From Candidatus Poribacteria bacterium (GTDB taxonomy: Bacteria; Poribacteria; WGA-4E; WGA-3G), in assembly GCA_028820845.1 (NCBI GenBank), contig JAPPII010000114.1, positions 62,001-126,000 on the forward strand: 64,000 nucleotides of DNA. The letters are read 5' to 3'. The notes under the pieces were generated by a model. That model was given only the letters and a program-made list of their open reading frames with translations, was not told the DNA's origin and made no database searches. Below are positions 1 through 64,000 of this stretch, in pieces (within the stretch, counting starts at the first letter, position 1; every line of letters starts with the position of its first letter). The position numbers and the translations under genes were made by a program.

Positions 1-75
1 CTGTAAATGTCAAAAAAATCTACAGAAAATGTGAAAATTTCTAAAAATCCGATAAATGGATGAACCACGCGTTGA

Positions 76-1194
76 CTAAAATCGGTCGGGCCACCAAACG
101 TGCGGATGACCGAGTGGAAAGAGGATTTCCAGCACGGGAATAATTCCTTCGCTTACCGAAACATCGGGTTCAATGACGAGATCTTCAATGCTTCGTCTCC
201 CCATCATCAATTGGATGAGTTTATCCTGTGGCATCTCAAGATTGAAGGTGTTCGCTCGACTGTTGGTATGTGCAACGCTGCCCTTATCAATTTCTAAGCA
301 ATCCTGTCCGATATCTGTTGAGATGAGGATCTTCCCGCTCCACTCTGAGAGATCGGCAGAACGTCGTAGACGTTTTCCCAATTCACTACTAATCCCTTTT
401 AAGGTGCTTGATTGGTTGATAATCCGCATCATACCCGCGCTGTTCTTTGGGTTATTGGTATGTGTTCGGCAGCCATAACGTCGACAAAAGATAGTGAATG
501 GATGGTCTGCGGGGATATGGCACTGGACCTGTGCTGCCCCAGTGTGTTTGGCACGGTCCGCAAGAAAGCAGACGATTGTCTCAAAAATCGTTCTGTCTTG
601 GAATCCGATGTCACAGAGGATACAGTTCTCCTCCGTATCGTCACAGACGAAATAGCCGACTACCATATCACCTTCGTCCAGGACGACATACGGGTCAGCG
701 TCAACCCTAAAGTTGCTCCCCATCTTGAATTTTTTCCAACGGGTCTCGTCTCGCAGAGGCGTACCCGTTCGTTCGGCGTTGTTTGCTGCGTAGAGCGACA
801 ATATCTCTGGTGCGTCGTTCTTCTCAAATTTACGGATCTGATATGTAGGTACAGCTGCCTGTGCCTCCTCCGTTTCAAGATAGATCCATGTTTCGGGTAT
901 CACTGTTGCGTAGCCAAACTTAGGATAGAAGTTCGGGATACCAAATAGCATCGCGACATCGAATCCATTCTCGGTCATGAACGCTGTAGAGTCCTCCATG
1001 ACGCGCCGAGAATATCCTTTATTACGATGCGCTTCATTCGTGCCGACACCGGCGATGCCACCCATCTTGAGTTTTGCAGACCCGAATCGCATCTGATATT
1101 CAATGAGCCATAGACGACTCACATCTTCTTTATCTTCAGTCGAGAGCGATATCCGCCAAGTATTATCAGGTTGTGAGAACCGATCAATTTTCAT
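76..1194 (-). CDS. Eis-like GNAT N-acetyltransferase
   Basis: The 372-aa product has an N-terminal GNAT domain: the acetyl-CoA loop region reads GVGTNEAHRNKGYSRRVM, followed by a helix and FYPKFGY. A second GNAT-like half follows (about residues 115-260), and the C-terminal ~100 residues resemble a sterol-carrier-protein-type domain ending in HVWWPDRF. This three-part order and length fit the Eis family of acyl-CoA-dependent acetyltransferases, which modify amines on small molecules or proteins in the cytosol. The ATG is preceded by GAGGGG. It is the last of a run of minus-strand enzyme genes and shows no operon partner. The family call is from motif reading; the substrate is unknown. Confidence 0.8.
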   Translation of the reverse strand: MKIDRFSQPDNTWRISLSTEDKEDVSRLWLIEYQMRFGSAKLKMGGIAGVGTNEAHRNKGYSRRVMEDSTAFMTENGFDVAMLFGIPNFYPKFGYATVIPETWIYLETEEAQAAVPTYQIRKFEKNDAPEILSLYAANNAERTGTPLRDETRWKKFKMGSNFRVDADPYVVLDEGDMVVGYFVCDDTEENCILCDIGFQDRTIFETIVCFLADRAKHTGAAQVQCHIPADHPFTIFCRRYGCRTHTNNPKNSAGMMRIINQSSTLKGISSELGKRLRRSADLSEWSGKILISTDIGQDCLEIDKGSVAHTNSRANTFNLEMPQDKLIQLMMGRRSIEDLVIEPDVSVSEGIIPVLEILFPLGHPHVWWPDRF

Positions 1195-1225
1195 CGCACC
1201 CCTCTATTGTTTCAATTGTTATGTC

Positions 1226-1699
1226 TTAATCTCTTGGTTTTGATAGTTTATGCATTACAGCGGCATATAATGCCTTGGACTCATTCTCGAATGGTCCGGG
1301 TTTACCAAAATTTTCTGGAAAGTATGAGAACAGACGCGCTTCGCTGACTTCATTAAGGTCTGTTGGGTTCCCTAACGCTTCGATTTCTCCCCAGTAAGCG
1401 ATTCCCCAGTATTCGAGGTTGTACATGAAGCAGTGTACGTAACACAAAACTTCAAGGTTTCTCAGTGTTGCCCCCGTTTCCTCCAGGAGTTCACGGTGTG
1501 CTGCTTCTTCAGCCGTTTCTCTGGATTCGACGCGTCCGCTGGGTAGTACCCAGATGCCCTTATCGCGCCATTTGCAGAAGAGAATTTGGTTTTGTTGATG
1601 CGCGACGCAATTGATAAACTCAATTTTCCCTACATTTGCTGGGGGTTCCCCGAAATAGAGAAACATGTGTCCGTCTTGTTCTTCAATCTTTTGACTCAC
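1226..1699 (-). CDS. Nudix hydrolase
   Basis: A 157-aa protein with a complete Nudix box: G, five residues, E, seven residues, then RELLEETGA, matching GX5EX7REUXEEXGU. These residues bind the divalent metal and catalyse hydrolysis of nucleoside diphosphate-X compounds. The start is GTG, preceded by GAAAGGAAAG. It overlaps the end of the upstream carbonic anhydrase gene by 17 bp, so the two are probably translated from one message. The substrate cannot be told from sequence; the WRDKGIWVLPSGRVE stretch is typical of MutT/NUDT-like members. Confidence 0.88.
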   Translation of the reverse strand: MSQKIEEQDGHMFLYFGEPPANVGKIEFINCVAHQQNQILFCKWRDKGIWVLPSGRVESRETAEEAAHRELLEETGATLRNLEVLCYVHCFMYNLEYWGIAYWGEIEALGNPTDLNEVSEARLFSYFPENFGKPGPFENESKALYAAVMHKLSKPRD

Positions 1700-2435
1700 A
1701 ATCTTTCCTTTCAGTAGAATCTACGATCAGTTTTCGTCCATTCAAAGGTTGTACGGGTCGGTTGTTACCGGACATGATTGATTTAAATGCTGCGACTTGC
1801 GAGTGGGACATCTCGATGGGAGTTGTCAGAACGAACCACTTAACACCTTCTGAACAGGGAGGTGTTGTCAACGAACCGGTATAGCGATAGGTGTGTTTTC
1901 TGCTCGGCAACAGATCGTAAGCATTTAAAATAACATCTTTGTTCTGTTTAGATTCACCTATGGTTGATGGCAGATACTCCCAAAAGGGATTAAATGCTGT
2001 ATTGATGCGTCCGCTTTTAATAAGCACCCCAATAACAGCCAACGTCCCGTTTTCACTTTCATGGACGAGATGCATCTCCATGTCGGATAGGTCTCCTGCC
2101 ACTGTATGTTCGCTGGGAGCATGAAAGTGGAATTCCAGAAGGTGGTATTTCGTTGCATCAACCTCAATCCAACTGCCTTGCTGGTATGCAACTGTGATTG
2201 TATTCCCGGTATTGTGGATGTTCAAAGATGTAGGTTGGTAATTAAAAGTAATTGGTAGAAGTTTCGTTGGTGTGGGATTCACGAGATCAATCGGAGATTG
2301 GTGTATTCCTGCACCGCACAATTGATATTCCGGACTGAGTCGTTCCCAAACGTCTGGTCCGTTTTCTGCTTCATAGCCCCAGCACACTGGCTCAATATGC
2401 TGGATAACTTTCTTTTCTTTTTTGTTTTCGTTCAT
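1683..2435 (-). CDS. Alpha-class carbonic anhydrase
   Basis: A 250-aa alpha carbonic anhydrase (CO2 + H2O to bicarbonate + H+). Seen: HQSPIDL near residue 45, the zinc histidines H103 and H105 in EFHFHAPSEH, H122 in MHLVHE, and the substrate-pocket LTTPPCSEGV near the C-terminus. Alpha-class enzymes of Gram-negative bacteria are normally exported, but the N-terminus (MNENKKEKKVIQHIEPVCWG) is polar and charged with no hydrophobic core, so a cytosolic location is inferred. The upstream RBS is weak. It overlaps the following Nudix gene by 17 bp. Confidence 0.92.
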   Translation of the reverse strand: MNENKKEKKVIQHIEPVCWGYEAENGPDVWERLSPEYQLCGAGIHQSPIDLVNPTPTKLLPITFNYQPTSLNIHNTGNTITVAYQQGSWIEVDATKYHLLEFHFHAPSEHTVAGDLSDMEMHLVHESENGTLAVIGVLIKSGRINTAFNPFWEYLPSTIGESKQNKDVILNAYDLLPSRKHTYRYTGSLTTPPCSEGVKWFVLTTPIEMSHSQVAAFKSIMSGNNRPVQPLNGRKLIVDSTERKDCESKD

Positions 2436-2498
2436 ATAAGTGTAAGTAAATGATGAAACTATTCCTTATTTTTCCTTATTATGTCAAAGGTGACACTC

Positions 2499-2864
2499 TT
2501 ATCCGATGGTTTTATCTTTTCGCTGATGGATAATAACGCGATTGCCATCGGGGTCTTCGATAATCGCCCAAAAACATACAGCGGATTCACCTACAGGCGA
2601 AAGAGCGTGTATTCCTGCTTGTTCTAATTCTTGGACAGCAGCTTTCGCGTCGGCAACTGCAAGCGCGACCGTCCCTCCACCGGGTTGCGTAAAATCATAA
2701 CCCTGTCCTAATACCAATGTGCCTGGATTAATCTCGAATTCCGCCCATGTCCCTTCATGCACCAAACATGCCAGTGGAATTCCAAGTAGGTCACGATAAA
2801 AGGTGAACGATTTCTGCATATCGCTCACCGCGAAGAAAGTAAAGTCAATGCCTAATATATTCAC
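2499..2864 (-). CDS. VOC (glyoxalase/bleomycin-resistance) family protein
   Basis: A small protein of one VOC module: beta-alpha-beta-beta-beta units with GIDFTFFAVSDMQKSFTFYRDLLGIPL in the first half and PDGNRVIIHQ at the end. VOC proteins bind a metal or a small ligand between two such units, usually as dimers. The frame is open to a GTG at 2891, but an AGGAGG at 2878-2883 lies inside that extension, so I chose the downstream GTG at 2864 (121 aa); the 13-nt spacing is longer than usual. Function beyond the fold is unknown. Confidence 0.75.
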   Translation of the reverse strand: MNILGIDFTFFAVSDMQKSFTFYRDLLGIPLACLVHEGTWAEFEINPGTLVLGQGYDFTQPGGGTVALAVADAKAAVQELEQAGIHALSPVGESAVCFWAIIEDPDGNRVIIHQRKDKTIG

Positions 2865-2906
2865 TTGACAACTGTAGCCTCCTCTGCTCACGCCTACAAT
2901 GATGTA

Positions 2907-3866
2907 CTAAGCAGCAAGGGTTTGGATGGGGTATTCACCATCGTGTTCGGATGCTGTCCAGAACGGACTCCAATCTGTGGCTCGATCCTTTCCGATGTAA
3001 AGTGTCTTTCCAATAGCTGCCCACGCTGTTCCATCGGATGCGAACGCAATACTCCCTGTGCTAATCCGATCGATGGATTCTGTGAGCTGCTCGTTCAGTT
3101 GGGTCCACGTTCTGCCGCCGTTCTCCGAGCGACAGAGCCATGCACCACCGCCTCTGGGTCCGTTTTGGACCGTGGCAATCAGAAGGTCTGGGTCTGTTGG
3201 ATGTACAGCAATAGCGGTGCCGTAGCGACGCGGTAAACCTTGAGGCCGATGTTCCCATGAGTTTCCACGGTCTGTACTGATATAAACGCCGTTGGCGGTG
3301 TTTGCGTAAACTTGATGATCGTCCACAGGACACGTAGTGACCTGATGGACATCTTTATTGAGGTCTGGCGTGACGGGTTCCCACGAAATCCCTTCATCGG
3401 GGGAACGCATGATACTTCCGACATGGATGTCTGCATAACAAAAGCCGTCTTGGGTTTTGGCAAGCGTCCGCACGGCTGGGGGACCGCCCCAGGGTGTATA
3501 CCATTCTTCTCTACACGGTAATTCATCAAACGCGACGATGCGTTCTGCTGGCCCCTCTTCTCCAACGAGGCGATAGACATAAGCACCTTCATCCGTTCCG
3601 ATGAGCAGCGTCAACGGATTTTCACGGATAAGCAGCAAAGAAGCAATAGGATCTTCAATGCCGGTCGGAATCTGTTTCGGGTCGTTTTCTGACAGAAGCA
3701 GGAGTGTTCCGTCCGATAGAGCGAACACGGCGGCTTGACCGTTTGCCAGTGAAACCATTGCGCCGTAGCCGAGGTTTTGATGATCTGTGCCTTTATAGAC
3801 TTGAATGGGGTCGCTACCTCCGTTGTTCTCGACGGTATAGATAGCGTTGTAAGTGGCAATAAACAT
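2907..3866 (-). CDS. BNR/sialidase-like beta-propeller protein
   Basis: A 319-aa protein with repeated Asp-box (BNR) motifs of the S-x-D-x-G-x-x-W type: SPDEGISWEP, STDRGNSWEH and SENGGRTWTQ, followed by GKDRATDW. This pattern marks a beta-propeller like sialidases, VPS10/sortilin or YCF48-type proteins. There is no signal peptide (MFIATYNAIYTVENNGG), so a cytosolic or leaderless protein is inferred. AAAGGAG stands upstream of the ATG. No sialidase arginine triad can be assigned, so I do not call it an enzyme. Confidence 0.78.
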   Translation of the reverse strand: MFIATYNAIYTVENNGGSDPIQVYKGTDHQNLGYGAMVSLANGQAAVFALSDGTLLLLSENDPKQIPTGIEDPIASLLLIRENPLTLLIGTDEGAYVYRLVGEEGPAERIVAFDELPCREEWYTPWGGPPAVRTLAKTQDGFCYADIHVGSIMRSPDEGISWEPVTPDLNKDVHQVTTCPVDDHQVYANTANGVYISTDRGNSWEHRPQGLPRRYGTAIAVHPTDPDLLIATVQNGPRGGGAWLCRSENGGRTWTQLNEQLTESIDRISTGSIAFASDGTAWAAIGKTLYIGKDRATDWSPFWTASEHDGEYPIQTLAA

Positions 3867-3919
3867 TATGTTTTCTCCTTTGTTTTAACAAACAACTGAC
3901 ACACAACAGAATTCCTTTT

Positions 3920-4561
3920 CTAAGCATGCAGCATTTTCATAAATGTATCGTAGTTTGAAAAGTCTTCGACCCAAAAATTACATTTTCCTTTTAAACGTGC
4001 TCCGACTCCTATGAAGTGCCATCCGAGTTCTTGAGTCGCTTGCATATCCCATTCAGCGTCACCTATATATACGATGCGCTGGAAGTTATTCCCTAACGCA
4101 AATAAGCATTTCTTCATAATCGTTACGCGTTCGTCACCATCGTCACTGGAAGTTAAAACCGTATTCCTCAAATTAAATCCTGCATGCTGGAGTTTCATCT
4201 TGGCGGTATGTCTCCAACCGCCTGTAGCGAATCCAACTTCGTAGTTATCTGCAGCAGTAAGTTTATTAATCAGGTGAATAGCACCTTCTTTTGCACAGCA
4301 TTTTCCACTGTTTTGAAGATACTGCCTAATCAATTCGCCGAATTTCGTACGGACTTCCTTGATTTGTGCCTTTTCCCGAATTTTATTTTCTTCCATAATT
4401 TGTCGCAAACTACCTGTGTCGGTTACATTTTTATATTTGCTCCAATCATTATGGATGTGAACTTCACCCAAGACCTCTCTTATGGCGGAGATGTAACAAG
4501 CATCATCAAAACCGAAACTTTCGACTAAAGTGCCGTCGATGTCGAATATTGTGGCGATCAT
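3920..4561 (-). CDS. HAD-superfamily phosphatase
   Basis: A 213-aa haloacid dehalogenase-type hydrolase. Motif I is FDIDGTLVES (nucleophile D7, general acid D9), motif II is the T in VGFATGGW, the motif III lysine lies near MKKCLFALG, and motif IV is YIGDAEWDM. The helical cap between motifs I and II fits subfamily IA (phosphoglycolate phosphatase / beta-phosphoglucomutase-like). The substrate is not identifiable. Confidence 0.85.
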   Translation of the reverse strand: MIATIFDIDGTLVESFGFDDACYISAIREVLGEVHIHNDWSKYKNVTDTGSLRQIMEENKIREKAQIKEVRTKFGELIRQYLQNSGKCCAKEGAIHLINKLTAADNYEVGFATGGWRHTAKMKLQHAGFNLRNTVLTSSDDGDERVTIMKKCLFALGNNFQRIVYIGDAEWDMQATQELGWHFIGVGARLKGKCNFWVEDFSNYDTFMKMLHA

Positions 4562-4595
4562 TTGTTACCGTCTTCTTAATAGGTTTTAGTCAGGT

Positions 4596-5429
4596 TTACC
4601 CGTATGCCATCTCAGGATGTTTGCCGAGAACGCGCAGCAAGCGTTCATCAGCGCCTTCCAAGACATAATCAGGCATGCGGTAGTTTAGATAGGGCCAAAA
4701 CCGTTGTGCGACGAATCGTTGTCCATAGACTTGGTGGAACAAATAACGTACTTGGTCGGTCTGGTTTGGCGCGCCGCGGTGCCACGTTTGTCCGTTGAGT
4801 AGGTAGAGGTCCCCGGCTTTCATGAGGAGTGAAACGGGTTCTTTACCCTCAAAGGTTGGCTGTTCTGGTTCATCGGGTTGCCGCCCAGAGTAGTGGCTCC
4901 CGGGAACAAATTGGGATGGACCGTATTTCACATCGTCCTGATCGGTGAGGGCGATTTGGATGGACATGCGGAACACAGGCATCCGTAGCTTTGGGTCGTG
5001 CCGTTCCATCTCAGGTGTGATCGGAAATTCCACACCATCGTCAACGTGGAAGCGGTTGATACCTAAATCTTTGCGGTTGAGGATACAACCTTGGGCGATA
5101 CAGTGGCAGTGCTCACCAAGCACGGTTTCTGCGATGCTGATAATCGGCTCGCGCACGAGTAGGTCGCGAAACATAAGATCGCACTCAAAAAGACGATGCA
5201 CGACAATAGGGGATTTTCCATCTTGCCGAGAACCTTTGACATTGCGCATCTGTAAGAAGTAAGGTTCCGAGAAGATTTCATCAACGCGTGCAACGATCCG
5301 TTCACACTCTTCGCGTGAGAGCACATTTCGGACAATCGTTGCCCCATTGTGATAAAAATCCTCCAAGATAGCATTCAAGGTATCCGAAGGTAAAGGTTCA
5401 GCCGGAAGTGCTTGTTCTTTGGTTTCCAT
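4596..5429 (-). CDS. Phytanoyl-CoA dioxygenase (PhyH) family protein
   Basis: A 277-aa Fe(II)/2-oxoglutarate-dependent oxygenase of the PhyH family. The double-stranded beta-helix iron ligands are visible as the H and D of RFHVDDG and the distal H of NGQTWHRGAPNQT; the arginine a few residues later (QVRYLF) would bind 2-oxoglutarate. It shares the WHRG(A/G)PNQ signature and the C-terminal plan (RFxxxxFWPYLNYxMP) with the second PhyH gene at 41777-42586, so the two are paralogues. Substrate unknown. Confidence 0.87.
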   Translation of the reverse strand: METKEQALPAEPLPSDTLNAILEDFYHNGATIVRNVLSREECERIVARVDEIFSEPYFLQMRNVKGSRQDGKSPIVVHRLFECDLMFRDLLVREPIISIAETVLGEHCHCIAQGCILNRKDLGINRFHVDDGVEFPITPEMERHDPKLRMPVFRMSIQIALTDQDDVKYGPSQFVPGSHYSGRQPDEPEQPTFEGKEPVSLLMKAGDLYLLNGQTWHRGAPNQTDQVRYLFHQVYGQRFVAQRFWPYLNYRMPDYVLEGADERLLRVLGKHPEMAYG

Positions 5430-5526
5430 GATTCTGAATCCTAATATGGATTGGGCGGTGTAAAGATTCTATTGATATTCCGTAATCGCTTCAGGATTTT
5501 TCATTGTTAACCTCGCCGTGTCTCAA

Positions 5527-5564
5527 TTAAGAAAGAAGTTGGGTTTCGCTGTGCTCAACCCAAC
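5527..5564 (-). terminator. Rho-independent terminator of the DUF5069 gene
   Basis: Read on the minus strand, an 8-bp stem GTTGGGTT / AACCCAAC (5538-5545 and 5557-5564) is followed by TTCTTTCTT. It lies 26 bp after the stop codon at 5591. Confidence 0.7.
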
Positions 5565-5590
5565 CTACGTTTCTTCACCCACCAATCAAT

Positions 5591-6874
5591 TTACGACGCA
5601 AAGGTCTTCTCATCATCAAGATCCATCAGTGCGAACCATGTTTTAATGTCCGTTCGCTCTGGCGCGATTTTGTTAATCATCTTCGCCATAAGTGCCTCAT
5701 AGCGTTCATCTGTGGGGCCCATCTGGGTCATCCGTTCGTTATAGGCTTCGATATCCGCTTGGCTTTTCGGATGGTTTTCCGTCAACCACGCCTCAATCTC
5801 TGCGTCGGTCGACAAAGTCTTCAATGCCTCAGCAAATTCTGCGGCGGAGATTCCTAAAAAACCGAGCGTTGCCCGGTCAATGCCTGAATCCTCACCGAAA
5901 AAATAAGCACCCAGCGAGTTGCTATTAGATGCGCGCCCTTTGTCAATCAACCGTGCGAGTTGAACCATGCCATAGACGTCTGTATTATAAGGGCTCCGTG
6001 GTGCGCGGCGGTTAAGGTCGATAATACCGAAGCTCAATTGATCGTCCACATCTTGAAGCTGGACCCAGGTGGTAATGTCCGTGCGCGTTGGATCTACTTC
6101 TTGACATCGCGCTTCAAACCGTTCCCGTGTTGTTTCATTGGGTCCATAGTTTACGAGCGTTTCGTTGAATTCATCGATTTCGGCTTGTGATTTACCGGAG
6201 TTTTCCCGGACCCATGCGCCAATTTCAAGGTCGTTGGGATTGTTAACCGCTGCCTCTTGGAAATCATCTGCAGAAATACCGAGGAATGTTAGGATGCGGA
6301 CATCTTGTCCAGAATTATCGCCGTATAGGTATTCACCGATTTTCTCGGCACGTTCAGCGCGCGCTTTATCAGCCATTCGAGCGACGCCGCAGATACCGCC
6401 TACGTCTTTGGCGCGTGCACTGCGCGGAGGTCCAGCAATGAGATCCACCTGCCAGAAGCTTCCCCAATCGTCCAATTCCATGGACTGGAGTACGGTTGTG
6501 ATGTCAGTTCTGCCGGGCGCGTAGCGAGCGAGCCTTTCTTTCAGGCGTTGTTTGTGTCCTTCAGTATCTGGGTTTAAGTTGATGGTTGCCTCGTTGAATT
6601 CTGCGATCTCTGCCTCGGTCTTTCCACTTGTTTCGAGTACCCACTGTCCGAGGGCAGCATCATCATATTCGCCAGCTGCTTCGGCATAAGCGTCAGCGGT
6701 AATTCCCAAAAACACTAAGACTTGCCGATCCAAGCCCGAGTTTTCGCCGTAGAGATACTCGCCGAGTGTTTCTGCGTTATGTGCGCGTGCTTTGTCTGTC
6801 AGCCGTGCCGCACCTACGATTCCGGCAACGCTCAAGTTTGTAGGTCGACGTGGTGGTTGGCGTGTCAAATCCAT
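5591..6874 (-). CDS. Triple DUF5069-domain protein
   Basis: Three copies of a ~140-residue domain in tandem. Each starts DL(T/I/N)..PPR(R/S), carries ARL.DKARA..A..LGEY.YGENSG.DR...FLGI, then SGKT.AEI.EFN, and ends (P)xRTDI.TW..L.D.DD. The pattern (DLT..PPRSP..KL.G...L.R..DK.RA) is that of DUF5069. The frame is open 128 codons further, but that extension crosses the opposite gene's promoter; the ATG at 6874 opens the first repeat (MDLTRQPPRRP) and has GGAAGG 11 nt upstream. Product 427 aa, no signal peptide. Single-domain members are usual, so the triple form is the oddity. Function unknown. Confidence 0.8.
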   Translation of the reverse strand: MDLTRQPPRRPTNLSVAGIVGAARLTDKARAHNAETLGEYLYGENSGLDRQVLVFLGITADAYAEAAGEYDDAALGQWVLETSGKTEAEIAEFNEATINLNPDTEGHKQRLKERLARYAPGRTDITTVLQSMELDDWGSFWQVDLIAGPPRSARAKDVGGICGVARMADKARAERAEKIGEYLYGDNSGQDVRILTFLGISADDFQEAAVNNPNDLEIGAWVRENSGKSQAEIDEFNETLVNYGPNETTRERFEARCQEVDPTRTDITTWVQLQDVDDQLSFGIIDLNRRAPRSPYNTDVYGMVQLARLIDKGRASNSNSLGAYFFGEDSGIDRATLGFLGISAAEFAEALKTLSTDAEIEAWLTENHPKSQADIEAYNERMTQMGPTDERYEALMAKMINKIAPERTDIKTWFALMDLDDEKTFAS

Positions 6875-6926
6875 AATTGATATATCCTTCCAGTTCAAGA
6901 AATGAGATATTATGTCTTCCGCCAGT

Positions 6927-6954
6927 ATTTTATCATATTTAAACGGTGTGTCAA
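6927..6954 (-). promoter_or_regulatory. Sigma-70-type promoter for the DUF5069 gene
   Basis: Minus-strand TTGACA (complement of 6949-6954), 16 bp, TAAAAT (complement of 6927-6932), about 50 bp upstream of the chosen ATG. It is divergent to the cupin promoter. Confidence 0.6.
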
Positions 6955-6985
6955 GAGAAAATCTGAATGCATTTCCTAATTTATC

Positions 6986-7014
6986 TTGACATTTTTCAGG
7001 GAAAATGCTATGTT
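6986..7014 (+). promoter_or_regulatory. Sigma-70-type promoter for the cupin gene
   Basis: TTGACA at 6986-6991, a 17-bp spacer, and an extended -10 TGC-TATGTT (TATGTT at 7009-7014). It lies 28 bp before the ATG at 7042. Confidence 0.72.
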
Positions 7015-7041
7015 TGTCATAAAAGCGCATGGAGGAACGCG

Positions 7042-7674
7042 ATGGGATTCCCTGTTTACGATTACCGCACGGATATACGGAATGTGTTGGTGACCCCGCA
7101 AATTCGTTCTCGTTTCCTAAGGATGGAGCCTGGACAGAGTGCTCAACGCCATAGTCATGACTTAGGACATGAGATTTTCCTGATCCTCGAAGGACGCGTC
7201 GAATTTGAAATTGATGGCGAAACCGAGGAGTTGGGACCGGGACAGATGTGTATTGCATTGGCGGATCAACCGCACACGGTGCGCGTTCTTGGTAATGAAC
7301 CGATGACGATGTATCTGTCCGTTACACCACATATCCACCCGACGCACACGCCGCGGACAGAGGACGGCGAACGGCTACCACATAATTTCGTCCCTGCTCG
7401 CGCTTATGATGTCGAACCGAATATGCAGGTGTCTGTATCGGAACTCGTTGCGCGCCAAATACATGCATCACAGTTGCTTGAGGAGTTGACTCAAGCTTGT
7501 ACAGCGGTTCAACAGGAGATGGGCAACCAACTGAAGGCGGCACTTGCTGAAGGTGATATGGATACGGCTACTGCAGCGCGTAAAGCAATGTGGGAGGCGA
7601 TCTATCCGGTTTACAAGACACTTGCTGAATTGGGAGATGTTTGGAATACGCTTGCTCCGCGTGTAACCGATTGA
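7042..7674 (+). CDS. Cupin-domain protein
   Basis: A 210-aa protein with one cupin barrel in its first ~110 residues. Motif 1 reads GQSAQRHSHDLGHEIFLILEGRVE (metal ligands H, H, E) and motif 2 reads MCIALADQPHTVRV (H). A helical C-terminal half (residues ~130-210) has no recognised fold. The start at 7042 is fixed by GGAGG six bases upstream; the longer open frame from 6967 would run through the promoter. A small-molecule-binding or isomerase/dioxygenase role is possible but unproven. Confidence 0.82.
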   Translation: MGFPVYDYRTDIRNVLVTPQIRSRFLRMEPGQSAQRHSHDLGHEIFLILEGRVEFEIDGETEELGPGQMCIALADQPHTVRVLGNEPMTMYLSVTPHIHPTHTPRTEDGERLPHNFVPARAYDVEPNMQVSVSELVARQIHASQLLEELTQACTAVQQEMGNQLKAALAEGDMDTATAARKAMWEAIYPVYKTLAELGDVWNTLAPRVTD

Positions 7675-8033
7675 GTTGTTTCGCAGACGAACTGACAAAC
7701 TCTGATCCGCCTCGTCGGTTTTTAACTTGTTTTATCTTGGTGTCTATGGTATACTTAAATCAACAAAGAGGGCGTTACCTAATTTATTTGGGAAAATTGC
7801 CCGATTTGAACCGAATTTGATTTAACAACGTTTAAATTGTTTAATATTAGGATAGACTTCTCTTTTGGTTTGGAAAACCTCGTTTAAGCGATCCAACTTT
7901 GTGTATCTAACGAAAGCACGCCAACGCAGAGGGTATCCTAAATCTTGATGGATTTCTTTTGAACGAGGAATTGATCTCTGTCCCACAAGGTGGAGAAAAT
8001 GTCACAATATAAATGAATTGTAAGGAGTACCTT
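7675..8033 (+). promoter_or_regulatory. Intergenic leader with candidate promoter
   Basis: 359 bases without a gene. A candidate promoter is TTGTTT (7727-7732), 17 bp, TATACT (7750-7755), giving a long (~270 nt) leader to the gene at 8034. Just before the SD, ACAAT (8004-8008) and ATTGT (8017-8021) can pair. The same TCACAATATAAATGAATTG leader recurs before the paralogue (from 9841). Nothing else was recognised. Confidence 0.4.
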
Positions 8034-9677
8034 ATGATGAGAAATCAGCTTTTTAACAAGAAAATCCTTTTTTCCTTGTTAGCTGTTGTAATGTGTTTCG
8101 GGTTTACAGCGATGAGTTACGGTCAAGCCGATAGCACTGATGACCCAGAACCTACCCCGGCTGCTGAAGAGGCTGCTGAGGAACCCACTGAGGAACCTGC
8201 CGAAGAGGTTGCCGAGGAACCTGCTGAGGAACCTGCTGAGGAACCTGCCGAGGAGCCCGCTGAGGAACCTGCTGAGGAACCTGCTGAGGAGCCCGCCGAG
8301 GAACCTGCCGAGGAGCCCGCCGAGGAACCTGCTGAGGAACCTGCCGAGGAGCCCGCTGAGGAACCCACCGAAGAGGTTGCTGAGGAACCTACTGAGGAAC
8401 CCACTGAAGAGGTGACTGAGGAACCTACTGCAGAGGTCCCTGTGGAAATGCCTGAAGAGGTTATCGAAGCGGAACCGGAACCGATTGTTCCTGGTTTTGA
8501 TGTTACACTTGAACCGGGTTTGAATATGATTTCTATTCCGTTGATGCCTGCAGAACCGTACACTGCGAAGTCATTGGCAGAAATGCTTGGCGCGACAGTT
8601 GTCATCCAACTTGACGCTGCAACGCAGAGTTTCGTCGGTTACACGGTCACTGATAGTGGTGATGGTTTTGGTATTGATGGTGGTAGAGGTTATATTGTTA
8701 ACACGCCGGCTGGTGGAATGGTGAAGTTCACGGGTGATGCGTGGGACAACCAACCGGAACCGGAACCCGTTGTTGAAGAGCCAGTAGTCGAAGAACCCGC
8801 AGTCGAAGAACCTGCGGTTGAAGAAGTTGCTGAAGAACCTGCGGTCGAAGAACCCGCAGTCGAAGAAGTTGTTGAGGAACCCGCAGTTGAAGAACCTGCG
8901 GTTGAAGAAGTTGCTGAGGAACCTGCTGAGGAACCCGCAGCTGAAGAAGTTGCTGAGGAACCCGCAGTCGAAGAACCCGCAGCTGATGGTGCTGCCAATG
9001 GTGATGCTGCCGCTAATGGCAATGGTGCTGCTAATGGTGCCGCTGCCGCTCCGGCTCTCTCGACATTCAAGAGCGCGTGGGCATTCGTCGTCGCCAGCGA
9101 TATTCAAGGTATGGAGACCGGCACGGTCTACAGACTCGTCGCTGAAAATCTCCGCACTGGCAGTATCGCAACGCAGAACATCACGATGGGTGTGAAGCAT
9201 TCTTCCGCTGTCTGGGCAGATCTCAACCGCAAGAGCGTCATCGAAGCAGGCGATAGACTCGAAATCGCACTCTACGATGATCGCGGTCGCGTCGTCTCAG
9301 GTCCCTTCCAACGCACGGTGACGACGACTGACATCCGCAACGCCTTCTTGAGTGTTGACTTGACAGTCGGCGATGTGCGTCCACAGGAGACGGTTTTGGC
9401 ACAGAACTTCCCAAATCCGTTCAATCCAGAGACGTGGATTCCCTATCAGTTGAGCGAATCGACGGAAGTGTCGATCCAGATATATGATGTATCGGGTCGT
9501 TTGGTTCGGACGCTGAATCTGGGTTGGCAGCCGGTAGGTTCGTACATGACGCCGTCGAGTGCTGCATATTGGGATGGCAGGAATGCTATAGGTGAACGTG
9601 TAGCGAGTGGTATCTACTTCTATACGTTGCAGACCTCAGACTTTGCTGCGACCCGACGGATGGTTATCCTGAAGTAA
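8034..9677 (+). CDS. Secreted Glu/Pro-rich protein with C-terminal T9SS-like module
   Basis: A 547-aa protein. Residues 1-31 are a signal peptide (hydrophobic core ILFSLLAVVMCFGFTAM, then SYGQA). Residues ~37-150 are almost pure EEPA repeats; ~152-240 is a compact domain (LEPGLNMISIPLMP...GGRGYIVNTPAGG); ~240-320 is VEEPAVEE-type repeat, then an Ala/Gly/Asn linker. The last ~200 residues end in a FlgD-Ig/T9SS-type sorting-like domain (LAQNFPNPFNPETWIPYQL...GIYFYTLQT..F..TRRMVILK). The start at 8034 is chosen because AAGGAG (8022-8027) lies inside the longer frame beginning at 8013. The acidic low-complexity segments suggest an extended, cation-binding surface or matrix protein. It is a paralogue of the gene at 9873. 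Confidence 0.82.
   Translation: MMRNQLFNKKILFSLLAVVMCFGFTAMSYGQADSTDDPEPTPAAEEAAEEPTEEPAEEVAEEPAEEPAEEPAEEPAEEPAEEPAEEPAEEPAEEPAEEPAEEPAEEPAEEPTEEVAEEPTEEPTEEVTEEPTAEVPVEMPEEVIEAEPEPIVPGFDVTLEPGLNMISIPLMPAEPYTAKSLAEMLGATVVIQLDAATQSFVGYTVTDSGDGFGIDGGRGYIVNTPAGGMVKFTGDAWDNQPEPEPVVEEPVVEEPAVEEPAVEEVAEEPAVEEPAVEEVVEEPAVEEPAVEEVAEEPAEEPAAEEVAEEPAVEEPAADGAANGDAAANGNGAANGAAAAPALSTFKSAWAFVVASDIQGMETGTVYRLVAENLRTGSIATQNITMGVKHSSAVWADLNRKSVIEAGDRLEIALYDDRGRVVSGPFQRTVTTTDIRNAFLSVDLTVGDVRPQETVLAQNFPNPFNPETWIPYQLSESTEVSIQIYDVSGRLVRTLNLGWQPVGSYMTPSSAAYWDGRNAIGERVASGIYFYTLQTSDFAATRRMVILK
8170..8420 (+). repeat. 12-bp tandem repeat encoding E-E-P-A
   Basis: About twenty degenerate copies of GAGGAACCTGCT-type 12-mers, differing mostly at third codon positions (CCT/CCC, GCT/GCC, GAG/GAA). 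Copy number is likely variable by slippage. It creates open frames on the other strand and in other phases that are not genes. Confidence 0.9.
8470..9319 (+). repeat. 850-bp identical repeat, copy 1
   Basis: Matches 11278-12127 at a constant offset of 2808 bp with no difference that I could find, then drops abruptly to frequent, mainly synonymous mismatches. It lies within the coding region of the gene at 8034. Confidence 0.88.
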
Positions 9678-9682
9678 ATGGC

Positions 9683-9807
9683 TGTCAGTTATCGGTTGTC
9701 GATTATCAGTTAAAGACGGATGGTGTAACAAATTCGCCACTTCCTGGAATACGCCAAGTAGCGGAGGATTGTTACAAACCGCTCTTATCGACAACCGAAG
9801 ACTGACA
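9683..9807. repeat. Heptad-armed inverted-repeat element A
   Basis: 5' arm TGTCAGTTATCGGTTGTCG (from 9683) and, inverted, a 3' arm ending at 9807 whose complement reads TGTCAGTCTTCGGTTGTCG. Between them lies a 53-bp core (9724-9776) bounded by the perfect 8-bp inverted repeat TGTAACAA / TTGTTACA. It lies directly after the stop codon of the gene at 8034. Confidence 0.8.
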
Positions 9808-9872
9808 ACTCATAACTAAAATTAATTAGTATCAAGTCGTTCACAATATAAATGAATTGTAAGGAGAACCTT

Positions 9873-12485
9873 ATGATGAGAAACCAGCTTTTTAATAGGA
9901 AAATCCTTTTTTCCTTGTTAGCTGTTGTAATGTGTTTTGGGTTCACAGCGATGAGTTACGGCCAAGCTGTCGTCTCTGTAGAACCTGCTGAAGTAGAGTC
10001 CCCAGCGGCTGGGGAAGAACTCACAGTGAGTATTAATATCGCAGGTGGTGCTGGTGTCGCAGGATATCAAGTGACCGTTAACTTCGATCCGACTGCACTC
10101 AGTTATGTTTCCAGTGCAAATGCAGATTATCTACCTGCAGGTGCCTTTCCTGTACCGGCTGTTACGGCTGAAAATAGTGTTACAATAGCGGCAACTGCTA
10201 TTGGTGCTACGTCTGATGGCGATGGTACACTCGCTATGGTAACGTTTGAAGTCGTTGAAGCAAAAGCGTCTGCTATCGGACTCAGCGGTGCTATCGTATC
10301 TGATGCTGCTGGCGAGCCTTTAGATGTCACAACTGCAGATGGTATGGTTACGGTTGCTGCGGCTGAAGAGGTTGCCGAGGAAACCACCGAAGAGACGACT
10401 GAGGAAACTACCGAAGAAGCCACTGAAGAGACGACTGAAGAGGTTGCCGAGGAAACCACTGAGGAAGCCGCTGAAGAGGTAACTGAGGAAGCTACCGAAG
10501 AGACGACTGAAGAGGGGACTGAGGAAACTGAAGAGGTAACTGAAGAAGCCCCGGCAGAAATGCCTGAAGAGGTTACCGAAGTTGAGATGCCTGTGAGCCA
10601 GATGTTCGAGATTACGCTCACGAACTTGACTATGGGTGAACACGGTATGAGTGGGCAAACTTTCTCACCTGCGATCTTCGCAGCACATCCTGCCGATATT
10701 AAACTTGCTGTACCCGGTGAACCCGCAAATCCTGCGATTGTTGCAATGGCTGAAGGTGGAGATACCTCAGGACTTGCCGCACTCGCAGCTGCTGCTGGCG
10801 CGAACATCGCGACAGCCATGAATGCAGATGGGACGAACAGATATACCATGCCGGGGCAATCCTCAACGGTTACCCTAACTGCTGACATGACGAACTCTTC
10901 GCTTTCTGTCGGCTCTATGCTCGTGTCAACCAACGATGCCTTCATCGCAGCGATTGACGTGCCACTCTTTGATGAAGACGGCATGCCCGTGACAGCAAGC
11001 CTTGAGTTGATGGCGTATGACGCTGGTAGTGAAGATAACACAGAGTTGGCTTCGGATATTCCGGGTCCCTTGGGTTTAGATGAAGTTGCGGACCCCGCGG
11101 GCAGTAATGAACGCGTACCAACGGTAGATGGCGTAATTATGCCTCACGAAGGTATCCAAGGTGTTGGCGATGTCAGTGAAGCGTTTGCGTGGGAAGAACC
11201 TGTCGCGATGCTGACGATCACGCCAGTTGAAGTGCCGATGGAACCCGTCGCGGAAGAACCGATGCCGGAACCTGAACCGGAACCGGAACCGATTGTTCCT
11301 GGTTTTGATGTTACACTTGAACCGGGTTTGAATATGATTTCTATTCCGTTGATGCCTGCAGAACCGTACACTGCGAAGTCATTGGCAGAAATGCTTGGCG
11401 CGACAGTTGTCATCCAACTTGACGCTGCAACGCAGAGTTTCGTCGGTTACACGGTCACTGATAGTGGTGATGGTTTTGGTATTGATGGTGGTAGAGGTTA
11501 TATTGTTAACACGCCGGCTGGTGGAATGGTGAAGTTCACGGGTGATGCGTGGGACAACCAACCGGAACCGGAACCCGTTGTTGAAGAGCCAGTAGTCGAA
11601 GAACCCGCAGTCGAAGAACCTGCGGTTGAAGAAGTTGCTGAAGAACCTGCGGTCGAAGAACCCGCAGTCGAAGAAGTTGTTGAGGAACCCGCAGTTGAAG
11701 AACCTGCGGTTGAAGAAGTTGCTGAGGAACCTGCTGAGGAACCCGCAGCTGAAGAAGTTGCTGAGGAACCCGCAGTCGAAGAACCCGCAGCTGATGGTGC
11801 TGCCAATGGTGATGCTGCCGCTAATGGCAATGGTGCTGCTAATGGTGCCGCTGCCGCTCCGGCTCTCTCGACATTCAAGAGCGCGTGGGCATTCGTCGTC
11901 GCCAGCGATATTCAAGGTATGGAGACCGGCACGGTCTACAGACTCGTCGCTGAAAATCTCCGCACTGGCAGTATCGCAACGCAGAACATCACGATGGGTG
12001 TGAAGCATTCTTCCGCTGTCTGGGCAGATCTCAACCGCAAGAGCGTCATCGAAGCAGGCGATAGACTCGAAATCGCACTCTACGATGATCGCGGTCGCGT
12101 CGTCTCAGGTCCCTTCCAACGCACGGTTACCACAACTGACATCCGCAACGCTTTTCTAAGTGTTGACTTGACAGTTGGCGATGTGCGTCCCGAGGAAACG
12201 GTTTTGGCACAGAACTTCCCGAATCCGTTCAATCCTGAAACATGGATTCCGTATCAGTTGAGTGAATCGACAGAAGTCTCAATCCAGATCTATGATGTAT
12301 CGGGTCGTTTGGTTCGGACGTTGAATCTGGGTTGGCAGCCGGTAGGTTCGTACATGACGCCGTCGAGTGCTGCGTATTGGGATGGCAGGAATGCTGTCGG
12401 TGAACGTGTAGCGAGTGGTATCTACTTCTATACGTTACAGACATCAGACTTTGCTGCGACCCGACGGATGGTTATCCTGAAGTAA
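9873..12485 (+). CDS. Secreted cohesin-like/spondin-like protein with C-terminal T9SS-like module
   Basis: An 870-aa paralogue of the preceding gene with nearly the same signal peptide and C-terminal ~490 residues but a different middle. Residues ~32-165 look like a cohesin domain (VSVEPAEVESPAAGEELTV...VAGYQVTVNFDPTALSYV...DGTLAMVTFEV). Next come a Glu/Thr repeat (~165-235) and a bacterial spondin-N-like domain (~242-447: ITLTNLTMG...QTFSPAIFAAH, SVGSMLVSTNDAFIA, AYDAGSEDNTE, MPHEGIQG). The shared LEPGLNMISIPLMP domain, VEEPA repeat and FPNPFNPETWIPY module follow. The start at 9873 is set by AAGGAG at 9861-9866. It is likely exported. Cohesins bind dockerins, and the next gene ends in a dockerin; a physical partnership is inferred, not shown. 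Confidence 0.82.
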   Translation: MMRNQLFNRKILFSLLAVVMCFGFTAMSYGQAVVSVEPAEVESPAAGEELTVSINIAGGAGVAGYQVTVNFDPTALSYVSSANADYLPAGAFPVPAVTAENSVTIAATAIGATSDGDGTLAMVTFEVVEAKASAIGLSGAIVSDAAGEPLDVTTADGMVTVAAAEEVAEETTEETTEETTEEATEETTEEVAEETTEEAAEEVTEEATEETTEEGTEETEEVTEEAPAEMPEEVTEVEMPVSQMFEITLTNLTMGEHGMSGQTFSPAIFAAHPADIKLAVPGEPANPAIVAMAEGGDTSGLAALAAAAGANIATAMNADGTNRYTMPGQSSTVTLTADMTNSSLSVGSMLVSTNDAFIAAIDVPLFDEDGMPVTASLELMAYDAGSEDNTELASDIPGPLGLDEVADPAGSNERVPTVDGVIMPHEGIQGVGDVSEAFAWEEPVAMLTITPVEVPMEPVAEEPMPEPEPEPEPIVPGFDVTLEPGLNMISIPLMPAEPYTAKSLAEMLGATVVIQLDAATQSFVGYTVTDSGDGFGIDGGRGYIVNTPAGGMVKFTGDAWDNQPEPEPVVEEPVVEEPAVEEPAVEEVAEEPAVEEPAVEEVVEEPAVEEPAVEEVAEEPAEEPAAEEVAEEPAVEEPAADGAANGDAAANGNGAANGAAAAPALSTFKSAWAFVVASDIQGMETGTVYRLVAENLRTGSIATQNITMGVKHSSAVWADLNRKSVIEAGDRLEIALYDDRGRVVSGPFQRTVTTTDIRNAFLSVDLTVGDVRPEETVLAQNFPNPFNPETWIPYQLSESTEVSIQIYDVSGRLVRTLNLGWQPVGSYMTPSSAAYWDGRNAVGERVASGIYFYTLQTSDFAATRRMVILK
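11278..12127 (+). repeat. 850-bp identical repeat, copy 2
   Basis: Second copy of 8470-9319. The preceding spondin-encoding segment has no counterpart in copy 1, and the following ~360 bp are homologous but diverged. Confidence 0.88.
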
Positions 12486-12487
12486 AT

Positions 12488-12597
12488 GGTTGTCGGTTAT
12501 CAGTTAAAGAAGGCTGCTGTAACAAATTCGCCACTTCTTGGAATACGCCAAGTAGCGGAAAATTGTTACAAACCGCCGAAAACTGGCAACTCATAAC
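12488..12597. repeat. Heptad-armed inverted-repeat element B
   Basis: 5' arm GGTTGTCGGTTATCAGTTA (12488 onward) and inverted 3' arm at 12576-12597 (complement GTTATGAGTTGCCAGTTTTC). The 53-bp core (12518-12570) differs from that of element A at three positions and keeps the TGTAACAA / TTGTTACA ends. Confidence 0.78.
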
Positions 12598-12606
12598 GAA
12601 AAAAAT

Positions 12607-12679
12607 AAAACGCCCCAATCTGCCGGTTGAGCTAACCGCGAATCAACGCCGATTAGCAGTCGGTGTTGGGGCGTTTTTT
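12607..12679. terminator. Terminator-like stem with a long structured loop
   Basis: Outer stem AAAACGCCCCAA (12607-12618) / TTGGGGCGTTTT (12666-12677) followed by TT. A-rich and T-rich flanks would allow termination in either direction. The ~47-nt loop holds two small hairpins: CGGTT / AACCG (12624-12638) and CCGA / TCGG around 12648-12663. Confidence 0.65.
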
Positions 12680-12704
12680 GATGTATAGATGAAGGAGAAG
12701 TTTT

Positions 12705-13811
12705 TTGAGTTATCTAAAAAATATCTTACCTGTTTGGGTGGTAATCGTGCTGCTTTTGGTTGCAGGCACGAATAGCGTATCTGCTTTCTCTTTTCTCCCG
12801 CCCCCGGATGAGAAGACTGGTGCGCCGAATGAAGGCACTTGTAGGGATTGCCACGTTGGTAATGACCTTGATGCTTCCGGTGGTTCATTGATGTTGACAA
12901 TTCCCGAAACATATCAACCGGGTGAGGTATATACAATTATCGTCAATTTATCACGTGCCGGACAGAGCAAGTGGGGTTTTGAAATGACTGCGTTGGATGC
13001 GGATAGCGCACGTGCTGGTTCATTCACAGTCGACGCTGCAGCGAATACGCAGTTAACAGAAACAAACAGTAAGCAGTATATCCAGCATACGACTGCTGGG
13101 ACTGCTGCAGGCACAAACGATGCGCATAGTTGGGAGTTTGAATGGACAGCCCCTGATGCTGATATAGGACCTATCACTTTCTACGCTGCGGGAAATGCCG
13201 CTAATAATGACAGTGGTATCACAGGCGATTATATCTACACAACACAGGCGGAATCAACACCGCCGGTTCCAGTAGTCGCGGGTGTGACCTTGGAAATTGT
13301 TGGGGATATGGCACTTTCGACAATGGATGCCGTTGCCGGTGTGAGTTATACCCTCAAAGTCACGAATACCGGGAATATGATGGACACAGTAACGCTTGAA
13401 GCCTCAGCAGAGGTGGGTATCGAAGGCACTGTTCTTGGTGCTTTGAGTGACAGTTCAGTTGCACTTGAGGCTGGGGCATCTGTGGAGGCTACACTCAAGG
13501 TTGCAGGAGACCTGTTCACAGAACCCGGCGATTATGCTATTGGTGTGACGGCGACCTCTGGAACGGACAGCACGATGACTGCCGAGATCACAACGACAAC
13601 CACGATAGAAATGCCACCACCACCACCGCCACCACCGACCCCATGGGATGTTAACGGCGACGGGACGGTAAATATTCAGGACTTAGTACTTGTCGCTGGG
13701 CAATTCGGTCAGTCGGGTGAGTCTCTAAAAGGCGATGTCAACGGTGATGGGACGGTAAATATTCTTGATTTAGTCGCTGTTTCCTCACATTTCGGTGAAA
13801 ATACAGAATAG
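12705..13811 (+). CDS. Exported c-heme, Reeler-like protein with C-terminal dockerin
   Basis: A 368-aa protein with a TTG start, fixed by AAGGAG at 12692-12697. Residues 1-27 are a signal peptide (WVVIVLLLVAG...SVSA). A CxxCH heme motif follows (C46-R-D-C49-H50), then a Reeler/choice-of-anchor-V-like domain (YQPGEVYTIIVNLSRAGQSKWGFEMTA...HSWEFEWTAP, to ~185). A beta-sandwich resembling FixG/CARDB-type domains comes next (~193-300), then a proline run, and finally two dockerin type I calcium loops DVNGDGTVNI(Q/L)DLV. It is presumably periplasmic or extracellular. The dockerin suggests anchoring to a cohesin, and the neighbouring gene encodes a candidate. Confidence 0.83.
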   Translation: MSYLKNILPVWVVIVLLLVAGTNSVSAFSFLPPPDEKTGAPNEGTCRDCHVGNDLDASGGSLMLTIPETYQPGEVYTIIVNLSRAGQSKWGFEMTALDADSARAGSFTVDAAANTQLTETNSKQYIQHTTAGTAAGTNDAHSWEFEWTAPDADIGPITFYAAGNAANNDSGITGDYIYTTQAESTPPVPVVAGVTLEIVGDMALSTMDAVAGVSYTLKVTNTGNMMDTVTLEASAEVGIEGTVLGALSDSSVALEAGASVEATLKVAGDLFTEPGDYAIGVTATSGTDSTMTAEITTTTTIEMPPPPPPPPTPWDVNGDGTVNIQDLVLVAGQFGQSGESLKGDVNGDGTVNILDLVAVSSHFGENTE

Positions 13812-13975
13812 TTGTCAGTTATCAGTTGTCGGTTTTCAGTTATGGTAAATTATAGAAATAAGTGGACATCTGGATGCCCGAACTTGTTCGGGAAAAGTGC
13901 GCTCTCCCCAACAAGTTGGGGCATCCGGACAGAGAGACATCTTAACCAACTACTGATGACCGACAACTAACAACC
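13811..13975. repeat. Heptad-armed element C containing a REP-like hairpin pair
   Basis: 5' arm GTTGTCAGTTATCAGTTG (13811 onward) and 3' arm 13944-13975 (complement GGTTGTTAGTTGTCGGTCAT). The core holds two facing palindromes, 13872-13892 (stem CCCGAAC/GTTCGGG after GGATG) and 13906-13926 (stem CCCCAAC/GTTGGGG before CATCC), which are also inverted copies of each other. Confidence 0.75.
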
Positions 13976-13986
13976 ACTAAGGAAAT

Positions 13987-15063
13987 ATGAACATGGCATC
14001 TAAATATCGAGTTGGAATTATCGGATGTGGTGGTATTGCCAATGCTCACGCTCGGGGTTATCAGGGTGTTGAGCAGACAGAAATTGTTGCACTCGCTGAT
14101 CCAGTTCAAGTAGCACTCGACAGGTTCGCCGACACTTATGGCGTACCCGCTGAAAATTGCTATTTGGATGCGCGCGAGATGCTGGATGAGGAAGACCTTG
14201 ATATTGTCAGCGTGGCAACGTGGCATCAACTTCACGCACCCATGACAATTGCGGCGTGTGCGCGGAGTCCGAAGGCGGTCCTCTGTGAGAAACCGATGGG
14301 TGTGAGTATCGGGGAATGTGATGAGATGTTAATCGCCGCGCGACGCAACGATGTGAAGGTTGTGATTGGGCATCAACGCCGGTTCAATTCCGCTTGGACA
14401 GATGCTCGAAATCTCATCGCTGAGGGCGCGATCGGTGAACCTCGACAGATTGTCTGTCACGGGGGGCAAGGGTTGCTAAATGACTGTTCTCATCTCTTTG
14501 ATATGATGCGTTATGTCATCAGTGACCCGGATCCGCAATGGGTTATTGGTAACGTTGAACGAAAAACGGAACGTTACGAGCGTGGTATTCAAATTGAGGA
14601 CCGGAGTGCAGGGATTGTCGGCTTTTCAAACGGCTGCATCGGTATGCTTCTACAGGAGATCGGCAGACCGAACTATCAAGGCGGTATTGTTTACGGGACA
14701 GACGGCATCGCGGATGTAACAGAGGCGCGCGTCCGCCTTCTGAACAATAAGGCTACAGACTGGGAAGAACGTCCTTCTGATGGTAGGAACCAACACGTTG
14801 CGCAAGCGGCTGAGCTCGTTGAGTGGATTGAGGGTGGTCCGGAACACCGCGGTGAGGCGAAACATGGACGTGCTTCCGTTGAAATTATTATGGCGATCTA
14901 TGAGTCCGCACGGATGCACGAAGTCGTCCAGTTACCGCTCCTGACACATGCGAATCCATTGGATTTGATGATTGAAAGTGGAGATTTACCCATTGAACGC
15001 CCGGGACGTTACGATATTCGTGCGTTTCTCTTGCGCGGTGAATCCATGAAACCTGAAGAGTAA
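13987..15063 (+). CDS. Gfo/Idh/MocA family oxidoreductase
   Basis: A 358-aa NAD(P)-dependent dehydrogenase. The Rossmann motif VGIIGCGGIANAHARGY is at the N-terminus, EKP (CEKPMGVS, near residue 100) is the family's cofactor/catalytic lysine, and GHQRRFN is the start of the second domain. The C-terminal half is the alpha/beta dimerisation and substrate domain. Family members oxidise sugars, inositols or derivatives. A second in-frame ATG six bases later (MASKYR) may be the true start; AAGGA lies just upstream. It is followed 27 bp later by a MacB-like permease. Confidence 0.87.
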   Translation: MNMASKYRVGIIGCGGIANAHARGYQGVEQTEIVALADPVQVALDRFADTYGVPAENCYLDAREMLDEEDLDIVSVATWHQLHAPMTIAACARSPKAVLCEKPMGVSIGECDEMLIAARRNDVKVVIGHQRRFNSAWTDARNLIAEGAIGEPRQIVCHGGQGLLNDCSHLFDMMRYVISDPDPQWVIGNVERKTERYERGIQIEDRSAGIVGFSNGCIGMLLQEIGRPNYQGGIVYGTDGIADVTEARVRLLNNKATDWEERPSDGRNQHVAQAAELVEWIEGGPEHRGEAKHGRASVEIIMAIYESARMHEVVQLPLLTHANPLDLMIESGDLPIERPGRYDIRAFLLRGESMKPEE

Positions 15064-15090
15064 GAATTTCCTACAAACATTTAGAGAACC

Positions 15091-16326
15091 ATGCAAATTA
15101 CACAAGGTGTTACTGTTGGCTTAACAGCATTACGACGCAACAAATTGCGCTCCGTGCTAACGACGCTCGGAATTATCATCGGTATTGCAGCGGTTGTCGC
15201 GGTTGTCTCGGTCGGTGGTGGAGCGGAACATTTGATGCTCGCTGAGTTGGAACGGATCGGTGGTGCTGGGCTGATCGTATGCTTCAGGAAAGGGGAGTTT
15301 CGTAGAGAGGATGGTTCGTACGTTGAGAATAAACATCCGGAGTATATTGAATATGAAGACCTCGGTTTTATCCTTGAAAACTGTCCTTCTCTTAAGGGAG
15401 CTACGGCACTGTCGCAGTTCAACCTTCCCGTATCGCACAAGCACGTTAACCAGTCGCTTGATGTTTGGGGCGTTACGCCCTACTATGAAGAGGTGAATAA
15501 CTGGTACATTCAAGCCGGTAGGTTTATCACGCAGAGCGACATGGAGCGGAGAGAACCTGTTTGTGTGATTGGTTCTAAAGTCCGAGAAGACCTGTTTCAA
15601 AGGGAAGATCCGATTGGACTTGAACTCAGAGTCGGCAAGGAACGGTTCACTGTCATCGGTGTCATGGAGGAAAAAGGCAATAGTATGGCGAGTGAAGGGT
15701 GGGATAATCGCGTGATTATTCCACTCACCACGATGGAGATTCGATTTATCGGCCAACAGAAGGGGTGGATCTTCTTATGGGCGCAAGCCGAGAGTTATGA
15801 AAAGGTCGAGCAAGCCGTCGCTGAGGTCAAAGTCGCGATGCGCCAACAGCACGGCGATGAAAAATATTTTGAATTTTTTACTGCTAAAGAGATTATAAAG
15901 CAGGTAGGTAACGTGAGTCGGATTATTCAGGTCCTCCTCGGTGGCGTTGCGAGTGTTGCTTTGTTCGTTGGGGGTATCGGTATCATGAACATCATGTTAG
16001 TTTCCGTAACAGAGCGAACGCGTGAGATTGGCTTACGCAAAGCCATCGGCGCGAAACGCCGCGATATCTTGATTCAGTTCTTGATTGAAGCGATCGTTTT
16101 AAGCGTTTGCGGCGGACTCATCGGCATTTTCATCGGAAGCAGCCTCGCTTCCGTTTCTGGTCTGGTTATTTCAAAGCTCATGCAGGCAAGTTGGCCTGCT
16201 GTTGTCTCTGTCCAAGCGGCTTTGATCGCTTTTAGCGTCTCGGCGTTCATCGGTGTATTTTTCGGACTCTATCCGGCGAACAAAGCCGCCAACCTCACGC
16301 CAATAGAAGCCCTCCGTCGTGAGTAG
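15091..16326 (+). CDS. MacB/LolC-type ABC permease (FtsX family)
   Basis: A 411-aa inner-membrane protein: one N-terminal membrane segment (LTTLGIIIGIAAVVAVVSVG), a periplasmic MacB_PCD domain (~45-275), and three C-terminal segments of the FtsX domain with the typical cytoplasmic loop VSVTERTREIGLRKAIGAKRRDI and the closing LYPANKAANLTPIEALRRE. Such permeases pair with a LolD/MacB ATPase to move lipoproteins, peptides or drugs outward by mechanotransmission. No ATPase is adjacent; the nearest of this type is at 22928-23740 on the other strand. Confidence 0.9.
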   Translation: MQITQGVTVGLTALRRNKLRSVLTTLGIIIGIAAVVAVVSVGGGAEHLMLAELERIGGAGLIVCFRKGEFRREDGSYVENKHPEYIEYEDLGFILENCPSLKGATALSQFNLPVSHKHVNQSLDVWGVTPYYEEVNNWYIQAGRFITQSDMERREPVCVIGSKVREDLFQREDPIGLELRVGKERFTVIGVMEEKGNSMASEGWDNRVIIPLTTMEIRFIGQQKGWIFLWAQAESYEKVEQAVAEVKVAMRQQHGDEKYFEFFTAKEIIKQVGNVSRIIQVLLGGVASVALFVGGIGIMNIMLVSVTERTREIGLRKAIGAKRRDILIQFLIEAIVLSVCGGLIGIFIGSSLASVSGLVISKLMQASWPAVVSVQAALIAFSVSAFIGVFFGLYPANKAANLTPIEALRRE

Positions 16327-16360
16327 CGGTTAATCGATAGGGCGTTCACTTCGTTCACTT

Positions 16361-16451
16361 TTAGCAATTAGTGGTTAGCGATTAGTAAAGAGATGCTTAA
16401 TGCCCGTCGAAATTTTCTTTCCTACACGCTATCTGCTATCTGCTAATTGCC
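16361..16451. repeat. Heptad-armed inverted-repeat element D
   Basis: 5' arm TTAGCAATTAGTGGTTAGCG (16361-16385) and 3' arm 16425-16451, whose complement reads GGCAATTAGCAGATAGCAGA. Both arms use the TTAGCAG/TTAGCGA version of the unit, unlike elements A-C. Confidence 0.7.
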
Positions 16452-16454
16452 AAT

Positions 16455-17267
16455 ATGAAATCCCTCTATTTGACGTTCCATGTCTATCTGGCGTTCGCGC
16501 GGACCTCTTTTCAGAGGCAGATGCAATATAGGATCGCGAACCTTGCGGGTTTAACGACCAATTTCTTCTTTCTGTTGGTGCAGGTTTTTGTCTATATCGC
16601 CTTCTATAAAGCCAGTACGGTGCCACAACCTCTCAATATAGATGACATCATTACCTATTTCGTCCTTTGCCAGGCATCCCTAATGCTCATGCCGTTATGG
16701 GGCGGTCGCGAAATTGCGGACACCGTTAGAAGTGGCAGCGTCGCACTCCAACTAACGAAGCCAGTTGATTTTCAGACATATTGGTTCGCGGATGAATGTG
16801 GTAGAGCCTGCTATTACTTACTCATGCGCGGGTTTCCGACCTTTCTTATCAGTCTTCTCTTCTTCAAGGTTACAATTCCACAGCAGCCCAACGTCTTATT
16901 GGCGTTTACAGTTTCAATGATGCTTGCTATTTTCATGAGTGCTGCGATCACGATCACAATTTTTAGCAGTGCGTTCTGGACCCTGGATACGACAGGAATT
17001 TCTGGGATATCTGCATCTGTAATCACCTTCTTTTCTGGCATGTTGGTGCCGATCGCGCTATGGCCCGAATGGTTGGCACATATCGCCGACTGGCTGCCAT
17101 TCAGCGGCTTGATTGATGTGCCGTTTAGTATCTATTTAGGCAAGGTTACAGGTATCGAAGTCTGGCGTGCTATCGGAAAACAGATGGCGTGGAGCCTCTT
17201 TTTTTTTGGGTTAGGACGCTTCCTTTTAAGTCGAGGGTTTTCGCGGTTGGTTATACAAGGCGGTTAG
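16455..17267 (+). CDS. ABC-2 type permease (COG4587-like)
   Basis: A 270-aa integral membrane protein with about six hydrophobic segments (e.g. FFFLLVQVFVYIAFY, FLISLLFFKV, LAFTVSMMLAIFMSAAITITI, ASVITFFSGMLVPIALW). The ordering with the next gene and an ATPase matches the three-gene ABC-2 exporter COG4587-COG3694-COG4586. The start follows repeat element D directly and has no clear RBS. It would form a heterodimeric channel with the product of 17284-18084. Substrate unknown. Confidence 0.84.
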   Translation: MKSLYLTFHVYLAFARTSFQRQMQYRIANLAGLTTNFFFLLVQVFVYIAFYKASTVPQPLNIDDIITYFVLCQASLMLMPLWGGREIADTVRSGSVALQLTKPVDFQTYWFADECGRACYYLLMRGFPTFLISLLFFKVTIPQQPNVLLAFTVSMMLAIFMSAAITITIFSSAFWTLDTTGISGISASVITFFSGMLVPIALWPEWLAHIADWLPFSGLIDVPFSIYLGKVTGIEVWRAIGKQMAWSLFFFGLGRFLLSRGFSRLVIQGG

Positions 17268-17283
17268 TAGACACTCCGAAAAA

Positions 17284-18084
17284 ATGTACCATCTTTCTCT
17301 TTACTTCCATTTTGTCAAGCTCCGCATCCGATCGCAGATGGAATACCGGCTCTCGTTTGTTATTGAGCTATTTGCCCAAGCGTGTATCTCCGTCATCGAT
17401 TTTTTCATGATTGCCCTTCTGTTTGACCGTTTCAAAGAATTAGCTGGATGGAGTCTGTGGGAAGTTGGATTCCTCTATGGGATGATTGGTATCTGTTTTG
17501 CAGTTGCTGAAATGATTGGCAGGGGGGTTGATACGTTTCAACGAAGTGTAGTGCGCGGTGACTTTGATACAATGCTTATCCGACCGCTCGGCACTTTCTT
17601 TCAAGTTTTTGCGCATGAATTCCTACTCCGTCGGATCGGGCGGTTGGCGCAAGCCCTGGTTGTCTTGCTTATTGCTAATTCGCAGTTAACTATAGACTGG
17701 TCATTTGCCAAGTTTGGCTATCTATTGATTTCACTCGCAAGTGGGACATGCTTTTTTATCGGTCTTTTCGTGATTGGCGCGACGAGCTGTTTCTGGACTG
17801 TCCAATCTATTGAGATTATTAATATTTTCACGCACGGTGGCGTTTTCATGGGGAGTTATCCGTTTTCTATCTATCGATGGTGGTTTCGGCACTTTTTCAC
17901 CTTTGTTATCCCGCTGGCGTGTGTTAACTACTTTCCGTCCCTTTTTCTGCTGGGAAAAGTTGGATCGTTAGGTGTTTCACCGATTGGTGTGCAATTAGCC
18001 CCTTTCGCGGGCTTCCTCTTTCTCGGTATCACGATGCTATTCTGGAGATGGGGGGTCTTGCATTATCAGAGTACAGGACATTGA
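17284..18084 (+). CDS. ABC-2 type permease (COG3694-like)
   Basis: A 266-aa integral membrane protein starting 16 bp after the first permease. It opens with a conserved amphipathic stretch (YHLSLYFHFVKLRIRSQMEYR) mirroring that of its partner (FARTSFQRQMQYR), then has six hydrophobic segments. FYRPLG-type residues appear as FDTMLIRPLGTFFQVF, typical for this family. It is the second half of the exporter. Confidence 0.84.
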   Translation: MYHLSLYFHFVKLRIRSQMEYRLSFVIELFAQACISVIDFFMIALLFDRFKELAGWSLWEVGFLYGMIGICFAVAEMIGRGVDTFQRSVVRGDFDTMLIRPLGTFFQVFAHEFLLRRIGRLAQALVVLLIANSQLTIDWSFAKFGYLLISLASGTCFFIGLFVIGATSCFWTVQSIEIINIFTHGGVFMGSYPFSIYRWWFRHFFTFVIPLACVNYFPSLFLLGKVGSLGVSPIGVQLAPFAGFLFLGITMLFWRWGVLHYQSTGH

Positions 18085-18086
18085 AT

Positions 18087-18130
18087 GGTTATTAGTTGTT
18101 GGTTGTTGGTTAAAGGTGTGTTTGTAACAA
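18087..18130. repeat. Single heptad arm with GTAACAA (element E, one-sided)
   Basis: GGTTATTAGTTGTTGGTTG and continuation (18087-18112), followed by GTAACAA at 18124-18130. No matching 3' arm is present before the next start codon. Confidence 0.55.
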
Positions 18131-18147
18131 TTCTCGCTTAAAAAAAT

Positions 18148-19164
18148 ATGATTGAAGTTGATAACCTTAGCAAAACCTTCAAAGTCTATCATCACCGCAC
18201 CGGATTTTTCGGGAGTTTTGTGAATCTCTTTTCTCGCAAACACCGTATCGTCCAAGCAGTGGACAAAATCTCCTTTACCGTAGCACGCGGTGAAATCGTT
18301 GGATATTTAGGACCTAACGGTGCTGGAAAGTCAACGACTATCAAGATGTTGACCGGTATTTTAGTGCCTTCATCGGGCAGTGTGACTGTGAACGGTTATA
18401 TCCCGCATCGGCAACGGAAGGAAAATGCGAAACACATTGGTGTCGTATTTGGGCAGCGCTCACATCTATGGTTCGATTTACCAGTTCAAGAATCATTTGC
18501 GTTGCTACAGCGTATCTATCGCATTCCAGAGACACAATACCGCCACAATGTTGAGATGTTTGACGAATTACTCGACCTTGGTGATTTTTTCCGGACCCCT
18601 GTCCGTCAGTTGAGTCTCGGTCAACGAATGCGTGCAGATATCGCTGCTGCGCTGCTCCACAACCCAGATGTGTTGTTCCTTGACGAGCCGACTATTGGGT
18701 TGGATGTGGTTGCGAAGGCACGTATCCGACAGTTTATCCAGCGAATTAACGCTGAACGACAGGTCACGGTTGTGTTGACGACGCACGATTTAGACGATGT
18801 TGAGAAGTTGTGCAAACGTGTTATTCTCATTGACAATGCGCGTCTCCGTTTTGATGGGGAACTCACTACACTGCGACGATTGCTTTCGACGGAACGGCTG
18901 TTGAGTGTCGATTACGCAGAAGTCTATCCAGACGTTGGTATTCCCAATGCGGATATTGTGTATCAGGAGGGTGCTCGCGTGCAGTATCGATTCTCTCCAG
19001 AAGAGATTAGCGCGGCGGATCTCATTGGTGCGATCCTCAAAAAGTTCAGAATTATAGATGTATCGATTCAGGAACCCGATATTGAGGACCTAATCAAAAC
19101 CGTATACGAGGATAACCTTACGCTTGAGCGTAAGTTGGCGGAGCCGGTATCTCCGGACGTATAG
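18148..19164 (+). CDS. ABC-2 exporter ATPase (COG4586-like)
   Basis: A 338-aa ATP-binding subunit: Walker A GPNGAGKST, Q-loop GVVFGQRSHLW, signature LSLGQRMRADIA, Walker B VLFLDEPTIGLD and switch H in LTTHDLDD. A C-terminal ~90-residue extension follows the nucleotide-binding domain. It would power the two upstream permeases. COG4586-type signatures favour the three-component exporter over a DrrA type. It ends the transporter set. Confidence 0.92.
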   Translation: MIEVDNLSKTFKVYHHRTGFFGSFVNLFSRKHRIVQAVDKISFTVARGEIVGYLGPNGAGKSTTIKMLTGILVPSSGSVTVNGYIPHRQRKENAKHIGVVFGQRSHLWFDLPVQESFALLQRIYRIPETQYRHNVEMFDELLDLGDFFRTPVRQLSLGQRMRADIAAALLHNPDVLFLDEPTIGLDVVAKARIRQFIQRINAERQVTVVLTTHDLDDVEKLCKRVILIDNARLRFDGELTTLRRLLSTERLLSVDYAEVYPDVGIPNADIVYQEGARVQYRFSPEEISAADLIGAILKKFRIIDVSIQEPDIEDLIKTVYEDNLTLERKLAEPVSPDV

Positions 19165-19174
19165 GCGAATTGAC

Positions 19175-19204
19175 TTGACAAACCGAAAATCTGCAGGGTA
19201 AAAT
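19175..19204 (+). promoter_or_regulatory. Sigma-70-type promoter for the LamG gene
   Basis: TTGACA (19175-19180), 18 bp, TAAAAT (19199-19204), about 50 bp before the ATG at 19255. Confidence 0.6.
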
Positions 19205-19254
19205 GTATAAGGTTTTACTGAATCTAATTTCTGAAATTTAAAGGAGAGATACAA

Positions 19255-20019
19255 ATGAATTTAAGAGATATGAGCGCAATTTGCGTCCTCGGCGTATTCT
19301 TGGCAATGTTCTCGTATGTCAACGCCGCTGATGCACAAGATTTCGTAACAGATGGGCTTGTCGCTATATATACCCTCAATGAAGCAGATATAGAGGGCAA
19401 AACTGTCAAAGATATCTTTGGTGGCAAAGATGCGAAAATAGAAGGCACTCTCACATCTGTCGAAGGTGCGACCGATGGCACTGGAGAGGCGTTGGAATTT
19501 GAAGGGGACAGTTACATCGAAATCCCAGCGATGGGTGAGTTTGAGCATGTGAGTATTGAATGTTACGCACTGGAGGGTCAGTTCGGCGGCATTCAAGGTA
19601 TCGTGTCAACATGGATGTGGGCAGCGGGTAAAGTTCATTTCAAATTCGAGGGAAACCAGATCCAAGTCCATAAGAATGACGGCGTGAAGATCCGTTTAAA
19701 TGCTGAGGAAGAGCGGTGGTATCACATCATTTACACCAGCAATACCAAAGATAACGAACTCAAGCTCTATGTTGATGGTGAGTTGGTTGATGAGGGGAAC
19801 GCAGGTACGACCCCTGAACTGATGGATGAACGCCGTATCGGTAGCGAACACGACGGTAGATTTCTGATCGGTATGATTGATAATGTCCGTATTTACGATC
19901 GGATTCTTGACGAAGATGAGGTTGCACAGAATTTTGAGTCACAAAGCGATCAATTGCCTGTCGAACCTGCTGGAAAACTCTCAATGACTTGGGGATACCT
20001 CAAGGGATTGAGGAATTAA
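19255..20019 (+). CDS. Exported LamG/concanavalin-like domain protein
   Basis: A 254-aa protein with a signal peptide (ICVLGVFLAMFSYVNAADA) and one LamG-type jelly roll: GLVAIYTLNEADIEGKTVKDIFGGKDAKIEG, EFEGDSYIEIP near residue 80, WYHIIYTSN, LKLYVDGELVDEG and the closing IGMIDNVRIYDRIL(D)EDEV. Such domains bind carbohydrate or matrix ligands. AAGGAG sits eight bases before the ATG. The C-terminus (PAGKLSMTWGYLKGLRN) is short with no anchor visible. Confidence 0.85.
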   Translation: MNLRDMSAICVLGVFLAMFSYVNAADAQDFVTDGLVAIYTLNEADIEGKTVKDIFGGKDAKIEGTLTSVEGATDGTGEALEFEGDSYIEIPAMGEFEHVSIECYALEGQFGGIQGIVSTWMWAAGKVHFKFEGNQIQVHKNDGVKIRLNAEEERWYHIIYTSNTKDNELKLYVDGELVDEGNAGTTPELMDERRIGSEHDGRFLIGMIDNVRIYDRILDEDEVAQNFESQSDQLPVEPAGKLSMTWGYLKGLRN

Positions 20020-20041
20020 TTTTTTAGCGATTAAATACGGA

Positions 20042-20950
20042 GTGAAATTCATCGTTAAGAAAGCGGTTATTCCCATTGCTGGATACGGGACACGCCTTTT
20101 CCCCTCGACGAAAGCCGTACCGAAAGCTCTCTTTCCAATTATCAGTCAAGACGGTTTCGCAAAACCGGTCATTCAGTTGATTATTGAAGAGGCACTCACG
20201 GCTGGTGTGGAAGAGGTGTGTCTCGTTGCTCAGCCGCAACAGGTTGAACCGATTGCCGACTATTTTTCTGGCACCGTTGCGGATGCGATTCGCGAAAAGA
20301 CGGAGTTGGCAGTACAGGCAGATCGTCTGGAAGAGATAGGTGAACGGTTACATTTCGCAATACAGGCGGAACCTCAAGGGTTTGGGCATGCTATCTATTG
20401 TGCCAAGGATTTCGCTGCTGGCGAACCGGTCATAATTCTGCTTGGCGACCATCTCTATATTTCGGAATCAGACATCACTTGCGCTAAACAGCTGGTGGAT
20501 GTCTACGAGGAAGTTGGGCAGTCTGTCACAAGTCTTGATCTCTGTCCTGAAAGTGAGCTCTCGGTCAACGGGATTGTTCACGGAAACCCTTCTGTTGAAT
20601 CCTCACGACTCTATACATTGACGCAAATTGCCGAAAAACCGACGGTCGAGTTCGCGCAAGAACATTTGCGCGTGGAAGGCATTCCAGAAAAGGAGTATCT
20701 CTGCAACTTCGGCATAGACCTCCTCACGCCTCTCCTTTTTGACATTCTGGATTATAACTACAAGCACCAAGTTCTAACGCACGGCGAGATTCAACTGCGG
20801 GATGCGATGACGGAAATGATACGACAGGAAGGCATGTATGGTTATCGGGTCGCTGGCGAACGTTATGATACAGGGAACCCGCAGGAGCTGCTAAGGACTG
20901 TCTATGCCTTTGGATTGCAAAGTCCCTATTGGGAAGTACTCGTCCATTAG
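20042..20950 (+). CDS. galU: UTP-glucose-1-phosphate uridylyltransferase
   Basis: A 302-aa nucleotidyltransferase making UDP-glucose from UTP and glucose-1-phosphate. The N-terminal signature AVIPIAGYGTRLFPSTKAVPKAL carries the G-x-G-T-R loop and catalytic lysines; KPVIQLIIEEAL, a metal-binding GDH (ILLGDHLY) and the GERYDTGNP substrate segment follow. The length fits GalU. The start is GTG with only GGAG directly adjacent, so it is less certain. Use of UTP rather than dTTP is inferred from the GalU-like order of motifs. Confidence 0.87.
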   Translation: MKFIVKKAVIPIAGYGTRLFPSTKAVPKALFPIISQDGFAKPVIQLIIEEALTAGVEEVCLVAQPQQVEPIADYFSGTVADAIREKTELAVQADRLEEIGERLHFAIQAEPQGFGHAIYCAKDFAAGEPVIILLGDHLYISESDITCAKQLVDVYEEVGQSVTSLDLCPESELSVNGIVHGNPSVESSRLYTLTQIAEKPTVEFAQEHLRVEGIPEKEYLCNFGIDLLTPLLFDILDYNYKHQVLTHGEIQLRDAMTEMIRQEGMYGYRVAGERYDTGNPQELLRTVYAFGLQSPYWEVLVH

Positions 20951-21012
20951 ATAAGATCCACGCGAAAATTAGAAACGGGCAGTTTGAGTTATATCCAAGT
21001 TTATCTCATCGA

Positions 21013-21040
21013 GCACAAACTGACAGTTTGTGCTACAAAG
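21013..21040. repeat. 28-bp palindromic repeat, copy 1
   Basis: Arms GCACAAACTG / CAGTTTGTGC around a single A, followed by TACAAAG. It lies 7 bp after the stop of the minus-strand hydrolase gene. Confidence 0.75.
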
Positions 21041-21046
21041 AATCTC

Positions 21047-21757
21047 TTAATCTAACGTTTCCCCGACCTCTAATTCAATAATTTCCACATCCTGAGATGC
21101 GGTTAATTTACGGAGTTCTTCGGGTGTTCCCGTCAATAGTGGGAAAGTGCCGTAATGGATAGGTAGGATCGCTGGTACGTTGAGCAATTGTGCGGCGTAG
21201 GCGGCTTCACGCGGTCCCATCGTAAAGTGGTCGCCGATGGGAAGCAGTGCCAAATCGGGTTGATAGATCTCGCCGATAATACGCATGTCCCCGAAGACGT
21301 TGGTGTCTCCAGCGTGATAGATTTTGTAGCCGTTCCCAAATTCAATCACATAGCCTGCTGGTTCACCCAGATAAACTGTCGTGCCGTCCTCTTCCGTGAA
21401 GCTGCTACTATGGTTTGCTGAAACCATTGTTGCCTTTATGCTGCCGACTGTGACAGTACCTCCCTTGTTCATTCCAACTGTGTTTTCAACGCCTTGTTTA
21501 CCAAGCCATCCTGCGATTTCGACGATGGAGACGACTGTGGGAGCATAAGTTTTGGCGAGTGGCACAGCGTCGCTAATATGATCGGCATGTCCGTGTGTTA
21601 TGAGAATAATGTCAAGGTTGTGGAATATCTTGAGTTCATCAGGACACACTGGGTTGTGAGTCACCCACGGGTCAATGAGGAGTGTTTGTCCGTCTGCTTC
21701 GATTTTAAAGGTGGAATGTCCGAGCCATGTCAGGCGGATGCCGTTATTGAGTTTCAT
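21047..21757 (-). CDS. Metallo-beta-lactamase-fold hydrolase (UPF0173-like)
   Basis: A 236-aa single-domain MBL protein. It has the HxHxDH signature in ITHGHADHISDA, an early LTWLGHSTFKI segment, a metal-binding H in VSANHSSSF, D in IYHAGDTNVFG and the closing ILPIHYGTFP. This layout is that of the YtkL/UPF0173 group, whose substrates are unknown. AGGAG lies upstream of the ATG. It follows the PLP enzyme gene in the same direction. Confidence 0.87.
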   Translation of the reverse strand: MKLNNGIRLTWLGHSTFKIEADGQTLLIDPWVTHNPVCPDELKIFHNLDIILITHGHADHISDAVPLAKTYAPTVVSIVEIAGWLGKQGVENTVGMNKGGTVTVGSIKATMVSANHSSSFTEEDGTTVYLGEPAGYVIEFGNGYKIYHAGDTNVFGDMRIIGEIYQPDLALLPIGDHFTMGPREAAYAAQLLNVPAILPIHYGTFPLLTGTPEELRKLTASQDVEIIELEVGETLD

Positions 21758-21772
21758 TTAATGTTTCTCCTG

Positions 21773-21800
21773 GCACAGACTAACAGTCTATGCTACAAAG
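21773..21800. repeat. 28-bp palindromic repeat, copy 2
   Basis: Arms GCACAGACTA / CAGTCTATGC, then TACAAAG. It overlaps the 3' end of the PLP enzyme gene and supplies its last codons (C-S-I-D-C) and stop. Confidence 0.7.
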
Positions 21801-22931
21801 TATTTCCTTTAATCTGTGAGCAATAATTTCTACTTCTCCTGGCCTGAGGGTTTGTCCGTTGATAAGGACACCGTTCGCGCCTGTTCCTGCGATGTCAATA
21901 ACGGGATTGCCTGCTTGCAGCTGCTGGAGGATTTCGTCTCGTGTGATACCGAGTTCTTCTGCGTCGAATCGGATTTCGGTGCGTGGCATGGGTTGCCCGG
22001 CTTCAGATGGAAAGCTGCGGTGTACTGTAACGCCTTGGATGTCCTTGAAAACCTCAGTATAATAGGTAACCTGATCTTCGTAAGATTGCTGTAGTTGTTC
22101 GTGATCCTGACCGAGATACCACTCCACGGCGGCGAGCAGCCCGACCAATTCCTCTTTGCCGACTTTCATACCCCTACCAATAAACGGATGCGGTGGTCCA
22201 TTGAAAGCAATCGCTTCAATCAGCGATTTTGTCCCGACGATTAACCCGCTGCTCTGTGGACCGTGTAATCCTTTTCCGCCACTAAAGAGTGCCAAATCCG
22301 CGCCCATCTGTGTGAAACGCCATAAGTTTTCTGGGGGTGGTAGCTGCGCGGCGGCATCAACAATAAGCGGGACATCGTGCTTTTTGGCAATACTAATGGC
22401 TTGTTCATAGGGGACCCAGAGGTGTTCCCTACTCGGATTTGCGAAATAAAAGATTGCGGCGGTTTTTTCGGTGATGGCGTTTTCGAGTTCGTCGGGAGGC
22501 GTACCATTTTCATCACCTATTTCTACAAAACTAACACCGACCTGTCGCACTGCAAAATCGTATCCGACGCGACCGTGGCGGTGTACGATGACTTCACTTT
22601 TCATTGTGGACGGTTGGAAACCGCCCCTACCGGGGGAGGGGTGGAGCGGTAATTTCTCACGTTTGGTAGCATCAAGTCCAGTGATGCAGGCAGCAGTGCT
22701 GAGCGTTAGGGCAGCAGCGGCACCACAAGAGACGTACGCCGCCTCGTTGTGGGTAAGTTTCGCAATTTCTTCACCGACCCGTTTTTGCAGTTCGATGATG
22801 TCTACGAAATGTTTCGAGGCATCGGCCATCGCTGCAACGACCTCAGGGGGCATGATAGAGCCACCGAGTCGCGTGAGCGTTGCGTTGCCGTTAATGACTG
22901 TGCGAATGCCGAGGCGTTTGTAGATGTTCAT
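21780..22931 (-). CDS. SelA-like PLP-dependent enzyme
   Basis: A 383-aa fold-type I PLP protein. It opens IYKRLGIRTVINGNATLTRLGGSIMPPEV, typical of the SelA/D-glucosaminate-6-phosphate ammonia-lyase group, and carries the likely PLP lysine in LFSGGKGLHGPQSSG and a D in LIVDAAAQLPPP. It contains SCGAAAALTLSTAACI as the phosphate-binding stretch. True SelA is longer, and no selenocysteine genes are nearby, so a lyase or aminotransferase role is more likely. Its ATG overlaps the upstream ATPase stop (ATGA), indicating coupling. Its last residues come from a palindromic repeat. Confidence 0.82.
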   Translation of the reverse strand: MNIYKRLGIRTVINGNATLTRLGGSIMPPEVVAAMADASKHFVDIIELQKRVGEEIAKLTHNEAAYVSCGAAAALTLSTAACITGLDATKREKLPLHPSPGRGGFQPSTMKSEVIVHRHGRVGYDFAVRQVGVSFVEIGDENGTPPDELENAITEKTAAIFYFANPSREHLWVPYEQAISIAKKHDVPLIVDAAAQLPPPENLWRFTQMGADLALFSGGKGLHGPQSSGLIVGTKSLIEAIAFNGPPHPFIGRGMKVGKEELVGLLAAVEWYLGQDHEQLQQSYEDQVTYYTEVFKDIQGVTVHRSFPSEAGQPMPRTEIRFDAEELGITRDEILQQLQAGNPVIDIAGTGANGVLINGQTLRPGEVEIIAHRLKEILCSIDC

Positions 22932-23740
22932 CCCACTTCTTCACCATCTAATTTACCAACTTGGAGGTCAATTTCATTACGAGATTCAATCTTATCCACT
23001 TTGCCATCCACCATGCGGAAGATACGGTCGGAAACATCTAACATCTTGTGGTCGTGCGTTGCTGTGATGATGGTCACACCGTTTTCGGCGTTAAGTCGGC
23101 GGAGCAAAGCGATAATTTCTAACCCAGTTTTAGTGTCGAGGTTTCCTGTGGGTTCGTCAGCGAGAACAATCGCTGGATCGTTGGCGAGGGAACGTGCGAT
23201 TGCGACGCGCTGTTGCTGTCCGCCGGAGAGTTCCAACGGCTTGTGTTGCACACGGTCACCGAGTCCAACGAGTGAAAGCAGATCAACACCCTTTTCTCGG
23301 CTTTCGTCGGCACTCATACCCGCGAAAATCATGGGGAGAGAGACGTTTTCGAGTGCTGTCATAACAGGGATGAGATTGAAGGATTGGAAGATGTAACCAA
23401 TCTTTCGGCAGCGGAGCCATGCGAGTTCATAGGCGTCGAGTTGTGCGATGTCTACTTCGTCAATGTAGACTCTGCCTTCGGTTGGTTTATCAAGTCCGCC
23501 AATCATATTGAAGAGCGTTGATTTTCCTGAACCCGAGGGCCCCATAATGGAGATGTATTCACCGCGTTGGATTTGGAAGTTGACACCGCGGAGTGCATCA
23601 ACCGTCTGCGTCCCCATCTCGTAGCGTTTAATGAGGTTCCGCACGCGGACTGTATTTTCTTTCGGAAGAACGCGTTGGAACTTTTCTGGTGTTTCGGCTA
23701 GAATTGCGTTGACATCGCCTATTTCTGTTGGTATGTTCAT
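22928..23740 (-). CDS. LolD/MacB-type ABC transporter ATPase
   Basis: A 270-aa ATPase: Walker A GPSGSGKST, Q-loop YIFQSFNLIP, signature LSGGQQQRVAIA, Walker B IVLADEPTGNLD and H-loop TATHDHKM. DEPTGNLD is characteristic of the LolD/FtsE/MacB group that works with FtsX-type permeases. AAGGAG precedes the ATG. No permease is adjacent. The giant FtsX-domain gene (32457-39812) lies upstream on the same strand beyond the restriction block, and a MacB-like permease lies at 15091; either could be the partner. Confidence 0.92.
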   Translation of the reverse strand: MNIPTEIGDVNAILAETPEKFQRVLPKENTVRVRNLIKRYEMGTQTVDALRGVNFQIQRGEYISIMGPSGSGKSTLFNMIGGLDKPTEGRVYIDEVDIAQLDAYELAWLRCRKIGYIFQSFNLIPVMTALENVSLPMIFAGMSADESREKGVDLLSLVGLGDRVQHKPLELSGGQQQRVAIARSLANDPAIVLADEPTGNLDTKTGLEIIALLRRLNAENGVTIITATHDHKMLDVSDRIFRMVDGKVDKIESRNEIDLQVGKLDGEEVG

Positions 23741-23764
23741 TTTTTTTCTCCTTCGTTTCGTAAC

Positions 23765-25258
23765 TTAAAGTTCGTTAATAGTGAGCTGATATGATGTTTC
23801 TCGTACGGTTTGTATCAAGTAGTTCCTTGTCCATGCGAGTGCAGCTTGTAGGTCTATCGGTGGGTTAGGTTGTATGTATCCATCTCGTTTATTTTGTCTA
23901 CGAAGTGCGTTAAGACTCATTGTGTTCGATTTTTTACTATTGCACGGCTGGCAGAGCAGAGCACGGTTATCTATATCATTTGTGCCCCCATCAGTTTTTG
24001 GGATTATATGATCAAGATGCAAATACCGTTTGTCGGGTGGAATGAAGTTGCATCCCCAACATTTAAGGCCGAACTGCTCGGTGAGGATGTCGTGCATTTC
24101 AGCGTGACGAAGTTGATGTTGGGTTTCAATAGAATAGACGTGTGCCAATTCGGGTGAAGTTTGCTCGTTTTGATCTGTACGTATGGGTGGTTCGGTCTGA
24201 TAATGCATTTCGTATGGACGTGTTTGTCTATCAAGCCATTCTTTGTTGGTTGCGTATTTTTCAAGACGTTCCCGCTCTTTGCGTGGGATTCCCATGAGAC
24301 GGGTGATGATATGATAGCGTGCATCTTTTCGCCTATCAATGCCAACCCAGCGTCGATTGAGATTTTGTGCAGCGATGATAGTAGTTGCACATCCGCAGAA
24401 TGGATCTAATATAAGGTCGCCTTCGTTACTACTAGCTTTGATGATACGCTCGTAGAGAGCGACAGGTTTTTGGTCGGGAGAGCCGGTGCGTTCGTCGTCT
24501 CGGCCTTGCATCGTTAATTCTTTTTCTGTCCATAGATTTCCAATAGCTACTCCCGGGTGAGTGTCAAGATAAACTCTTTTGACGATGCCTTGTCTGAATT
24601 TGCGTCCGCGTGGTATTGCATAACGGCTTCCATTTTCGTCAACATGTTTATATTCAGACTTGATAGTTTGTTCTGACAACGGACGGAATATTTGATTAAA
24701 AGCGTGTGCATTGGAGGCAGAATAAAAAAACAACGTGTCGTGTTCTGTTGTAAATTTCAATTTAGCCGTGTTTTTATGCCCACCATACTTTTTCCACACA
24801 ATTTCGTTGCGAAAGTTTTTCTTCCCCCAAATTGCATCCATACACATCTTGATATAATGACTCGCGGTAGAGTCGCAATGTAGGTAAATAGAACCCTTAG
24901 GTTTTAGGATACGGTGCATTTCAAGTAGTCTGACGCTAAGGAAGCAGAGGAATGCTGCGGTATCCCCCCCTTGGCAATGTTTAGCGGCTTCGATTGCATG
25001 GTAGAGTGCAGCATGGTTGTCTTTGATTTCTTCAAGCCATTTGGGGTGTACTTCGTTCCACTTCCATTGATCAGGTAATATACCCGTGTCGCCCCATTTC
25101 CAATTATCAACATAGTGACCTGCTGTTGTACTACGATTTCGTTTAGTGTTAAATGGTGGGTCGGTAGCGATAAGATCTACGGTTTCGCTGTTCATTCCCC
25201 GAAGCACATCTAAATTGTCCATTTCGTAAAGTGTGTTATCTAAGAAATTTTGTGTCAT
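23765..25258 (-). CDS. Beta-class DNA methyltransferase fused to a C-terminal HNH nuclease
   Basis: A 497-aa protein. The N-terminal ~330 residues are an amino-methyltransferase with motif IV first (IATDPPFNTKRN) and motif I later (LDPFCGCATTIIAAQNL), the beta-class order, with GSIYLHCDSTASHYIKMCMD in between. The C-terminal ~110 residues form an HNH module: CWGC, then HLDHIIPKTDGGTNDIDN and LLCQPCNSKKSN (two CxxC pairs plus HDH and N). One chain could therefore modify and cut the same site. There is no clear RBS. It is the last gene of a three-gene restriction block. N4-C versus N6-A modification cannot be decided. Confidence 0.86.
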   Translation of the reverse strand: MTQNFLDNTLYEMDNLDVLRGMNSETVDLIATDPPFNTKRNRSTTAGHYVDNWKWGDTGILPDQWKWNEVHPKWLEEIKDNHAALYHAIEAAKHCQGGDTAAFLCFLSVRLLEMHRILKPKGSIYLHCDSTASHYIKMCMDAIWGKKNFRNEIVWKKYGGHKNTAKLKFTTEHDTLFFYSASNAHAFNQIFRPLSEQTIKSEYKHVDENGSRYAIPRGRKFRQGIVKRVYLDTHPGVAIGNLWTEKELTMQGRDDERTGSPDQKPVALYERIIKASSNEGDLILDPFCGCATTIIAAQNLNRRWVGIDRRKDARYHIITRLMGIPRKERERLEKYATNKEWLDRQTRPYEMHYQTEPPIRTDQNEQTSPELAHVYSIETQHQLRHAEMHDILTEQFGLKCWGCNFIPPDKRYLHLDHIIPKTDGGTNDIDNRALLCQPCNSKKSNTMSLNALRRQNKRDGYIQPNPPIDLQAALAWTRNYLIQTVRETSYQLTINEL

Positions 25259-25304
25259 ACGAGATGCTCTGCCAAGTACAGTATTGACAGGCCTCTGATT
25301 TTTT

Positions 25305-27299
25305 TCAAGAACGAAAACTATTTTCGGTTCTTTGTTTTACTTCTTGAAGCCGATTATATCGCTCTAAGAATTCAGTATGTGACCGTTGAACCATATTGAG
25401 TAAATCTTCATATCTCCTAATGTATATCTGTGCTTTTGCTAAATTATCCCGTTTTCCTCTGACTTGATAAGTGTCGACCAAGTTTCCACAAAGAAGATAG
25501 CCCGTGACTTCCTTATATTGATGCTCGGGATCGGTTGTTCGGTTAATGTGATCCCGCATAAAATTAACGTACTCTTCAATTTGATCAAGCGCGTCCGTAG
25601 AAACCTTTGACTGTGGGCGTTTTATTTCTACGACAACTAAATGCGTACTTTCTCGCACACATAGAAAATCGATTCGCCTATCTATCTCTGGTATATCATC
25701 TCTTTCTGGAAATGTATTGCGTAGCAAGTCGCTATATCTAACTTCGTCATCCACTAAGGTCCAACGTGGATCAATCACCCAAGGAAATTCTTTTAAGAAA
25801 TTATGGAGCGTCGGGACCTCCAACGCGTTAGTCTTAATGAGGTTATCAAGTCTTTCAATTGTCGTTATCCGGCCTTCGGTAACCTTTGCCATTTCTTTTG
25901 CTTCTAAAATTTCCCATTCTCTAAATAAATTGAGGAGTTTTTCGGGTTCCTCAATTCCTGTGTTTTTTATTTCTGCAGCCATTTCTCTAAAGGAATCAAA
26001 CTTCCAAAAGTCAAGGAACATTTGGATCATTGATTCAAAGTCCTGGATCTCGGCAGTAGGATTCTTATCAGTCGATTGCTGAATCAATTGACGAACTAAT
26101 TGATCTGCTCGCTTAAACTCTCGCTTTTTGTCAATTTCCGCTGCTTGCTTTTGGAAGATAAGATATAGCGGATGCTCTTTTAACTTACGTTGATTATCTT
26201 CACTACGTTTTTTAGCCCATAAAGATGCTTTTTTATTTACCTCTTTTTGGCCCCATTCCTTCAGAGCTGTATTTGCTTCTGTATCCCATACTAACGAGTT
26301 TCGGGTCGTCGCGATTGTATCTTCTACTTCATCAACAAAATCAACGTGGAGTTCACCAATGAGATAGGAAAGCGCGAACTGTTGACCGATAACCGCGTCA
26401 AAAACGAATGGTTCTTGTACCAGCTTACCTCTTGCCATGAGCACAATACCGCGCTCTATCTTGTCTTTCTCTTGGCTTGTTCGGGTGAGTGCACCGATCC
26501 AACCTGACACTGTCCATCCAGTTCCAGGTTTTATCTCTGTCTTATCGTATTTCCACAAATACGGATTCCCATCCGCGTCCGAGGCAAGCTTGCTTTGCAA
26601 GTTTCGCTCTTCAATCGAGATAGGTTGGTCGTTAATGATGACTTCAAAGTCGTTCTGTTCCCCAATGACAGCAAATCTTCTCGCGAGTCCCCGACGAAGA
26701 GTGACGATTGAAATACTGCGAGTTTTGAATTTTGTGATGTACCTGAGGGTAATCTTTGTACCCTCGGATACTTTACCTGTCGGTTTCAGAGGTGGAAATT
26801 CAATTTCCCGTTTCTCTTCTTCTTTCAGGAGTTTGTCATAATTCATCTGAAAATGGCTGACTTCGCCATCTTTTACACTTTCTATAGCGATCTCCTTAGC
26901 GATTCCAAAAGCGGAAAACTTACCTATCCCTTTTCTCCCCATAATTTTACGCTTGTACGGAGTAGGTGTTTCTTCGGATTTTTCCTTTTCGCGTCGGTCT
27001 CTGCCTATAATGAGATATTTTTTACGGATATCCTGATCCGACATACCCAGTCCATTGTCTTTAATTATAATTTCTGAAGTTTGTTCGTTAATTTGCCCTT
27101 CTGGAATTGTAATTTCAACCTTTGTCGCATTTGCATCCCAAGCGTTGGCTACCAATTCACCAATGACCGGCGGCAGTGTCGAGTACATCTGCAGACCAAG
27201 GTGTTTGATGGTAGCAACATCAAATTCCATCCGATACGGCTGTTTTGAAGAAACTGGGTTATGCTTCATAGTGTACTTATCTATTTTGTTCAAATGCAT
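25305..27299 (-). CDS. GHKL-ATPase/nuclease, HgiDII/BbrUII-like restriction protein
   Basis: A 664-aa protein. The first ~350 residues are a GHKL (Hsp90/MutL-type) ATPase: N-box VIGELVANAWDANAT, G1 IKDNGLGMS, G2 region GRKGIGKFSAFGIA. The C-terminal region holds a PD-(D/E)XK-like core, RIDFLCVRESTHLVVVEIKRPQ (D, then E-I-K). This combination beside a C5-methyltransferase matches the HgiDII/BbrUII family of restriction enzymes; those recognise GTCGAC, which here is only a suggestion. It overlaps the methyltransferase gene by 23 bp if the ATG at 27299 is used; an in-frame ATG at 27269 would remove the overlap. Confidence 0.8.
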   Translation of the reverse strand: MHLNKIDKYTMKHNPVSSKQPYRMEFDVATIKHLGLQMYSTLPPVIGELVANAWDANATKVEITIPEGQINEQTSEIIIKDNGLGMSDQDIRKKYLIIGRDRREKEKSEETPTPYKRKIMGRKGIGKFSAFGIAKEIAIESVKDGEVSHFQMNYDKLLKEEEKREIEFPPLKPTGKVSEGTKITLRYITKFKTRSISIVTLRRGLARRFAVIGEQNDFEVIINDQPISIEERNLQSKLASDADGNPYLWKYDKTEIKPGTGWTVSGWIGALTRTSQEKDKIERGIVLMARGKLVQEPFVFDAVIGQQFALSYLIGELHVDFVDEVEDTIATTRNSLVWDTEANTALKEWGQKEVNKKASLWAKKRSEDNQRKLKEHPLYLIFQKQAAEIDKKREFKRADQLVRQLIQQSTDKNPTAEIQDFESMIQMFLDFWKFDSFREMAAEIKNTGIEEPEKLLNLFREWEILEAKEMAKVTEGRITTIERLDNLIKTNALEVPTLHNFLKEFPWVIDPRWTLVDDEVRYSDLLRNTFPERDDIPEIDRRIDFLCVRESTHLVVVEIKRPQSKVSTDALDQIEEYVNFMRDHINRTTDPEHQYKEVTGYLLCGNLVDTYQVRGKRDNLAKAQIYIRRYEDLLNMVQRSHTEFLERYNRLQEVKQRTENSFRS

Positions 27300-28317
27300 T
27301 AATAATTGATTTTCCCAGATATTCAGCGAGTTTCACTGGGACAGCGTTACCGATTTGCCGAGCTATCGCAGAAATAGATGTGCCAAAAAATTTGTAATTA
27401 TCCTTGAAGGTTTGTAGGGCAGCTGCTTCACGCAATGAAATACCCCTGTCTTGTTTAGGATGTATAAAGCGTCCAGAGTAAACATCCGTACAGCGAGAAG
27501 TCAACGTTGGTGCAGGTTTATTCCATGCCATCCGTCCAAACACATCTCTATGTGCATTCGGTTTTTCTTGATGACATTTTAGAAGGATAGTTGTATCAGT
27601 TACATCCCGACGGCTACCACCATCTTTCGGTACTGCCTCAACAATGCGTTTATGATGAGGTTTCAGTTCCCTTGCAACATGATTTGAATAATCTTGTGCC
27701 TCTTTTGCATCAACATCAGGGTAATTTTCAATACACTTTTTCACTGTTACAAATTTATCAGGATCTGTCTGCGGAGTAGGCAGAGAAATTGAGCCTTTTT
27801 TCGATGCCAAAAGGATGAATCGCTTTCGTGTCTGTGGAACCCCGAAATGCTTCGCATCAAGTAAATCTGCTGCAGGTTCTGAAAATTCACACTCTTCAAG
27901 AACCTCCAAGAATTTTTCATAAATCTCTTTTCCACAATTGTTGTTCAGCCCGGGCACATTTTCAACAAGAATGAAATCTGGAGGACATTCTTTTACGATC
28001 TCGGCGAAACTTAAAAGCAAGACTTTTCGGCTATCATCTTTCCAGTTCTGTCTGCTAAGAGTAGAGAACGGTTGGCATGGCGTGCAAGCAGCATAAAGCG
28101 TTGTATCTTCATCTTGGATTCCGAGTTCTTTGCGTAGTTCCTGGATTTCAATTTTACCGATGTCTTTATTGATGAAACGGCTAGGTTTGTTATTGTGAGT
28201 GTAAGTGTCTTGCAGACGCTCATCGTTATCTACTCCTGCTAGCACTCCTATCCCAGCATCTAACAAACCTCTTGTTAAACCGCCTGCGCCGCAGAAGAAA
28301 TCAATTGCTTTAATCAT
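27277..28317 (-). CDS. C5-cytosine DNA methyltransferase
   Basis: A 346-aa enzyme (from the ATG at 28317; the frame stays open 20 codons further). Motif I DFFCGAGGLTRGLLDAG, IV AACTPCQPFS with the catalytic Cys, VI LVENVPGL, VIII QTRKRFILL, IX RGISLREAAALQTF and X IGNAVPVKLA are all present. It methylates cytosine C5 in a specific site and presumably protects against the adjacent HgiDII-like enzyme. I chose MIKAIDFFCG because motif I normally starts within a few residues of the N-terminus; no strong RBS marks either option. Confidence 0.93.
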   Translation of the reverse strand: MIKAIDFFCGAGGLTRGLLDAGIGVLAGVDNDERLQDTYTHNNKPSRFINKDIGKIEIQELRKELGIQDEDTTLYAACTPCQPFSTLSRQNWKDDSRKVLLLSFAEIVKECPPDFILVENVPGLNNNCGKEIYEKFLEVLEECEFSEPAADLLDAKHFGVPQTRKRFILLASKKGSISLPTPQTDPDKFVTVKKCIENYPDVDAKEAQDYSNHVARELKPHHKRIVEAVPKDGGSRRDVTDTTILLKCHQEKPNAHRDVFGRMAWNKPAPTLTSRCTDVYSGRFIHPKQDRGISLREAAALQTFKDNYKFFGTSISAIARQIGNAVPVKLAEYLGKSIINAFEQNR

Positions 28318-28476
28318 AAGACTTTTTCCCATGTTGAGAAAGGACGTATCTAAGATAACCTTTGTATATTGATACAAAAATGCTTGTTACCCATAAAGTT
28401 AAACCTTCAAATTAGTTTACCACAAACTTCCTTAGAATGTCAAACGACTTTCTCATATTTTTTCATAGATGTTAGT

Positions 28477-28947
28477 CTATTGTCGTCTCTGTAGAAATCC
28501 AAAAATGCCTTGTTTTTCAGGTTCGGGTTCTGGTGTTGCAGGCGCGTTCTGTCGGTTATCAGGGATAGCGAACCCGATGAAGTTCCGTTTGCCGAGCTGC
28601 TGCATAAACGTAAAGAGCGACGTTTCAGCCTCTTTTCGAGTCAGTTGGTACTGATTTTGAACACCCTTGACGATCTGTGAAATGGTATGCTTACCATCAC
28701 ACTTCTGCCATACATAAGTCCCGATGGAATCCAACACAATCACTCTTTTATCCGGAAGCATAAAGAGTTTACTGGCAAGTCGGATCCAGAGTTTGTCTTT
28801 CTGGGGGACCACAAGCGATGCTTCGCCCTTGTCGTCTATTTCCCATGTAATCAATTGGTTGCGCACAGGAAATGATTTCATGACCTGTGTGCGATCTACA
28901 TCAGGACGTTTCTTAAGTTTGAGAGTGTATAAGAGTTTGTTTAGCAT
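28477..28947 (-). CDS. PqqD-superfamily peptide-binding protein
   Basis: A 156-aa protein whose centre (~residues 55-130) matches PqqD: MLPDKRVIVLDSIGTYVWQKCDGKHTISQIVKGVQNQY...EAETSLFTFMQQLGKRNFI. PqqD domains are winged-helix chaperones that hold a peptide for a radical-SAM or other RiPP enzyme. No radical-SAM gene or obvious precursor peptide is in the window, so its use is unclear. The first 40 residues are basic, and the C-terminus is Pro/Glu-rich. It lies 39 bp after the 344-aa gene. Confidence 0.8.
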   Translation of the reverse strand: MLNKLLYTLKLKKRPDVDRTQVMKSFPVRNQLITWEIDDKGEASLVVPQKDKLWIRLASKLFMLPDKRVIVLDSIGTYVWQKCDGKHTISQIVKGVQNQYQLTRKEAETSLFTFMQQLGKRNFIGFAIPDNRQNAPATPEPEPEKQGIFGFLQRRQ

Positions 28948-28986
28948 TTTTTTACTGGTAACTTATAACTTCTTAACCAAAAACTA

Positions 28987-30021
28987 TCAATGGCATTCAA
29001 TGCTCTCAGCGACCTTTTGGACAGTTGAGGATGCGTCGGTATTGCTGATGGATTGGATAACATAGATACGGTTAGAGTGATTACATCGCCATAAATGAAA
29101 GACAAGCGTTGTCCGTTTGGAGAGCTTATCGAGCATCAACACGGGTGTAAGCGGGACACCATCATAGAGCCGTGTCTGTTGTCCAATGAGTGTAAGGTGT
29201 TCGTCTTCGGTATCTGTGTGCGATGTCACTTCAAACCCGTAGCCGCGAATTGCTTTTGCGTATTTGGCGCGGAACCATGTCTCAAGCGGGTTCGGTGTAT
29301 CTGTATAGTCGCTTAGCATCACCTCTGCGGGTCCGTACCGCTCAACACTAAGACTCCCTCTGTCAGACGATTGAGGTGCTTTGTATTCAACTGTGCCGTT
29401 ATTCCGTAGGCGACCGCCTGCCGATTTAGCGAGTTTTATCACACTTTGAAAACGTTCTTTTTTCGCGACGAAGGCGAACAGCAGATAACCACTTAGCAGT
29501 TTTTGACGTTCTAATTTGTATTCTGTGGGGACACCTAACTTAAGTCCATAAGCACTCCAGAGCGTCTGTGGCGCGTCTCTGTGGTCGGTAATTGACTGAA
29601 AAATACGGAGGACTGTTGGTCGCCAGTTTTCTTTGAGCCGTCCCATCACTTGGACGATCGTAATCCGTTTTCCGGCGTGGAAGATCAGTCCATTAGCACG
29701 AATACTCCCCTTCCAGCTAAAACCGAGGACGTTACGCCCCTCAAAAAACTCGGGGTCTTTAATGAAATTGACGTTCCGGCGGAAAGAAAGTTCAGCACCT
29801 TTCTTATAGGTTTTGCGAATCAGTTTAAAATATTCGTCGAGCGTTGCGTGGAGATCGGGTTTTTTGCGTCGGGTGTGTGCCCATTTAAGTTCGAGACGCG
29901 GCATTTCAGCGTCGTCAAGTCGCAAGTAACCTGTTTTCTGGTCTCCACTGAGTCCACTGAGTTCCCAAGTTGTCGGGATTTCAAGTTGTATGCCTGCCCA
30001 GCCAAAAACAGTCCAGTCCAT
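28987..30021 (-). CDS. Unrecognised protein with two similar halves
   Basis: A 344-aa protein I cannot assign. The beginning (WTVFGWAGIQLEIPTTWELSGLSGDQKTGYLRLDD) and the middle near residue 175 (LWSAYGLKLGVPTEYKLERQKLLSGYLLFAF) look like copies of one module: a hydrophobic strand, P-T-x-(W/Y), then a charged turn and another strand. No signal peptide or membrane segment. It sits upstream of the PqqD-like gene on the same strand, followed closely, so the two probably act together. Confidence 0.7.
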   Translation of the reverse strand: MDWTVFGWAGIQLEIPTTWELSGLSGDQKTGYLRLDDAEMPRLELKWAHTRRKKPDLHATLDEYFKLIRKTYKKGAELSFRRNVNFIKDPEFFEGRNVLGFSWKGSIRANGLIFHAGKRITIVQVMGRLKENWRPTVLRIFQSITDHRDAPQTLWSAYGLKLGVPTEYKLERQKLLSGYLLFAFVAKKERFQSVIKLAKSAGGRLRNNGTVEYKAPQSSDRGSLSVERYGPAEVMLSDYTDTPNPLETWFRAKYAKAIRGYGFEVTSHTDTEDEHLTLIGQQTRLYDGVPLTPVLMLDKLSKRTTLVFHLWRCNHSNRIYVIQSISNTDASSTVQKVAESIECH

Positions 30022-30024
30022 AGC

Positions 30025-30107
30025 GGTTATAAGTTATAGGTTATAAGTTATAAGTTAAGAAGGTTTTCGGTAACAATACGCCTCTTAACTTATAACCAAG
30101 AACCAAG
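30025..30107. repeat. Heptad-armed inverted-repeat element F
   Basis: 5' arm GGTTATAAGTTATAGGTTAT and continuation (30025-30060) and 3' arm 30083-30107 (complement TCTTGGTTCTTGGTTATAAG). Both arms use the TTATAAG version of the unit. GTAACAA lies in the core (30070-30076). Confidence 0.75.
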
Positions 30108-30112
30108 ACTCC

Positions 30113-32101
30113 CTAAAACGGTTTGACGATTACGGCTTTTGAGACAAGCGCGATCGCAACGGTTCCCATACCGATGAGACCGACTCCGCAGGCGAATCCT
30201 GCTGCAAGTACCGGATTGAACATATACCAGCGTCGCATTCCGAATCGTTTAATCATGTAGAACCGCCCGATAATTGCGCCGAGTAATCGGGCAACCATAC
30301 TGCCTGGGTCTGCCCCGATACCCCCAACGATACCGTAAAACCACATTGAAGGTAATTTAAAGACCCACAGCATACCATAGAGGGCAAGGCTTGAGGTAAA
30401 TCCTGCGGAGACATAATCGCCGCGAATCGCCTGAAGCATTTCACTATTTCCGTCCCGTAGCGATGTTTTCCAGAGTGCTTCGTTTGTAGCGTTAATGGGC
30501 CACATCATCTGTGCGAACGGGTACTGTGCACTCGGGATCGGAGCGATCTTCCAGATAAAGTGGAGGACGACAATTCCACTGACGAGCAAAATCGGCATAA
30601 TTAGCAGCGTACCTGCAAGATTTGAGGTAAAGGTTGTGCCGGTCAATTCGAGCACGCGCCACCCCTGTGTGCCACGTCCATAATCCTCGTCTGGTAGTGG
30701 TGCAAACCAGATGTCTATCTCTTCGTAGCGACTCAAGATAAATGTGATTTCGTGCAGGTATGGGATTTCAAAAAGGTCTCGTCCGAGAACCCCGAAAGTT
30801 CGCGCCGTGATATAGGAATTAATCGGTGTGTACAAGAATGCGTAGCCGATCAAGAAACTGAGTGGGAAATTCGGGACCATCCAATGAATAAGCCAAACGA
30901 ATCCAGCCATACCAACGAGCCACATTAAGCCCATCAACCATATCGGGAAATCGCCTCGATTTGGAGGCGTTGCGAAGGAACCGCGTTCGCCTGCTCTTTT
31001 CTGAGCCTTCCGTAGTTTGAAGAGCATCGGAATCGAAGCAGCCATACCGACGACAGCGAGGCTAAAGGATTTACCCATGCCGTAGCTAAACCAGAAATCC
31101 AGGTTGTTGAATAAAGTAACACCCCGGACATCCAGTCCTGGGTTCCATTGATGGAGAATCTCATACCGATATAGGATTTGTGGGTTCAAGATAAATTGCG
31201 ATGCCATTGCGGTTACGAATTCTGACATGATAATCGGGAATGGCATCACGAACCCGATGAGCATCTGTCCGAAATCGGTTCGGAAAGCGAAGACCCCTGT
31301 TGGTGCGAAACCTTCGATGCTCTGTGTGAAATCTATCCACGGGATTTTCAAGATCTGAATCGGTTGGCTCATCATGACCCCAGTCAATGAAGGCACCCCG
31401 ATATAGAGGAATCCCCAGATTAACCCAGCCATGGAGCCGATAGAGAAGACGCGCCATCGCCATGTCTCTTCTTTCCCTGTTGTTTCTGCAAGTGCGGTTG
31501 CGCCTTGTGCGGCAATTGGTGCCATTGGATATGGGAGCCGCTCGAGGTCCGCCGTGAGTCGGAACAAAATATATTGTCCGCTAACGAATCGCAACGTGCC
31601 GAGCAGCTTTCCGGCAAGGTAGATAGCAATAGGCAGAAACCAGTCTGGATGCAGCAGGCTGCGCGTAAGTACACCGACAGAATTACCGGCAGGCACAATC
31701 CACTCTGGAATTTTATCGGCGATTTCGTAGGAAGCTGCCTGGGGTGTATTGATAAAGTAGGCGTACCAGATAAAGTTCCGGTACTGCATTCCACTGCCGA
31801 CAGCGGCTCCGGTTAATCCGAGAAGCATATAGAGCTCCTGTCGCCGGGCAGTTGTGAAGGAACGCCGCGCGAGTTCAGTGAATAGAATAACGGCAACCCA
31901 AGGTGCCGCTTCAGCCCCAGATTGACCGGATACGTAACTGAGATAGATGGAGCCAGGCATCATCAGCAAGCCAACGAAAAGTGCGCCAACAAACACCTTG
32001 ACCGTTAGCCCCGACTCAAAGGTACGGATACCGCCTTCAATGTCGTATCGCTGCGCCCAAGCTTGCCATTCATCTGCTTGTGATACTCTTTCTCTCGCCA
32101 A
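30113..32101 (-). CDS. DUF6785-like polytopic membrane protein (OPT-transporter-like)
   Basis: A 662-aa protein with about a dozen hydrophobic segments (e.g. VFVGALFVGLLMMPGSIYL, WLMGLMWLVGMAGFVWLIHW, TLLIMPILLVSGIVVLHFIW, ACGVGLIGMGTVAIALVSK). ADLERLPYPMAPIAAQGATAL recalls oligopeptide-transporter-type proteins, and the whole resembles DUF6785 proteins. The start is TTG with AAAGGAG upstream. A small two-helix membrane protein gene precedes it. Transport is plausible; the substrate is unknown. Confidence 0.75.
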   Translation of the reverse strand: MARERVSQADEWQAWAQRYDIEGGIRTFESGLTVKVFVGALFVGLLMMPGSIYLSYVSGQSGAEAAPWVAVILFTELARRSFTTARRQELYMLLGLTGAAVGSGMQYRNFIWYAYFINTPQAASYEIADKIPEWIVPAGNSVGVLTRSLLHPDWFLPIAIYLAGKLLGTLRFVSGQYILFRLTADLERLPYPMAPIAAQGATALAETTGKEETWRWRVFSIGSMAGLIWGFLYIGVPSLTGVMMSQPIQILKIPWIDFTQSIEGFAPTGVFAFRTDFGQMLIGFVMPFPIIMSEFVTAMASQFILNPQILYRYEILHQWNPGLDVRGVTLFNNLDFWFSYGMGKSFSLAVVGMAASIPMLFKLRKAQKRAGERGSFATPPNRGDFPIWLMGLMWLVGMAGFVWLIHWMVPNFPLSFLIGYAFLYTPINSYITARTFGVLGRDLFEIPYLHEITFILSRYEEIDIWFAPLPDEDYGRGTQGWRVLELTGTTFTSNLAGTLLIMPILLVSGIVVLHFIWKIAPIPSAQYPFAQMMWPINATNEALWKTSLRDGNSEMLQAIRGDYVSAGFTSSLALYGMLWVFKLPSMWFYGIVGGIGADPGSMVARLLGAIIGRFYMIKRFGMRRWYMFNPVLAAGFACGVGLIGMGTVAIALVSKAVIVKPF

Positions 32102-32212
32102 GTTGAAAGTTCTCCTTTTATTGGCTATCGGCTATTGGAAACCGTCAGTAGTTGTGGCGGGTGAGGACGTTTACAACTGCCACACGTTTTGCTACCTGCC
32201 GACCGCCATTCC

Positions 32213-32401
32213 TTATTCGTCGCTTGGTTCTTCAGTGCTGTCAGTATCTCGCAATTCTTCCCAGAAATGCGCGGTGAAGATGCCCACTGTTAGTACAAGT
32301 GCTGAGAACATCTGCCACTGCCAACGCCCTTCAAGGACGAGAATGCTGAACAGCCATAAGAAAGTGCCAATGATGATGATAAGACTCGCTAATTTTTCCA
32401 T
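32213..32401 (-). CDS. Small two-helix membrane protein
   Basis: 62 aa: two hydrophobic segments (LASLIIIIGTFLWLFSILVL and MFSALVLTVGIFTAHFW) and an acidic tail ELRDTDSTEEPSDE. It lies between the giant FtsX gene and the DUF6785-like gene on the same strand, with no clear RBS. I accept it because of its regular membrane-protein composition and position; it could be an accessory subunit of either neighbour. Confidence 0.6.
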   Translation of the reverse strand: MEKLASLIIIIGTFLWLFSILVLEGRWQWQMFSALVLTVGIFTAHFWEELRDTDSTEEPSDE

Positions 32402-32406
32402 ATTTA

Positions 32407-32442
32407 TTCGCTATACGCTATTCGCTAACCGTTATCAGCGAA
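32407..32442. repeat. Short heptad-armed element
   Basis: TTCGCTATACGCTATTCGCT with an inverted partner TTATCAGCGAA (complement TTCGCTGATAA). It lies between the stop of the giant gene and the small membrane gene. Confidence 0.55.
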
Positions 32443-32456
32443 CAACCATTCCTCCT

Positions 32457-35400
32457 CTAATCCGCTGGTGCCGGGACGGGCTCGAGTTGCCCTGTTGCCG
32501 GTTCGTCTGTTCCTTCCGTTCTACCGCGTTCATGGAATTCTGCTCGGATATCGACGCTGAACGTCCGCCAAATCAGAAGTTGTTTCCGCAATAGATTGAG
32601 GAAACGTCGGTTCACACGTTTCCAAGAGGCGATCTCGCCGCTCTCACGATGCACATCCAGTGTAATCTTATAGAGATCTTCCTCTTCTCCACCTACGGGC
32701 GATGTAACGAACTGGATGGATTGGCTTACACCTAAATCATAAGGTGCTAACCATACCATCATACTAATCTGATAGGCGTCTTCACCTTCAGATTCTACAG
32801 TGCTGAAGGCGACTTGGTCGGTATAGAAATCACTGGCGGATTCATCAGCATGTGCCTCGAAGTAGTCGCGCATGAATACGTTCAAGCCGAGTGACTCCTC
32901 TTCAAGGACAGTGAAGGGGAGGTTAAAATGCCAGACATCACCTTCGGGTTCTGGGAGTTTCCATTTACGTTCAATATCGGGAACTGCCATACGTGAGGCT
33001 TTGATTGCCGGATATAGGGTACTCAGTAGAACGACAATCATGACGATAATCGTTGCAACGACAGTCGACATTGAGGAATAGTTGAGGGTCAACCCGGCGA
33101 GCCATCCGAAGTTTACGAGGGTTGTTGCGATGGCTTGTCCCATGAGATATCCGAGCACTGCGCCGACGATAGCGTATACACACGCCTCTGCGAGGAATAG
33201 GAAGGCAATATGTACGGGCGCGAGTCCGACGGAACTATAGATACTGATTTCTCGGACGCGCTCATAGACTGCCCCAAGCATGGTGTTGAGCACGATAAGC
33301 GCAGCGATGAGAATCGGTACGAATAGATTGCCCATCCCGCTGAAACTTGTCATTCCAATACTGCTGTAGAGATATGTGTCTTTATCACGACCGACGAAGA
33401 AGTCAAGAGCAATACGGTTCATGAGGGGTGCCATGATAAGGTCCAGCTTATCAACCGCACCTAACAATTCTGGGTCATCCGTTTGTGGTTCCATGTTGAC
33501 AGCGACGCTTCGGAGCGTGCCACCTTGGTTCATAACCACCTCGTAGGGCAGGATAGCAACGCTATCCGGCGTGAGGTGGAGATACTTTTGTAACTCGCCT
33601 TCCAGCGTTTCATCGCCGGTTGCCCCACGACTGCGTTGCTGTTGCATCAATTGATAGTCAACAGGTGTGAGTTCTTCGCCGTCGTTGTCTGTAAGGTCCT
33701 TGAAACCGATACCCAGGACGCCGACAACGGTAAAGTCTGCACCATAGACAGAGACAGTTGCCTTGCCCATATCGCTTTCGGTGATTTTCAACAATTCCGC
33801 CATTCCTTTGGGTAGCACGATAGCATAGGGCCATTCTGTTGGCCACTCCCCAGCGTCAGCGGGGTTGAACCACTTTCCATATTGAAGGTATCTATTGATA
33901 CCACTGACCTCCGGTTCTGCTTCGTTCATGCCGACAAGCATATTCGCAGCAAAAGTTAGTGCCTCACCCGTAAGTGCATGGGTAGGAGGCGAGGGATCCG
34001 CAGGATTCGCTGTGCGTGTGAGTTGAACAAAGGATTGGTCTCCGGTACCAGAGGATTGGTACCAGGCTCGCGGTGCGACAGAATTCCGAACAATGACGAT
34101 GGATTCTTCGTCTACTTTTTCGATAAAGCCATCTTGTTCTAAAGTCGCTATCTCTTCCGCAACATTGATCGGTTGTTGTCCCTGCTTGACCAGGATTTCG
34201 TTTTTGCGTGCCAGCAGCCGTTCCAGAGCGGTGAGTGTGATTTGCGTCTTCTGCATGTCGTTCAGAACAGAGGTAAGCACGGGTTCTTCTAACGGACGCC
34301 AGTATTGGTCTCGGATGAGAAGTCCTGTATAGCGAGGCGTTACCTGTGGGAGACTCGTTCTATTCGGATGCATGAACGTCCGCACAGAGGTAAACGAGAT
34401 GACAGTGAAGGTAAGGATTACCAATGTGCAGCAGGTTAGGATTGTCCGTCCTTTCCGTTTTCGCATGTTGGAGATCCCCAAACTAAACGCTGCGGCACTC
34501 GCGCTTAACCGTCCGACATCTGCTTTGTAAACCTTGCTTCCCTCCTGCCGAATCTTTTCAAGTTGTTCCTCGAATTTTCGGACAATGATACTGATGACAA
34601 TAACTGTCAAGGCAAGCACAACGAATGCAATGAGAATAATCACAGGTGTCGTTGTGATCTGGAATGCGGGATGGACCTGGCTGAGGAAGAAGAAGACGAG
34701 TAAAAAGATCCCGAATGAGCCTAAAATCTGTTTGTGGATATTCGGGAAACCGAAGATGAGCCGTTCCATAAAGTAAGCGAACGGCATTAACAAGGCGAGA
34801 TAGAACATCACACCGTTGACAACATCGTTTCCGGTCTGTTTGACATCAGGATATGCGCGTGATTCGTAGCCCCATGCCGCGCGCGCCAACTTGAGTGCTT
34901 GCTGGTAGTCATTTTGTAGCAGTTCCGTCTCGGCGCGTGCAAGATACTCGTTCGCAAATTGATGGAGTTTGTCAAGCCGATCACTGGAGATACCGAACCG
35001 TTTGTAGAGTTGTGATCGGTTTTCGTCGAGCCACCACATATCTCGGACAACGACGTACGGCGTAAGACGAATCCGGCCGTTCTCACGGACAACAAATCCT
35101 TCGCCGGTATAGAGCGTCGGATTTTTCATACCGCTTTTTGTGGCTTTGATAAGTAAGAGACGTTTACCGATTTGCCCATAAGCCATTCCGACCTTGATAC
35201 GAGTATTCGGTTCGCTGTAAACGAGGGCAATCGGTTCGGCTGCAGAGACACCTTCCTGCTGCCACGGTTTTGACATCCCATATTTTTCTGGCGCGCTATC
35301 GGTGAGTGCATCGTAGACTTCAAGTTCCCGGAGGGTTCGCAGATACCGTTGATCGACGAGATCGTAGATAGTTGTGGATACGCACGGGAATGTGACGACC

Positions 35401-38400
35401 CGACACCCACGTCTGCGGGTATTGATCGGGATTTTATTGGGAAGCAGTTCCGCGCCGTAGTTCCCTAAATCAGGCGCATAGACGATGTCCCCAGAGTCTG
35501 GGTCAAGGATATAGGCTTCGACTTCTTGCACACCCCTGAGACGCCGGGTGGCTCTACCTTCCATGGCTAACCCGGCAACTTCAAAGTTGCCTTTATTATC
35601 ACCCATAACAAACAGGTCTCCACGGACACCCATCATGGTTTTATGCTTTCTGCGGAGCGTCAAGATTGGATAGGGGACCGGTTTATTGGGGAGTGCGGAT
35701 TCACGAGCATCAAATTCAACGACGTCGCCGAAGAGGTTACAGTAGAAATTTCCGACGCGTGCGGCGGTTGGCATTTCTTCATCGCGGAGTGCTTGGATAA
35801 GCAAGGATGCAAGCGTCTGTGCTTGTTGATGGAGGTTGCCGCCTTCGCGTAGATCGACCCGCTCAATTGTATCAAGTGGTGTGTCGGTTAGAACGCGTGC
35901 GTCTTCGATAGTTGCGAAAGCGATACCTGTTTTTCCGACGAGCGTTGCGACTTCGCTGTCAAAAGCGATCTTACCTGGGATGTAGGTTTTCCAAGTTTTT
36001 CCACCACTTGCGGAGATAGCATTAACGAAGTTTGAATCGCCGCCGAGACCCGCGATTGAAATGAGGGTTTTAATGTCCTCAATTTCGTCATCAGAGAAGG
36101 TTTCTGGGTCCTCGTGTCGTAGGCGGAGCATCGCGTCCAGCTGCTCGCGCGTTCGGATATTATTCTTCCGATTTTTCTTTGCTGTGCGGACATCGTTTCG
36201 GATGAAACGTTCAACCTCTTTGCGGATATAGTCCATATCCTTGAGCATGTCTTCGGAGGGTTCACCTTGGTTGCGCCACTGCTCGAACTGCATCTTCATT
36301 AAGCGACTCACACCGCTGAGTCCTGTGAGTTTGCTGAAATGGGAGCTGAGCAGTGTTTCAAGGGTTTTTCCTTCAAGAGTGGATTTATCGGAGATACCGC
36401 CAGCCACTGTCCATTGGCGTGCCATGACGGCTTGTCGGATCTGGTCATCTGTCCACTGCCAGAGTTTCCGGACACGGACCCCAAAATCGGCATCCTCTGC
36501 ATAGGATGCGAGTTGGTTGCCGATACTTGCAAACTCTCGGCGCAGAACGAATTCAGGCTGTTGGTCATAGAACCATCCTTTGTTGAACACACCAAACTGA
36601 TCCGATTGAGAGGAGAGGTCGATGCTAATATAGAGAGAGGTGTAGTAGCGATTGAAGAGGTCTTGAAGTGCAATAGCGGCTTCAATCTGTCCAAGTTTCC
36701 GATTATATTCTCCGGTATCGATGCGGAGCATCTTTTCAATACGACTCTGAATGTTACGGAATCGCGCGTTTCGGAGGGTTAGCATATTATCGCGCAGTAG
36801 GGTCTTCGTCTCTGTATCAAGGTCGGTATCTAAAGTAGATAGCCGGCCTATGAGATTTTCAAGTGCGATTATGTCTGTTTCCGAGCGTCTTTTGACGGTC
36901 GTCAAGAGTTCTGCTTCCGTGATGTGTGATGCGATGTGGGCGCGTAACTTGAGAGCCTGCTCTGCTTCAGTGTCTGAAAGATAGTTTTCCAAGATGAGTT
37001 TTTCTTCCTCTAAGTATTCTCTTCCAAGCGTCTCAGCAGTTGCCATCAAGTTTTGAATGCGAGTGCGCTCCAAGCGAGCGTTTCGGAGTCCGATTTCAAA
37101 AATGCTCTGCTTGTCTTTGAGCAAGTCAGTGATCAGGACAGCGGCATCCGTGATGTCTTCAGATTCCGTTAGGCGTTGTCGGAGTTGTGTGTCAATGGTG
37201 TTCAAGCGTTCGATACCGGCTTTAGAGAGGAATTTTCCGCTGTAGAGTAGCATGTTGGTATCTTGTTGCGACGTAGGTGTTTCCTTGAGTTTCCGGATAC
37301 TCGCCTTAATCTGATCTTCAGCAGCCTTGCTATCAGGGATTTGCGCTAAGATTTTTTCAAGAAGTTGAGATTCCGTTTGGATGGCGACCTCAAGGGAGTT
37401 GTCGGTTTCGCGCAAGACCTTCCGTGCCTGTTTCGCGTCATTGAGTCCATGTAAATCGAGGTGCCGGTCCATGATTTTTTCGGGAGTCCACATGAGGGCG
37501 AATTTGCGTTTATCGCTCATCTCCCAGTCTGCGAGTGTTTTGTTTAGCATCTCAATGTCAGGGACCAACTCTTCGGGCAGATCACTTGGGACCGGAATTT
37601 CCCACCCTGAACCTTCTTGTACAGGAATCAGGTAGGCATCGTTTGGATGTGTAGCGTATTCGTCGGTTGCGCCGGTTTCTATGGCACGAATGAGTTTCGC
37701 TACAGCCCATGTATCAAGGCGGGCGATCGGCAGTCCAAGCGTTTCAATTAATTCACGTTGTGCCGTGCGGCTTGTGTTTAGCGCAACAGCACGAACATCG
37801 GCTAACTCCTTGACGATGTCTCGCAGGAAATGCGTTGTTTGTAGTGCTTCCTTCTTTGAGCGAGCGAGGTTTGCCAATAATATGCTCTTCTCTTCACCAG
37901 TGAATTCTTGTTTTTCTCGTTTCCGATTCTTATCTGCTTGCTTCTTTTGACGTTCCGAGAAGTCGCGTTGTTGGTTCGTGAGAGTTTCGATCTCGGAGCG
38001 GGTTTCTGCCAAGCCATCTAAGGTGGTCGTCAGAGATTCGAGGTCAGATTTTACGTTATAGATGCCGTGGAAGAAGTCAGAGGGGAGATCGACTAAGACG
38101 CTCCGGTCAATTGAGAGCAGGAGTCTTCTCCCTAATTCTTCAAATTCAATAACATCCGTGGACAGTCCGCGGCGTAGCCCGTGCATTGTTGGTGTCCCCG
38201 GAGAGTCCGTGTCACTACCGACAATATCCTGCCCGATGCCTTCCATAAATGCTCGCATGCCCGCGAGTCCTTGAAAATGTCCGTCAACTGCGACAAACAG
38301 CACAGAGTATCCTGGACGGTATTCGGGGAGGCTAAAGAGCCTTGCGACTTCCATGAGAGTGGCAACACCGCAAGTTGGATCTGCCCCAGGTGCCATAGCA

Positions 38401-39812
38401 GGCACAATGGACATGGAATCATAGTAAGCAGTAAGGACGATGAGTTCATCGCGTAGCGATGGGTCGCCACCTTCCAAAAAACCGCGTATATTCTGACCGA
38501 CCCGACGTTCCCATGTCATCTTTCCTCTGACGCGGGCGTTTACCTGATTTCCTGCGTTGTTTTCTTCTTCGAGTAAGTTAGTGAGAAAATCCGCATCTGC
38601 TTTGGAGATCCAGAATCGTGGTATGTTAGCGGGAACTGTACCGAATTTGTTCTCCGCTTCACCTCGGATGGTTGTTTCAGGTTCAATGAAGATAATAGCA
38701 GTGCCACCGAGCATTGTTGCGTTAATATAGCGGGTACTGGAGTTGAAATCGAGGAGAGCTATGGCCCCTTTTGGTATGAAGATGTGTGCTTCGCTGGCGG
38801 CGACGAATTCACCAGATTCATCGATTTGCCCGTCTTGGTTATTGTCAATACCGTCGGTGGCATCGCCTGGGATTTCGTCTGTCCAACCATCGGCATCGTT
38901 GTCGATCCCGTCTGTTGCCCATCCAAGAATCTCAGAGAGCAGTGGAATTTCGCCGTATTCATCAATAGTACCGTCTTCATCGTTGTCAATGCCATCGGAT
39001 GCTTTTTGCAGATGTTCGTTGAGTACATCGTCAGTGATGCTGGCTTCCGTGATACGGTAACGCCGAGCAAGCGATGTGAGGGTATCTCCGTCTTGGAGTT
39101 TGTACCAGAATCCCCCGATGTTAGTGCCGTTGAAGTCAGCGAGTTCGCCATCGTCGCCGTAAAGGAGAGGACCGGATAAGCCGCCGGTTGGAATGTATAC
39201 ACTGTTCCCTTCTACAACAGGGGATGGCAGGAATTTATTTCGTTCATCTGTGAGGATAACTTCTTCGGAGACTTGGTAGCTTGCGGCGATGTCTTGGAGT
39301 GTTTCGTCTGCCAAGACAGTATGCTTAATTCCATCTGCTAATAGGGAGGTTCGGACGAGATTTGGCCAAAGTGGAGTGAGTTTGAAACTATGTAGGACAG
39401 TACCGTCTGGTGAGACTATCTCAATGACGCTATCGCCGTGATCGATCGGCACAGTAACTGGGAACTCTCGACTTTCTACGTTTTGCAAACCGATTTCGAC
39501 AAATCGGTCAAAAATGTACTTGCTGCCACTTGCGGCTTGTGGGTAACCTGTTACGCGGCTCTCTAAACTTGACAGGCGTGCGATATCCTTCCGAATGTTG
39601 CCAATGGACAGATCATCTCGAATTTGGATGGCTGCGGTTTGCCTACCGGTGCTGGAAACCGTTTGCGTGTATGCGATATTGCAGAGTCCACTGATGAGTA
39701 AAATAGAAAGACAAAGCATTAAGACACGGCTTGCCCATATATGTTGTGCAGTTAGATTTGCTATGGCACTGAAACGTCTTGAATCGTGCTTGCTCCTACT
39801 ATGGATTTTCAT
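32457..39812 (-). CDS. Giant FtsX-type permease with degenerate M28 peptidase, LysM segments and Ca-type repeats
   Basis: A 2451-aa protein. Residues ~28-47 are a signal anchor. An M28 peptidase-like fold starts at SSLESRVTGYPQAASGSKYI, is interrupted by two LysM-like segments (~163-208 and ~237-270) and three DGIDN(D/N)xDGxxDE repeats (~273-337), and resumes to ~540. Its catalytic sites look lost: the zinc His of AHxDS is Y463, ADD(N/G) reads ADPT, and the EE pair reads H512-F513. A long charged helical region (~600-1250) follows. Membrane segments appear at ~1668-1760 and ~1790, and the FtsX-like C-terminal set lies at ~2167, ~2204 and ~2250 (VYERVREISIYSSVGLAPVHI loop). The ATG at 39812 follows GGGAG and a clear promoter. 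It probably works with a LolD-type ATPase. Confidence 0.85.
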   Translation of the reverse strand: MKIHSRSKHDSRRFSAIANLTAQHIWASRVLMLCLSILLISGLCNIAYTQTVSSTGRQTAAIQIRDDLSIGNIRKDIARLSSLESRVTGYPQAASGSKYIFDRFVEIGLQNVESREFPVTVPIDHGDSVIEIVSPDGTVLHSFKLTPLWPNLVRTSLLADGIKHTVLADETLQDIAASYQVSEEVILTDERNKFLPSPVVEGNSVYIPTGGLSGPLLYGDDGELADFNGTNIGGFWYKLQDGDTLTSLARRYRITEASITDDVLNEHLQKASDGIDNDEDGTIDEYGEIPLLSEILGWATDGIDNDADGWTDEIPGDATDGIDNNQDGQIDESGEFVAASEAHIFIPKGAIALLDFNSSTRYINATMLGGTAIIFIEPETTIRGEAENKFGTVPANIPRFWISKADADFLTNLLEEENNAGNQVNARVRGKMTWERRVGQNIRGFLEGGDPSLRDELIVLTAYYDSMSIVPAMAPGADPTCGVATLMEVARLFSLPEYRPGYSVLFVAVDGHFQGLAGMRAFMEGIGQDIVGSDTDSPGTPTMHGLRRGLSTDVIEFEELGRRLLLSIDRSVLVDLPSDFFHGIYNVKSDLESLTTTLDGLAETRSEIETLTNQQRDFSERQKKQADKNRKREKQEFTGEEKSILLANLARSKKEALQTTHFLRDIVKELADVRAVALNTSRTAQRELIETLGLPIARLDTWAVAKLIRAIETGATDEYATHPNDAYLIPVQEGSGWEIPVPSDLPEELVPDIEMLNKTLADWEMSDKRKFALMWTPEKIMDRHLDLHGLNDAKQARKVLRETDNSLEVAIQTESQLLEKILAQIPDSKAAEDQIKASIRKLKETPTSQQDTNMLLYSGKFLSKAGIERLNTIDTQLRQRLTESEDITDAAVLITDLLKDKQSIFEIGLRNARLERTRIQNLMATAETLGREYLEEEKLILENYLSDTEAEQALKLRAHIASHITEAELLTTVKRRSETDIIALENLIGRLSTLDTDLDTETKTLLRDNMLTLRNARFRNIQSRIEKMLRIDTGEYNRKLGQIEAAIALQDLFNRYYTSLYISIDLSSQSDQFGVFNKGWFYDQQPEFVLRREFASIGNQLASYAEDADFGVRVRKLWQWTDDQIRQAVMARQWTVAGGISDKSTLEGKTLETLLSSHFSKLTGLSGVSRLMKMQFEQWRNQGEPSEDMLKDMDYIRKEVERFIRNDVRTAKKNRKNNIRTREQLDAMLRLRHEDPETFSDDEIEDIKTLISIAGLGGDSNFVNAISASGGKTWKTYIPGKIAFDSEVATLVGKTGIAFATIEDARVLTDTPLDTIERVDLREGGNLHQQAQTLASLLIQALRDEEMPTAARVGNFYCNLFGDVVEFDARESALPNKPVPYPILTLRRKHKTMMGVRGDLFVMGDNKGNFEVAGLAMEGRATRRLRGVQEVEAYILDPDSGDIVYAPDLGNYGAELLPNKIPINTRRRGCRVVTFPCVSTTIYDLVDQRYLRTLRELEVYDALTDSAPEKYGMSKPWQQEGVSAAEPIALVYSEPNTRIKVGMAYGQIGKRLLLIKATKSGMKNPTLYTGEGFVVRENGRIRLTPYVVVRDMWWLDENRSQLYKRFGISSDRLDKLHQFANEYLARAETELLQNDYQQALKLARAAWGYESRAYPDVKQTGNDVVNGVMFYLALLMPFAYFMERLIFGFPNIHKQILGSFGIFLLVFFFLSQVHPAFQITTTPVIILIAFVVLALTVIVISIIVRKFEEQLEKIRQEGSKVYKADVGRLSASAAAFSLGISNMRKRKGRTILTCCTLVILTFTVISFTSVRTFMHPNRTSLPQVTPRYTGLLIRDQYWRPLEEPVLTSVLNDMQKTQITLTALERLLARKNEILVKQGQQPINVAEEIATLEQDGFIEKVDEESIVIVRNSVAPRAWYQSSGTGDQSFVQLTRTANPADPSPPTHALTGEALTFAANMLVGMNEAEPEVSGINRYLQYGKWFNPADAGEWPTEWPYAIVLPKGMAELLKITESDMGKATVSVYGADFTVVGVLGIGFKDLTDNDGEELTPVDYQLMQQQRSRGATGDETLEGELQKYLHLTPDSVAILPYEVVMNQGGTLRSVAVNMEPQTDDPELLGAVDKLDLIMAPLMNRIALDFFVGRDKDTYLYSSIGMTSFSGMGNLFVPILIAALIVLNTMLGAVYERVREISIYSSVGLAPVHIAFLFLAEACVYAIVGAVLGYLMGQAIATTLVNFGWLAGLTLNYSSMSTVVATIIVMIVVLLSTLYPAIKASRMAVPDIERKWKLPEPEGDVWHFNLPFTVLEEESLGLNVFMRDYFEAHADESASDFYTDQVAFSTVESEGEDAYQISMMVWLAPYDLGVSQSIQFVTSPVGGEEEDLYKITLDVHRESGEIASWKRVNRRFLNLLRKQLLIWRTFSVDIRAEFHERGRTEGTDEPATGQLEPVPAPAD

Positions 39813-40010
39813 GTTGTAAAGTCTCCCACCTCTCTCATGTATTTCGTGTTTTATTCTCACGGCGCGAAAGATACCCATAAAAAGCGTGGCGCGTAAAAAC
39901 CATGCCGACGCTCATCTTAGAAAATAGAATGCGGCTTACGTATTTTTTAGCAAGTTTCTTCTGAACAGAGACCTGCGAATGTTGTGTTAAATAAGGTGTA
40001 ATAGAGATAT

Positions 40011-40038
40011 TTTATACTATTACTGCAATTTTTGTCAA
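40011..40038 (-). promoter_or_regulatory. Sigma-70-type promoter for the giant permease gene
   Basis: Minus-strand TTGACA (complement of 40033-40038), 16 bp, TATAAA (complement of 40011-40016). It would give a ~190-nt leader to 39812. The 39813-40196 interval is AT-rich and otherwise holds only the divergent promoter and palindrome listed next. Confidence 0.6.
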
Positions 40039-40049
40039 ATTAAAATTTG
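40036..40049. promoter_or_regulatory. Candidate operator between divergent promoters
   Basis: CAAATTAAAATTTG, a perfect 14-bp palindrome that overlaps the -35 boxes of both divergent promoters. A likely binding site for the adjacent XRE regulator, by position only. Confidence 0.45.
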
Positions 40050-40075
40050 CATTTAAGGCTTTTTTAGGTTAAAAT
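40047..40075 (+). promoter_or_regulatory. Sigma-70-type promoter for the XRE regulator
   Basis: TTGCAT (40047-40052), 17 bp, TAAAAT (40070-40075), giving a ~115-nt leader to the GTG at 40197. Confidence 0.5.
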
Positions 40076-40196
40076 ATATTTCACGTTTTGCTTCTTATTG
40101 AAGTGGAATGCTCCTAAATCTAAATATCTATGCTCTAAAATTATAGGAAATCAATCGCAATACGGTGCTTCTCGTAAATGCTAAAAGGAGTCAAAC

Positions 40197-40598
40197 GTGA
40201 ACAAGGGATCAAAAAAATCAGAGAAGGTTGATAAAGTCGTCTCACGCATAAAGTTGCGTCGTAGTGAATTGAAAATGACACAAACCGAACTCGCTAACGT
40301 CGCGAATTTAACACCAGCTGCGATCTCGCAATTTGAATCGGGAACCCGTAAACCTTCGTTTAATACGCTTGCAAGTCTCTCCGATGCTCTAAAGGTGACC
40401 ACTGATTATTTACTTGGAAAGGAAGAGAGGCGTTACGAAGATCTCTTAGCCGATCCAAAGGTAAGTGCCATGTTTAGGGGTATGATGGAATTTACTGAGA
40501 AAGATAAAGATACACTCTACGAATTTTATGAGTTTCTCAAGACGAAAGCGGAAGCGGCGAAGGTGGCAGGAAAAAAAACGGGTTTGGATTCAAAGTAG
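40197..40598 (+). CDS. XRE-family transcriptional regulator
   Basis: A 133-aa protein with a Cro/CI-type helix-turn-helix at residues ~18-72 (LRRSELKMTQTELANVANLTPAAISQFESGTRKPSFNTLASLSDALKV). A helical C-terminal segment (KDKDTLYEFYEFLKTKAEAAK) is probably for dimerisation. The start is GTG with AAGGAG six bases upstream. It is divergent to the giant permease gene and shares a palindrome with it, so autoregulation and control of that gene are plausible. Confidence 0.88.
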   Translation: MNKGSKKSEKVDKVVSRIKLRRSELKMTQTELANVANLTPAAISQFESGTRKPSFNTLASLSDALKVTTDYLLGKEERRYEDLLADPKVSAMFRGMMEFTEKDKDTLYEFYEFLKTKAEAAKVAGKKTGLDSK

Positions 40599-40665
40599 CA
40601 GGTTTGGTATTCAACCGATTCAGTCCCAGTGTAGCGTTTGACATTTGAAAAAGGTTTATGTCTCT

Positions 40666-41709
40666 TTATGGGCATAGACAAACTTTACCGAAATTTTGAC
40701 GGTTTTCCAACAATAGATGTGCTTGACGCGCCTCATGAAGCGGTAAGACCCGATCTATAATAGGTTGGAGTTTCCCTTGTCCGGCAAGATGGATAAGTGT
40801 TCGCAGTTCAGCGACTGTGCCAAGTGCAGCACCCATCACAGTCAACTCCTTCTGATACATCTTTCGGATATTAATTGTCCCGATATTGCCTGTTGTTACC
40901 CCACACGAGACCAACCTTCCATTTTTAGCCAGACTTGCGATGCTCTGCTCCCATGTTGCAGCACCGACGTGTTCAAGTACAACATCCACCCCTCGTCCTT
41001 CCGTTACATTGAGTACCACCTCCGAAAAATCTGTATCTTTGTAGTTAATTGTAACATCTGCGCCCATCTGTCGGGCGCGTTCAAGTTTCTCATCACTGCT
41101 CGCTGTAGCAAAAACTCTGGCACCGGTTAGTTTTGCGATTTGTAGCCCGGCACTCCCGACCCCACCACCTATGCCGAGAATTAGAATATCGTCCTCGGGG
41201 CGAAGTTGGGCGCGCGTCATTAGCATGTGCCATGCTGTGAGATACGCAATCGGCATTGCAGCGGCACTAACAAACAAAAGTTCATCTGGCATCCGAATAG
41301 CGTTTTGTACGGGTGCTTTTACGTATTCTGCGTATCCGCCGTTTGTTTGAAAGCCGATAAGTTCTTGTGTATCGCACAAGTTTTCGGCACCGCGATGGCA
41401 GTCGCTACAAACACCACATGGAATACAGGGCGCGAGGACGATTCTATCGCCGACTGAAACGCCGCGGACTGCGGCACCGATCTCGGCGATTGTTCCAGCG
41501 ATGTCGGATCCGAGTATGTGTGGGGTGTCGCCTCGCCGGAGTTTTGCTGCTATCTCCGGTCGATTCCGTCGTGCGTGAAGGTCCAAATAGTTCACGGCAC
41601 AGGCTTCGACTTTAACCAGTACTTCGTTAGTATCAAGCGTTGGCTTAGGAACGTCTATATATTGAAGCACTTCAGTACTTCCTTGTTCTGAGAAGGCGAC
41701 TGCTTTCAT
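40666..41709 (-). CDS. Zinc-lobe alcohol dehydrogenase / quinone oxidoreductase (MDR family)
   Basis: A 347-aa medium-chain dehydrogenase/reductase. A GroES-like N-terminal domain has HILGSDIAGTIAEIG and the structural-zinc lobe CIPCGVCSDCHRGAENLC (four Cys). The nucleotide-binding domain has GIGGGVGSAGLQIAKLTGARV. The catalytic-zinc position region reads EACAVNYLDLHAR, more like quinone oxidoreductases than classical alcohol dehydrogenases. It presumably reduces or oxidises an aldehyde, alcohol or enone with NAD(P)H. It lies upstream of no clear operon partner. Confidence 0.88.
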   Translation of the reverse strand: MKAVAFSEQGSTEVLQYIDVPKPTLDTNEVLVKVEACAVNYLDLHARRNRPEIAAKLRRGDTPHILGSDIAGTIAEIGAAVRGVSVGDRIVLAPCIPCGVCSDCHRGAENLCDTQELIGFQTNGGYAEYVKAPVQNAIRMPDELLFVSAAAMPIAYLTAWHMLMTRAQLRPEDDILILGIGGGVGSAGLQIAKLTGARVFATASSDEKLERARQMGADVTINYKDTDFSEVVLNVTEGRGVDVVLEHVGAATWEQSIASLAKNGRLVSCGVTTGNIGTINIRKMYQKELTVMGAALGTVAELRTLIHLAGQGKLQPIIDRVLPLHEARQAHLLLENRQNFGKVCLCP

Positions 41710-41725
41710 AGGGGATGTCGTTTGG

Positions 41726-41771
41726 CTGTTCGCGATTAACAGTTGTTTGTTTGCTATCTGCTAACTGCGAA
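41726..41771. repeat. Short heptad-armed inverted-repeat element H
   Basis: CTGTTCGCGATTAACAG (41726-41742) and, inverted, 41754-41771 (complement TTCGCAGTTAGCAGATAG), between the dehydrogenase and PhyH genes. Confidence 0.6.
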
Positions 41772-41776
41772 GCACC

Positions 41777-42586
41777 CTAACCGTAGGCACCGTGATTGAG
41801 GAATCCGAGTAATCGCCGTAAACGCGGGCTCGCTTTCTTGTAGACGGAATTCGGCATATTGTAGTTCATGAATGGGTAATATTTATGTCCAACGAGTCGG
41901 CGGGCATAGGTTACCTGCGTAATATATCGGGTGCGCTGGCTTTGGTTTGGACCGCCGCGATGCCATACCTGATTGTTGAACATAATAACGCTTCCGGCGT
42001 TTCCGAGGTTATACTGAATTTTTTCTTCCCACTCCGTTCCCTCTATCGGATTCGGTGGCGATGCGCCAAAGAGATGGGACCCTGGGACAACTTCTGTGCC
42101 GCCGTGTTCGATTTCGGTGACATCGGTTAGGTAGTAATTCGCCGTAAAGAGTAGTACCGGCAGCCGGACGTTCTTTGGCGGTTCACCTTCTGTTACGATA
42201 TAGTGCGGTGCGTCATCTTGATGCCAGGACGTGATACCGCCACCGGGATAGGTCTGGAACGAATTGTTGTGAATGACGTGGCAGTTTTCCGCGACGAGTG
42301 CTTCAGCAAAAGAGACGATAGGCTCAAGATCGAAGAGTCGGCGGTTGGCTTCACTGTGTTCAAACATCCTGTGGCTTAAATGCATACGACCTGCTGGACT
42401 TCCGCTGTTCAAGCCATTGGGGTTGTTTTCGAGTGCCCATTCTAAGTCCTGTCGAAGTTGCGTGCACAAGTCGGGAGGCAAAACGTTTTGCAGAAACAGG
42501 CAGCCTTTTTGGTGGAAGGTTTCCACCCACTCCTGAATTTGTGTTTCCCTGGCAACCTGACCTGCTAAGTAGGTTGTTTGTTCCAT
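41777..42586 (-). CDS. Phytanoyl-CoA dioxygenase (PhyH) family protein, second copy
   Basis: A 269-aa Fe(II)/2-oxoglutarate oxygenase. Iron ligands H and D lie in SWHQDDAPHY and the distal H in NNQVWHRGGPNQSQRTRY, with the 2-oxoglutarate arginine close after. It resembles the protein at 4596-5429 in order and in the C-terminal YYPFMNYNMPNSV segment. The substrate is unknown. Its start lies 4 bp from the end of the restriction gene upstream on the same strand. Confidence 0.88.
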   Translation of the reverse strand: MEQTTYLAGQVARETQIQEWVETFHQKGCLFLQNVLPPDLCTQLRQDLEWALENNPNGLNSGSPAGRMHLSHRMFEHSEANRRLFDLEPIVSFAEALVAENCHVIHNNSFQTYPGGGITSWHQDDAPHYIVTEGEPPKNVRLPVLLFTANYYLTDVTEIEHGGTEVVPGSHLFGASPPNPIEGTEWEEKIQYNLGNAGSVIMFNNQVWHRGGPNQSQRTRYITQVTYARRLVGHKYYPFMNYNMPNSVYKKASPRLRRLLGFLNHGAYG

Positions 42587-42590
42587 TATT

Positions 42591-43457
42591 CTACCCTCCT
42601 TCGGTCAAAGTTGGTAGATGCATCTGAAAAACGAGAAAATTTCCGTTAAAATGGTGTTGGAGAACAAAAATTTCCATTTGAAAAAATAACTTTGCACATT
42701 TCATATCTTCAAAGGCAATTTGCATCTTATTTTTCTGTTGATTTTGCTCAGGATCACTATGGCATGGAACAACGAAGTTCAATGTATTATCTTGGATTTG
42801 TGGGTACTGATTTGGATTGAAAATATTCGCGCCAGCTTTAACTTCTGTCATAATACGAAAGCGGAGCCGTACTGAAGCCTCGTCTACATTTCTTGTTCTG
42901 CTGAAGGTTTGTTGTTCACTGAACAGGGCCAGCAATTTCTGTCGCATTGATATCGACAAAGATTCTCCGAGCTCGTTTAGCCGTTCTTCTAAAGCTTGAG
43001 CAAATGACTCTGAAATCAGTGTTGAAACGGGGATTGTCTCGAAAAACTTTCCATGAGTTAAGCAGATTTTCACATTTGGCTGTTTTTTACCACGAATTAG
43101 ATAAAACACTTGGCGCATAGGTAAGGAAAATATATCATTGCCCGCTTCCTGCATTTGTGCTCGGATGGTGTTTGTTCGACCTTCTGTTAACTTCTTAATA
43201 TCTTTTTCGCCAGTCGGAATTGTTGAATTGAAAGAAGCAACTGCATAAGTTTTGCTATCTTTAAGTTCAATCAATTCCCCACCAGTAAACTGTGGAGCAT
43301 TTCGGTTGAGTTTAATGGCTAAATCGGGGAATTTGCCTTTATTGATGCAAGAAAGCATCTGCTTATTAAATGGAAAATTCTCAAGTTTGTTTTCGGAGAG
43401 GAATTCCGATTTTTTCTTGCATAAGTCAGCGAAGAAGTGATAAATTGAGTGAGCCAT
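42591..43457 (-). CDS. Type II restriction endonuclease, PD-(D/E)XK type
   Basis: A 288-aa protein with a nuclease core: FPDLAIKL (D) followed ~18 residues later by GGELIELKDSKTYAV (E-L-K). I do not recognise its family or site. Its ATG directly abuts the stop of the preceding methyltransferase gene (TAAATG), the arrangement expected for a coupled restriction-modification pair. The call therefore rests on the catalytic motif plus context. Confidence 0.8.
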   Translation of the reverse strand: MAHSIYHFFADLCKKKSEFLSENKLENFPFNKQMLSCINKGKFPDLAIKLNRNAPQFTGGELIELKDSKTYAVASFNSTIPTGEKDIKKLTEGRTNTIRAQMQEAGNDIFSLPMRQVFYLIRGKKQPNVKICLTHGKFFETIPVSTLISESFAQALEERLNELGESLSISMRQKLLALFSEQQTFSRTRNVDEASVRLRFRIMTEVKAGANIFNPNQYPQIQDNTLNFVVPCHSDPEQNQQKNKMQIAFEDMKCAKLFFQMEIFVLQHHFNGNFLVFQMHLPTLTEGG

Positions 43458-44375
43458 TTATTGGTTTGATTCAAGAAAAGCCATTTGTTTGGTATCAGTT
43501 TTGTCTGAGGTTGCGAACTTTCTGTTTAGCCGCTGTTTTCCCCAAATGGCTTCTAAGTCCGCAGTACAGATGTAATCATTAAAAAATCGTGAGACATCAT
43601 CTGATTTTCGTTGTTCGGCAAGTCTGTTTTGAATGAGGCTGACATTGTGTGAGTCAAGTTCGATTCCTATTGCGTGACGTCCTAATTGTTCTGCGACAAC
43701 GAGCGTTGTCCCCGAACCAGCGAACGGATCGAGGACAATATCACCAGGATTAGTAGAAGAAAGGATAATCCGAAGCAGCAATTGAATAGGGGTTTGTTGT
43801 TTGTGCAAGCGATTCCCTGCTGCATCCCGCAACGCTTCATCACCTGCAAAGTAGCCAGAAGTTAACTCACGGATATCATCCCACACATCTGTAACGAACA
43901 TACCGTTTTCGCGAGCGTGTTTATAACCTGCTGGCAGCGGTGGATCGATGCGCAGCCGGTGAAAAACACGCGGGGTTTTGCCTTTCGTTGCAAATGCAAT
44001 GACTTGGTAATGTTTACCAAAACGCTTCAGCCCGGGTACTGCTGAGGTCTTCTTTTTCCAGATAATCAAGTTTTGAAAAGTCCATCCGGTATCGCGTAAG
44101 CACTGCAATACGAATTCCGCGTTTTTTTCTCGTTGCATGAAATAGATCGCACCGCCATCGGAAGTCAAGGCATACACCTTTGCACAGATCTCATGCATCC
44201 ACTCCCAATATTTCGCTGGGGGCAGATTATCGTTCCATGCCTTGTAAGCCTTATCTTGATTGAAAGGCGGATCGAGAAAAGCCAAGTCTATTTTGTGAGA
44301 GATACTTTGGCTATCTAACGCAGTCGTGCAACTTTCGTGGAGGACGATGCAACTGTTTGTAAATGAAGTGCCCAT
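43458..44375 (-). CDS. Beta-class DNA amino-methyltransferase
   Basis: A 305-aa methyltransferase with motif IV early (LAFLDPPFNQDKAYKAW) and motif I late (VLDPFAGSGTTLVVAEQLGRHAIGIELD), the beta-class order, with SDGGAIYFMQREKNAEFVLQ and FQNLIIWKKKTS between. It would transfer a methyl group from SAM to A-N6 or C-N4 in the site cut by the next gene. The site is unknown. Confidence 0.9.
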   Translation of the reverse strand: MGTSFTNSCIVLHESCTTALDSQSISHKIDLAFLDPPFNQDKAYKAWNDNLPPAKYWEWMHEICAKVYALTSDGGAIYFMQREKNAEFVLQCLRDTGWTFQNLIIWKKKTSAVPGLKRFGKHYQVIAFATKGKTPRVFHRLRIDPPLPAGYKHARENGMFVTDVWDDIRELTSGYFAGDEALRDAAGNRLHKQQTPIQLLLRIILSSTNPGDIVLDPFAGSGTTLVVAEQLGRHAIGIELDSHNVSLIQNRLAEQRKSDDVSRFFNDYICTADLEAIWGKQRLNRKFATSDKTDTKQMAFLESNQ

Positions 44376-44395
44376 AATATTTACGAATTCACGGG

Positions 44396-44731
44396 TTAGC
44401 CCATCGCAGCGGCGACGATGATGCCGAGCGAAATGAGAACACCAGCAACTGTAATGCCCGCAGCGGTGTTATTTTCTTCGGCAATCTGACGGTTTAGATC
44501 GTAAGGGGTTGACATATCAAAGACCTTGTAGCCTACCATCAGAACTACTAAACCGACGATACTAAAAACAATACCTTCGATGATAAAACCGCCCAAGACT
44601 TTAAAGTCTATCATTGGTGCATCTGCTGCCGCTGCACCATCTTGAGCACTTGCATTGTGTGCGAACATAGTAAAGGCAACGATTGCCACGGTAACCAAGA
44701 TGAATGTGGTGAAAACGATCTTTTTAGCCAT
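44396..44731 (-). CDS. DUF350 family membrane protein
   Basis: 111 aa: an N-terminal hydrophobic leader (VFTTFILVTVAIVAFTMFAHNASAQ), then FIIEGIVFSIVGLVVLMVGYKVFDMSTPYDLNRQIAEENNTAAGITVAGVLISLGIIVAAAMG, which carries the DUF350 pattern (D-x-x-T-P-x-D-L...I-x-E-x-N-x-A-A-G-I). DUF350 proteins are small inner-membrane proteins of unknown role. AAGGAG precedes the ATG. Confidence 0.84.
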   Translation of the reverse strand: MAKKIVFTTFILVTVAIVAFTMFAHNASAQDGAAAADAPMIDFKVLGGFIIEGIVFSIVGLVVLMVGYKVFDMSTPYDLNRQIAEENNTAAGITVAGVLISLGIIVAAAMG

Positions 44732-44766
44732 TTTGTGTAGCTCCTTGTTTTGGGCGGGACTTACCG

Positions 44767-44799
44767 CCGTGCGTATTTGCCTTAATTAATGGCGCACGG
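44767..44799. terminator. Hairpin between the glycosidase-like and DUF350 genes
   Basis: Stem CCGTGCG (44767-44773) / CGCACGG (44793-44799) just after the stop codon at 44810. There is no clear U-run, so termination is only possible. Confidence 0.4.
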
Positions 44800-44809
44800 T
44801 GTCTGCCTA

Positions 44810-47800
44810 CTACGCCAACAGTTCAAACTGTACATCTATGGTGGTGTGCAGATACTTTACTAATATGGCATCTTTATCTTTGATATAAAGCCATCCGGAT
44901 TCTACATCTTCAAGTGTTTGCGCAGCCGGCACCTCGGTTTCTACGTATTTTTCTACTACGTTGCTGGATTCAGCGTCGTCCGAGGGCGTTTCTACACCAT
45001 TCGTTGCATCCTCCTCCGAAGGTGCTGTAAACTGATAGCGTGCTCGAACGCCGTGTGGGGCGCGTCCGTAGCCGACGATAAGTGCGTAACTTGCTTCGTT
45101 TTCGGCATAACTCAGTTGCCAGTTCAGCTGCCCCGTGTTGGTTCGGGTGAGTGTGTCTATCTTTGCGCCTGAACTCAGATGTATGTTGTCAGCGATAGCA
45201 GTTTTAATACCCGGATCAAGCCCTCGGAGCGTATAGATATTCACCATAATATCTTCAGGATTCAGGTGCGGTCCCTTGCCTTCGGTGCAGAAGCCGTAGA
45301 ATCCATCAGGATAGGTGCCTTTGCGTTCACCCTCTTCCCACTGCTGATACATTGCACTGACCGTAATACCTTCAGCAATCTGGCCCCACTGCTCGTCTTT
45401 AGTGTGTCGATTCAGGCGTTGCAAATAATAGGCGAGAACCAAGCCGTTCCATTGAACAGGCACGCCAAACCAAGGGTGAGTGTGGAAACTTGTACCGAAG
45501 ACGGGGATGGAAGCGAATCGCATACCGGGCCGGTCAGGGAGATGCCAGTGATATAGGAATGGCAATGCTGTTTCTGCCCAGTAAGTTGCACGTTTGAGGT
45601 ATTCTTTTTTACGTGTGAGTTCATAAGCCTCAATATAAGCACCGACTGCATGCGCTGCTGCGAGAACATCCGGTTGATACATCGGACATTCCCACATTTG
45701 CGCCCCGCGTGGCACGGAAAATTGCTTCATGAATTCAAGTGCCTTCAGCCCTGCGTCTCGTGACGCTGTGTTGCCGGTAATTCGGGCGTGTTTGAGGAGT
45801 AGAAGTGCAGATTCAGCGCAGGTTCCGAGTACTGCTTCACCTGCCTTTCCAAGAGAAGCGGTTTTTGGGTTTGTCGGTTGCCACTGCCAACTTCCATCGG
45901 GTTCTTGTGTCGTGATCCGTTGCTGCGTCTCTTCCTGCATATAGGTGAGTGCGGTGTCGATGTTCCCGATATAAAACGGGAATTCCCATCTCAAAATATG
46001 GCAAGAACCTCGTGCTGCCAGTCCTTCCTTACCAGATTCTGTTATGGTATTCTTAGCGATTTCTAACGCCCGTTCTTTCACCTGTTCATCTTTTGTGGCG
46101 AGATAATCGTACCAGAGTAACGTTCCGAAACCGGGTTCGTTGTGTGCTGCCCAATCCACACAGTGCCGAGATTTCCGCGTGTTTTCGTCCCATGTGGTGT
46201 GCATAAATCCGTGTCGTGAAAGGAGGAGTTCTTCTTCATCGCTACGAGGAGGTTCAAGCGGTTCTGGGGTTCCGTAAGCGTCAGTCCAGTGTGTTACAGC
46301 ATCTAAAATAGAGGCGTTTCCCTTGACGATAATTTGACTTTTGATGGAGAGTGGACGTGCCGGTGTCAGTGGATATGGCGTAGAAGCCTCTGTCTCATTT
46401 TCCTGAACCCATTCTGGTGCGGTTGGCAGAAACAGGCCGAGAGCGTGGTTTTTCTGGTGCTTATACCAGTTGGGTGAGGCGAATATTGCCGAAAGCATCT
46501 GGTTTTCGCCGTCCCAAGTATCGAGTGGATTCCAGATGATACCGACAACTGATTTCTGTATCTCTACCGCCATAACAGGAACTGTAATTTTATACGGATG
46601 CGGGACCAGGCGGTTATCAAATGGTGGGGCTGCGTCGCGTGGACTTGAGGAACGTTCTGCGTTTTCCAAGAATTCAAGTCCTGGAAACAGTGCTGCTGTT
46701 TTCTTTTCTGGATTACGTCCGCACCCTGCGTAAAGCATCGGACCGTGGAAGGCGAGGAGTGCTCTGTCTCCGTCGGTTTGCAATCGGTATTCCGTTTTGA
46801 TTCGGGTCGCATCTTCGGTAAGGGTCCACCGCATCTCATAATCCCATTTCACACCGTCGGCATCTGTGTTTGTGCCGCTTAATCGAATGATGGACTCGCC
46901 TTTGTTCCCTGCAAGTTGGTATCTTGTCGGAACGAGTTGGAAGGTTTGACGTTTTTCTGCTGCATCGAGATAGGTGACCTCAGAGAGTGCCGGGCTGGTG
47001 GCGACCCGTTGATAATTGCCACCTTTTGCGACGAAAAGGGTGTAATATTCAAATCCACCCTCAGCATTCTCGTCGGAAGCGGGGGGTGGCGTGCTGCGGA
47101 CGAAGACGATGCGTAGATGTTTGTTTCCCATTACGACGCTGCCGTCTTGGGGATGTGTGTGGAGCTCCTTTGTTACTTTGGTAGTGAGTTTGGGTTGCGC
47201 AGAAAGGACTCTAACACTACCTTGAGACGTCTGGCGTTCTTCACCGGCTGCGGTTTGGCATCTGAGAGAAGCTGAGAAAGAGAGTGCAGTCGGATGGGGA
47301 AGACGGCGAGCCGTCCAGAAGACAGAAGTTTCTTCACCAGGTTCAATCTCTTTGATCGTTTGTCTGGGTCTACCGCGTCTTAACTTCACGCCGTTGATGG
47401 CGATTCGCGCCGTATCCGTTTTGCCTAACGGGGCACTACCGCTGTTCCGTAGGATACATTGTATCTCGAAATCTTCACCCACTGAGACGACTGCGGCTGT
47501 TGGTCCTACACTCACAATTTCCAGTTTCGGCTGTGCAGCGTAAAGTGCTATTTTGAGGGGACGTTCTTTTATTCCGAGTGTTTCGATACAGATATCTCTT
47601 AGTGCCGATACACCTGTTGAGGCGGGCTGGTTAAACGCCAGCATCGCTGTTTTTTTATTATCTAAGTAGACAATAGCGATACCGCACCGGAGTTCCGGTT
47701 CAGGAGCTCTTTTCGCTTTTCGGAGAGCGGTTTCTTTGAGTTTATATAACTGCGGTTTACCCCACAACGCCCACGCGTAGTTGCTATTGCCTTTGACGTT

Positions 47801-48769
47801 GCATTCCGTCAGCAGTGAGAGAACGATTTCTTTTCCGGCGTAGCCTGTAAGGTCGATATGTTCTTCCTGCCAACGACATTCGGTTGCGACTGATTCAAAA
47901 CATCTTTCTGGTGCAGCCGATTCGTCTGTATGAGAAATTTCGATAGCAAACTTTACGCCACCCGGTTGCCGCTCCGTATCGTCAAATACGATACCGTCTC
48001 TTAACCCGATGGAAAAGTGAAGAAGCAGTTTATCATTGCTATCAACATCAGGGAGGGAAACGGTATAGTCAATTTTGGCGACTTCTGTTGGTGTCGGGTG
48101 TTCAAAAATCGCAGGTTGTGTGACACCGCCTGAAGAGTCTCTACCATTGGCAGATGCTTGCTCTGTCCCAGAGATAGTGCTATGTTCAAACATCTCCACG
48201 AAGTCGTAAATTTCTTCAACAATGCCAAGGTCTACCCGTATAGGTTCAAGGCCTTCTTCCGTTTCGGCTTCCGTATTGCCGCGCTTATCAGTTCCTTGTG
48301 TTTCGGCTTCTGTAGTTTGCGGATCGGTCTCACTTTCTTCAGAGAGCAGGACAATTTCCACAGGTGTTTCTGCCTCGTCTTCGGAGACCGATTCAGTAGG
48401 TTCTAAGGGTTGCGGCGTATCATTACCGTCAGCGGGTCCCTCGTCTACGCTTGATTCAACCGGAACGTTGTCCTCGTTTGCTTCGGTGTCTTCGTCTGAC
48501 GGGATAGGATCGCTGTCTGGATGTGTTTTGGGGTTCGCATCTACAGCGACAGGTGAAGCGTCCGCTTCTTCAGTTTCTGTAGGCTCGGAAACTTCAGTAT
48601 GGGTCGTAGATAATGCTGTAGTTTCAGCGTCATCTACGGAACTGTCATCTGTTGTGACTTCTAATTCCGTTTGGGATTCGTCGCCATTTTGTGCGTCGGT
48701 AGAAGGATCGTTTTCTGCCTCTGTTTTTCCGATGCAGGTAGTTAAAAACTGTTGAAAACCGGTGAGCAT
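44810..48769 (-). CDS. Large protein with acidic N-terminus and alpha/alpha-barrel glycosidase-like C-terminus
   Basis: 1319 aa. The first ~210 residues are Glu/Asp/Ser/Thr-rich and probably disordered. A beta-rich region follows (~215-520), with a CARDB-like stretch (SVGEDFEIQCILRNSGSAPLG), then a galactose-mutarotase/lyase-like super-sandwich region. From ~residue 860 repeated helical hairpins with aromatic clusters (RSCHILRWEFPFYIGNID, EPDGSWQWQP, ALEIAKNTITESG, ALLLLKHARITG) resemble six-hairpin glycosidases or polysaccharide lyases. No export signal is evident (MLTGFQQFLTTCIGK). A role in polysaccharide breakdown is inferred, helped by the GH172-type neighbour upstream. Confidence 0.72.
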   Translation of the reverse strand: MLTGFQQFLTTCIGKTEAENDPSTDAQNGDESQTELEVTTDDSSVDDAETTALSTTHTEVSEPTETEEADASPVAVDANPKTHPDSDPIPSDEDTEANEDNVPVESSVDEGPADGNDTPQPLEPTESVSEDEAETPVEIVLLSEESETDPQTTEAETQGTDKRGNTEAETEEGLEPIRVDLGIVEEIYDFVEMFEHSTISGTEQASANGRDSSGGVTQPAIFEHPTPTEVAKIDYTVSLPDVDSNDKLLLHFSIGLRDGIVFDDTERQPGGVKFAIEISHTDESAAPERCFESVATECRWQEEHIDLTGYAGKEIVLSLLTECNVKGNSNYAWALWGKPQLYKLKETALRKAKRAPEPELRCGIAIVYLDNKKTAMLAFNQPASTGVSALRDICIETLGIKERPLKIALYAAQPKLEIVSVGPTAAVVSVGEDFEIQCILRNSGSAPLGKTDTARIAINGVKLRRGRPRQTIKEIEPGEETSVFWTARRLPHPTALSFSASLRCQTAAGEERQTSQGSVRVLSAQPKLTTKVTKELHTHPQDGSVVMGNKHLRIVFVRSTPPPASDENAEGGFEYYTLFVAKGGNYQRVATSPALSEVTYLDAAEKRQTFQLVPTRYQLAGNKGESIIRLSGTNTDADGVKWDYEMRWTLTEDATRIKTEYRLQTDGDRALLAFHGPMLYAGCGRNPEKKTAALFPGLEFLENAERSSSPRDAAPPFDNRLVPHPYKITVPVMAVEIQKSVVGIIWNPLDTWDGENQMLSAIFASPNWYKHQKNHALGLFLPTAPEWVQENETEASTPYPLTPARPLSIKSQIIVKGNASILDAVTHWTDAYGTPEPLEPPRSDEEELLLSRHGFMHTTWDENTRKSRHCVDWAAHNEPGFGTLLWYDYLATKDEQVKERALEIAKNTITESGKEGLAARGSCHILRWEFPFYIGNIDTALTYMQEETQQRITTQEPDGSWQWQPTNPKTASLGKAGEAVLGTCAESALLLLKHARITGNTASRDAGLKALEFMKQFSVPRGAQMWECPMYQPDVLAAAHAVGAYIEAYELTRKKEYLKRATYWAETALPFLYHWHLPDRPGMRFASIPVFGTSFHTHPWFGVPVQWNGLVLAYYLQRLNRHTKDEQWGQIAEGITVSAMYQQWEEGERKGTYPDGFYGFCTEGKGPHLNPEDIMVNIYTLRGLDPGIKTAIADNIHLSSGAKIDTLTRTNTGQLNWQLSYAENEASYALIVGYGRAPHGVRARYQFTAPSEEDATNGVETPSDDAESSNVVEKYVETEVPAAQTLEDVESGWLYIKDKDAILVKYLHTTIDVQFELLA

Positions 48770-48804
48770 TTTTTAATTATTCCTTTCAGGCTAAGTGCTT
48801 TGGC

Positions 48805-49950
48805 TTACGACCGGCTCCATTTCTGTTTCATCTGTTTCATCTCATCGTTGAGCACAACCTCTGCTGAAGGTGTCTGTGCAGAGGATTCAATTTGCCATGC
48901 GCCAGACTCGTCTTTTAGTACAGGTTTGCGTTGTGCGACGGGTAAAATGCCAAAGGGTGCGTGTGGCTCGATTTGATACCAGTATGCGACGGAAGATGTC
49001 TCATTGCGGAGGTGATTGCCGTGTCCATGCTCTATCGTAACCCGAATTTCTTTCTCGAAACGGACAGGGTTTTCGAGGTGATAGACATAGGAGGTTTGGT
49101 AGCCGTCGGTGTTATTTTCGTAGATAGAGGATCCGTTATGTGCAAACGCATTCTCTTGCATTCCCCAGGCTTGATTCAGATAATCTTCTGAACCGGTGCC
49201 GTGCAGATCGGGGGGCCACTTGTAGCCATCTACCCAAATCATATCGTCACCTTCACCCCACCATGTACCTTGGAAATTGGTAACTGAGAGGTTACAACCG
49301 ATATAGTGGCCTGTGCCTTCGGCGGATAGGATGAGATAATTGGTATCCCACGCGAGTCTTTCCGCATTGATGATATTGGCTTCTGGTGTGTTTACAGTGA
49401 TTTCGTGCCCCCAACCATCACACGGATTTTCGCGATGGAATTGTGCATGAAAATAGGCAACATCGTCGCCGTGTGAATCCGAGTATTGCTCATAGTCGAT
49501 GTAGAAGTATTGGCGGTGTGGTGTATCGCCTTCGTTGACGAGTTCGATGCGTGCGCTGCGATTGAAAGGCATCTGCACGTAACTATTGAGTGCGCAGCCT
49601 GTATTGAACTGATTGTTTTGGTTTGTGGAAGCGGAGAACAACATGGAATCGTACGAATTGACGATTTCATTTCCGAGTCCAAAGAAGTCGCCTAAGGGAC
49701 AGAGGACACTTGGATGTTCCTCATCGTCCCAAAACATCCGAATCAGGACGTTGCGATAACCGTTTGGCTGGGTCATCCAGATATGGTTAATACATCCGGG
49801 ACCTTTGAGGTTTGCGATAACGCGGGTTTCACCGGGGGCGACGTCCCATGCGTCGTTATTCCTGCCTGTTGTATCCCAGGAGGATGCGCGTAACGAGCGT
49901 GCTTTTTTAACACGCGTCAACGATGACAATAATCCATCAACATAGGTCAT
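48805..49950 (-). CDS. DUF2961 / GH172-family protein
   Basis: 381 aa with the DUF2961 layout: SSWDTTGRNNDAW and ETRVIANLKGPGCINHIWMT near the N-terminus, PLGDFFGLG, NSYVQMPFNRSARIELVNEG, YYIDYEQY-type text, and GTGSEDYLNQAWG...YRYH-like YVYHLENPVRFEKEIRVTIEHG. DUF2961 became glycoside hydrolase family GH172, whose studied members act on alpha-fructofuranosyl or arabinofuranosyl bonds; catalytic Glu residues cannot be assigned by eye here. There is no signal peptide. It is followed by the large glycosidase-like gene. Confidence 0.86.
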   Translation of the reverse strand: MTYVDGLLSSLTRVKKARSLRASSWDTTGRNNDAWDVAPGETRVIANLKGPGCINHIWMTQPNGYRNVLIRMFWDDEEHPSVLCPLGDFFGLGNEIVNSYDSMLFSASTNQNNQFNTGCALNSYVQMPFNRSARIELVNEGDTPHRQYFYIDYEQYSDSHGDDVAYFHAQFHRENPCDGWGHEITVNTPEANIINAERLAWDTNYLILSAEGTGHYIGCNLSVTNFQGTWWGEGDDMIWVDGYKWPPDLHGTGSEDYLNQAWGMQENAFAHNGSSIYENNTDGYQTSYVYHLENPVRFEKEIRVTIEHGHGNHLRNETSSVAYWYQIEPHAPFGILPVAQRKPVLKDESGAWQIESSAQTPSAEVVLNDEMKQMKQKWSRS

Positions 49951-50402
49951 AATTTGGTTCCCTACATAATATATTTATACATTGGTGAGGTGTGGTAAAG
50001 CGTTTTGTGTTTACGTATTTATTGCGTTTACCATAGTAGCTCGCGTAGATCCTTAAAAATGTTACACTGGTGTAACATTTTGTGCCTGAAGTGGAACGTT
50101 AGCGAACCCAGTCACCATAAGGGTTTATAGCCGTTTTTTGTTTTCTTTTATTTTTTAAAATTTTGCGAAAAGTGTAACATTTTTCTTTGTTTTCAAAGTT
50201 GTATGGTATTATCAAAGGAACGATTGAGCATAATCTGTGCATCGGTGTATTTACTGATTTGATATTGTTTTTATATTATACCACATATAACATAAGTATT
50301 CAAATTTATTTTTGGGTTTATGCCCATAAAATTGTCCAAAACTCAATATACAATTATAACACACGCAGTTAAAAAAGCAAGAGAAAAATCGATTTTTTCT
50401 AT
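49951..50402. promoter_or_regulatory. 452-bp regulatory region with a perfect palindrome
   Basis: Contains AAAATGTTACAC (50056-50067), TG, GTGTAACATTTT (50070-50081): 12-bp perfect arms. A matching half site AGTGTAACATTTTT lies at 50171-50184. The distal part is strongly AT-rich. A 61-codon frame at 50187-50372 is not convincing as a gene. No other element was recognised. Confidence 0.6.
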
Positions 50403-51368
50403 CTAATCTGTTTTCTCGGAAAAGGAGTCTCTGGGAGTGTATCTTGATTGTCCTTTCTGCTGAAGCAATTTCAACTGTAGCGCGTCTGCTGCGTAGGTGT
50501 CACATTCATTGGCGGTTTTTCTGGGTTCCGGTGCTGGCTCAAAGTTAGTGACGAGTGCTTCTAACATCGGTTTTCTATTTGATTCCTTGGCACCCACGTG
50601 ATAAAAATGTTCTCTCGTGATGACGTTAAATTCTGACCATAGGGTTGAAATCGCGGGATTGTCTCTATGTTCGTTGCTGTGCCACGTTGAGAGGATAAAG
50701 CGTGCTTTGGTTGTTTTCAAACTCTGATAGAGCGATTTTTCGTCTGTTTTGTTCCAAGTGTTGAAGTAATCGGTATGTCGCCCGGCATAAGGTGGATCGC
50801 AGTAGATAAAGTCTGCCTCGGTTGCATGAGACAGGGTTATCCGAAAATCTTGATGCAAAAATGTCCAATCGCTGAGGCTGGCGCGTTTGGCGACCCATTC
50901 TACCTGATTTACAATTTTGGTAATATACGCTTTAGAAAAACGTTCCGGCTTATGTCCGAACGGTACATTAAACTCGCCTTGCCTATTGAAGCGGATAAGC
51001 CCGTTAAAACAGGCACGGTTTAAAAATAGAAAATCTAAAGGAGATTTTTCTCTATTAAACCGTTTTCGGACTTCATAATAGTAATCTGCACCGTGTTTGG
51101 CTAATTCGCTTCCCTCTGATTCAAGGAATTCTCGGACAACAATCGGATGGATTGTCCCGTTGTTTATTCCTTGATAGAAGGCGATGAGATGTGGATTTGT
51201 ATCGCAGAAAAGTGCCTTGCGCGGTTTGAGGTTAAATCCGACGACCCCGGACCCCATGAACGGTTCAATCCAGACCCCTTCGCTGTTCCATTGGATGGTC
51301 TCAGCAATCCATGTAACTAATTTGCTTTTGATGCCCTGGCATTTTATCGGTGGAATAAGTACCTTCAT
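50403..51368 (-). CDS. Dam-family (D12 class) adenine-N6 DNA methyltransferase
   Basis: A 321-aa alpha-class methyltransferase: motif X/I region PPIKCQGIKSKLVTWIAET and IEPFMGSGVVGFNL, CDTNPHLIAFYQ, NRACFNGLIRFN and motif IV DFIYCDPPYAGRHTDY. The order and DPPY fit the Dam/M.EcoRV group of N6-adenine enzymes. It overlaps the upstream EcoRV-like gene by 4 bp (ATGA). It would protect the site cut by that enzyme. Confidence 0.93.
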   Translation of the reverse strand: MKVLIPPIKCQGIKSKLVTWIAETIQWNSEGVWIEPFMGSGVVGFNLKPRKALFCDTNPHLIAFYQGINNGTIHPIVVREFLESEGSELAKHGADYYYEVRKRFNREKSPLDFLFLNRACFNGLIRFNRQGEFNVPFGHKPERFSKAYITKIVNQVEWVAKRASLSDWTFLHQDFRITLSHATEADFIYCDPPYAGRHTDYFNTWNKTDEKSLYQSLKTTKARFILSTWHSNEHRDNPAISTLWSEFNVITREHFYHVGAKESNRKPMLEALVTNFEPAPEPRKTANECDTYAADALQLKLLQQKGQSRYTPRDSFSEKTD

Positions 51369-52210
51369 TTTGAGCGGACCTTTCTACGTGATGCTCTCGG
51401 GAGGATAAGGCTTGTATCTCCACCTCTGTAGGTGACGAAATCATGCAGATTCGTAATTTTCTTTGTTTTGCCTGTATCGTCTCGTACAGTAATCTTCCTG
51501 TAGTTCATCCAATAATCATCAAACCACTTTTCGCCTAACAGACGGAACATGCCGTTGCCTGATAGAATGTCGGTGATCTTATCAATGCTGCCTATGTTTG
51601 CAGTATTGCCGCTGCCCCTTCTGTCGCTTGCAATTCTCCACTTTTCAGCTGCAAAGAACTGAAAATCTCTAATAACAGAAGGAATTAAATCCAAGTCCTC
51701 AAGCGCGTACGACTCTGTTTCATCAACTGAGGTAGCACTTGCCCGTGTATAGATGATTCCCAAACAGAAGTGCCCTGCGTATTCATTGTAGGGAAACTGA
51801 ATATTTTTACGGTTATTGCGATCTACGAAATAATTTCCGTGGGAACCGAGTGTGAATCCATTACAGAACTCTGGATTTTCAGGAGAGATGTATGTTGTTT
51901 TGAAATCAAGAGCAAACTTGTGCCCGTCAGTTCCGCTAACCAAGGAAATATCTGGATAATAATTCTGCTTTTCCGCAGGAACAAGCGTGTAACCGTTTTG
52001 TTCCGCGAACGTCATCAATCGGGGAAATAGATGGATTTCCAATAATTTGGATACAATTTTGGTATCTGATGAAATTGTGTAAATTCTCCGGTAAACGTCA
52101 ATAAAACCTTTGATAGTCCATTGTCCATCAGGAGTAGCAACGTACGAATTCAGCGTTTTAACAAATTCGTTCAGTTTTGTGTTAAATGTGCGCTTTGCTG
52201 CTTTTTCCAT
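51365..52210 (-). CDS. EcoRV-like type II restriction endonuclease
   Basis: 281 aa, with collinear similarity to EcoRV (from memory of that sequence): SSDTKIVSKLLEI, NGYTLVPAEKQNYYPDISL, KFALDFKTTY, NIQFPYNEYAGHFCLGIIYTRA and GSGNTANIGS. The metal-binding PD...DxK site is D87 and D102-x-K104 (EcoRV D74, D90, K92). The GSGNT stretch corresponds to the EcoRV recognition loop, so specificity for GATATC with blunt cutting is inferred. It is coupled to the Dam-like methyltransferase (4-bp overlap). It is longer than EcoRV (245 aa), mainly by an N-terminal extension of ~25 residues and C-terminal additions. Confidence 0.88.
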   Translation of the reverse strand: MEKAAKRTFNTKLNEFVKTLNSYVATPDGQWTIKGFIDVYRRIYTISSDTKIVSKLLEIHLFPRLMTFAEQNGYTLVPAEKQNYYPDISLVSGTDGHKFALDFKTTYISPENPEFCNGFTLGSHGNYFVDRNNRKNIQFPYNEYAGHFCLGIIYTRASATSVDETESYALEDLDLIPSVIRDFQFFAAEKWRIASDRRGSGNTANIGSIDKITDILSGNGMFRLLGEKWFDDYWMNYRKITVRDDTGKTKKITNLHDFVTYRGGDTSLILPRASRRKVRSK

Positions 52211-52328
52211 AAAATCTTATTCACCGAGAAATTAGCGGCTCTTTATTCATAGAATAAACCAGTTGTTGTAAAGGCACTCTCTGACTCGCGAGGCGTTTAA
52301 TAGGCATCGGAAAATTTCCTTCCGTAGT

Positions 52329-54065
52329 TTAAACACTATTATGATCCCAATGTCCCAGAGCAAATTTTAAAATCCTATCTGCTCTGTTGGAAATAGAAAC
52401 CTCATCCCACCGCTCTGTTTCTGAATTAAGAAACTCACTCAACTCGTTTTGGGTCTTGAGTGGAGCCTTGCGGAAATATCCCTGATCTTTATGCTCAAAA
52501 TCCTGATTTGACTTGCTAGCATTTGCCGACAGTGGGTCAATTGTCAAATTCCCTATACTGTGGAGATACTTTGCCCTGAAGTTCAAATCTATAGTTGGTC
52601 GGATTGATTTATCTGCAACAATTTCATTAGCAGTCGGATATTGTGGGATGATGTGCTCAATTGAAAATTTTCGCCGCGAATCAGTGTTGGTAAATTCATC
52701 GTAGGACATCTCCGGAAATATCGGTTGTTTTTTTATTCTAAGATGATTCTCGTATTTCCAGAAGAGATACTGTTGATCGTTTCCGTCCACATCAAAGTGA
52801 AAGAAAGAGTTCCTTAAGCATCGTTCAAACTCAGAGTCGTTGCAGTAATATTCAACGAAGTCCTGAAGCTCTTTGACCAACTGATCGAAATTACCGCTGA
52901 AATCCCTAGCTAGTCCGTACAGCGATTCACGTCCTTTATCACTCCTGTATCCTCCAATACCGAAACGGAAACAAATAATTTCTACTAATCGGGTAATACG
53001 TTTGAAATTTTGCTTTCCATCTAAGCGATCCAATTTGTAAGCTTTGATGAGCAGTGGATAAAATGTCGCTCGGCGACTGAGAGCAAATAAGTCGAGAAGA
53101 TAAGGGGCACGACTCGTAAACAACGTCTTCACGATTCCAAAACTTTCTTTCAATTCCCGACTGCACCTCTCTATGAATCTCCATGCTTCCGCTCTATCTT
53201 CTGCATTGACCAACTTGTTCACCTTCTGCTTAATCATTTGGACGGACTGTTGGTACTCTTTCTTGTTTTTCCACTCTTCAAAAGCGATGAAGTGATACTG
53301 CAAAATCGAATCTTCATCTACGCGAGATTCAATTTCCTCATAGTTTCGGTAGATTTCGCTGAACCGATCTTGGAGAATGTCTAAGTCGGTTTCAGGATTG
53401 TTTGACACAATATAACTTTTGTGCATCAGAAAACTTTTGGTTTTTTCTAAACTAGTCAGCGATTTTCCCCGGTCATTAGTCGTCTCAAAGATGAGAGTCG
53501 CCTCGGCCTTATCCTCAACCGAATAAGTTAGGACTTTCATATTTTCAATTGTATCTATGAACTTCTCGATCTTATCTGAACGTGTCTTTAGCGATCGACA
53601 AAGGAAATTTTTTGCTTTGAGTAATCGCCTTTGGGATGGGGTATGTATCTGACTAACGTCGGGTCGGTTATCTTGCAAGATGTAAGATATGAAGAAGTCA
53701 TTATCAGTATCCAAAACGCGAAGTTTGTACCTGTTGTAGATCTGGATATAGGTATCCTCTAGCATCGTGACATCGTTGCCTGTTTCTTTCCTCTGTGTCA
53801 AAAGCAGCTTCATAAAGATAATAAGTGTTGTAATCCGCTGTTGACCATCAACAATATCAATTACTTCAAACCCTTCATGCCGTGGTTGTGCCTGAAACAG
53901 AATTGTTCCAAAGAAATAACTTCGATCAGGTTTTTGATTTTCTATGTCCTCAACAAAATCTTTAAGTTGTTGTTCTTCCCAAGCGTAAGCACGCTGATAC
54001 TTTGGGATGTTAAAAATTTTCCTTCCATCAAACAACTCACTAATTCTTTTTTGCCCGTTTTCCAA
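52329..54065 (-). CDS. DUF262/DUF1524 (GmrSD-like) protein
   Basis: 578 aa. The N-terminal DUF262 (ParB-like) has FNIPKYQRAYAWEEQQLKDF, SYFFGTILFQ and VIDIVDGQQRITTL with the DGQQR motif. The C-terminal DUF1524 has an HNH-type IEHIIPQYPT and IGNLTIDPLSANASKSN. The start is TTG at 54065, set by AAGGAGG at 54072-54078; the longer frame from 54095 has that SD inside. Such fused proteins act in type IV restriction of modified DNA or other phage defence. It lies 118 bp downstream of nothing else on its strand and next to the EcoRV-like pair. Confidence 0.87.
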   Translation of the reverse strand: MENGQKRISELFDGRKIFNIPKYQRAYAWEEQQLKDFVEDIENQKPDRSYFFGTILFQAQPRHEGFEVIDIVDGQQRITTLIIFMKLLLTQRKETGNDVTMLEDTYIQIYNRYKLRVLDTDNDFFISYILQDNRPDVSQIHTPSQRRLLKAKNFLCRSLKTRSDKIEKFIDTIENMKVLTYSVEDKAEATLIFETTNDRGKSLTSLEKTKSFLMHKSYIVSNNPETDLDILQDRFSEIYRNYEEIESRVDEDSILQYHFIAFEEWKNKKEYQQSVQMIKQKVNKLVNAEDRAEAWRFIERCSRELKESFGIVKTLFTSRAPYLLDLFALSRRATFYPLLIKAYKLDRLDGKQNFKRITRLVEIICFRFGIGGYRSDKGRESLYGLARDFSGNFDQLVKELQDFVEYYCNDSEFERCLRNSFFHFDVDGNDQQYLFWKYENHLRIKKQPIFPEMSYDEFTNTDSRRKFSIEHIIPQYPTANEIVADKSIRPTIDLNFRAKYLHSIGNLTIDPLSANASKSNQDFEHKDQGYFRKAPLKTQNELSEFLNSETERWDEVSISNRADRILKFALGHWDHNSV

Positions 54066-54172
54066 TTGTTGCCTCCTTATTTTTTGATTATTCAAAACAA
54101 CCTACATCGTGCGGAACACACAAAAAAATAGACAGTCCCATGAAAACTCAACTTGTACGCAATCCTAATTGC

Positions 54173-54604
54173 CTACGGTGTAAAACTAAAAATCGCAGAT
54201 GGGATTGGTTCGGTATTAATGATACGTTTAGAATAGCTAATACCTATATCAAAACAAGATAAGAAATTTGCTCCTAATAATCCGTGCGCGTAGGTCTCGA
54301 TAGGTAAATAGCTAGCTGCAACTTCCATTCCTTCAAAAGTATGACCAATTACAGATAATCTACTCACTGTGATGATTTCAGCATTCGTAATACCACTTGC
54401 TGTGATAAAATCAATCTTACGCAAATTCGGATCTGAAAGATCATATCCTAAATCTGATAAAATATCTGGATTAATAGTCGTAAGCGAGGCACCAGTATCT
54501 AATATTAAATCTATGGTAACATGCTTGCTATCGTCTAATGCATGTATTGTAGCTTGAACCATGATTAATTTGTCAGGGCTTAACGCAAAACGTGTCTGAC
54601 TCAT
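54173..54604 (-). CDS. Retropepsin-like aspartic protease
   Basis: 143 aa with one active-site loop LILDTGASLTTINPDIL (DTGA) and the second-half signature HGLLGANFLSCFDIGI, typical of bacterial retropepsin-like (clan AA) proteases, which work as dimers. The start chosen is the ATG at 54604, which overlaps the stop of the upstream small gene as TAATG, so translation is coupled; a start four codons earlier is possible. No signal peptide. Substrate unknown. Confidence 0.83.
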   Translation of the reverse strand: MSQTRFALSPDKLIMVQATIHALDDSKHVTIDLILDTGASLTTINPDILSDLGYDLSDPNLRKIDFITASGITNAEIITVSRLSVIGHTFEGMEVAASYLPIETYAHGLLGANFLSCFDIGISYSKRIINTEPIPSAIFSFTP

Positions 54605-54843
54605 TATAGCAGGCACAATCTCCCTTCTGGAATCTCCCCAGTATAACGTATAACGGCACCGCCTGTAAGGGTCCTTAGTTCACTATAAACATCATCCCTT
54701 AAATCACTATGGGCAGTAACTATGCCTGATATAAGTTCTGAAGTTTCGTTGTTGATTTCGGGATCAACAATAAACAGCCACTGATCGGGATACTTCTCGA
54801 CCATTTCATCTAATGTCAGGCGTTTATCTGTCTCTATAGACAT
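54604..54843 (-). CDS. Small protein encoded with the aspartic protease
   Basis: 79 aa (MSIETDKRLTLDEMVEKYPDQWLFIV...VIRYTGEIPEGRLCLL). It is not recognised beyond its position. It has AAGGAAAAG before the ATG and overlaps the protease gene by one base. The pairing suggests a substrate, cofactor or inhibitor of the protease. Confidence 0.7.
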   Translation of the reverse strand: MSIETDKRLTLDEMVEKYPDQWLFIVDPEINNETSELISGIVTAHSDLRDDVYSELRTLTGGAVIRYTGEIPEGRLCLL

Positions 54844-55210
54844 TTCACTTTTCCTTTAATCATTGTATGTAGGAACCGTAGCGCAAACTGACAGTTTACG
54901 CTACAAAAGACGCGTAAGTCCTAATTTTTATACTAAACTTTGGACAATTTTAAGAGAACACACATTTCGCCCCGCTGGGGCTAAAGAGGTGGGCGTATTG
55001 CATTTCTATAGACATTCCGCCCCGCTGGGGCTGCCTTTTGATGCATCTGAATTTCTTTTTCGGTGGGTTACGTTCGTGTCAGAAACTCATAGAAAAAACA
55101 CAACCCCTTAGAAACTCAACTCATACGCAACAGGATATTGCCCAAACTTTAGTATTTTTATAGAAGTTAGGCATCTTATGCGGCACTGCCGATTATTAAA
55201 AATGTTGAAA
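54844..55210. repeat. 367-bp repeat-rich gap
   Basis: Holds the third copy of the palindromic repeat (54881-54909: GCGCAAACTG / CAGTTTACGC, then TACAAAAG). It also holds two 20-bp copies of CATTYCGCCCCGCTGGGGCT (54963-54982 and 55013-55032, 50 bp apart, one mismatch). A segment at 55110-55142 resembles 54141-54173 on the other side of the protease pair. An 82-codon frame across these repeats is not a gene. Confidence 0.65.
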
Positions 55211-56020
55211 TTAGAGACTGTCTATCACAGATTTCATCTTTTCCAATCCAATCCGAGCAACCTCCGTTGGATCTTGTTCCCAATAGTTTGGGTTGAATAA
55301 CTCCAGTGAGATGACTCCTGAATATCCAGCATCCTTCACGATAGCGATCATCTGTCCGAGGTCAAGAATACCATTCCCAGGATAAACTCTGTCTGCGTCC
55401 GATTGCTCCTCGCGTGCGGGTTGTGCAGGCGCGTCGTTGAAGTGAAAGACTGCGATTTTCTCGCCCGGAATGCCCTTCATGTCCTCTATTTCCCCGCCGC
55501 CGCGATAGATGTGGAACGGATCAAGGACAATCGTGCTATCGGGATGATCTGCCACTTCCATCACTTCCCAGGCATGTTTGACTTGGTTGACACCATCAAC
55601 GAAACCGAGGAATTCCATGGCGGGTTTAACGCCGAATTCGCGTCCGAGTTCAAGCAGTTCGCGGTAGTTCTTGCCACCTAACTGCAAATCTGCCACCTCA
55701 CGCGGTGGGCTTGAGATGATATAGGTTGATCCGACAGCCGCGGCTTGTGCCATGCGCCGTTTTGCCTCTTCGATGGCTTCTTGGTGTTCCGCACCTGTGG
55801 TATTAAGCCAACCGTGTAAGGCGATGACAGTGGGAACCGAAAGTCCGTAGTCATCGAGTGCTTTTTTGACATCGGCGAGCGAGCCGCCCTGCGCCTCGTA
55901 AGCCGTTAGATCGTCGTTCCATAACTCAATCGCTGAATAGCCGGTTTCGGCAGCGATCCGAATCTTGTCCATTAATCCGGCAGGACGAATTGTGCTGGTA
56001 TTTAAGCCTAGCTGAAACAT
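55211..56020 (-). CDS. Sugar-phosphate isomerase/epimerase (TIM barrel)
   Basis: 269 aa of the AP-endonuclease-2/xylose-isomerase-like family: FQLGLNTSTIRPAGLMDKIRIAAETGYSAIELWNDD at the start, then metal-ligand candidates E in AMEFLGFVDG, D/H in IVLDPFHIYRGGG, H in AVFHFNDAP and E in VISLELFNP. AGAGGGAAATAA precedes the ATG. It is followed upstream by a second family member, suggesting a sugar-acid or polyol pathway. Confidence 0.87.
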   Translation of the reverse strand: MFQLGLNTSTIRPAGLMDKIRIAAETGYSAIELWNDDLTAYEAQGGSLADVKKALDDYGLSVPTVIALHGWLNTTGAEHQEAIEEAKRRMAQAAAVGSTYIISSPPREVADLQLGGKNYRELLELGREFGVKPAMEFLGFVDGVNQVKHAWEVMEVADHPDSTIVLDPFHIYRGGGEIEDMKGIPGEKIAVFHFNDAPAQPAREEQSDADRVYPGNGILDLGQMIAIVKDAGYSGVISLELFNPNYWEQDPTEVARIGLEKMKSVIDSL

Positions 56021-56030
56021 TTATTTCCCT

Positions 56031-56819
56031 CTATTTGTCCATTAAACTTCTTATGAAACGGACATCTATGCGTGCAAGGTCGATGACGGTCTCCACGGGT
56101 TCTCCGCTATATTCACTGTGGAAACTCACGGGACCTGAAAAGTCGATGGTTTGTAACGTCCTCACTGCTGTTTCCCAGTCAACGAAGCCTTTGCTCATTC
56201 GGACAACTCTGCCGCCGCTCATACCGGGGGAACGCGCAAGATCCTTGAACGCCATAACAGCGAGGTGCGATTTGACAATATCGAGTGCCATGTTGATGGG
56301 TTCACCGACGATTGAGAGATGTCCTGTATCGGCGAAAACACCGACGTGTTGCGGATCGAAACCCTTTACAAGGTTCATCACTGCGCATGAATTGAGTCCC
56401 ATGGAGGTTCCAGAATGGTTATGGATACAGGTTCGGGGTCCGTATTGTGCGGAGAGCTTGGCGAACCCTTCCAATTGTGTTCGGATAAAATCGACTTGTG
56501 CCCAATAGCCGCCGTCTTCTGCATGCCAATGCCAGTATCCGAGTTTGATATTTTCGACACCGGCTTCACCGGCGGCAGCGTAGACGCGTTGCGTTTCCTC
56601 TTGTGTTGGGTCGAGGAAGTCACCGGGTGTTGTGACGAGTGGAATGGACAAACCTGCATCGGCGAATTGCTTTGCGGCAGCGGGTAGTGCCTCAGTGGCG
56701 TTTTCTGGATTCACGGGATAGCCGGGGCGAACACATAAATCGGCACCGCTCACGCCGACGGATTGCAGGGCATCAATAATATCTGGAATTTCTAAACCTT
56801 CCAGATGTTTTGTGAACAT
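56031..56819 (-). CDS. Sugar-phosphate isomerase/epimerase, 5' end altered by an IS
   Basis: 262 aa from the ATG at 56819 (MFTKHLEGLEIPD). The TIM-barrel family signature is clear: SGADLCVRPGYPVNP, GYWHWHAEDGGYW, CIHNHSGTS, VGVFADTGHLS (metal D/H), MAFKDL and VSFHSEYSG (E). Codons just upstream still read S-I-T-F-I, the usual first strand of this fold, but beyond that the frame enters the right end of the TnpB element (hairpin 56835-56854). So a few N-terminal codons and the native promoter have been displaced. Expression now must come from within or beyond the element. Confidence 0.82.
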   Translation of the reverse strand: MFTKHLEGLEIPDIIDALQSVGVSGADLCVRPGYPVNPENATEALPAAAKQFADAGLSIPLVTTPGDFLDPTQEETQRVYAAAGEAGVENIKLGYWHWHAEDGGYWAQVDFIRTQLEGFAKLSAQYGPRTCIHNHSGTSMGLNSCAVMNLVKGFDPQHVGVFADTGHLSIVGEPINMALDIVKSHLAVMAFKDLARSPGMSGGRVVRMSKGFVDWETAVRTLQTIDFSGPVSFHSEYSGEPVETVIDLARIDVRFIRSLMDK

Positions 56820-56834
56820 GATAAACGTGATACT

Positions 56835-56990
56835 CCCACGTCTAAAGTCGTGGGCTTCTTGCTTCGTCATTTCGTGCCTCCGTTGTGGAGGTCTTATAGA
56901 AACTCCACAAGCGTTTTACGTCTCGGTGTATCCCACCGCGACCTGTTTTAGGTTGATTGCTGCATTTTGGTCTCTATCTATAGACGTTCC
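56835..56990 (-). ncRNA. Presumed omega RNA at the tnpB 3' end
   Basis: TnpB proteins use an RNA made from the 3' end of tnpB and the right end, with the guide taken from the bases beyond the element. Here the guide would start ATCACGTTTATCATG (minus strand, from about 56832 down). Extent is inferred by analogy; only the end hairpin is seen. Confidence 0.35.
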
Positions 56991-58007
56991 GCAGTGGTTA
57001 CACTGATAGTTTCTGTCTGAAAGCGTCAGATCGTCTTTCTTGTGTCCACAACTGCTGCACATCTTGGAACTTGCGAAAAACTGCGGTGCTTGAACAATCG
57101 GTATGCCAAGCCCTTCGGCTTTCGTCTTAAGTTTCTCAAGGAAACCACCTAACGCACTATCGGATAAGGCTTTGGCAAGTTTTCTGTTCTTGAGTAGATT
57201 CGTGACCGAAAGTGTTTCTATACCGATAGCAGACGCTTTGCGAACTATATCCGTAGTTACCTTGTGGTGAGCGTCTTTTCGGATACAAGCAATCCGATAA
57301 TGCAGGCGTTCCACTTTGCGTTTCTGCTTATACCAGTTCTGACTTAAGAATACCTTTCGGCTTAACTTGCGTTGTTCGCGTGCCAACTTTCGCTCGTAAC
57401 GCTTTAGCGGTCTTGGGTTTTCGTATTGCTTACCATTATCAAGGGTTGCCAGTGTGTTGATACCTACATCTATGCCAATCACAGGGAGCCCACGCGTGTC
57501 ACGTGGAACGTTAGGTGTTCCTGTGTCAACAAGGATCGAGACAAACCAACGATGTGCGCTCCTTGAGATAGTAACCTGTTTGATTTTGCCAGCAAAACGT
57601 AATTCCGAAAACATCTTGACCGTGCCGATTTTCGGCAACTTGATATGTTTGCCTTCGACTTTGCACTGGTATCCTTCGACGGTATACGATTGACGGCTTC
57701 CACGTTTCTTGAACTTCGGAAAACGATTTTGCTTTTTTCGCCAGCGCGTCACAGCATCGGATAGGTTTTTTACACCGTGCAGAGCTGCGCGTTGGTCTTG
57801 TTCGCCTGCCCAGTCCAACGCTTTTTTACGTTGATTCCAACGATTATTGAGGTTTATGAAGGAATGGAACATGCCTTCTGATAAACCCGCCTTGAAATCT
57901 GCCAAAGCCAAGTTGAAGGCAAACCGTGCATAACCACATTGTTGTTGAAACCACGCAACCTGTGCATCAGTTGGACGCAAGGCGATCTTGTGTGCTTTGT
58001 GTGCCAT
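56916..58007 (-). CDS. tnpB: TnpB RNA-guided nuclease
   Basis: 363 aa. The N-terminal helix-turn-helix region is typical (KIALRPTDAQVAWFQQQCGYARFAFNLAL). RuvC motifs are GIDVGINTLATL (first Asp), IGIETLSVTNLLKN (Glu) and DRDQNAAINL (last Asp). A zinc finger CSSC...CNHC lies between the last two. All key residues are present, so it should be active. It cuts DNA next to a short TAM under RNA guidance. A large nested hairpin lies just before its start. Confidence 0.93.
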   Translation of the reverse strand: MAHKAHKIALRPTDAQVAWFQQQCGYARFAFNLALADFKAGLSEGMFHSFINLNNRWNQRKKALDWAGEQDQRAALHGVKNLSDAVTRWRKKQNRFPKFKKRGSRQSYTVEGYQCKVEGKHIKLPKIGTVKMFSELRFAGKIKQVTISRSAHRWFVSILVDTGTPNVPRDTRGLPVIGIDVGINTLATLDNGKQYENPRPLKRYERKLAREQRKLSRKVFLSQNWYKQKRKVERLHYRIACIRKDAHHKVTTDIVRKASAIGIETLSVTNLLKNRKLAKALSDSALGGFLEKLKTKAEGLGIPIVQAPQFFASSKMCSSCGHKKDDLTLSDRNYQCNHCGTSIDRDQNAAINLKQVAVGYTET

Positions 58008-58023
58008 TTTGAATATTTACCAG

Positions 58024-58104
58024 TTACCAGTCTTTAACCCCTACACAGTGGGTAGGCAGACACGTCACTAAGCAGTGACGCTGTGTATGTCTGCCAACTG
58101 GTAA
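58024..58104. other. Nested inverted repeats in the tnpB leader
   Basis: Three nested stems: TTACCAGT (58024) / ACTGGTAA (58097), GGCAGACA (58055) / TGTCTGCC (58088) and CGTCACT (58063) / AGTGACG (58074). An alternative pairing ACACAG (58043) / CTGTGT (58081) competes with the middle stem. In the 313-bp gap 58008-58320, further structure is AACGGAC / GTCCGTT (58156, 58212) and repeat element I. Confidence 0.6.
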
Positions 58105-58224
58105 TACTCATTATACCATAAAATACACCTTTTTGTCGAATGTTTTTTAATGCAAACGGACGAGACACGCGGGACGGACCCTAAAGTTAAAACTTTGGGA
58201 TTGTTAAGTGAGTCCGTTCATAAT

Positions 58225-58316
58225 AGTTTTCAGTTTTCAGTTATTAGTTATCAGTTAGGGAAAGACTTGATGTGCATCAGAAACCTCTTTAACTGACGGC
58301 TGATAGCCGATCGCTA
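58225..58316. repeat. Heptad-armed inverted-repeat element I
   Basis: 5' arm AGTTTTCAGTTTTCAGTTAT and continuation (58225-58265) and 3' arm 58286-58316 (complement TAGCGATCGGCTATCAGCCG then TCAGTTAAAGA). The core holds GATGTGCATC. Confidence 0.68.
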
Positions 58317-58320
58317 TGCC

Positions 58321-59424
58321 TTACCAATCGACAACGGAACCGTCATCAGGGTGGTAAGTCACAGGGTTCTGCCAGTCGTGGTCGATTTTGTCTTCAAGGG
58401 CATCTTCATCGAGTTCTATGCCGAGGCCGGGCCCCGTTGGAAGTTCAACAAAGCCGTCTTTGAAGACGAAGGGATTCTTAAGATAGCCTTCACCAAGGGT
58501 GGTGTGTTCTTGCATCAGGAAATTCGGTATAGAGGCATCTAACTGGATACACGCCGCTAAGGAGATAGGGCCCAACGGGTTGTGCGGGGCGATGCCGCCG
58601 TAATAGGCTTCTGCCATGCCTGCGATGATGCGCACCTCATTGATACCACCGGCGTGACAGAGATCAGGCTGAAGGATAGATGCTGCCTGTTTCTCTAAGA
58701 TTTCACGGAATCCCCATTTTGTGAACACGCGCTCACCCGTCGCAATCGGAATGTGGGTACTCCTTGCTATTTCAGCGAGGGTGTCCACGTTTTGGCACTG
58801 AATTGGCTCTTCAATGAACATCGGTTGGTAGGGTTCTAACGCTTTAATCAGAACTTTTGCGGTTTGCGGACTGATTGCTCCGTGGAAGTCTATGGCGAGG
58901 TCAACTTCTGTGCCAGCAGCTTCACGGAGCGCAGCGAAGTGATCTACGGCTCTGTCGATAAAGGCTTTATTTTCGATGATACGTGCCGGTCTGCCGCCTG
59001 CAGGACCTGTTTTGAAAGCGGTGAATCCTTTGTCAATCCATTCTTTGATCCCTTCTGGATCGCCGCCGCCTTTGTAGAGCCTGATGCGGTCGCGGGTTGG
59101 TCCACCGAAGAGTTGATAGACGGGAACGCCGAGCGACTTTCCTGCGAGGTCCCAGAGTGCCTGCTCCACGCCGCTTAGTGCACTTGTCAAAATGGGACCC
59201 CCGCGATAGAATGCATGACGATACATCGCTTGCCAGTGATGTACGACGCGTCTCGGATCCTGACCGATGAGATAGGGGGCGAGTTCGTCAACGGCTTGTG
59301 CACAGGTTTTCGCGCGTCCTTCTAAGATCGGTTCGCCGAGTCCGACCAATCCCTCGTCCGTGTGGATTTTAAGAAAGAGCCAGCGCGGTTGCACCAGAAA
59401 CGTCTCTAATTTTGTAATCTTCAT
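58321..59424 (-). CDS. dgoD: Galactonate dehydratase-type enolase-superfamily enzyme
   Basis: 367 aa of the mandelate racemase/enolase superfamily: MKITKLETFLVQPRWLFLKIHTDEGLVGLGEP, then QALWDLAGKSLGVPVYQLFGG. Metal ligands are D in LAIDFHGA, E in MFIEEPIQ and E in IATGERVF, and PHNPLGPISLAAC lies near the catalytic His. This pattern and length are closest to D-galactonate dehydratase, which removes water from a sugar acid. With the two isomerases downstream it suggests sugar-acid catabolism. The exact substrate is not certain. Confidence 0.83.
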   Translation of the reverse strand: MKITKLETFLVQPRWLFLKIHTDEGLVGLGEPILEGRAKTCAQAVDELAPYLIGQDPRRVVHHWQAMYRHAFYRGGPILTSALSGVEQALWDLAGKSLGVPVYQLFGGPTRDRIRLYKGGGDPEGIKEWIDKGFTAFKTGPAGGRPARIIENKAFIDRAVDHFAALREAAGTEVDLAIDFHGAISPQTAKVLIKALEPYQPMFIEEPIQCQNVDTLAEIARSTHIPIATGERVFTKWGFREILEKQAASILQPDLCHAGGINEVRIIAGMAEAYYGGIAPHNPLGPISLAACIQLDASIPNFLMQEHTTLGEGYLKNPFVFKDGFVELPTGPGLGIELDEDALEDKIDHDWQNPVTYHPDDGSVVDW

Positions 59425-59664
59425 TGAGATTCCTCAAATTGATATGGACTTGAAACGGATTGTTTTATCTATTTTGGTGCCATGTTACCATTTCCCCCGA
59501 ATTTTTTCAAGGATTAATATGGGATGTATTAGCGTTATTTATGTTGATTCTTTTCGAGAAAACTTGTAATCTTACTGTTAACTTTTTTCGTTTGAGGACA
59601 ATATATAGTTGTAGTTTATCCTTTTTGAAAAAATCTCTGAACTTCACAAAAGGAGGCGTTACTA

Positions 59665-60897
59665 ATGAACCGCTTTAACCTCATGTTCCTCGTACTGTTT
59701 ATCGGAAGTGTTGTGCTTTTGCTCGTAGCTCCCTTGAAGAGCGATGGACAGGATCGCGCCCTAACAACTTTCTCTGGACGCGTCGTTGATGAGGCGGGAA
59801 ATCCGATTGAGGGACTCACAATAGGGCTTGTCTCTGTTTTTGATGGCAACGGTGCCTGGTTTCCAGTGTATGAGGATCAACACGGTTCGCCGATAGATCC
59901 ACCGACATTCCAAACAGAAACCGATTCAGAAGGGCATTTCATTATCACTGATGTTATTGCTGGTCCTATGCTATTGACGCTATTGCCATCCAGTGAGGTA
60001 GATGTTCAGCTTCTAAAGGCTCAGATTGAAGGGCTGTTTTTCTATGCGAGTGGGACATGGAAACGTGGGATTGTGTTTGCTGTAGAGCAAGGGGACGACA
60101 TTGGAAACGTTGAAATTACCGTACAATATCCGCATATCCGAGGTAAGGTGCAGCGCGCAAATGGGACACCGATCGCCGATGAGGGAATCAAATTTCGCTT
60201 GCGAACGGTAAGTCTGCACAGTGAATCTTCTCAGTCTTCGAGTTTTCATACGGATGCCCAAGGCTACTTTAAGTATTATGTGGATAGCGGGATAGCGGAA
60301 CCCACATTTTACATCTTGTCCGTAATGTATGCGGGCCAGACTGTGAAGGCGAATCCCATTATCCTTAAGTCTGGGGATCCGACGCACGACATGATTTTTA
60401 CATTTGACAGTCCGGCAGCTACACCTTTCTCTACGCAGCGCAGGAACTCCTTCAGCGCATCCGCTTCTGCTTCCGTTGGTGGATCCAGTGCATTCGATGT
60501 TTGGGTCATCAGACCAGAGAACTGGCACGCGTATAAAATGATTAAGCGTGAGCGTTGGGAATCCGCACAAGCCCAAGCCGCCGCTGAAGGCGCGTACCTT
60601 GTCGCAATTAACGATGAATCCGAACAGAATTGGTTGCAGGCTGTTTTTGGAGGCCAACCGAGTTGGATCGGACTCAACGACATCGCGAAAGAAGGGCAAT
60701 GGCAGTGGGACAACGGCGAGCCGCTTACTTACACCAACTGGCGTGTGCAGGAACCTCATGACACCGGCGATGGAGATGAGGATTACGTTATTATGGGTCC
60801 CTCAGGAAAATGGGAAGACGTTAATCCGAGAAACAGGCGGTGGGGTTTTATTACGACGGCTATCATTGAAAAGGAAGAACCGCCGGTAGAGCAGTAA
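59665..60897 (+). CDS. Exported C-type-lectin-like protein, copy 1
   Basis: 410 aa. An N-terminal signal segment (LMFLVLFIGSVVLLLVAPL) is followed by a carboxypeptidase-regulatory-like module (TFSGRVVDEAGNPIEGLTIGL) and a second such module (IRGKVQRANGTPIADEGI). The C-terminal ~120 residues are a C-type lectin-like domain: NWHAYKMIKRERWESAQAQAAAEGAYLVAIND, PSWIGLNDI, WQWDNGEPLTYTNW and YVIMGPSGKWEDV. AAAAGGAGG eight bases upstream fixes the start. Such domains bind sugars or proteins at the cell surface. Confidence 0.85.
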   Translation: MNRFNLMFLVLFIGSVVLLLVAPLKSDGQDRALTTFSGRVVDEAGNPIEGLTIGLVSVFDGNGAWFPVYEDQHGSPIDPPTFQTETDSEGHFIITDVIAGPMLLTLLPSSEVDVQLLKAQIEGLFFYASGTWKRGIVFAVEQGDDIGNVEITVQYPHIRGKVQRANGTPIADEGIKFRLRTVSLHSESSQSSSFHTDAQGYFKYYVDSGIAEPTFYILSVMYAGQTVKANPIILKSGDPTHDMIFTFDSPAATPFSTQRRNSFSASASASVGGSSAFDVWVIRPENWHAYKMIKRERWESAQAQAAAEGAYLVAINDESEQNWLQAVFGGQPSWIGLNDIAKEGQWQWDNGEPLTYTNWRVQEPHDTGDGDEDYVIMGPSGKWEDVNPRNRRWGFITTAIIEKEEPPVEQ

Positions 60898-60928
60898 ACC
60901 TTATGTTTCGTTGAAAAGGAGACAAATT

Positions 60929-62248
60929 ATGAAACGTTCAGCATTCAAAAAGCGGCATTTGGTGTTACTGGCAGCAGTCATTGCCCTTTTCATCGGTTTT
61001 ACTTTACGCGGTCCCGCTCAGGAGGAGACAGGAACTTTGAGTGGTCGCGTTGTTGATTTGGATGGAAATCCAGTCGCTGGCTTATCAATATATGTCGCTC
61101 CCAGTAGACTTGATGATGGACACCTGGATCGAGTCTTTTTACCTTATGAGTATTCTCAGTTACGTCGTGCTCGCACAGATGCTGAGGGGCAGTTTTCTAT
61201 TAAGGATATTCCGCAAGGACCATTGCATTTCGGTGCGCTTCCGGACAATATAGGTAACCTGCTTCCAAGGAACTTTGAGAAGATATTAAAGAGTGGCACA
61301 TATACACAAGACGCTAATGCTTTCGGAATGGAACCAGACGATTTTGAACCCGATCTTGAAGTCCTATCCCTCCGTATCCAAGGTATCGCCTTCTACGCAC
61401 GCGATGATTTCAGCCCAATCGCGTTTGGTGTCAAACCCGGAACACATATTGATAATGTCATAGTTACGGTGCATCCACGAATGCGGATTCGGGGACGTAT
61501 TCTTTTTAAAGATGGTACCCCGCTTTCTAATGCACGTGTTCGTCTTCACTTCCGTTCTTACGATGTGAATGAAACTGGCAGTCGGCAGTCGGGTGGGGAT
61601 CCGCGAACGGATGCTGAAGGCTATTTTGTTTATTATCTGGACGAAAAAGATGACGCTGCCTTCTACACGTTTTCTGTGGAATATCGGGCTCTGTCCGCAG
61701 AGGCTGAACCTGTTCGCCTTGAACCTGGACAACGTTTTGAAGGTCTCACACTAACCTTTGATAGTCAACCAATTTTGCCCGAACCGCCGCGTACAACAGC
61801 AGTTGACGGGTCTGAACTGGCATCCGAACAGGAATCAGACGGGATGTGGATAGTAAATCCTACCAATGGTCATGCCTATAAAAGGGTTAGCTGCGAAACG
61901 CGCGATGCCGCGGTTGCCCGAGCTGCCGATGAAAAGGCACATCTCGTCACGATTAACGATGCCGAGGAACAGGCGTGGTTGGAAGCGGTTTTTGGGCATA
62001 AATTCTATTGGATTGGTCTCAGTAATACCGAAACAGCGGGACAGTGGCAGTGGGATAACGGTGAACCTGTCGCTTATGAAAACTGGGTCCCTGACGACTT
62101 CTTTTCCGAAGCCTCAGATGTTGGTGGAAGGGATTATGCTGTTATGACCTTCTTTGATGGCAAGTGGTATGCCGTTAATCCGGGCAGTGTTATCCTCCAC
62201 ATGACAGAAATGGCACTTCTTGAAAAAGGAATTAAGGACCAAAAATAG
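60929..62248 (+). CDS. Exported C-type-lectin-like protein, copy 2
   Basis: 439 aa with the same plan as copy 1: a hydrophobic leader (LVLLAAVIALFIGFTL), GTLSGRVVDLDGNPVAGLSIYV, MRIRGRILFKDGTPLSNARVRL, then a C-terminal lectin-like domain (NGHAYKRVSCETRDAAVARAADEKAHLVTIND, YWIGLSNTE, WQWDNGEPVAYENW). The start at 60929 is set by AAGGAG (60916-60921); the frame is open from a TTG at 60911 that lies ahead of this SD. It is 31 bp from copy 1. Confidence 0.86.
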   Translation: MKRSAFKKRHLVLLAAVIALFIGFTLRGPAQEETGTLSGRVVDLDGNPVAGLSIYVAPSRLDDGHLDRVFLPYEYSQLRRARTDAEGQFSIKDIPQGPLHFGALPDNIGNLLPRNFEKILKSGTYTQDANAFGMEPDDFEPDLEVLSLRIQGIAFYARDDFSPIAFGVKPGTHIDNVIVTVHPRMRIRGRILFKDGTPLSNARVRLHFRSYDVNETGSRQSGGDPRTDAEGYFVYYLDEKDDAAFYTFSVEYRALSAEAEPVRLEPGQRFEGLTLTFDSQPILPEPPRTTAVDGSELASEQESDGMWIVNPTNGHAYKRVSCETRDAAVARAADEKAHLVTINDAEEQAWLEAVFGHKFYWIGLSNTETAGQWQWDNGEPVAYENWVPDDFFSEASDVGGRDYAVMTFFDGKWYAVNPGSVILHMTEMALLEKGIKDQK

Positions 62249-62260
62249 GAGATATTTACG

Positions 62261-63556
62261 ATGAAGCGTTCAGATTTTATACAAAGGCTTGTGGATGCGC
62301 AATTAATAAATCCATTTATCGGCATAGTGCTTTTCTTCGTTATTGCAGTCTGTCTTTTTTCAGGCTGTAGTGATCTTCGACAACCTGTCCTCTCTGCAGT
62401 GTCACACGACAGGACACAAGACGGCACGGTGGGGTTTTCGGGTCGCGTTGTGGGATTAGAGGGGGAGTCAATTGCAGGACTCTCGTTAGCGATTCAACAT
62501 GTCATGTTTGATGATTATACGGATGAGGCGGAGTGGATACAACCGTTAGAAACAGAGACGGACGAGGATGGAGCTTTTTCTTTCAGCGGCATTACCCCTG
62601 GCCAAGTTCAATTAATATTACCGTTTGATATAGATACTGAGAAACAATTTTACGTTGAACCTGAAGATGAGATCCTCTCCATCAAAATAGGGGAAGTAAC
62701 TTACCATCAGGATGAACCGTATGCGTTTGGTGGCATCACCTTTACTATCACTCCCGGGGTGCACATCCAAAACGTTGAGGTTAAAGTGCGTCCGCGTATG
62801 CGGATTCGGGGACGGCTCGTTTTCAACGACGGCTCTCCGCTCGCGGATGCGCGCATTCGCATAAGTATGAGGCAAGAGGATTTGGATGGCAGCGGCGGCG
62901 GGTCTTCAAGTGGAGGGACACAGACAGATGCCGATGGAACCTTCACGGAGTATGTTAGTGGAGGTGGTCTGTATACCGTTACAGTCGCATATCAAGACCT
63001 TTCTGTCACGTCGGAGCAGTTTGTGCTGAATGCTGGGGAACGACGGGAAGATCTCCTGTTGATGTTTGATAGTGCGCCCATTGCGCCCGTGGCGGAAGAT
63101 GTAGAAACGTCTACACCTCCGGCATTCGACCGGAGAGGAGTGTGGGTCGTCAACCCTGAAAATGGACACGCCTACAAAGAGGTTTATGTTGAGGGACCTG
63201 AGGAAGCAAAAGCCTTGGCAACTGCAGAAAATGCCTATCTTGTCTCTATTAACGACGAAATGGAACAGCGGTGGCTTGAGGGACTTTTTGACCCGGCACC
63301 CTTTTGGATTGGGCTAAGTGATGTTGAAACAGAGGGAGAGTGGCAATGGGATAGCGGCGAACCTGTCACATACACGAACTGGAGCCCCAACGAAATCTTT
63401 CCCGATGACCTGGATGATGCCGAAAAAGATTATGTTGTCAAGATTTTTACGGGCGAATGGCAAGCTGTTGGCACTGAAAGTCCGTTCTGGCGGATTACGC
63501 GTCGGGCAATTCTTGAAGCAGACGAATTACCTGCCGGTGCACTCACAGCGGAGTAA
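62261..63556 (+). CDS. C-type-lectin-like lipoprotein, copy 3
   Basis: 431 aa with the same architecture (VGFSGRVVGLEGESIAGLSL, MRIRGRLVFNDGSPLADARI, lectin-like domain with NGHAYKEVYVEG, FWIGLSDVETEGEWQWDSGEP and YTNW). Its leader ends in the lipobox LFSGC after a hydrophobic stretch (IVLFFVIAVCLFSGC), so it is probably a lipoprotein, unlike copies 1 and 2. It is 12 bp after copy 2 with AGGAG upstream; the three genes form an operon. Confidence 0.86.
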   Translation: MKRSDFIQRLVDAQLINPFIGIVLFFVIAVCLFSGCSDLRQPVLSAVSHDRTQDGTVGFSGRVVGLEGESIAGLSLAIQHVMFDDYTDEAEWIQPLETETDEDGAFSFSGITPGQVQLILPFDIDTEKQFYVEPEDEILSIKIGEVTYHQDEPYAFGGITFTITPGVHIQNVEVKVRPRMRIRGRLVFNDGSPLADARIRISMRQEDLDGSGGGSSSGGTQTDADGTFTEYVSGGGLYTVTVAYQDLSVTSEQFVLNAGERREDLLLMFDSAPIAPVAEDVETSTPPAFDRRGVWVVNPENGHAYKEVYVEGPEEAKALATAENAYLVSINDEMEQRWLEGLFDPAPFWIGLSDVETEGEWQWDSGEPVTYTNWSPNEIFPDDLDDAEKDYVVKIFTGEWQAVGTESPFWRITRRAILEADELPAGALTAE

Positions 63557-63612
63557 ACGCGGCTGTCCGGAAAACGGGTGAATTGCCCTATCCGCCCGTA
63601 CGGTATTCAGCA

Positions 63613-64000
63613 CTACGAGAGTAGATACCCACAGTACGCACAAGCGCGCAACTCGACATCACCACTAAGCGTTTCACATTCGGGAATTAAGTAGGTTTCA
63701 TAGTTCGTGACACAGTTTGTGTTTGCACACGTATGTGCAGAGGTGCTGATGTCTCGCTTCGGGGGTTGTGTCAGAATGAGTTGTTCGAGTCCGATGAGAC
63801 TGGCAATCAGTGCCATCCGAATCGGCACGGCGTTCGCGGATTGCTCGAAATAGGCAGCGCGCGGATCATCGTCTAACTCGTAGGCGAGTTCGTTGACGCG
63901 GGGGAGTGGATGCATAATCATCGCATCGGGTTTCGCGTTTTTCATAACTTCTGCGTTCAGCAGATAACTGCCCCGTACGGTGGCTGCGTCCATATTTGAA
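63613..64000 (-). CDS. pyrB: Aspartate carbamoyltransferase, 3' part, with PyrI-like zinc tail
   Basis: Only the C-terminal part lies in the window; the frame is open to the right edge. It shows the carbamoyltransferase end: MHPLPRVNELAYELDDDPRAAYFEQSANAVPIRMALIASLIG, where HPLPRV binds carbamoyl phosphate and aspartate. After the usual end, ~45 residues add a C-x4-C ... C-x2-C zinc-ribbon (TCANTNCVTNYE and LRACAYCGYLLS) that looks like the zinc domain of the regulatory chain PyrI. It catalyses the first committed step of pyrimidine synthesis. Confidence 0.88.
   Translation of the reverse strand, partial: SNMDAATVRGSYLLNAEVMKNAKPDAMIMHPLPRVNELAYELDDDPRAAYFEQSANAVPIRMALIASLIGLEQLILTQPPKRDISTSAHTCANTNCVTNYETYLIPECETLSGDVELRACAYCGYLLS

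Follow-up and report, generated by a model that had tools for sequence, protein, structure and literature searches.

The 64-kb window (the whole stretch of DNA that was analyzed) contains a gene whose product joins an FtsX-type permease to what resembles an M28 peptidase that has lost its active site, and the question raised by this locus is what such a protein could be doing in the cell envelope. The original prediction, made from the sequence alone, saw in it a cell wall- or matrix-sensing device rather than an enzyme. With about even confidence, we propose that the giant protein is the receptor-bearing permease of a type VII (mechanotransmission) ABC complex, in which a pseudo-aminopeptidase would serve as the receptor, and that this complex is coupled to an OPT-like transporter. 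The anatomy of the protein is well supported; its ligand and its direction of work are what we infer. The features on which this reading rests are collected in Table 1.

Gene model and distribution

The minus strand from 39878 to 32457 is an uninterrupted open reading frame of 2,473 codons and represents one single gene. The length, start, and permease character originally assigned to it stand, and the strand has been corrected to minus. The start at 39812 is preferred over the one at 39878 because AGGTGGGAG lies 5' of it, the same methionine is conserved in close relatives, and stop codons occur upstream of it in some relatives. Residue numbers for the domains of the giant protein follow the 2,473-aa frame throughout.

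The source genome belongs to "Candidatus Poribacteria," as near-identical loci and loci of 60 to 96% identity all came from this phylum. A phylum-wide search recovered a homolog, mostly in single copy, from 82 of 85 Poribacteria genomes and 21 of 22 genera, and the gene is present in nearly every sponge-associated Poribacteria genome. These homologs include ones on single-contig or closed chromosomes, nearly all are one full-length frame, and in most of the fetched loci they measure ~2,400 to 2,560 aa. An assembly join or a fusion of two genes, which the original prediction had named beforehand as an outcome that would undo it, is ruled out by the closed chromosomes and the uniform length. Identity to distant Poribacteria is 0.8 to 0.92 over most of the membrane half, 0.75 to 0.79 in the M28 pieces, and 0.36 to 0.57 in the long helical part. 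In 46 of 69 loci, a divergent XRE-type helix-turn-helix regulator (40197 to 40598 in the window) lies upstream of the giant gene and possibly controls it. A few genomes carry a second copy (L062 and L063) of ~2,560 aa that is ~64% identical and stands without the operon of OPT, PqqD, and ATPase genes described below; downstream of these second copies are secreted proteins resembling beta-propellers.

Giant homologs were also found in 123 of 151 genomes of a second phylum, which is probably Armatimonadota. The isolate code matches a study of the Sungai Klah hot spring, in which the metagenome-assembled genomes from the green biofilm that were placed only to phylum belong to Armatimonadota and Planctomycetota (PMC11071339). 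Most of the second-phylum proteins are ~1,520 to 1,830 aa long. Those of ~1,550 to 1,700 aa have none of the LysM, Ca-type, or helical insertions of the Poribacterial form, so that, as predicted from their sequences, they show the bare plan: a PA and dead M28 region, three membrane helices, and an FtsX-type permease.

Table 1. Features of the giant permease gene and its surroundings (window positions; residues in the 2,473-aa frame)
Feature	Position	Strand	Residues	Remarks
Giant permease CDS	32457..39812	-		2,451 aa (2,473 aa from the alternative upstream ATG at 39878)
Signal peptide/N-terminal hydrophobic segment	39663..39812	-	23-72	Hydropathy, alignment of N termini
M28 fold piece 1	39339..39605	-	92-180	Colinear with short homolog L076 and with 2ek8
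LysM-like segment 1	39180..39323	-	186-233	One of the two Pfam LysM stretches, delimited by eye; not in L074, L055, or L076
LysM segment 2	39009..39104	-	259-290	Pfam LysM, best stretch 259-282
Three DGIDND/NxDG Ca-type repeats	38805..38999	-	294-358	Kept in Poribacterial rows, absent in L076
PA-like subdomain, second half	38565..38777	-	368-438	First half ~234-256; alignment and fold match to PA-M28 aminopeptidases
M28 fold piece 2	38238..38528	-	451-547	AYYDS, GADPT, GHFQG; Pfam M28 463-546
AYYDS	38415..38429	-		First zinc His to Tyr; all 63 + 19 aligned sequences
GHFQG	38268..38282	-		Catalytic Glu replaced by His and zinc Glu by Phe
Helical insertion 1	36639..38237	-	548-1080	Long helices ~600-650 and 661-735; absent in second-phylum homologs
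M28 fold piece 3	36561..36638	-	1081-1106	SIDLSS, zinc Asp retained
Helical insertion 2	36060..36560	-	1107-1273	L076 alignment; helical in model, low confidence
M28 fold piece 4	35787..36059	-	1274-1364	TDTPLDT, last zinc His to Asp
Conserved pre-membrane domain	34860..35786	-	1365-1673	~0.8 identity among distant Poribacteria; low model confidence
Three extra membrane helices	34584..34823	-	1686-1765	Hydropathy
FtsX/MacB-type permease	32460..34445	-		TM 1812-1830, MacB_PCD-like domain, TM 2186-2288, conserved cytoplasmic tail
662-aa polytopic protein, divergent OPT family (predicted)	30113..32101	-		Downstream in 62/64 loci
344-aa protein, probably cytosolic	28987..30021	-		58/61 loci; orthologs in second phylum
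PqqD-like protein	28477..28947	-		PF05402 1.9e-11; 55/59 loci
Inserted restriction-modification module	23765..28377	-		N6/N4 methylase + HNH, HATPase/restriction-type protein, C5 methylase; not part of system
LolD/FtsE-type ABC ATPase	22928..23740	-		ABC_tran 6.1e-35; 53/58 loci

The interrupted PA-M28 domain and its zinc site

In the giant protein, Pfam recognizes Peptidase_M28 over residues 463 to 546 only (2.3e-7, over the cut-off). The N-terminal M28 fold of the original prediction was borne out, with two amendments: its PA part had been missed, and the domain extends past residue 547, resuming at ~1081 to 1106 and at 1274 to 1364. The short second-phylum homolog L076 (SKYG83; 1,542 aa) is colinear with the giant protein minus three blocks, namely, the LysM/Ca-repeat block and residues 548 to 1080 and 1107 to 1273, and the pieces left after removal of these insertions are together a single predicted PA-M28 aminopeptidase domain. 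Because the pieces aligned with L076 and the fold match form one domain, the long helical region is placed, on the strength of the alignment rather than of the segment's own model, inside the M28 domain of the Poribacterial protein. It had been described as lying after the M28 domain and before the membrane, and as a separate domain it is ruled out by the short homologs; the LysM and Ca-type blocks are inserted in the same way.

The fold assignment draws on 19 short homologs, of which all match Pfam M28 and 2 match Pfam PA, and their profile matches the aminopeptidase 2ek8 at an E value of 6e-21; nicastrin appears as one weak Pfam match (0.059). A model of the L076 ectodomain with a mean pLDDT of 47, reaching 70 to 90 across much of the first 280 residues, matches 2ek8, 3iib, BSAP (6hc6), transferrin receptor, and GCPII in Foldseek. 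In VIA-align, residues 10 to 475 of this model superpose on 2ek8 with a Z score of 22.3 (rmsd of 8.6, 342 residues aligned) and the model superposes on residues 3 to 291 of a Vibrio aminopeptidase with a Z score of 18.4 (rmsd of 3.5, 222 aligned), with Z scores of 17.8 to 18.4 across essentially the whole Vibrio/Aeromonas enzyme. Mean pLDDT values for the two models that were built are 47 and 57, and the M28 pieces of the giant protein itself are of low confidence.

The LysM-like segments and Ca-type repeats reported within the M28 region are indeed there. Pfam LysM matches twice (2.4e-6, 27.8 bits over the two stretches, against a cut-off of 20.9), and residues 294 to 358 hold three repeats of the D-x-D/N-x-D-G type. 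Much of the first helical insertion has a pLDDT of ~70 to 90 in an AlphaFold2 model, with two helices of 51 and 75 residues; a fold search using the helical-insertion model, which is partly of low confidence, returned a best match with an E value of 0.066. The LysM segments, Ca-type repeats, and helices are Poribacterial add-ons, which the shorter second-phylum relatives lack.

The zinc site was compared by alignment to zinc-bearing relatives in 82 sequences from the two phyla (63 + 19). All three motifs in which the ligands had seemed replaced (AYYDS, ADPT, and GHFQG) are present, and the loss is uniform. In all 82 sequences the first zinc His is Tyr and the catalytic Glu is His. At the position of the bridging zinc Asp one residue is deleted, and a neighboring residue is Glu or Asp. 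Phe takes the place of the zinc Glu in all but a few sequences, which have His or Cys, and Asp takes that of the last zinc His, again with a few exceptions (Glu or Asn). One zinc Asp, the only ligand kept, is retained in all 82. The giant protein thus departs from the definition of an active M28 peptidase (His, Asp, Glu, Asp, and His plus the catalytic Glu). The possibility that other residues supply the ligands, also raised beforehand as a way in which the prediction could fail, was checked in this alignment, and no zinc-type substitutes for the lost ligands occur at the aligned positions. A normal two-zinc site would therefore not be able to form at these positions, and the same replacements in 82 sequences rule out a domain that is dead in one genome only. 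We infer from these replacements that catalysis has been lost and that the protein is, as first suggested, probably not an enzyme. It is the missing ligands, not the missing Glu, that carry this argument, because PDB entry 2anp is titled as a functional E151H mutant of an aminopeptidase. Given how constant the replacements are, the pocket probably retains a role in binding.

Membrane half, ATPase, and operon

Hydropathy predicts seven membrane helices after the signal peptide, three followed by an FtsX-type unit of one plus three, with a MacB_PCD-type periplasmic domain between the first two helices of that unit. The FtsX membrane domain of the original prediction was confirmed (PF02687, 8.9e-12, over the cut-off), although the membrane half is larger than the four-helix FtsX unit alone. 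MacB_PCD is below threshold in the giant protein (17.7 versus 27 bits) and over its cut-off in L076 (34.6 bits); among the short homologs, FtsX is found in 19 of 19 and MacB_PCD in 9 of 19, and the PDB permease relatives of their profile include LolF, MacB, and LolC. By class, then, the giant protein is a predicted type VII ABC permease. It falls far below the curated LolC/LolE family (TIGR02212; 19 versus 362 bits) and the curated FtsX family (TIGR00439; 12.9 of 255 bits). The genome separately encodes a 287-aa FtsX-like protein (E value of 1.9e-28) that fits better than the giant protein while remaining below the curated cut-off, a LolC/E-like permease (4.6e-31, below the cut-off), and a MacB-like gene. 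Because these separate relatives exist, the giant protein is not simply the cell's FtsX, LolC/E, or MacB, and we rejected it as a replacement for FtsX or as the only Lol permease.

Genes were clustered around 69 Poribacterial loci, with those having enough downstream DNA as denominators (Table 1). The operon reads, on the same strand, giant permease, OPT relative, 344-aa protein, PqqD-like protein, and, last, a LolD-type ATPase. This ATPase retains its Walker A, signature, Walker B, and His motifs, and its nearest family is LolD (4.4e-70, below the equivalog cut-off). By genomic linkage it is the conserved partner of the giant permease, a partner that the original prediction had proposed to look for. 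The 662-aa protein of the window has no Pfam match, and PDB sequence searches with it and with its profile returned none; two members of its orthologous family (L127 and L129, with profile E values of 1e-268 and 8e-246) pass the Pfam OPT cut-off (PF03169), and we therefore regard it as a probable divergent OPT-type protein.

The arrangement recurs in the second phylum, where among 20 loci the 662-aa family follows the giant gene in 15 and an orthologous ATPase, 65 to 72% identical, is near it in 9. Some of these loci also have the 344-aa and PqqD proteins, and some second-phylum giant paralogs have no OPT neighbor. An FtsX-type permease of 200 to 285 aa is nearby in 13 of the 20, beside the ATPase. 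A small FtsX-type permease is encoded in 79 of 85 Poribacterial genomes, away from the giant operon. In the source genome of the window it forms a two-gene unit with a second LolD-type ATPase (L124:8508-10014). As it lies outside the Poribacterial operon and has its own adjacent ATPase, the small FtsX may be part of another complex.

In the window, the restriction-modification module separates the PqqD gene from the ATPase gene and so splits the operon. Related modules occupy the same spot in L018, L028, L059, and L072, and their recurrence between PqqD and ATPase makes the operon look like a hotspot for insertions. The DNA methylase genes were considered as parts of the system and rejected, being restriction-type genes found at only a few loci. 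In L028, L031, L051, and L052, the giant gene is followed, 14 to 29 bases on, by the gene of an HsdM-like DNA methylase/restriction protein of 733 to 750 aa, which makes another type of defense insertion into this operon. Further methylase/restriction pairs in the window are a type II methylase (50403 to 51368) with a restriction enzyme match (51365 to 52210) and a methylase (43458 to 44375) with its neighbor (42591 to 43457).

Possible function and relation to known systems

With its zinc site lost, an ATPase of its own, and a partner resembling a peptide transporter, the giant protein probably senses its ligand or passes it on instead of cutting it. Transporters of the type VII class move periplasmic domains with ATP, and no substrate passes through the membrane domain (PMC5985334). 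We hypothesize that a dimer of the ATPase drives a permease pair, either the giant permease with a small FtsX or two giant permeases, and that ATP binding would move the periplasmic domains in this manner, with no substrate crossing the ABC membrane domain. A peptide or peptide-like molecule would be bound, uncut, in the groove of the dead aminopeptidase, and the stroke would deliver or present this ligand to the OPT-like transporter or else gate that transporter. PqqD and the 344-aa protein could be cytosolic adaptors, and the Poribacterial LysM, Ca-type, and helical insertions may extend the receptor towards the peptidoglycan or outer layers or anchor it to the peptidoglycan. In its full form, an ATP-driven peptide receptor-transporter hybrid in which a mechanotransmission engine and a dead-aminopeptidase receptor feed or gate an OPT transporter in most members of two uncultured-rich phyla, this proposal is a tentative one.

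The strongest rival is a purely cell wall-regulating role, in which an ATP-driven, LysM-bearing ectodomain would switch on peptidoglycan enzymes as FtsEX does, with no link to transport. The FtsX-type permease, the LolD/FtsE-type ATPase, and the LysM segments and long helices of the Poribacterial forms all suit such a role, and a dead hydrolase fold is plausible as a regulator. However, the second phylum lacks the LysM segments and helices yet retains the core protein and its OPT neighbor, the operon has no conserved cell wall hydrolase, and the separate FtsX-like protein is present in the genome, and we consider this role unlikely. The same absence undercuts the original "cell-wall or matrix-sensing" proposal, whose basis was the LysM and Ca-type add-ons, as the second-phylum relatives keep the rest of the protein. 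The operon link of the core protein to an OPT relative makes peptide or peptide-like ligands at least as likely as matrix sensing.

The ATPase, nearest to LolD, and the presence of LolF and LolC among the best PDB permease matches bring to mind an extractor like LolCDE or LolDF, with the pseudo-peptidase as a periplasmic chaperone or handover domain in the trafficking of lipoproteins or envelope lipids; the near-universal, mostly single-copy conservation would fit this as well. We think it improbable, since it leaves the OPT neighbor unexplained, the LolC/E-like permease is elsewhere in the genome, and no LolA/LolB-like neighbor was recognized in gene tables or general Pfam scans. That the protein is still an enzyme, with its conserved Tyr, Asp/Glu, His, Asp, and Asp making up some other metal site or a hydrolase site that needs no metal, is highly doubtful. 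The (near-)invariance of these replacements across two phyla exceeds what a decayed site would keep, and a genuine aminopeptidase tolerates E151H (2anp), but with Phe for the zinc Glu in nearly all sequences and a deletion at the bridging Asp there would be no normal two-zinc site. PqqD domains bind peptides in maturation systems, and together with the MacB-type permease this might point to export, a MacAB-like complex pushing out a peptide (perhaps PqqD recognized) with the ectodomain as adaptor, but no radical-SAM, precursor, or MacA/TolC-like partner was recognized in the conserved neighborhood, and this is the least probable reading of all.

The giant gene is near-universal in one phylum, with 80 to 90% identity in its membrane part, and recurs with its partners in a second, so that it probably serves a basic need of these cells. 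No paper describing such a system was found in the open-access literature (most subscription papers lie outside it), and within the open-access literature covered, the complex would be an unreported type VII ABC complex. Like MacB, LolCDE/LolDF, FtsEX, and BceAB, it has an FtsX-type permease, a MacB_PCD-like domain, and a separate LolD/FtsE-type ATPase; unlike them, it adds a whole PA-M28 pseudo-peptidase and three extra helices before the permease and OPT, PqqD, and 344-aa partners in the operon. From the OPT family (PF03169), to which it is tied by two orthologs over the cut-off, the 662-aa protein of the window differs in lying below detection and in its strong linkage to an ABC system; we know of no OPT transporters that work with ABC systems. 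The PA-containing M28 aminopeptidases (2ek8, BSAP 6hc6, and 3iib) share the fold and the domain order throughout, whereas the giant protein has no zinc site, is membrane tethered, and in its Poribacterial form is interrupted by insertions. Transferrin receptor 1 and nicastrin are inactive M28-fold proteins that work as receptors, and in them, too, the PA and M28 fold serves as a receptor or scaffold (Z score of ~18 for transferrin receptor 1), although identity to transferrin receptor 1 is only ~20% over the fold, which here belongs to an ABC permease. If our reading is correct, the giant protein would be a bacterial counterpart of these animal proteins, an M28 peptidase turned receptor, but one that, unlike the animal receptors, is connected to an engine powered by ATP and to an OPT-type transporter.
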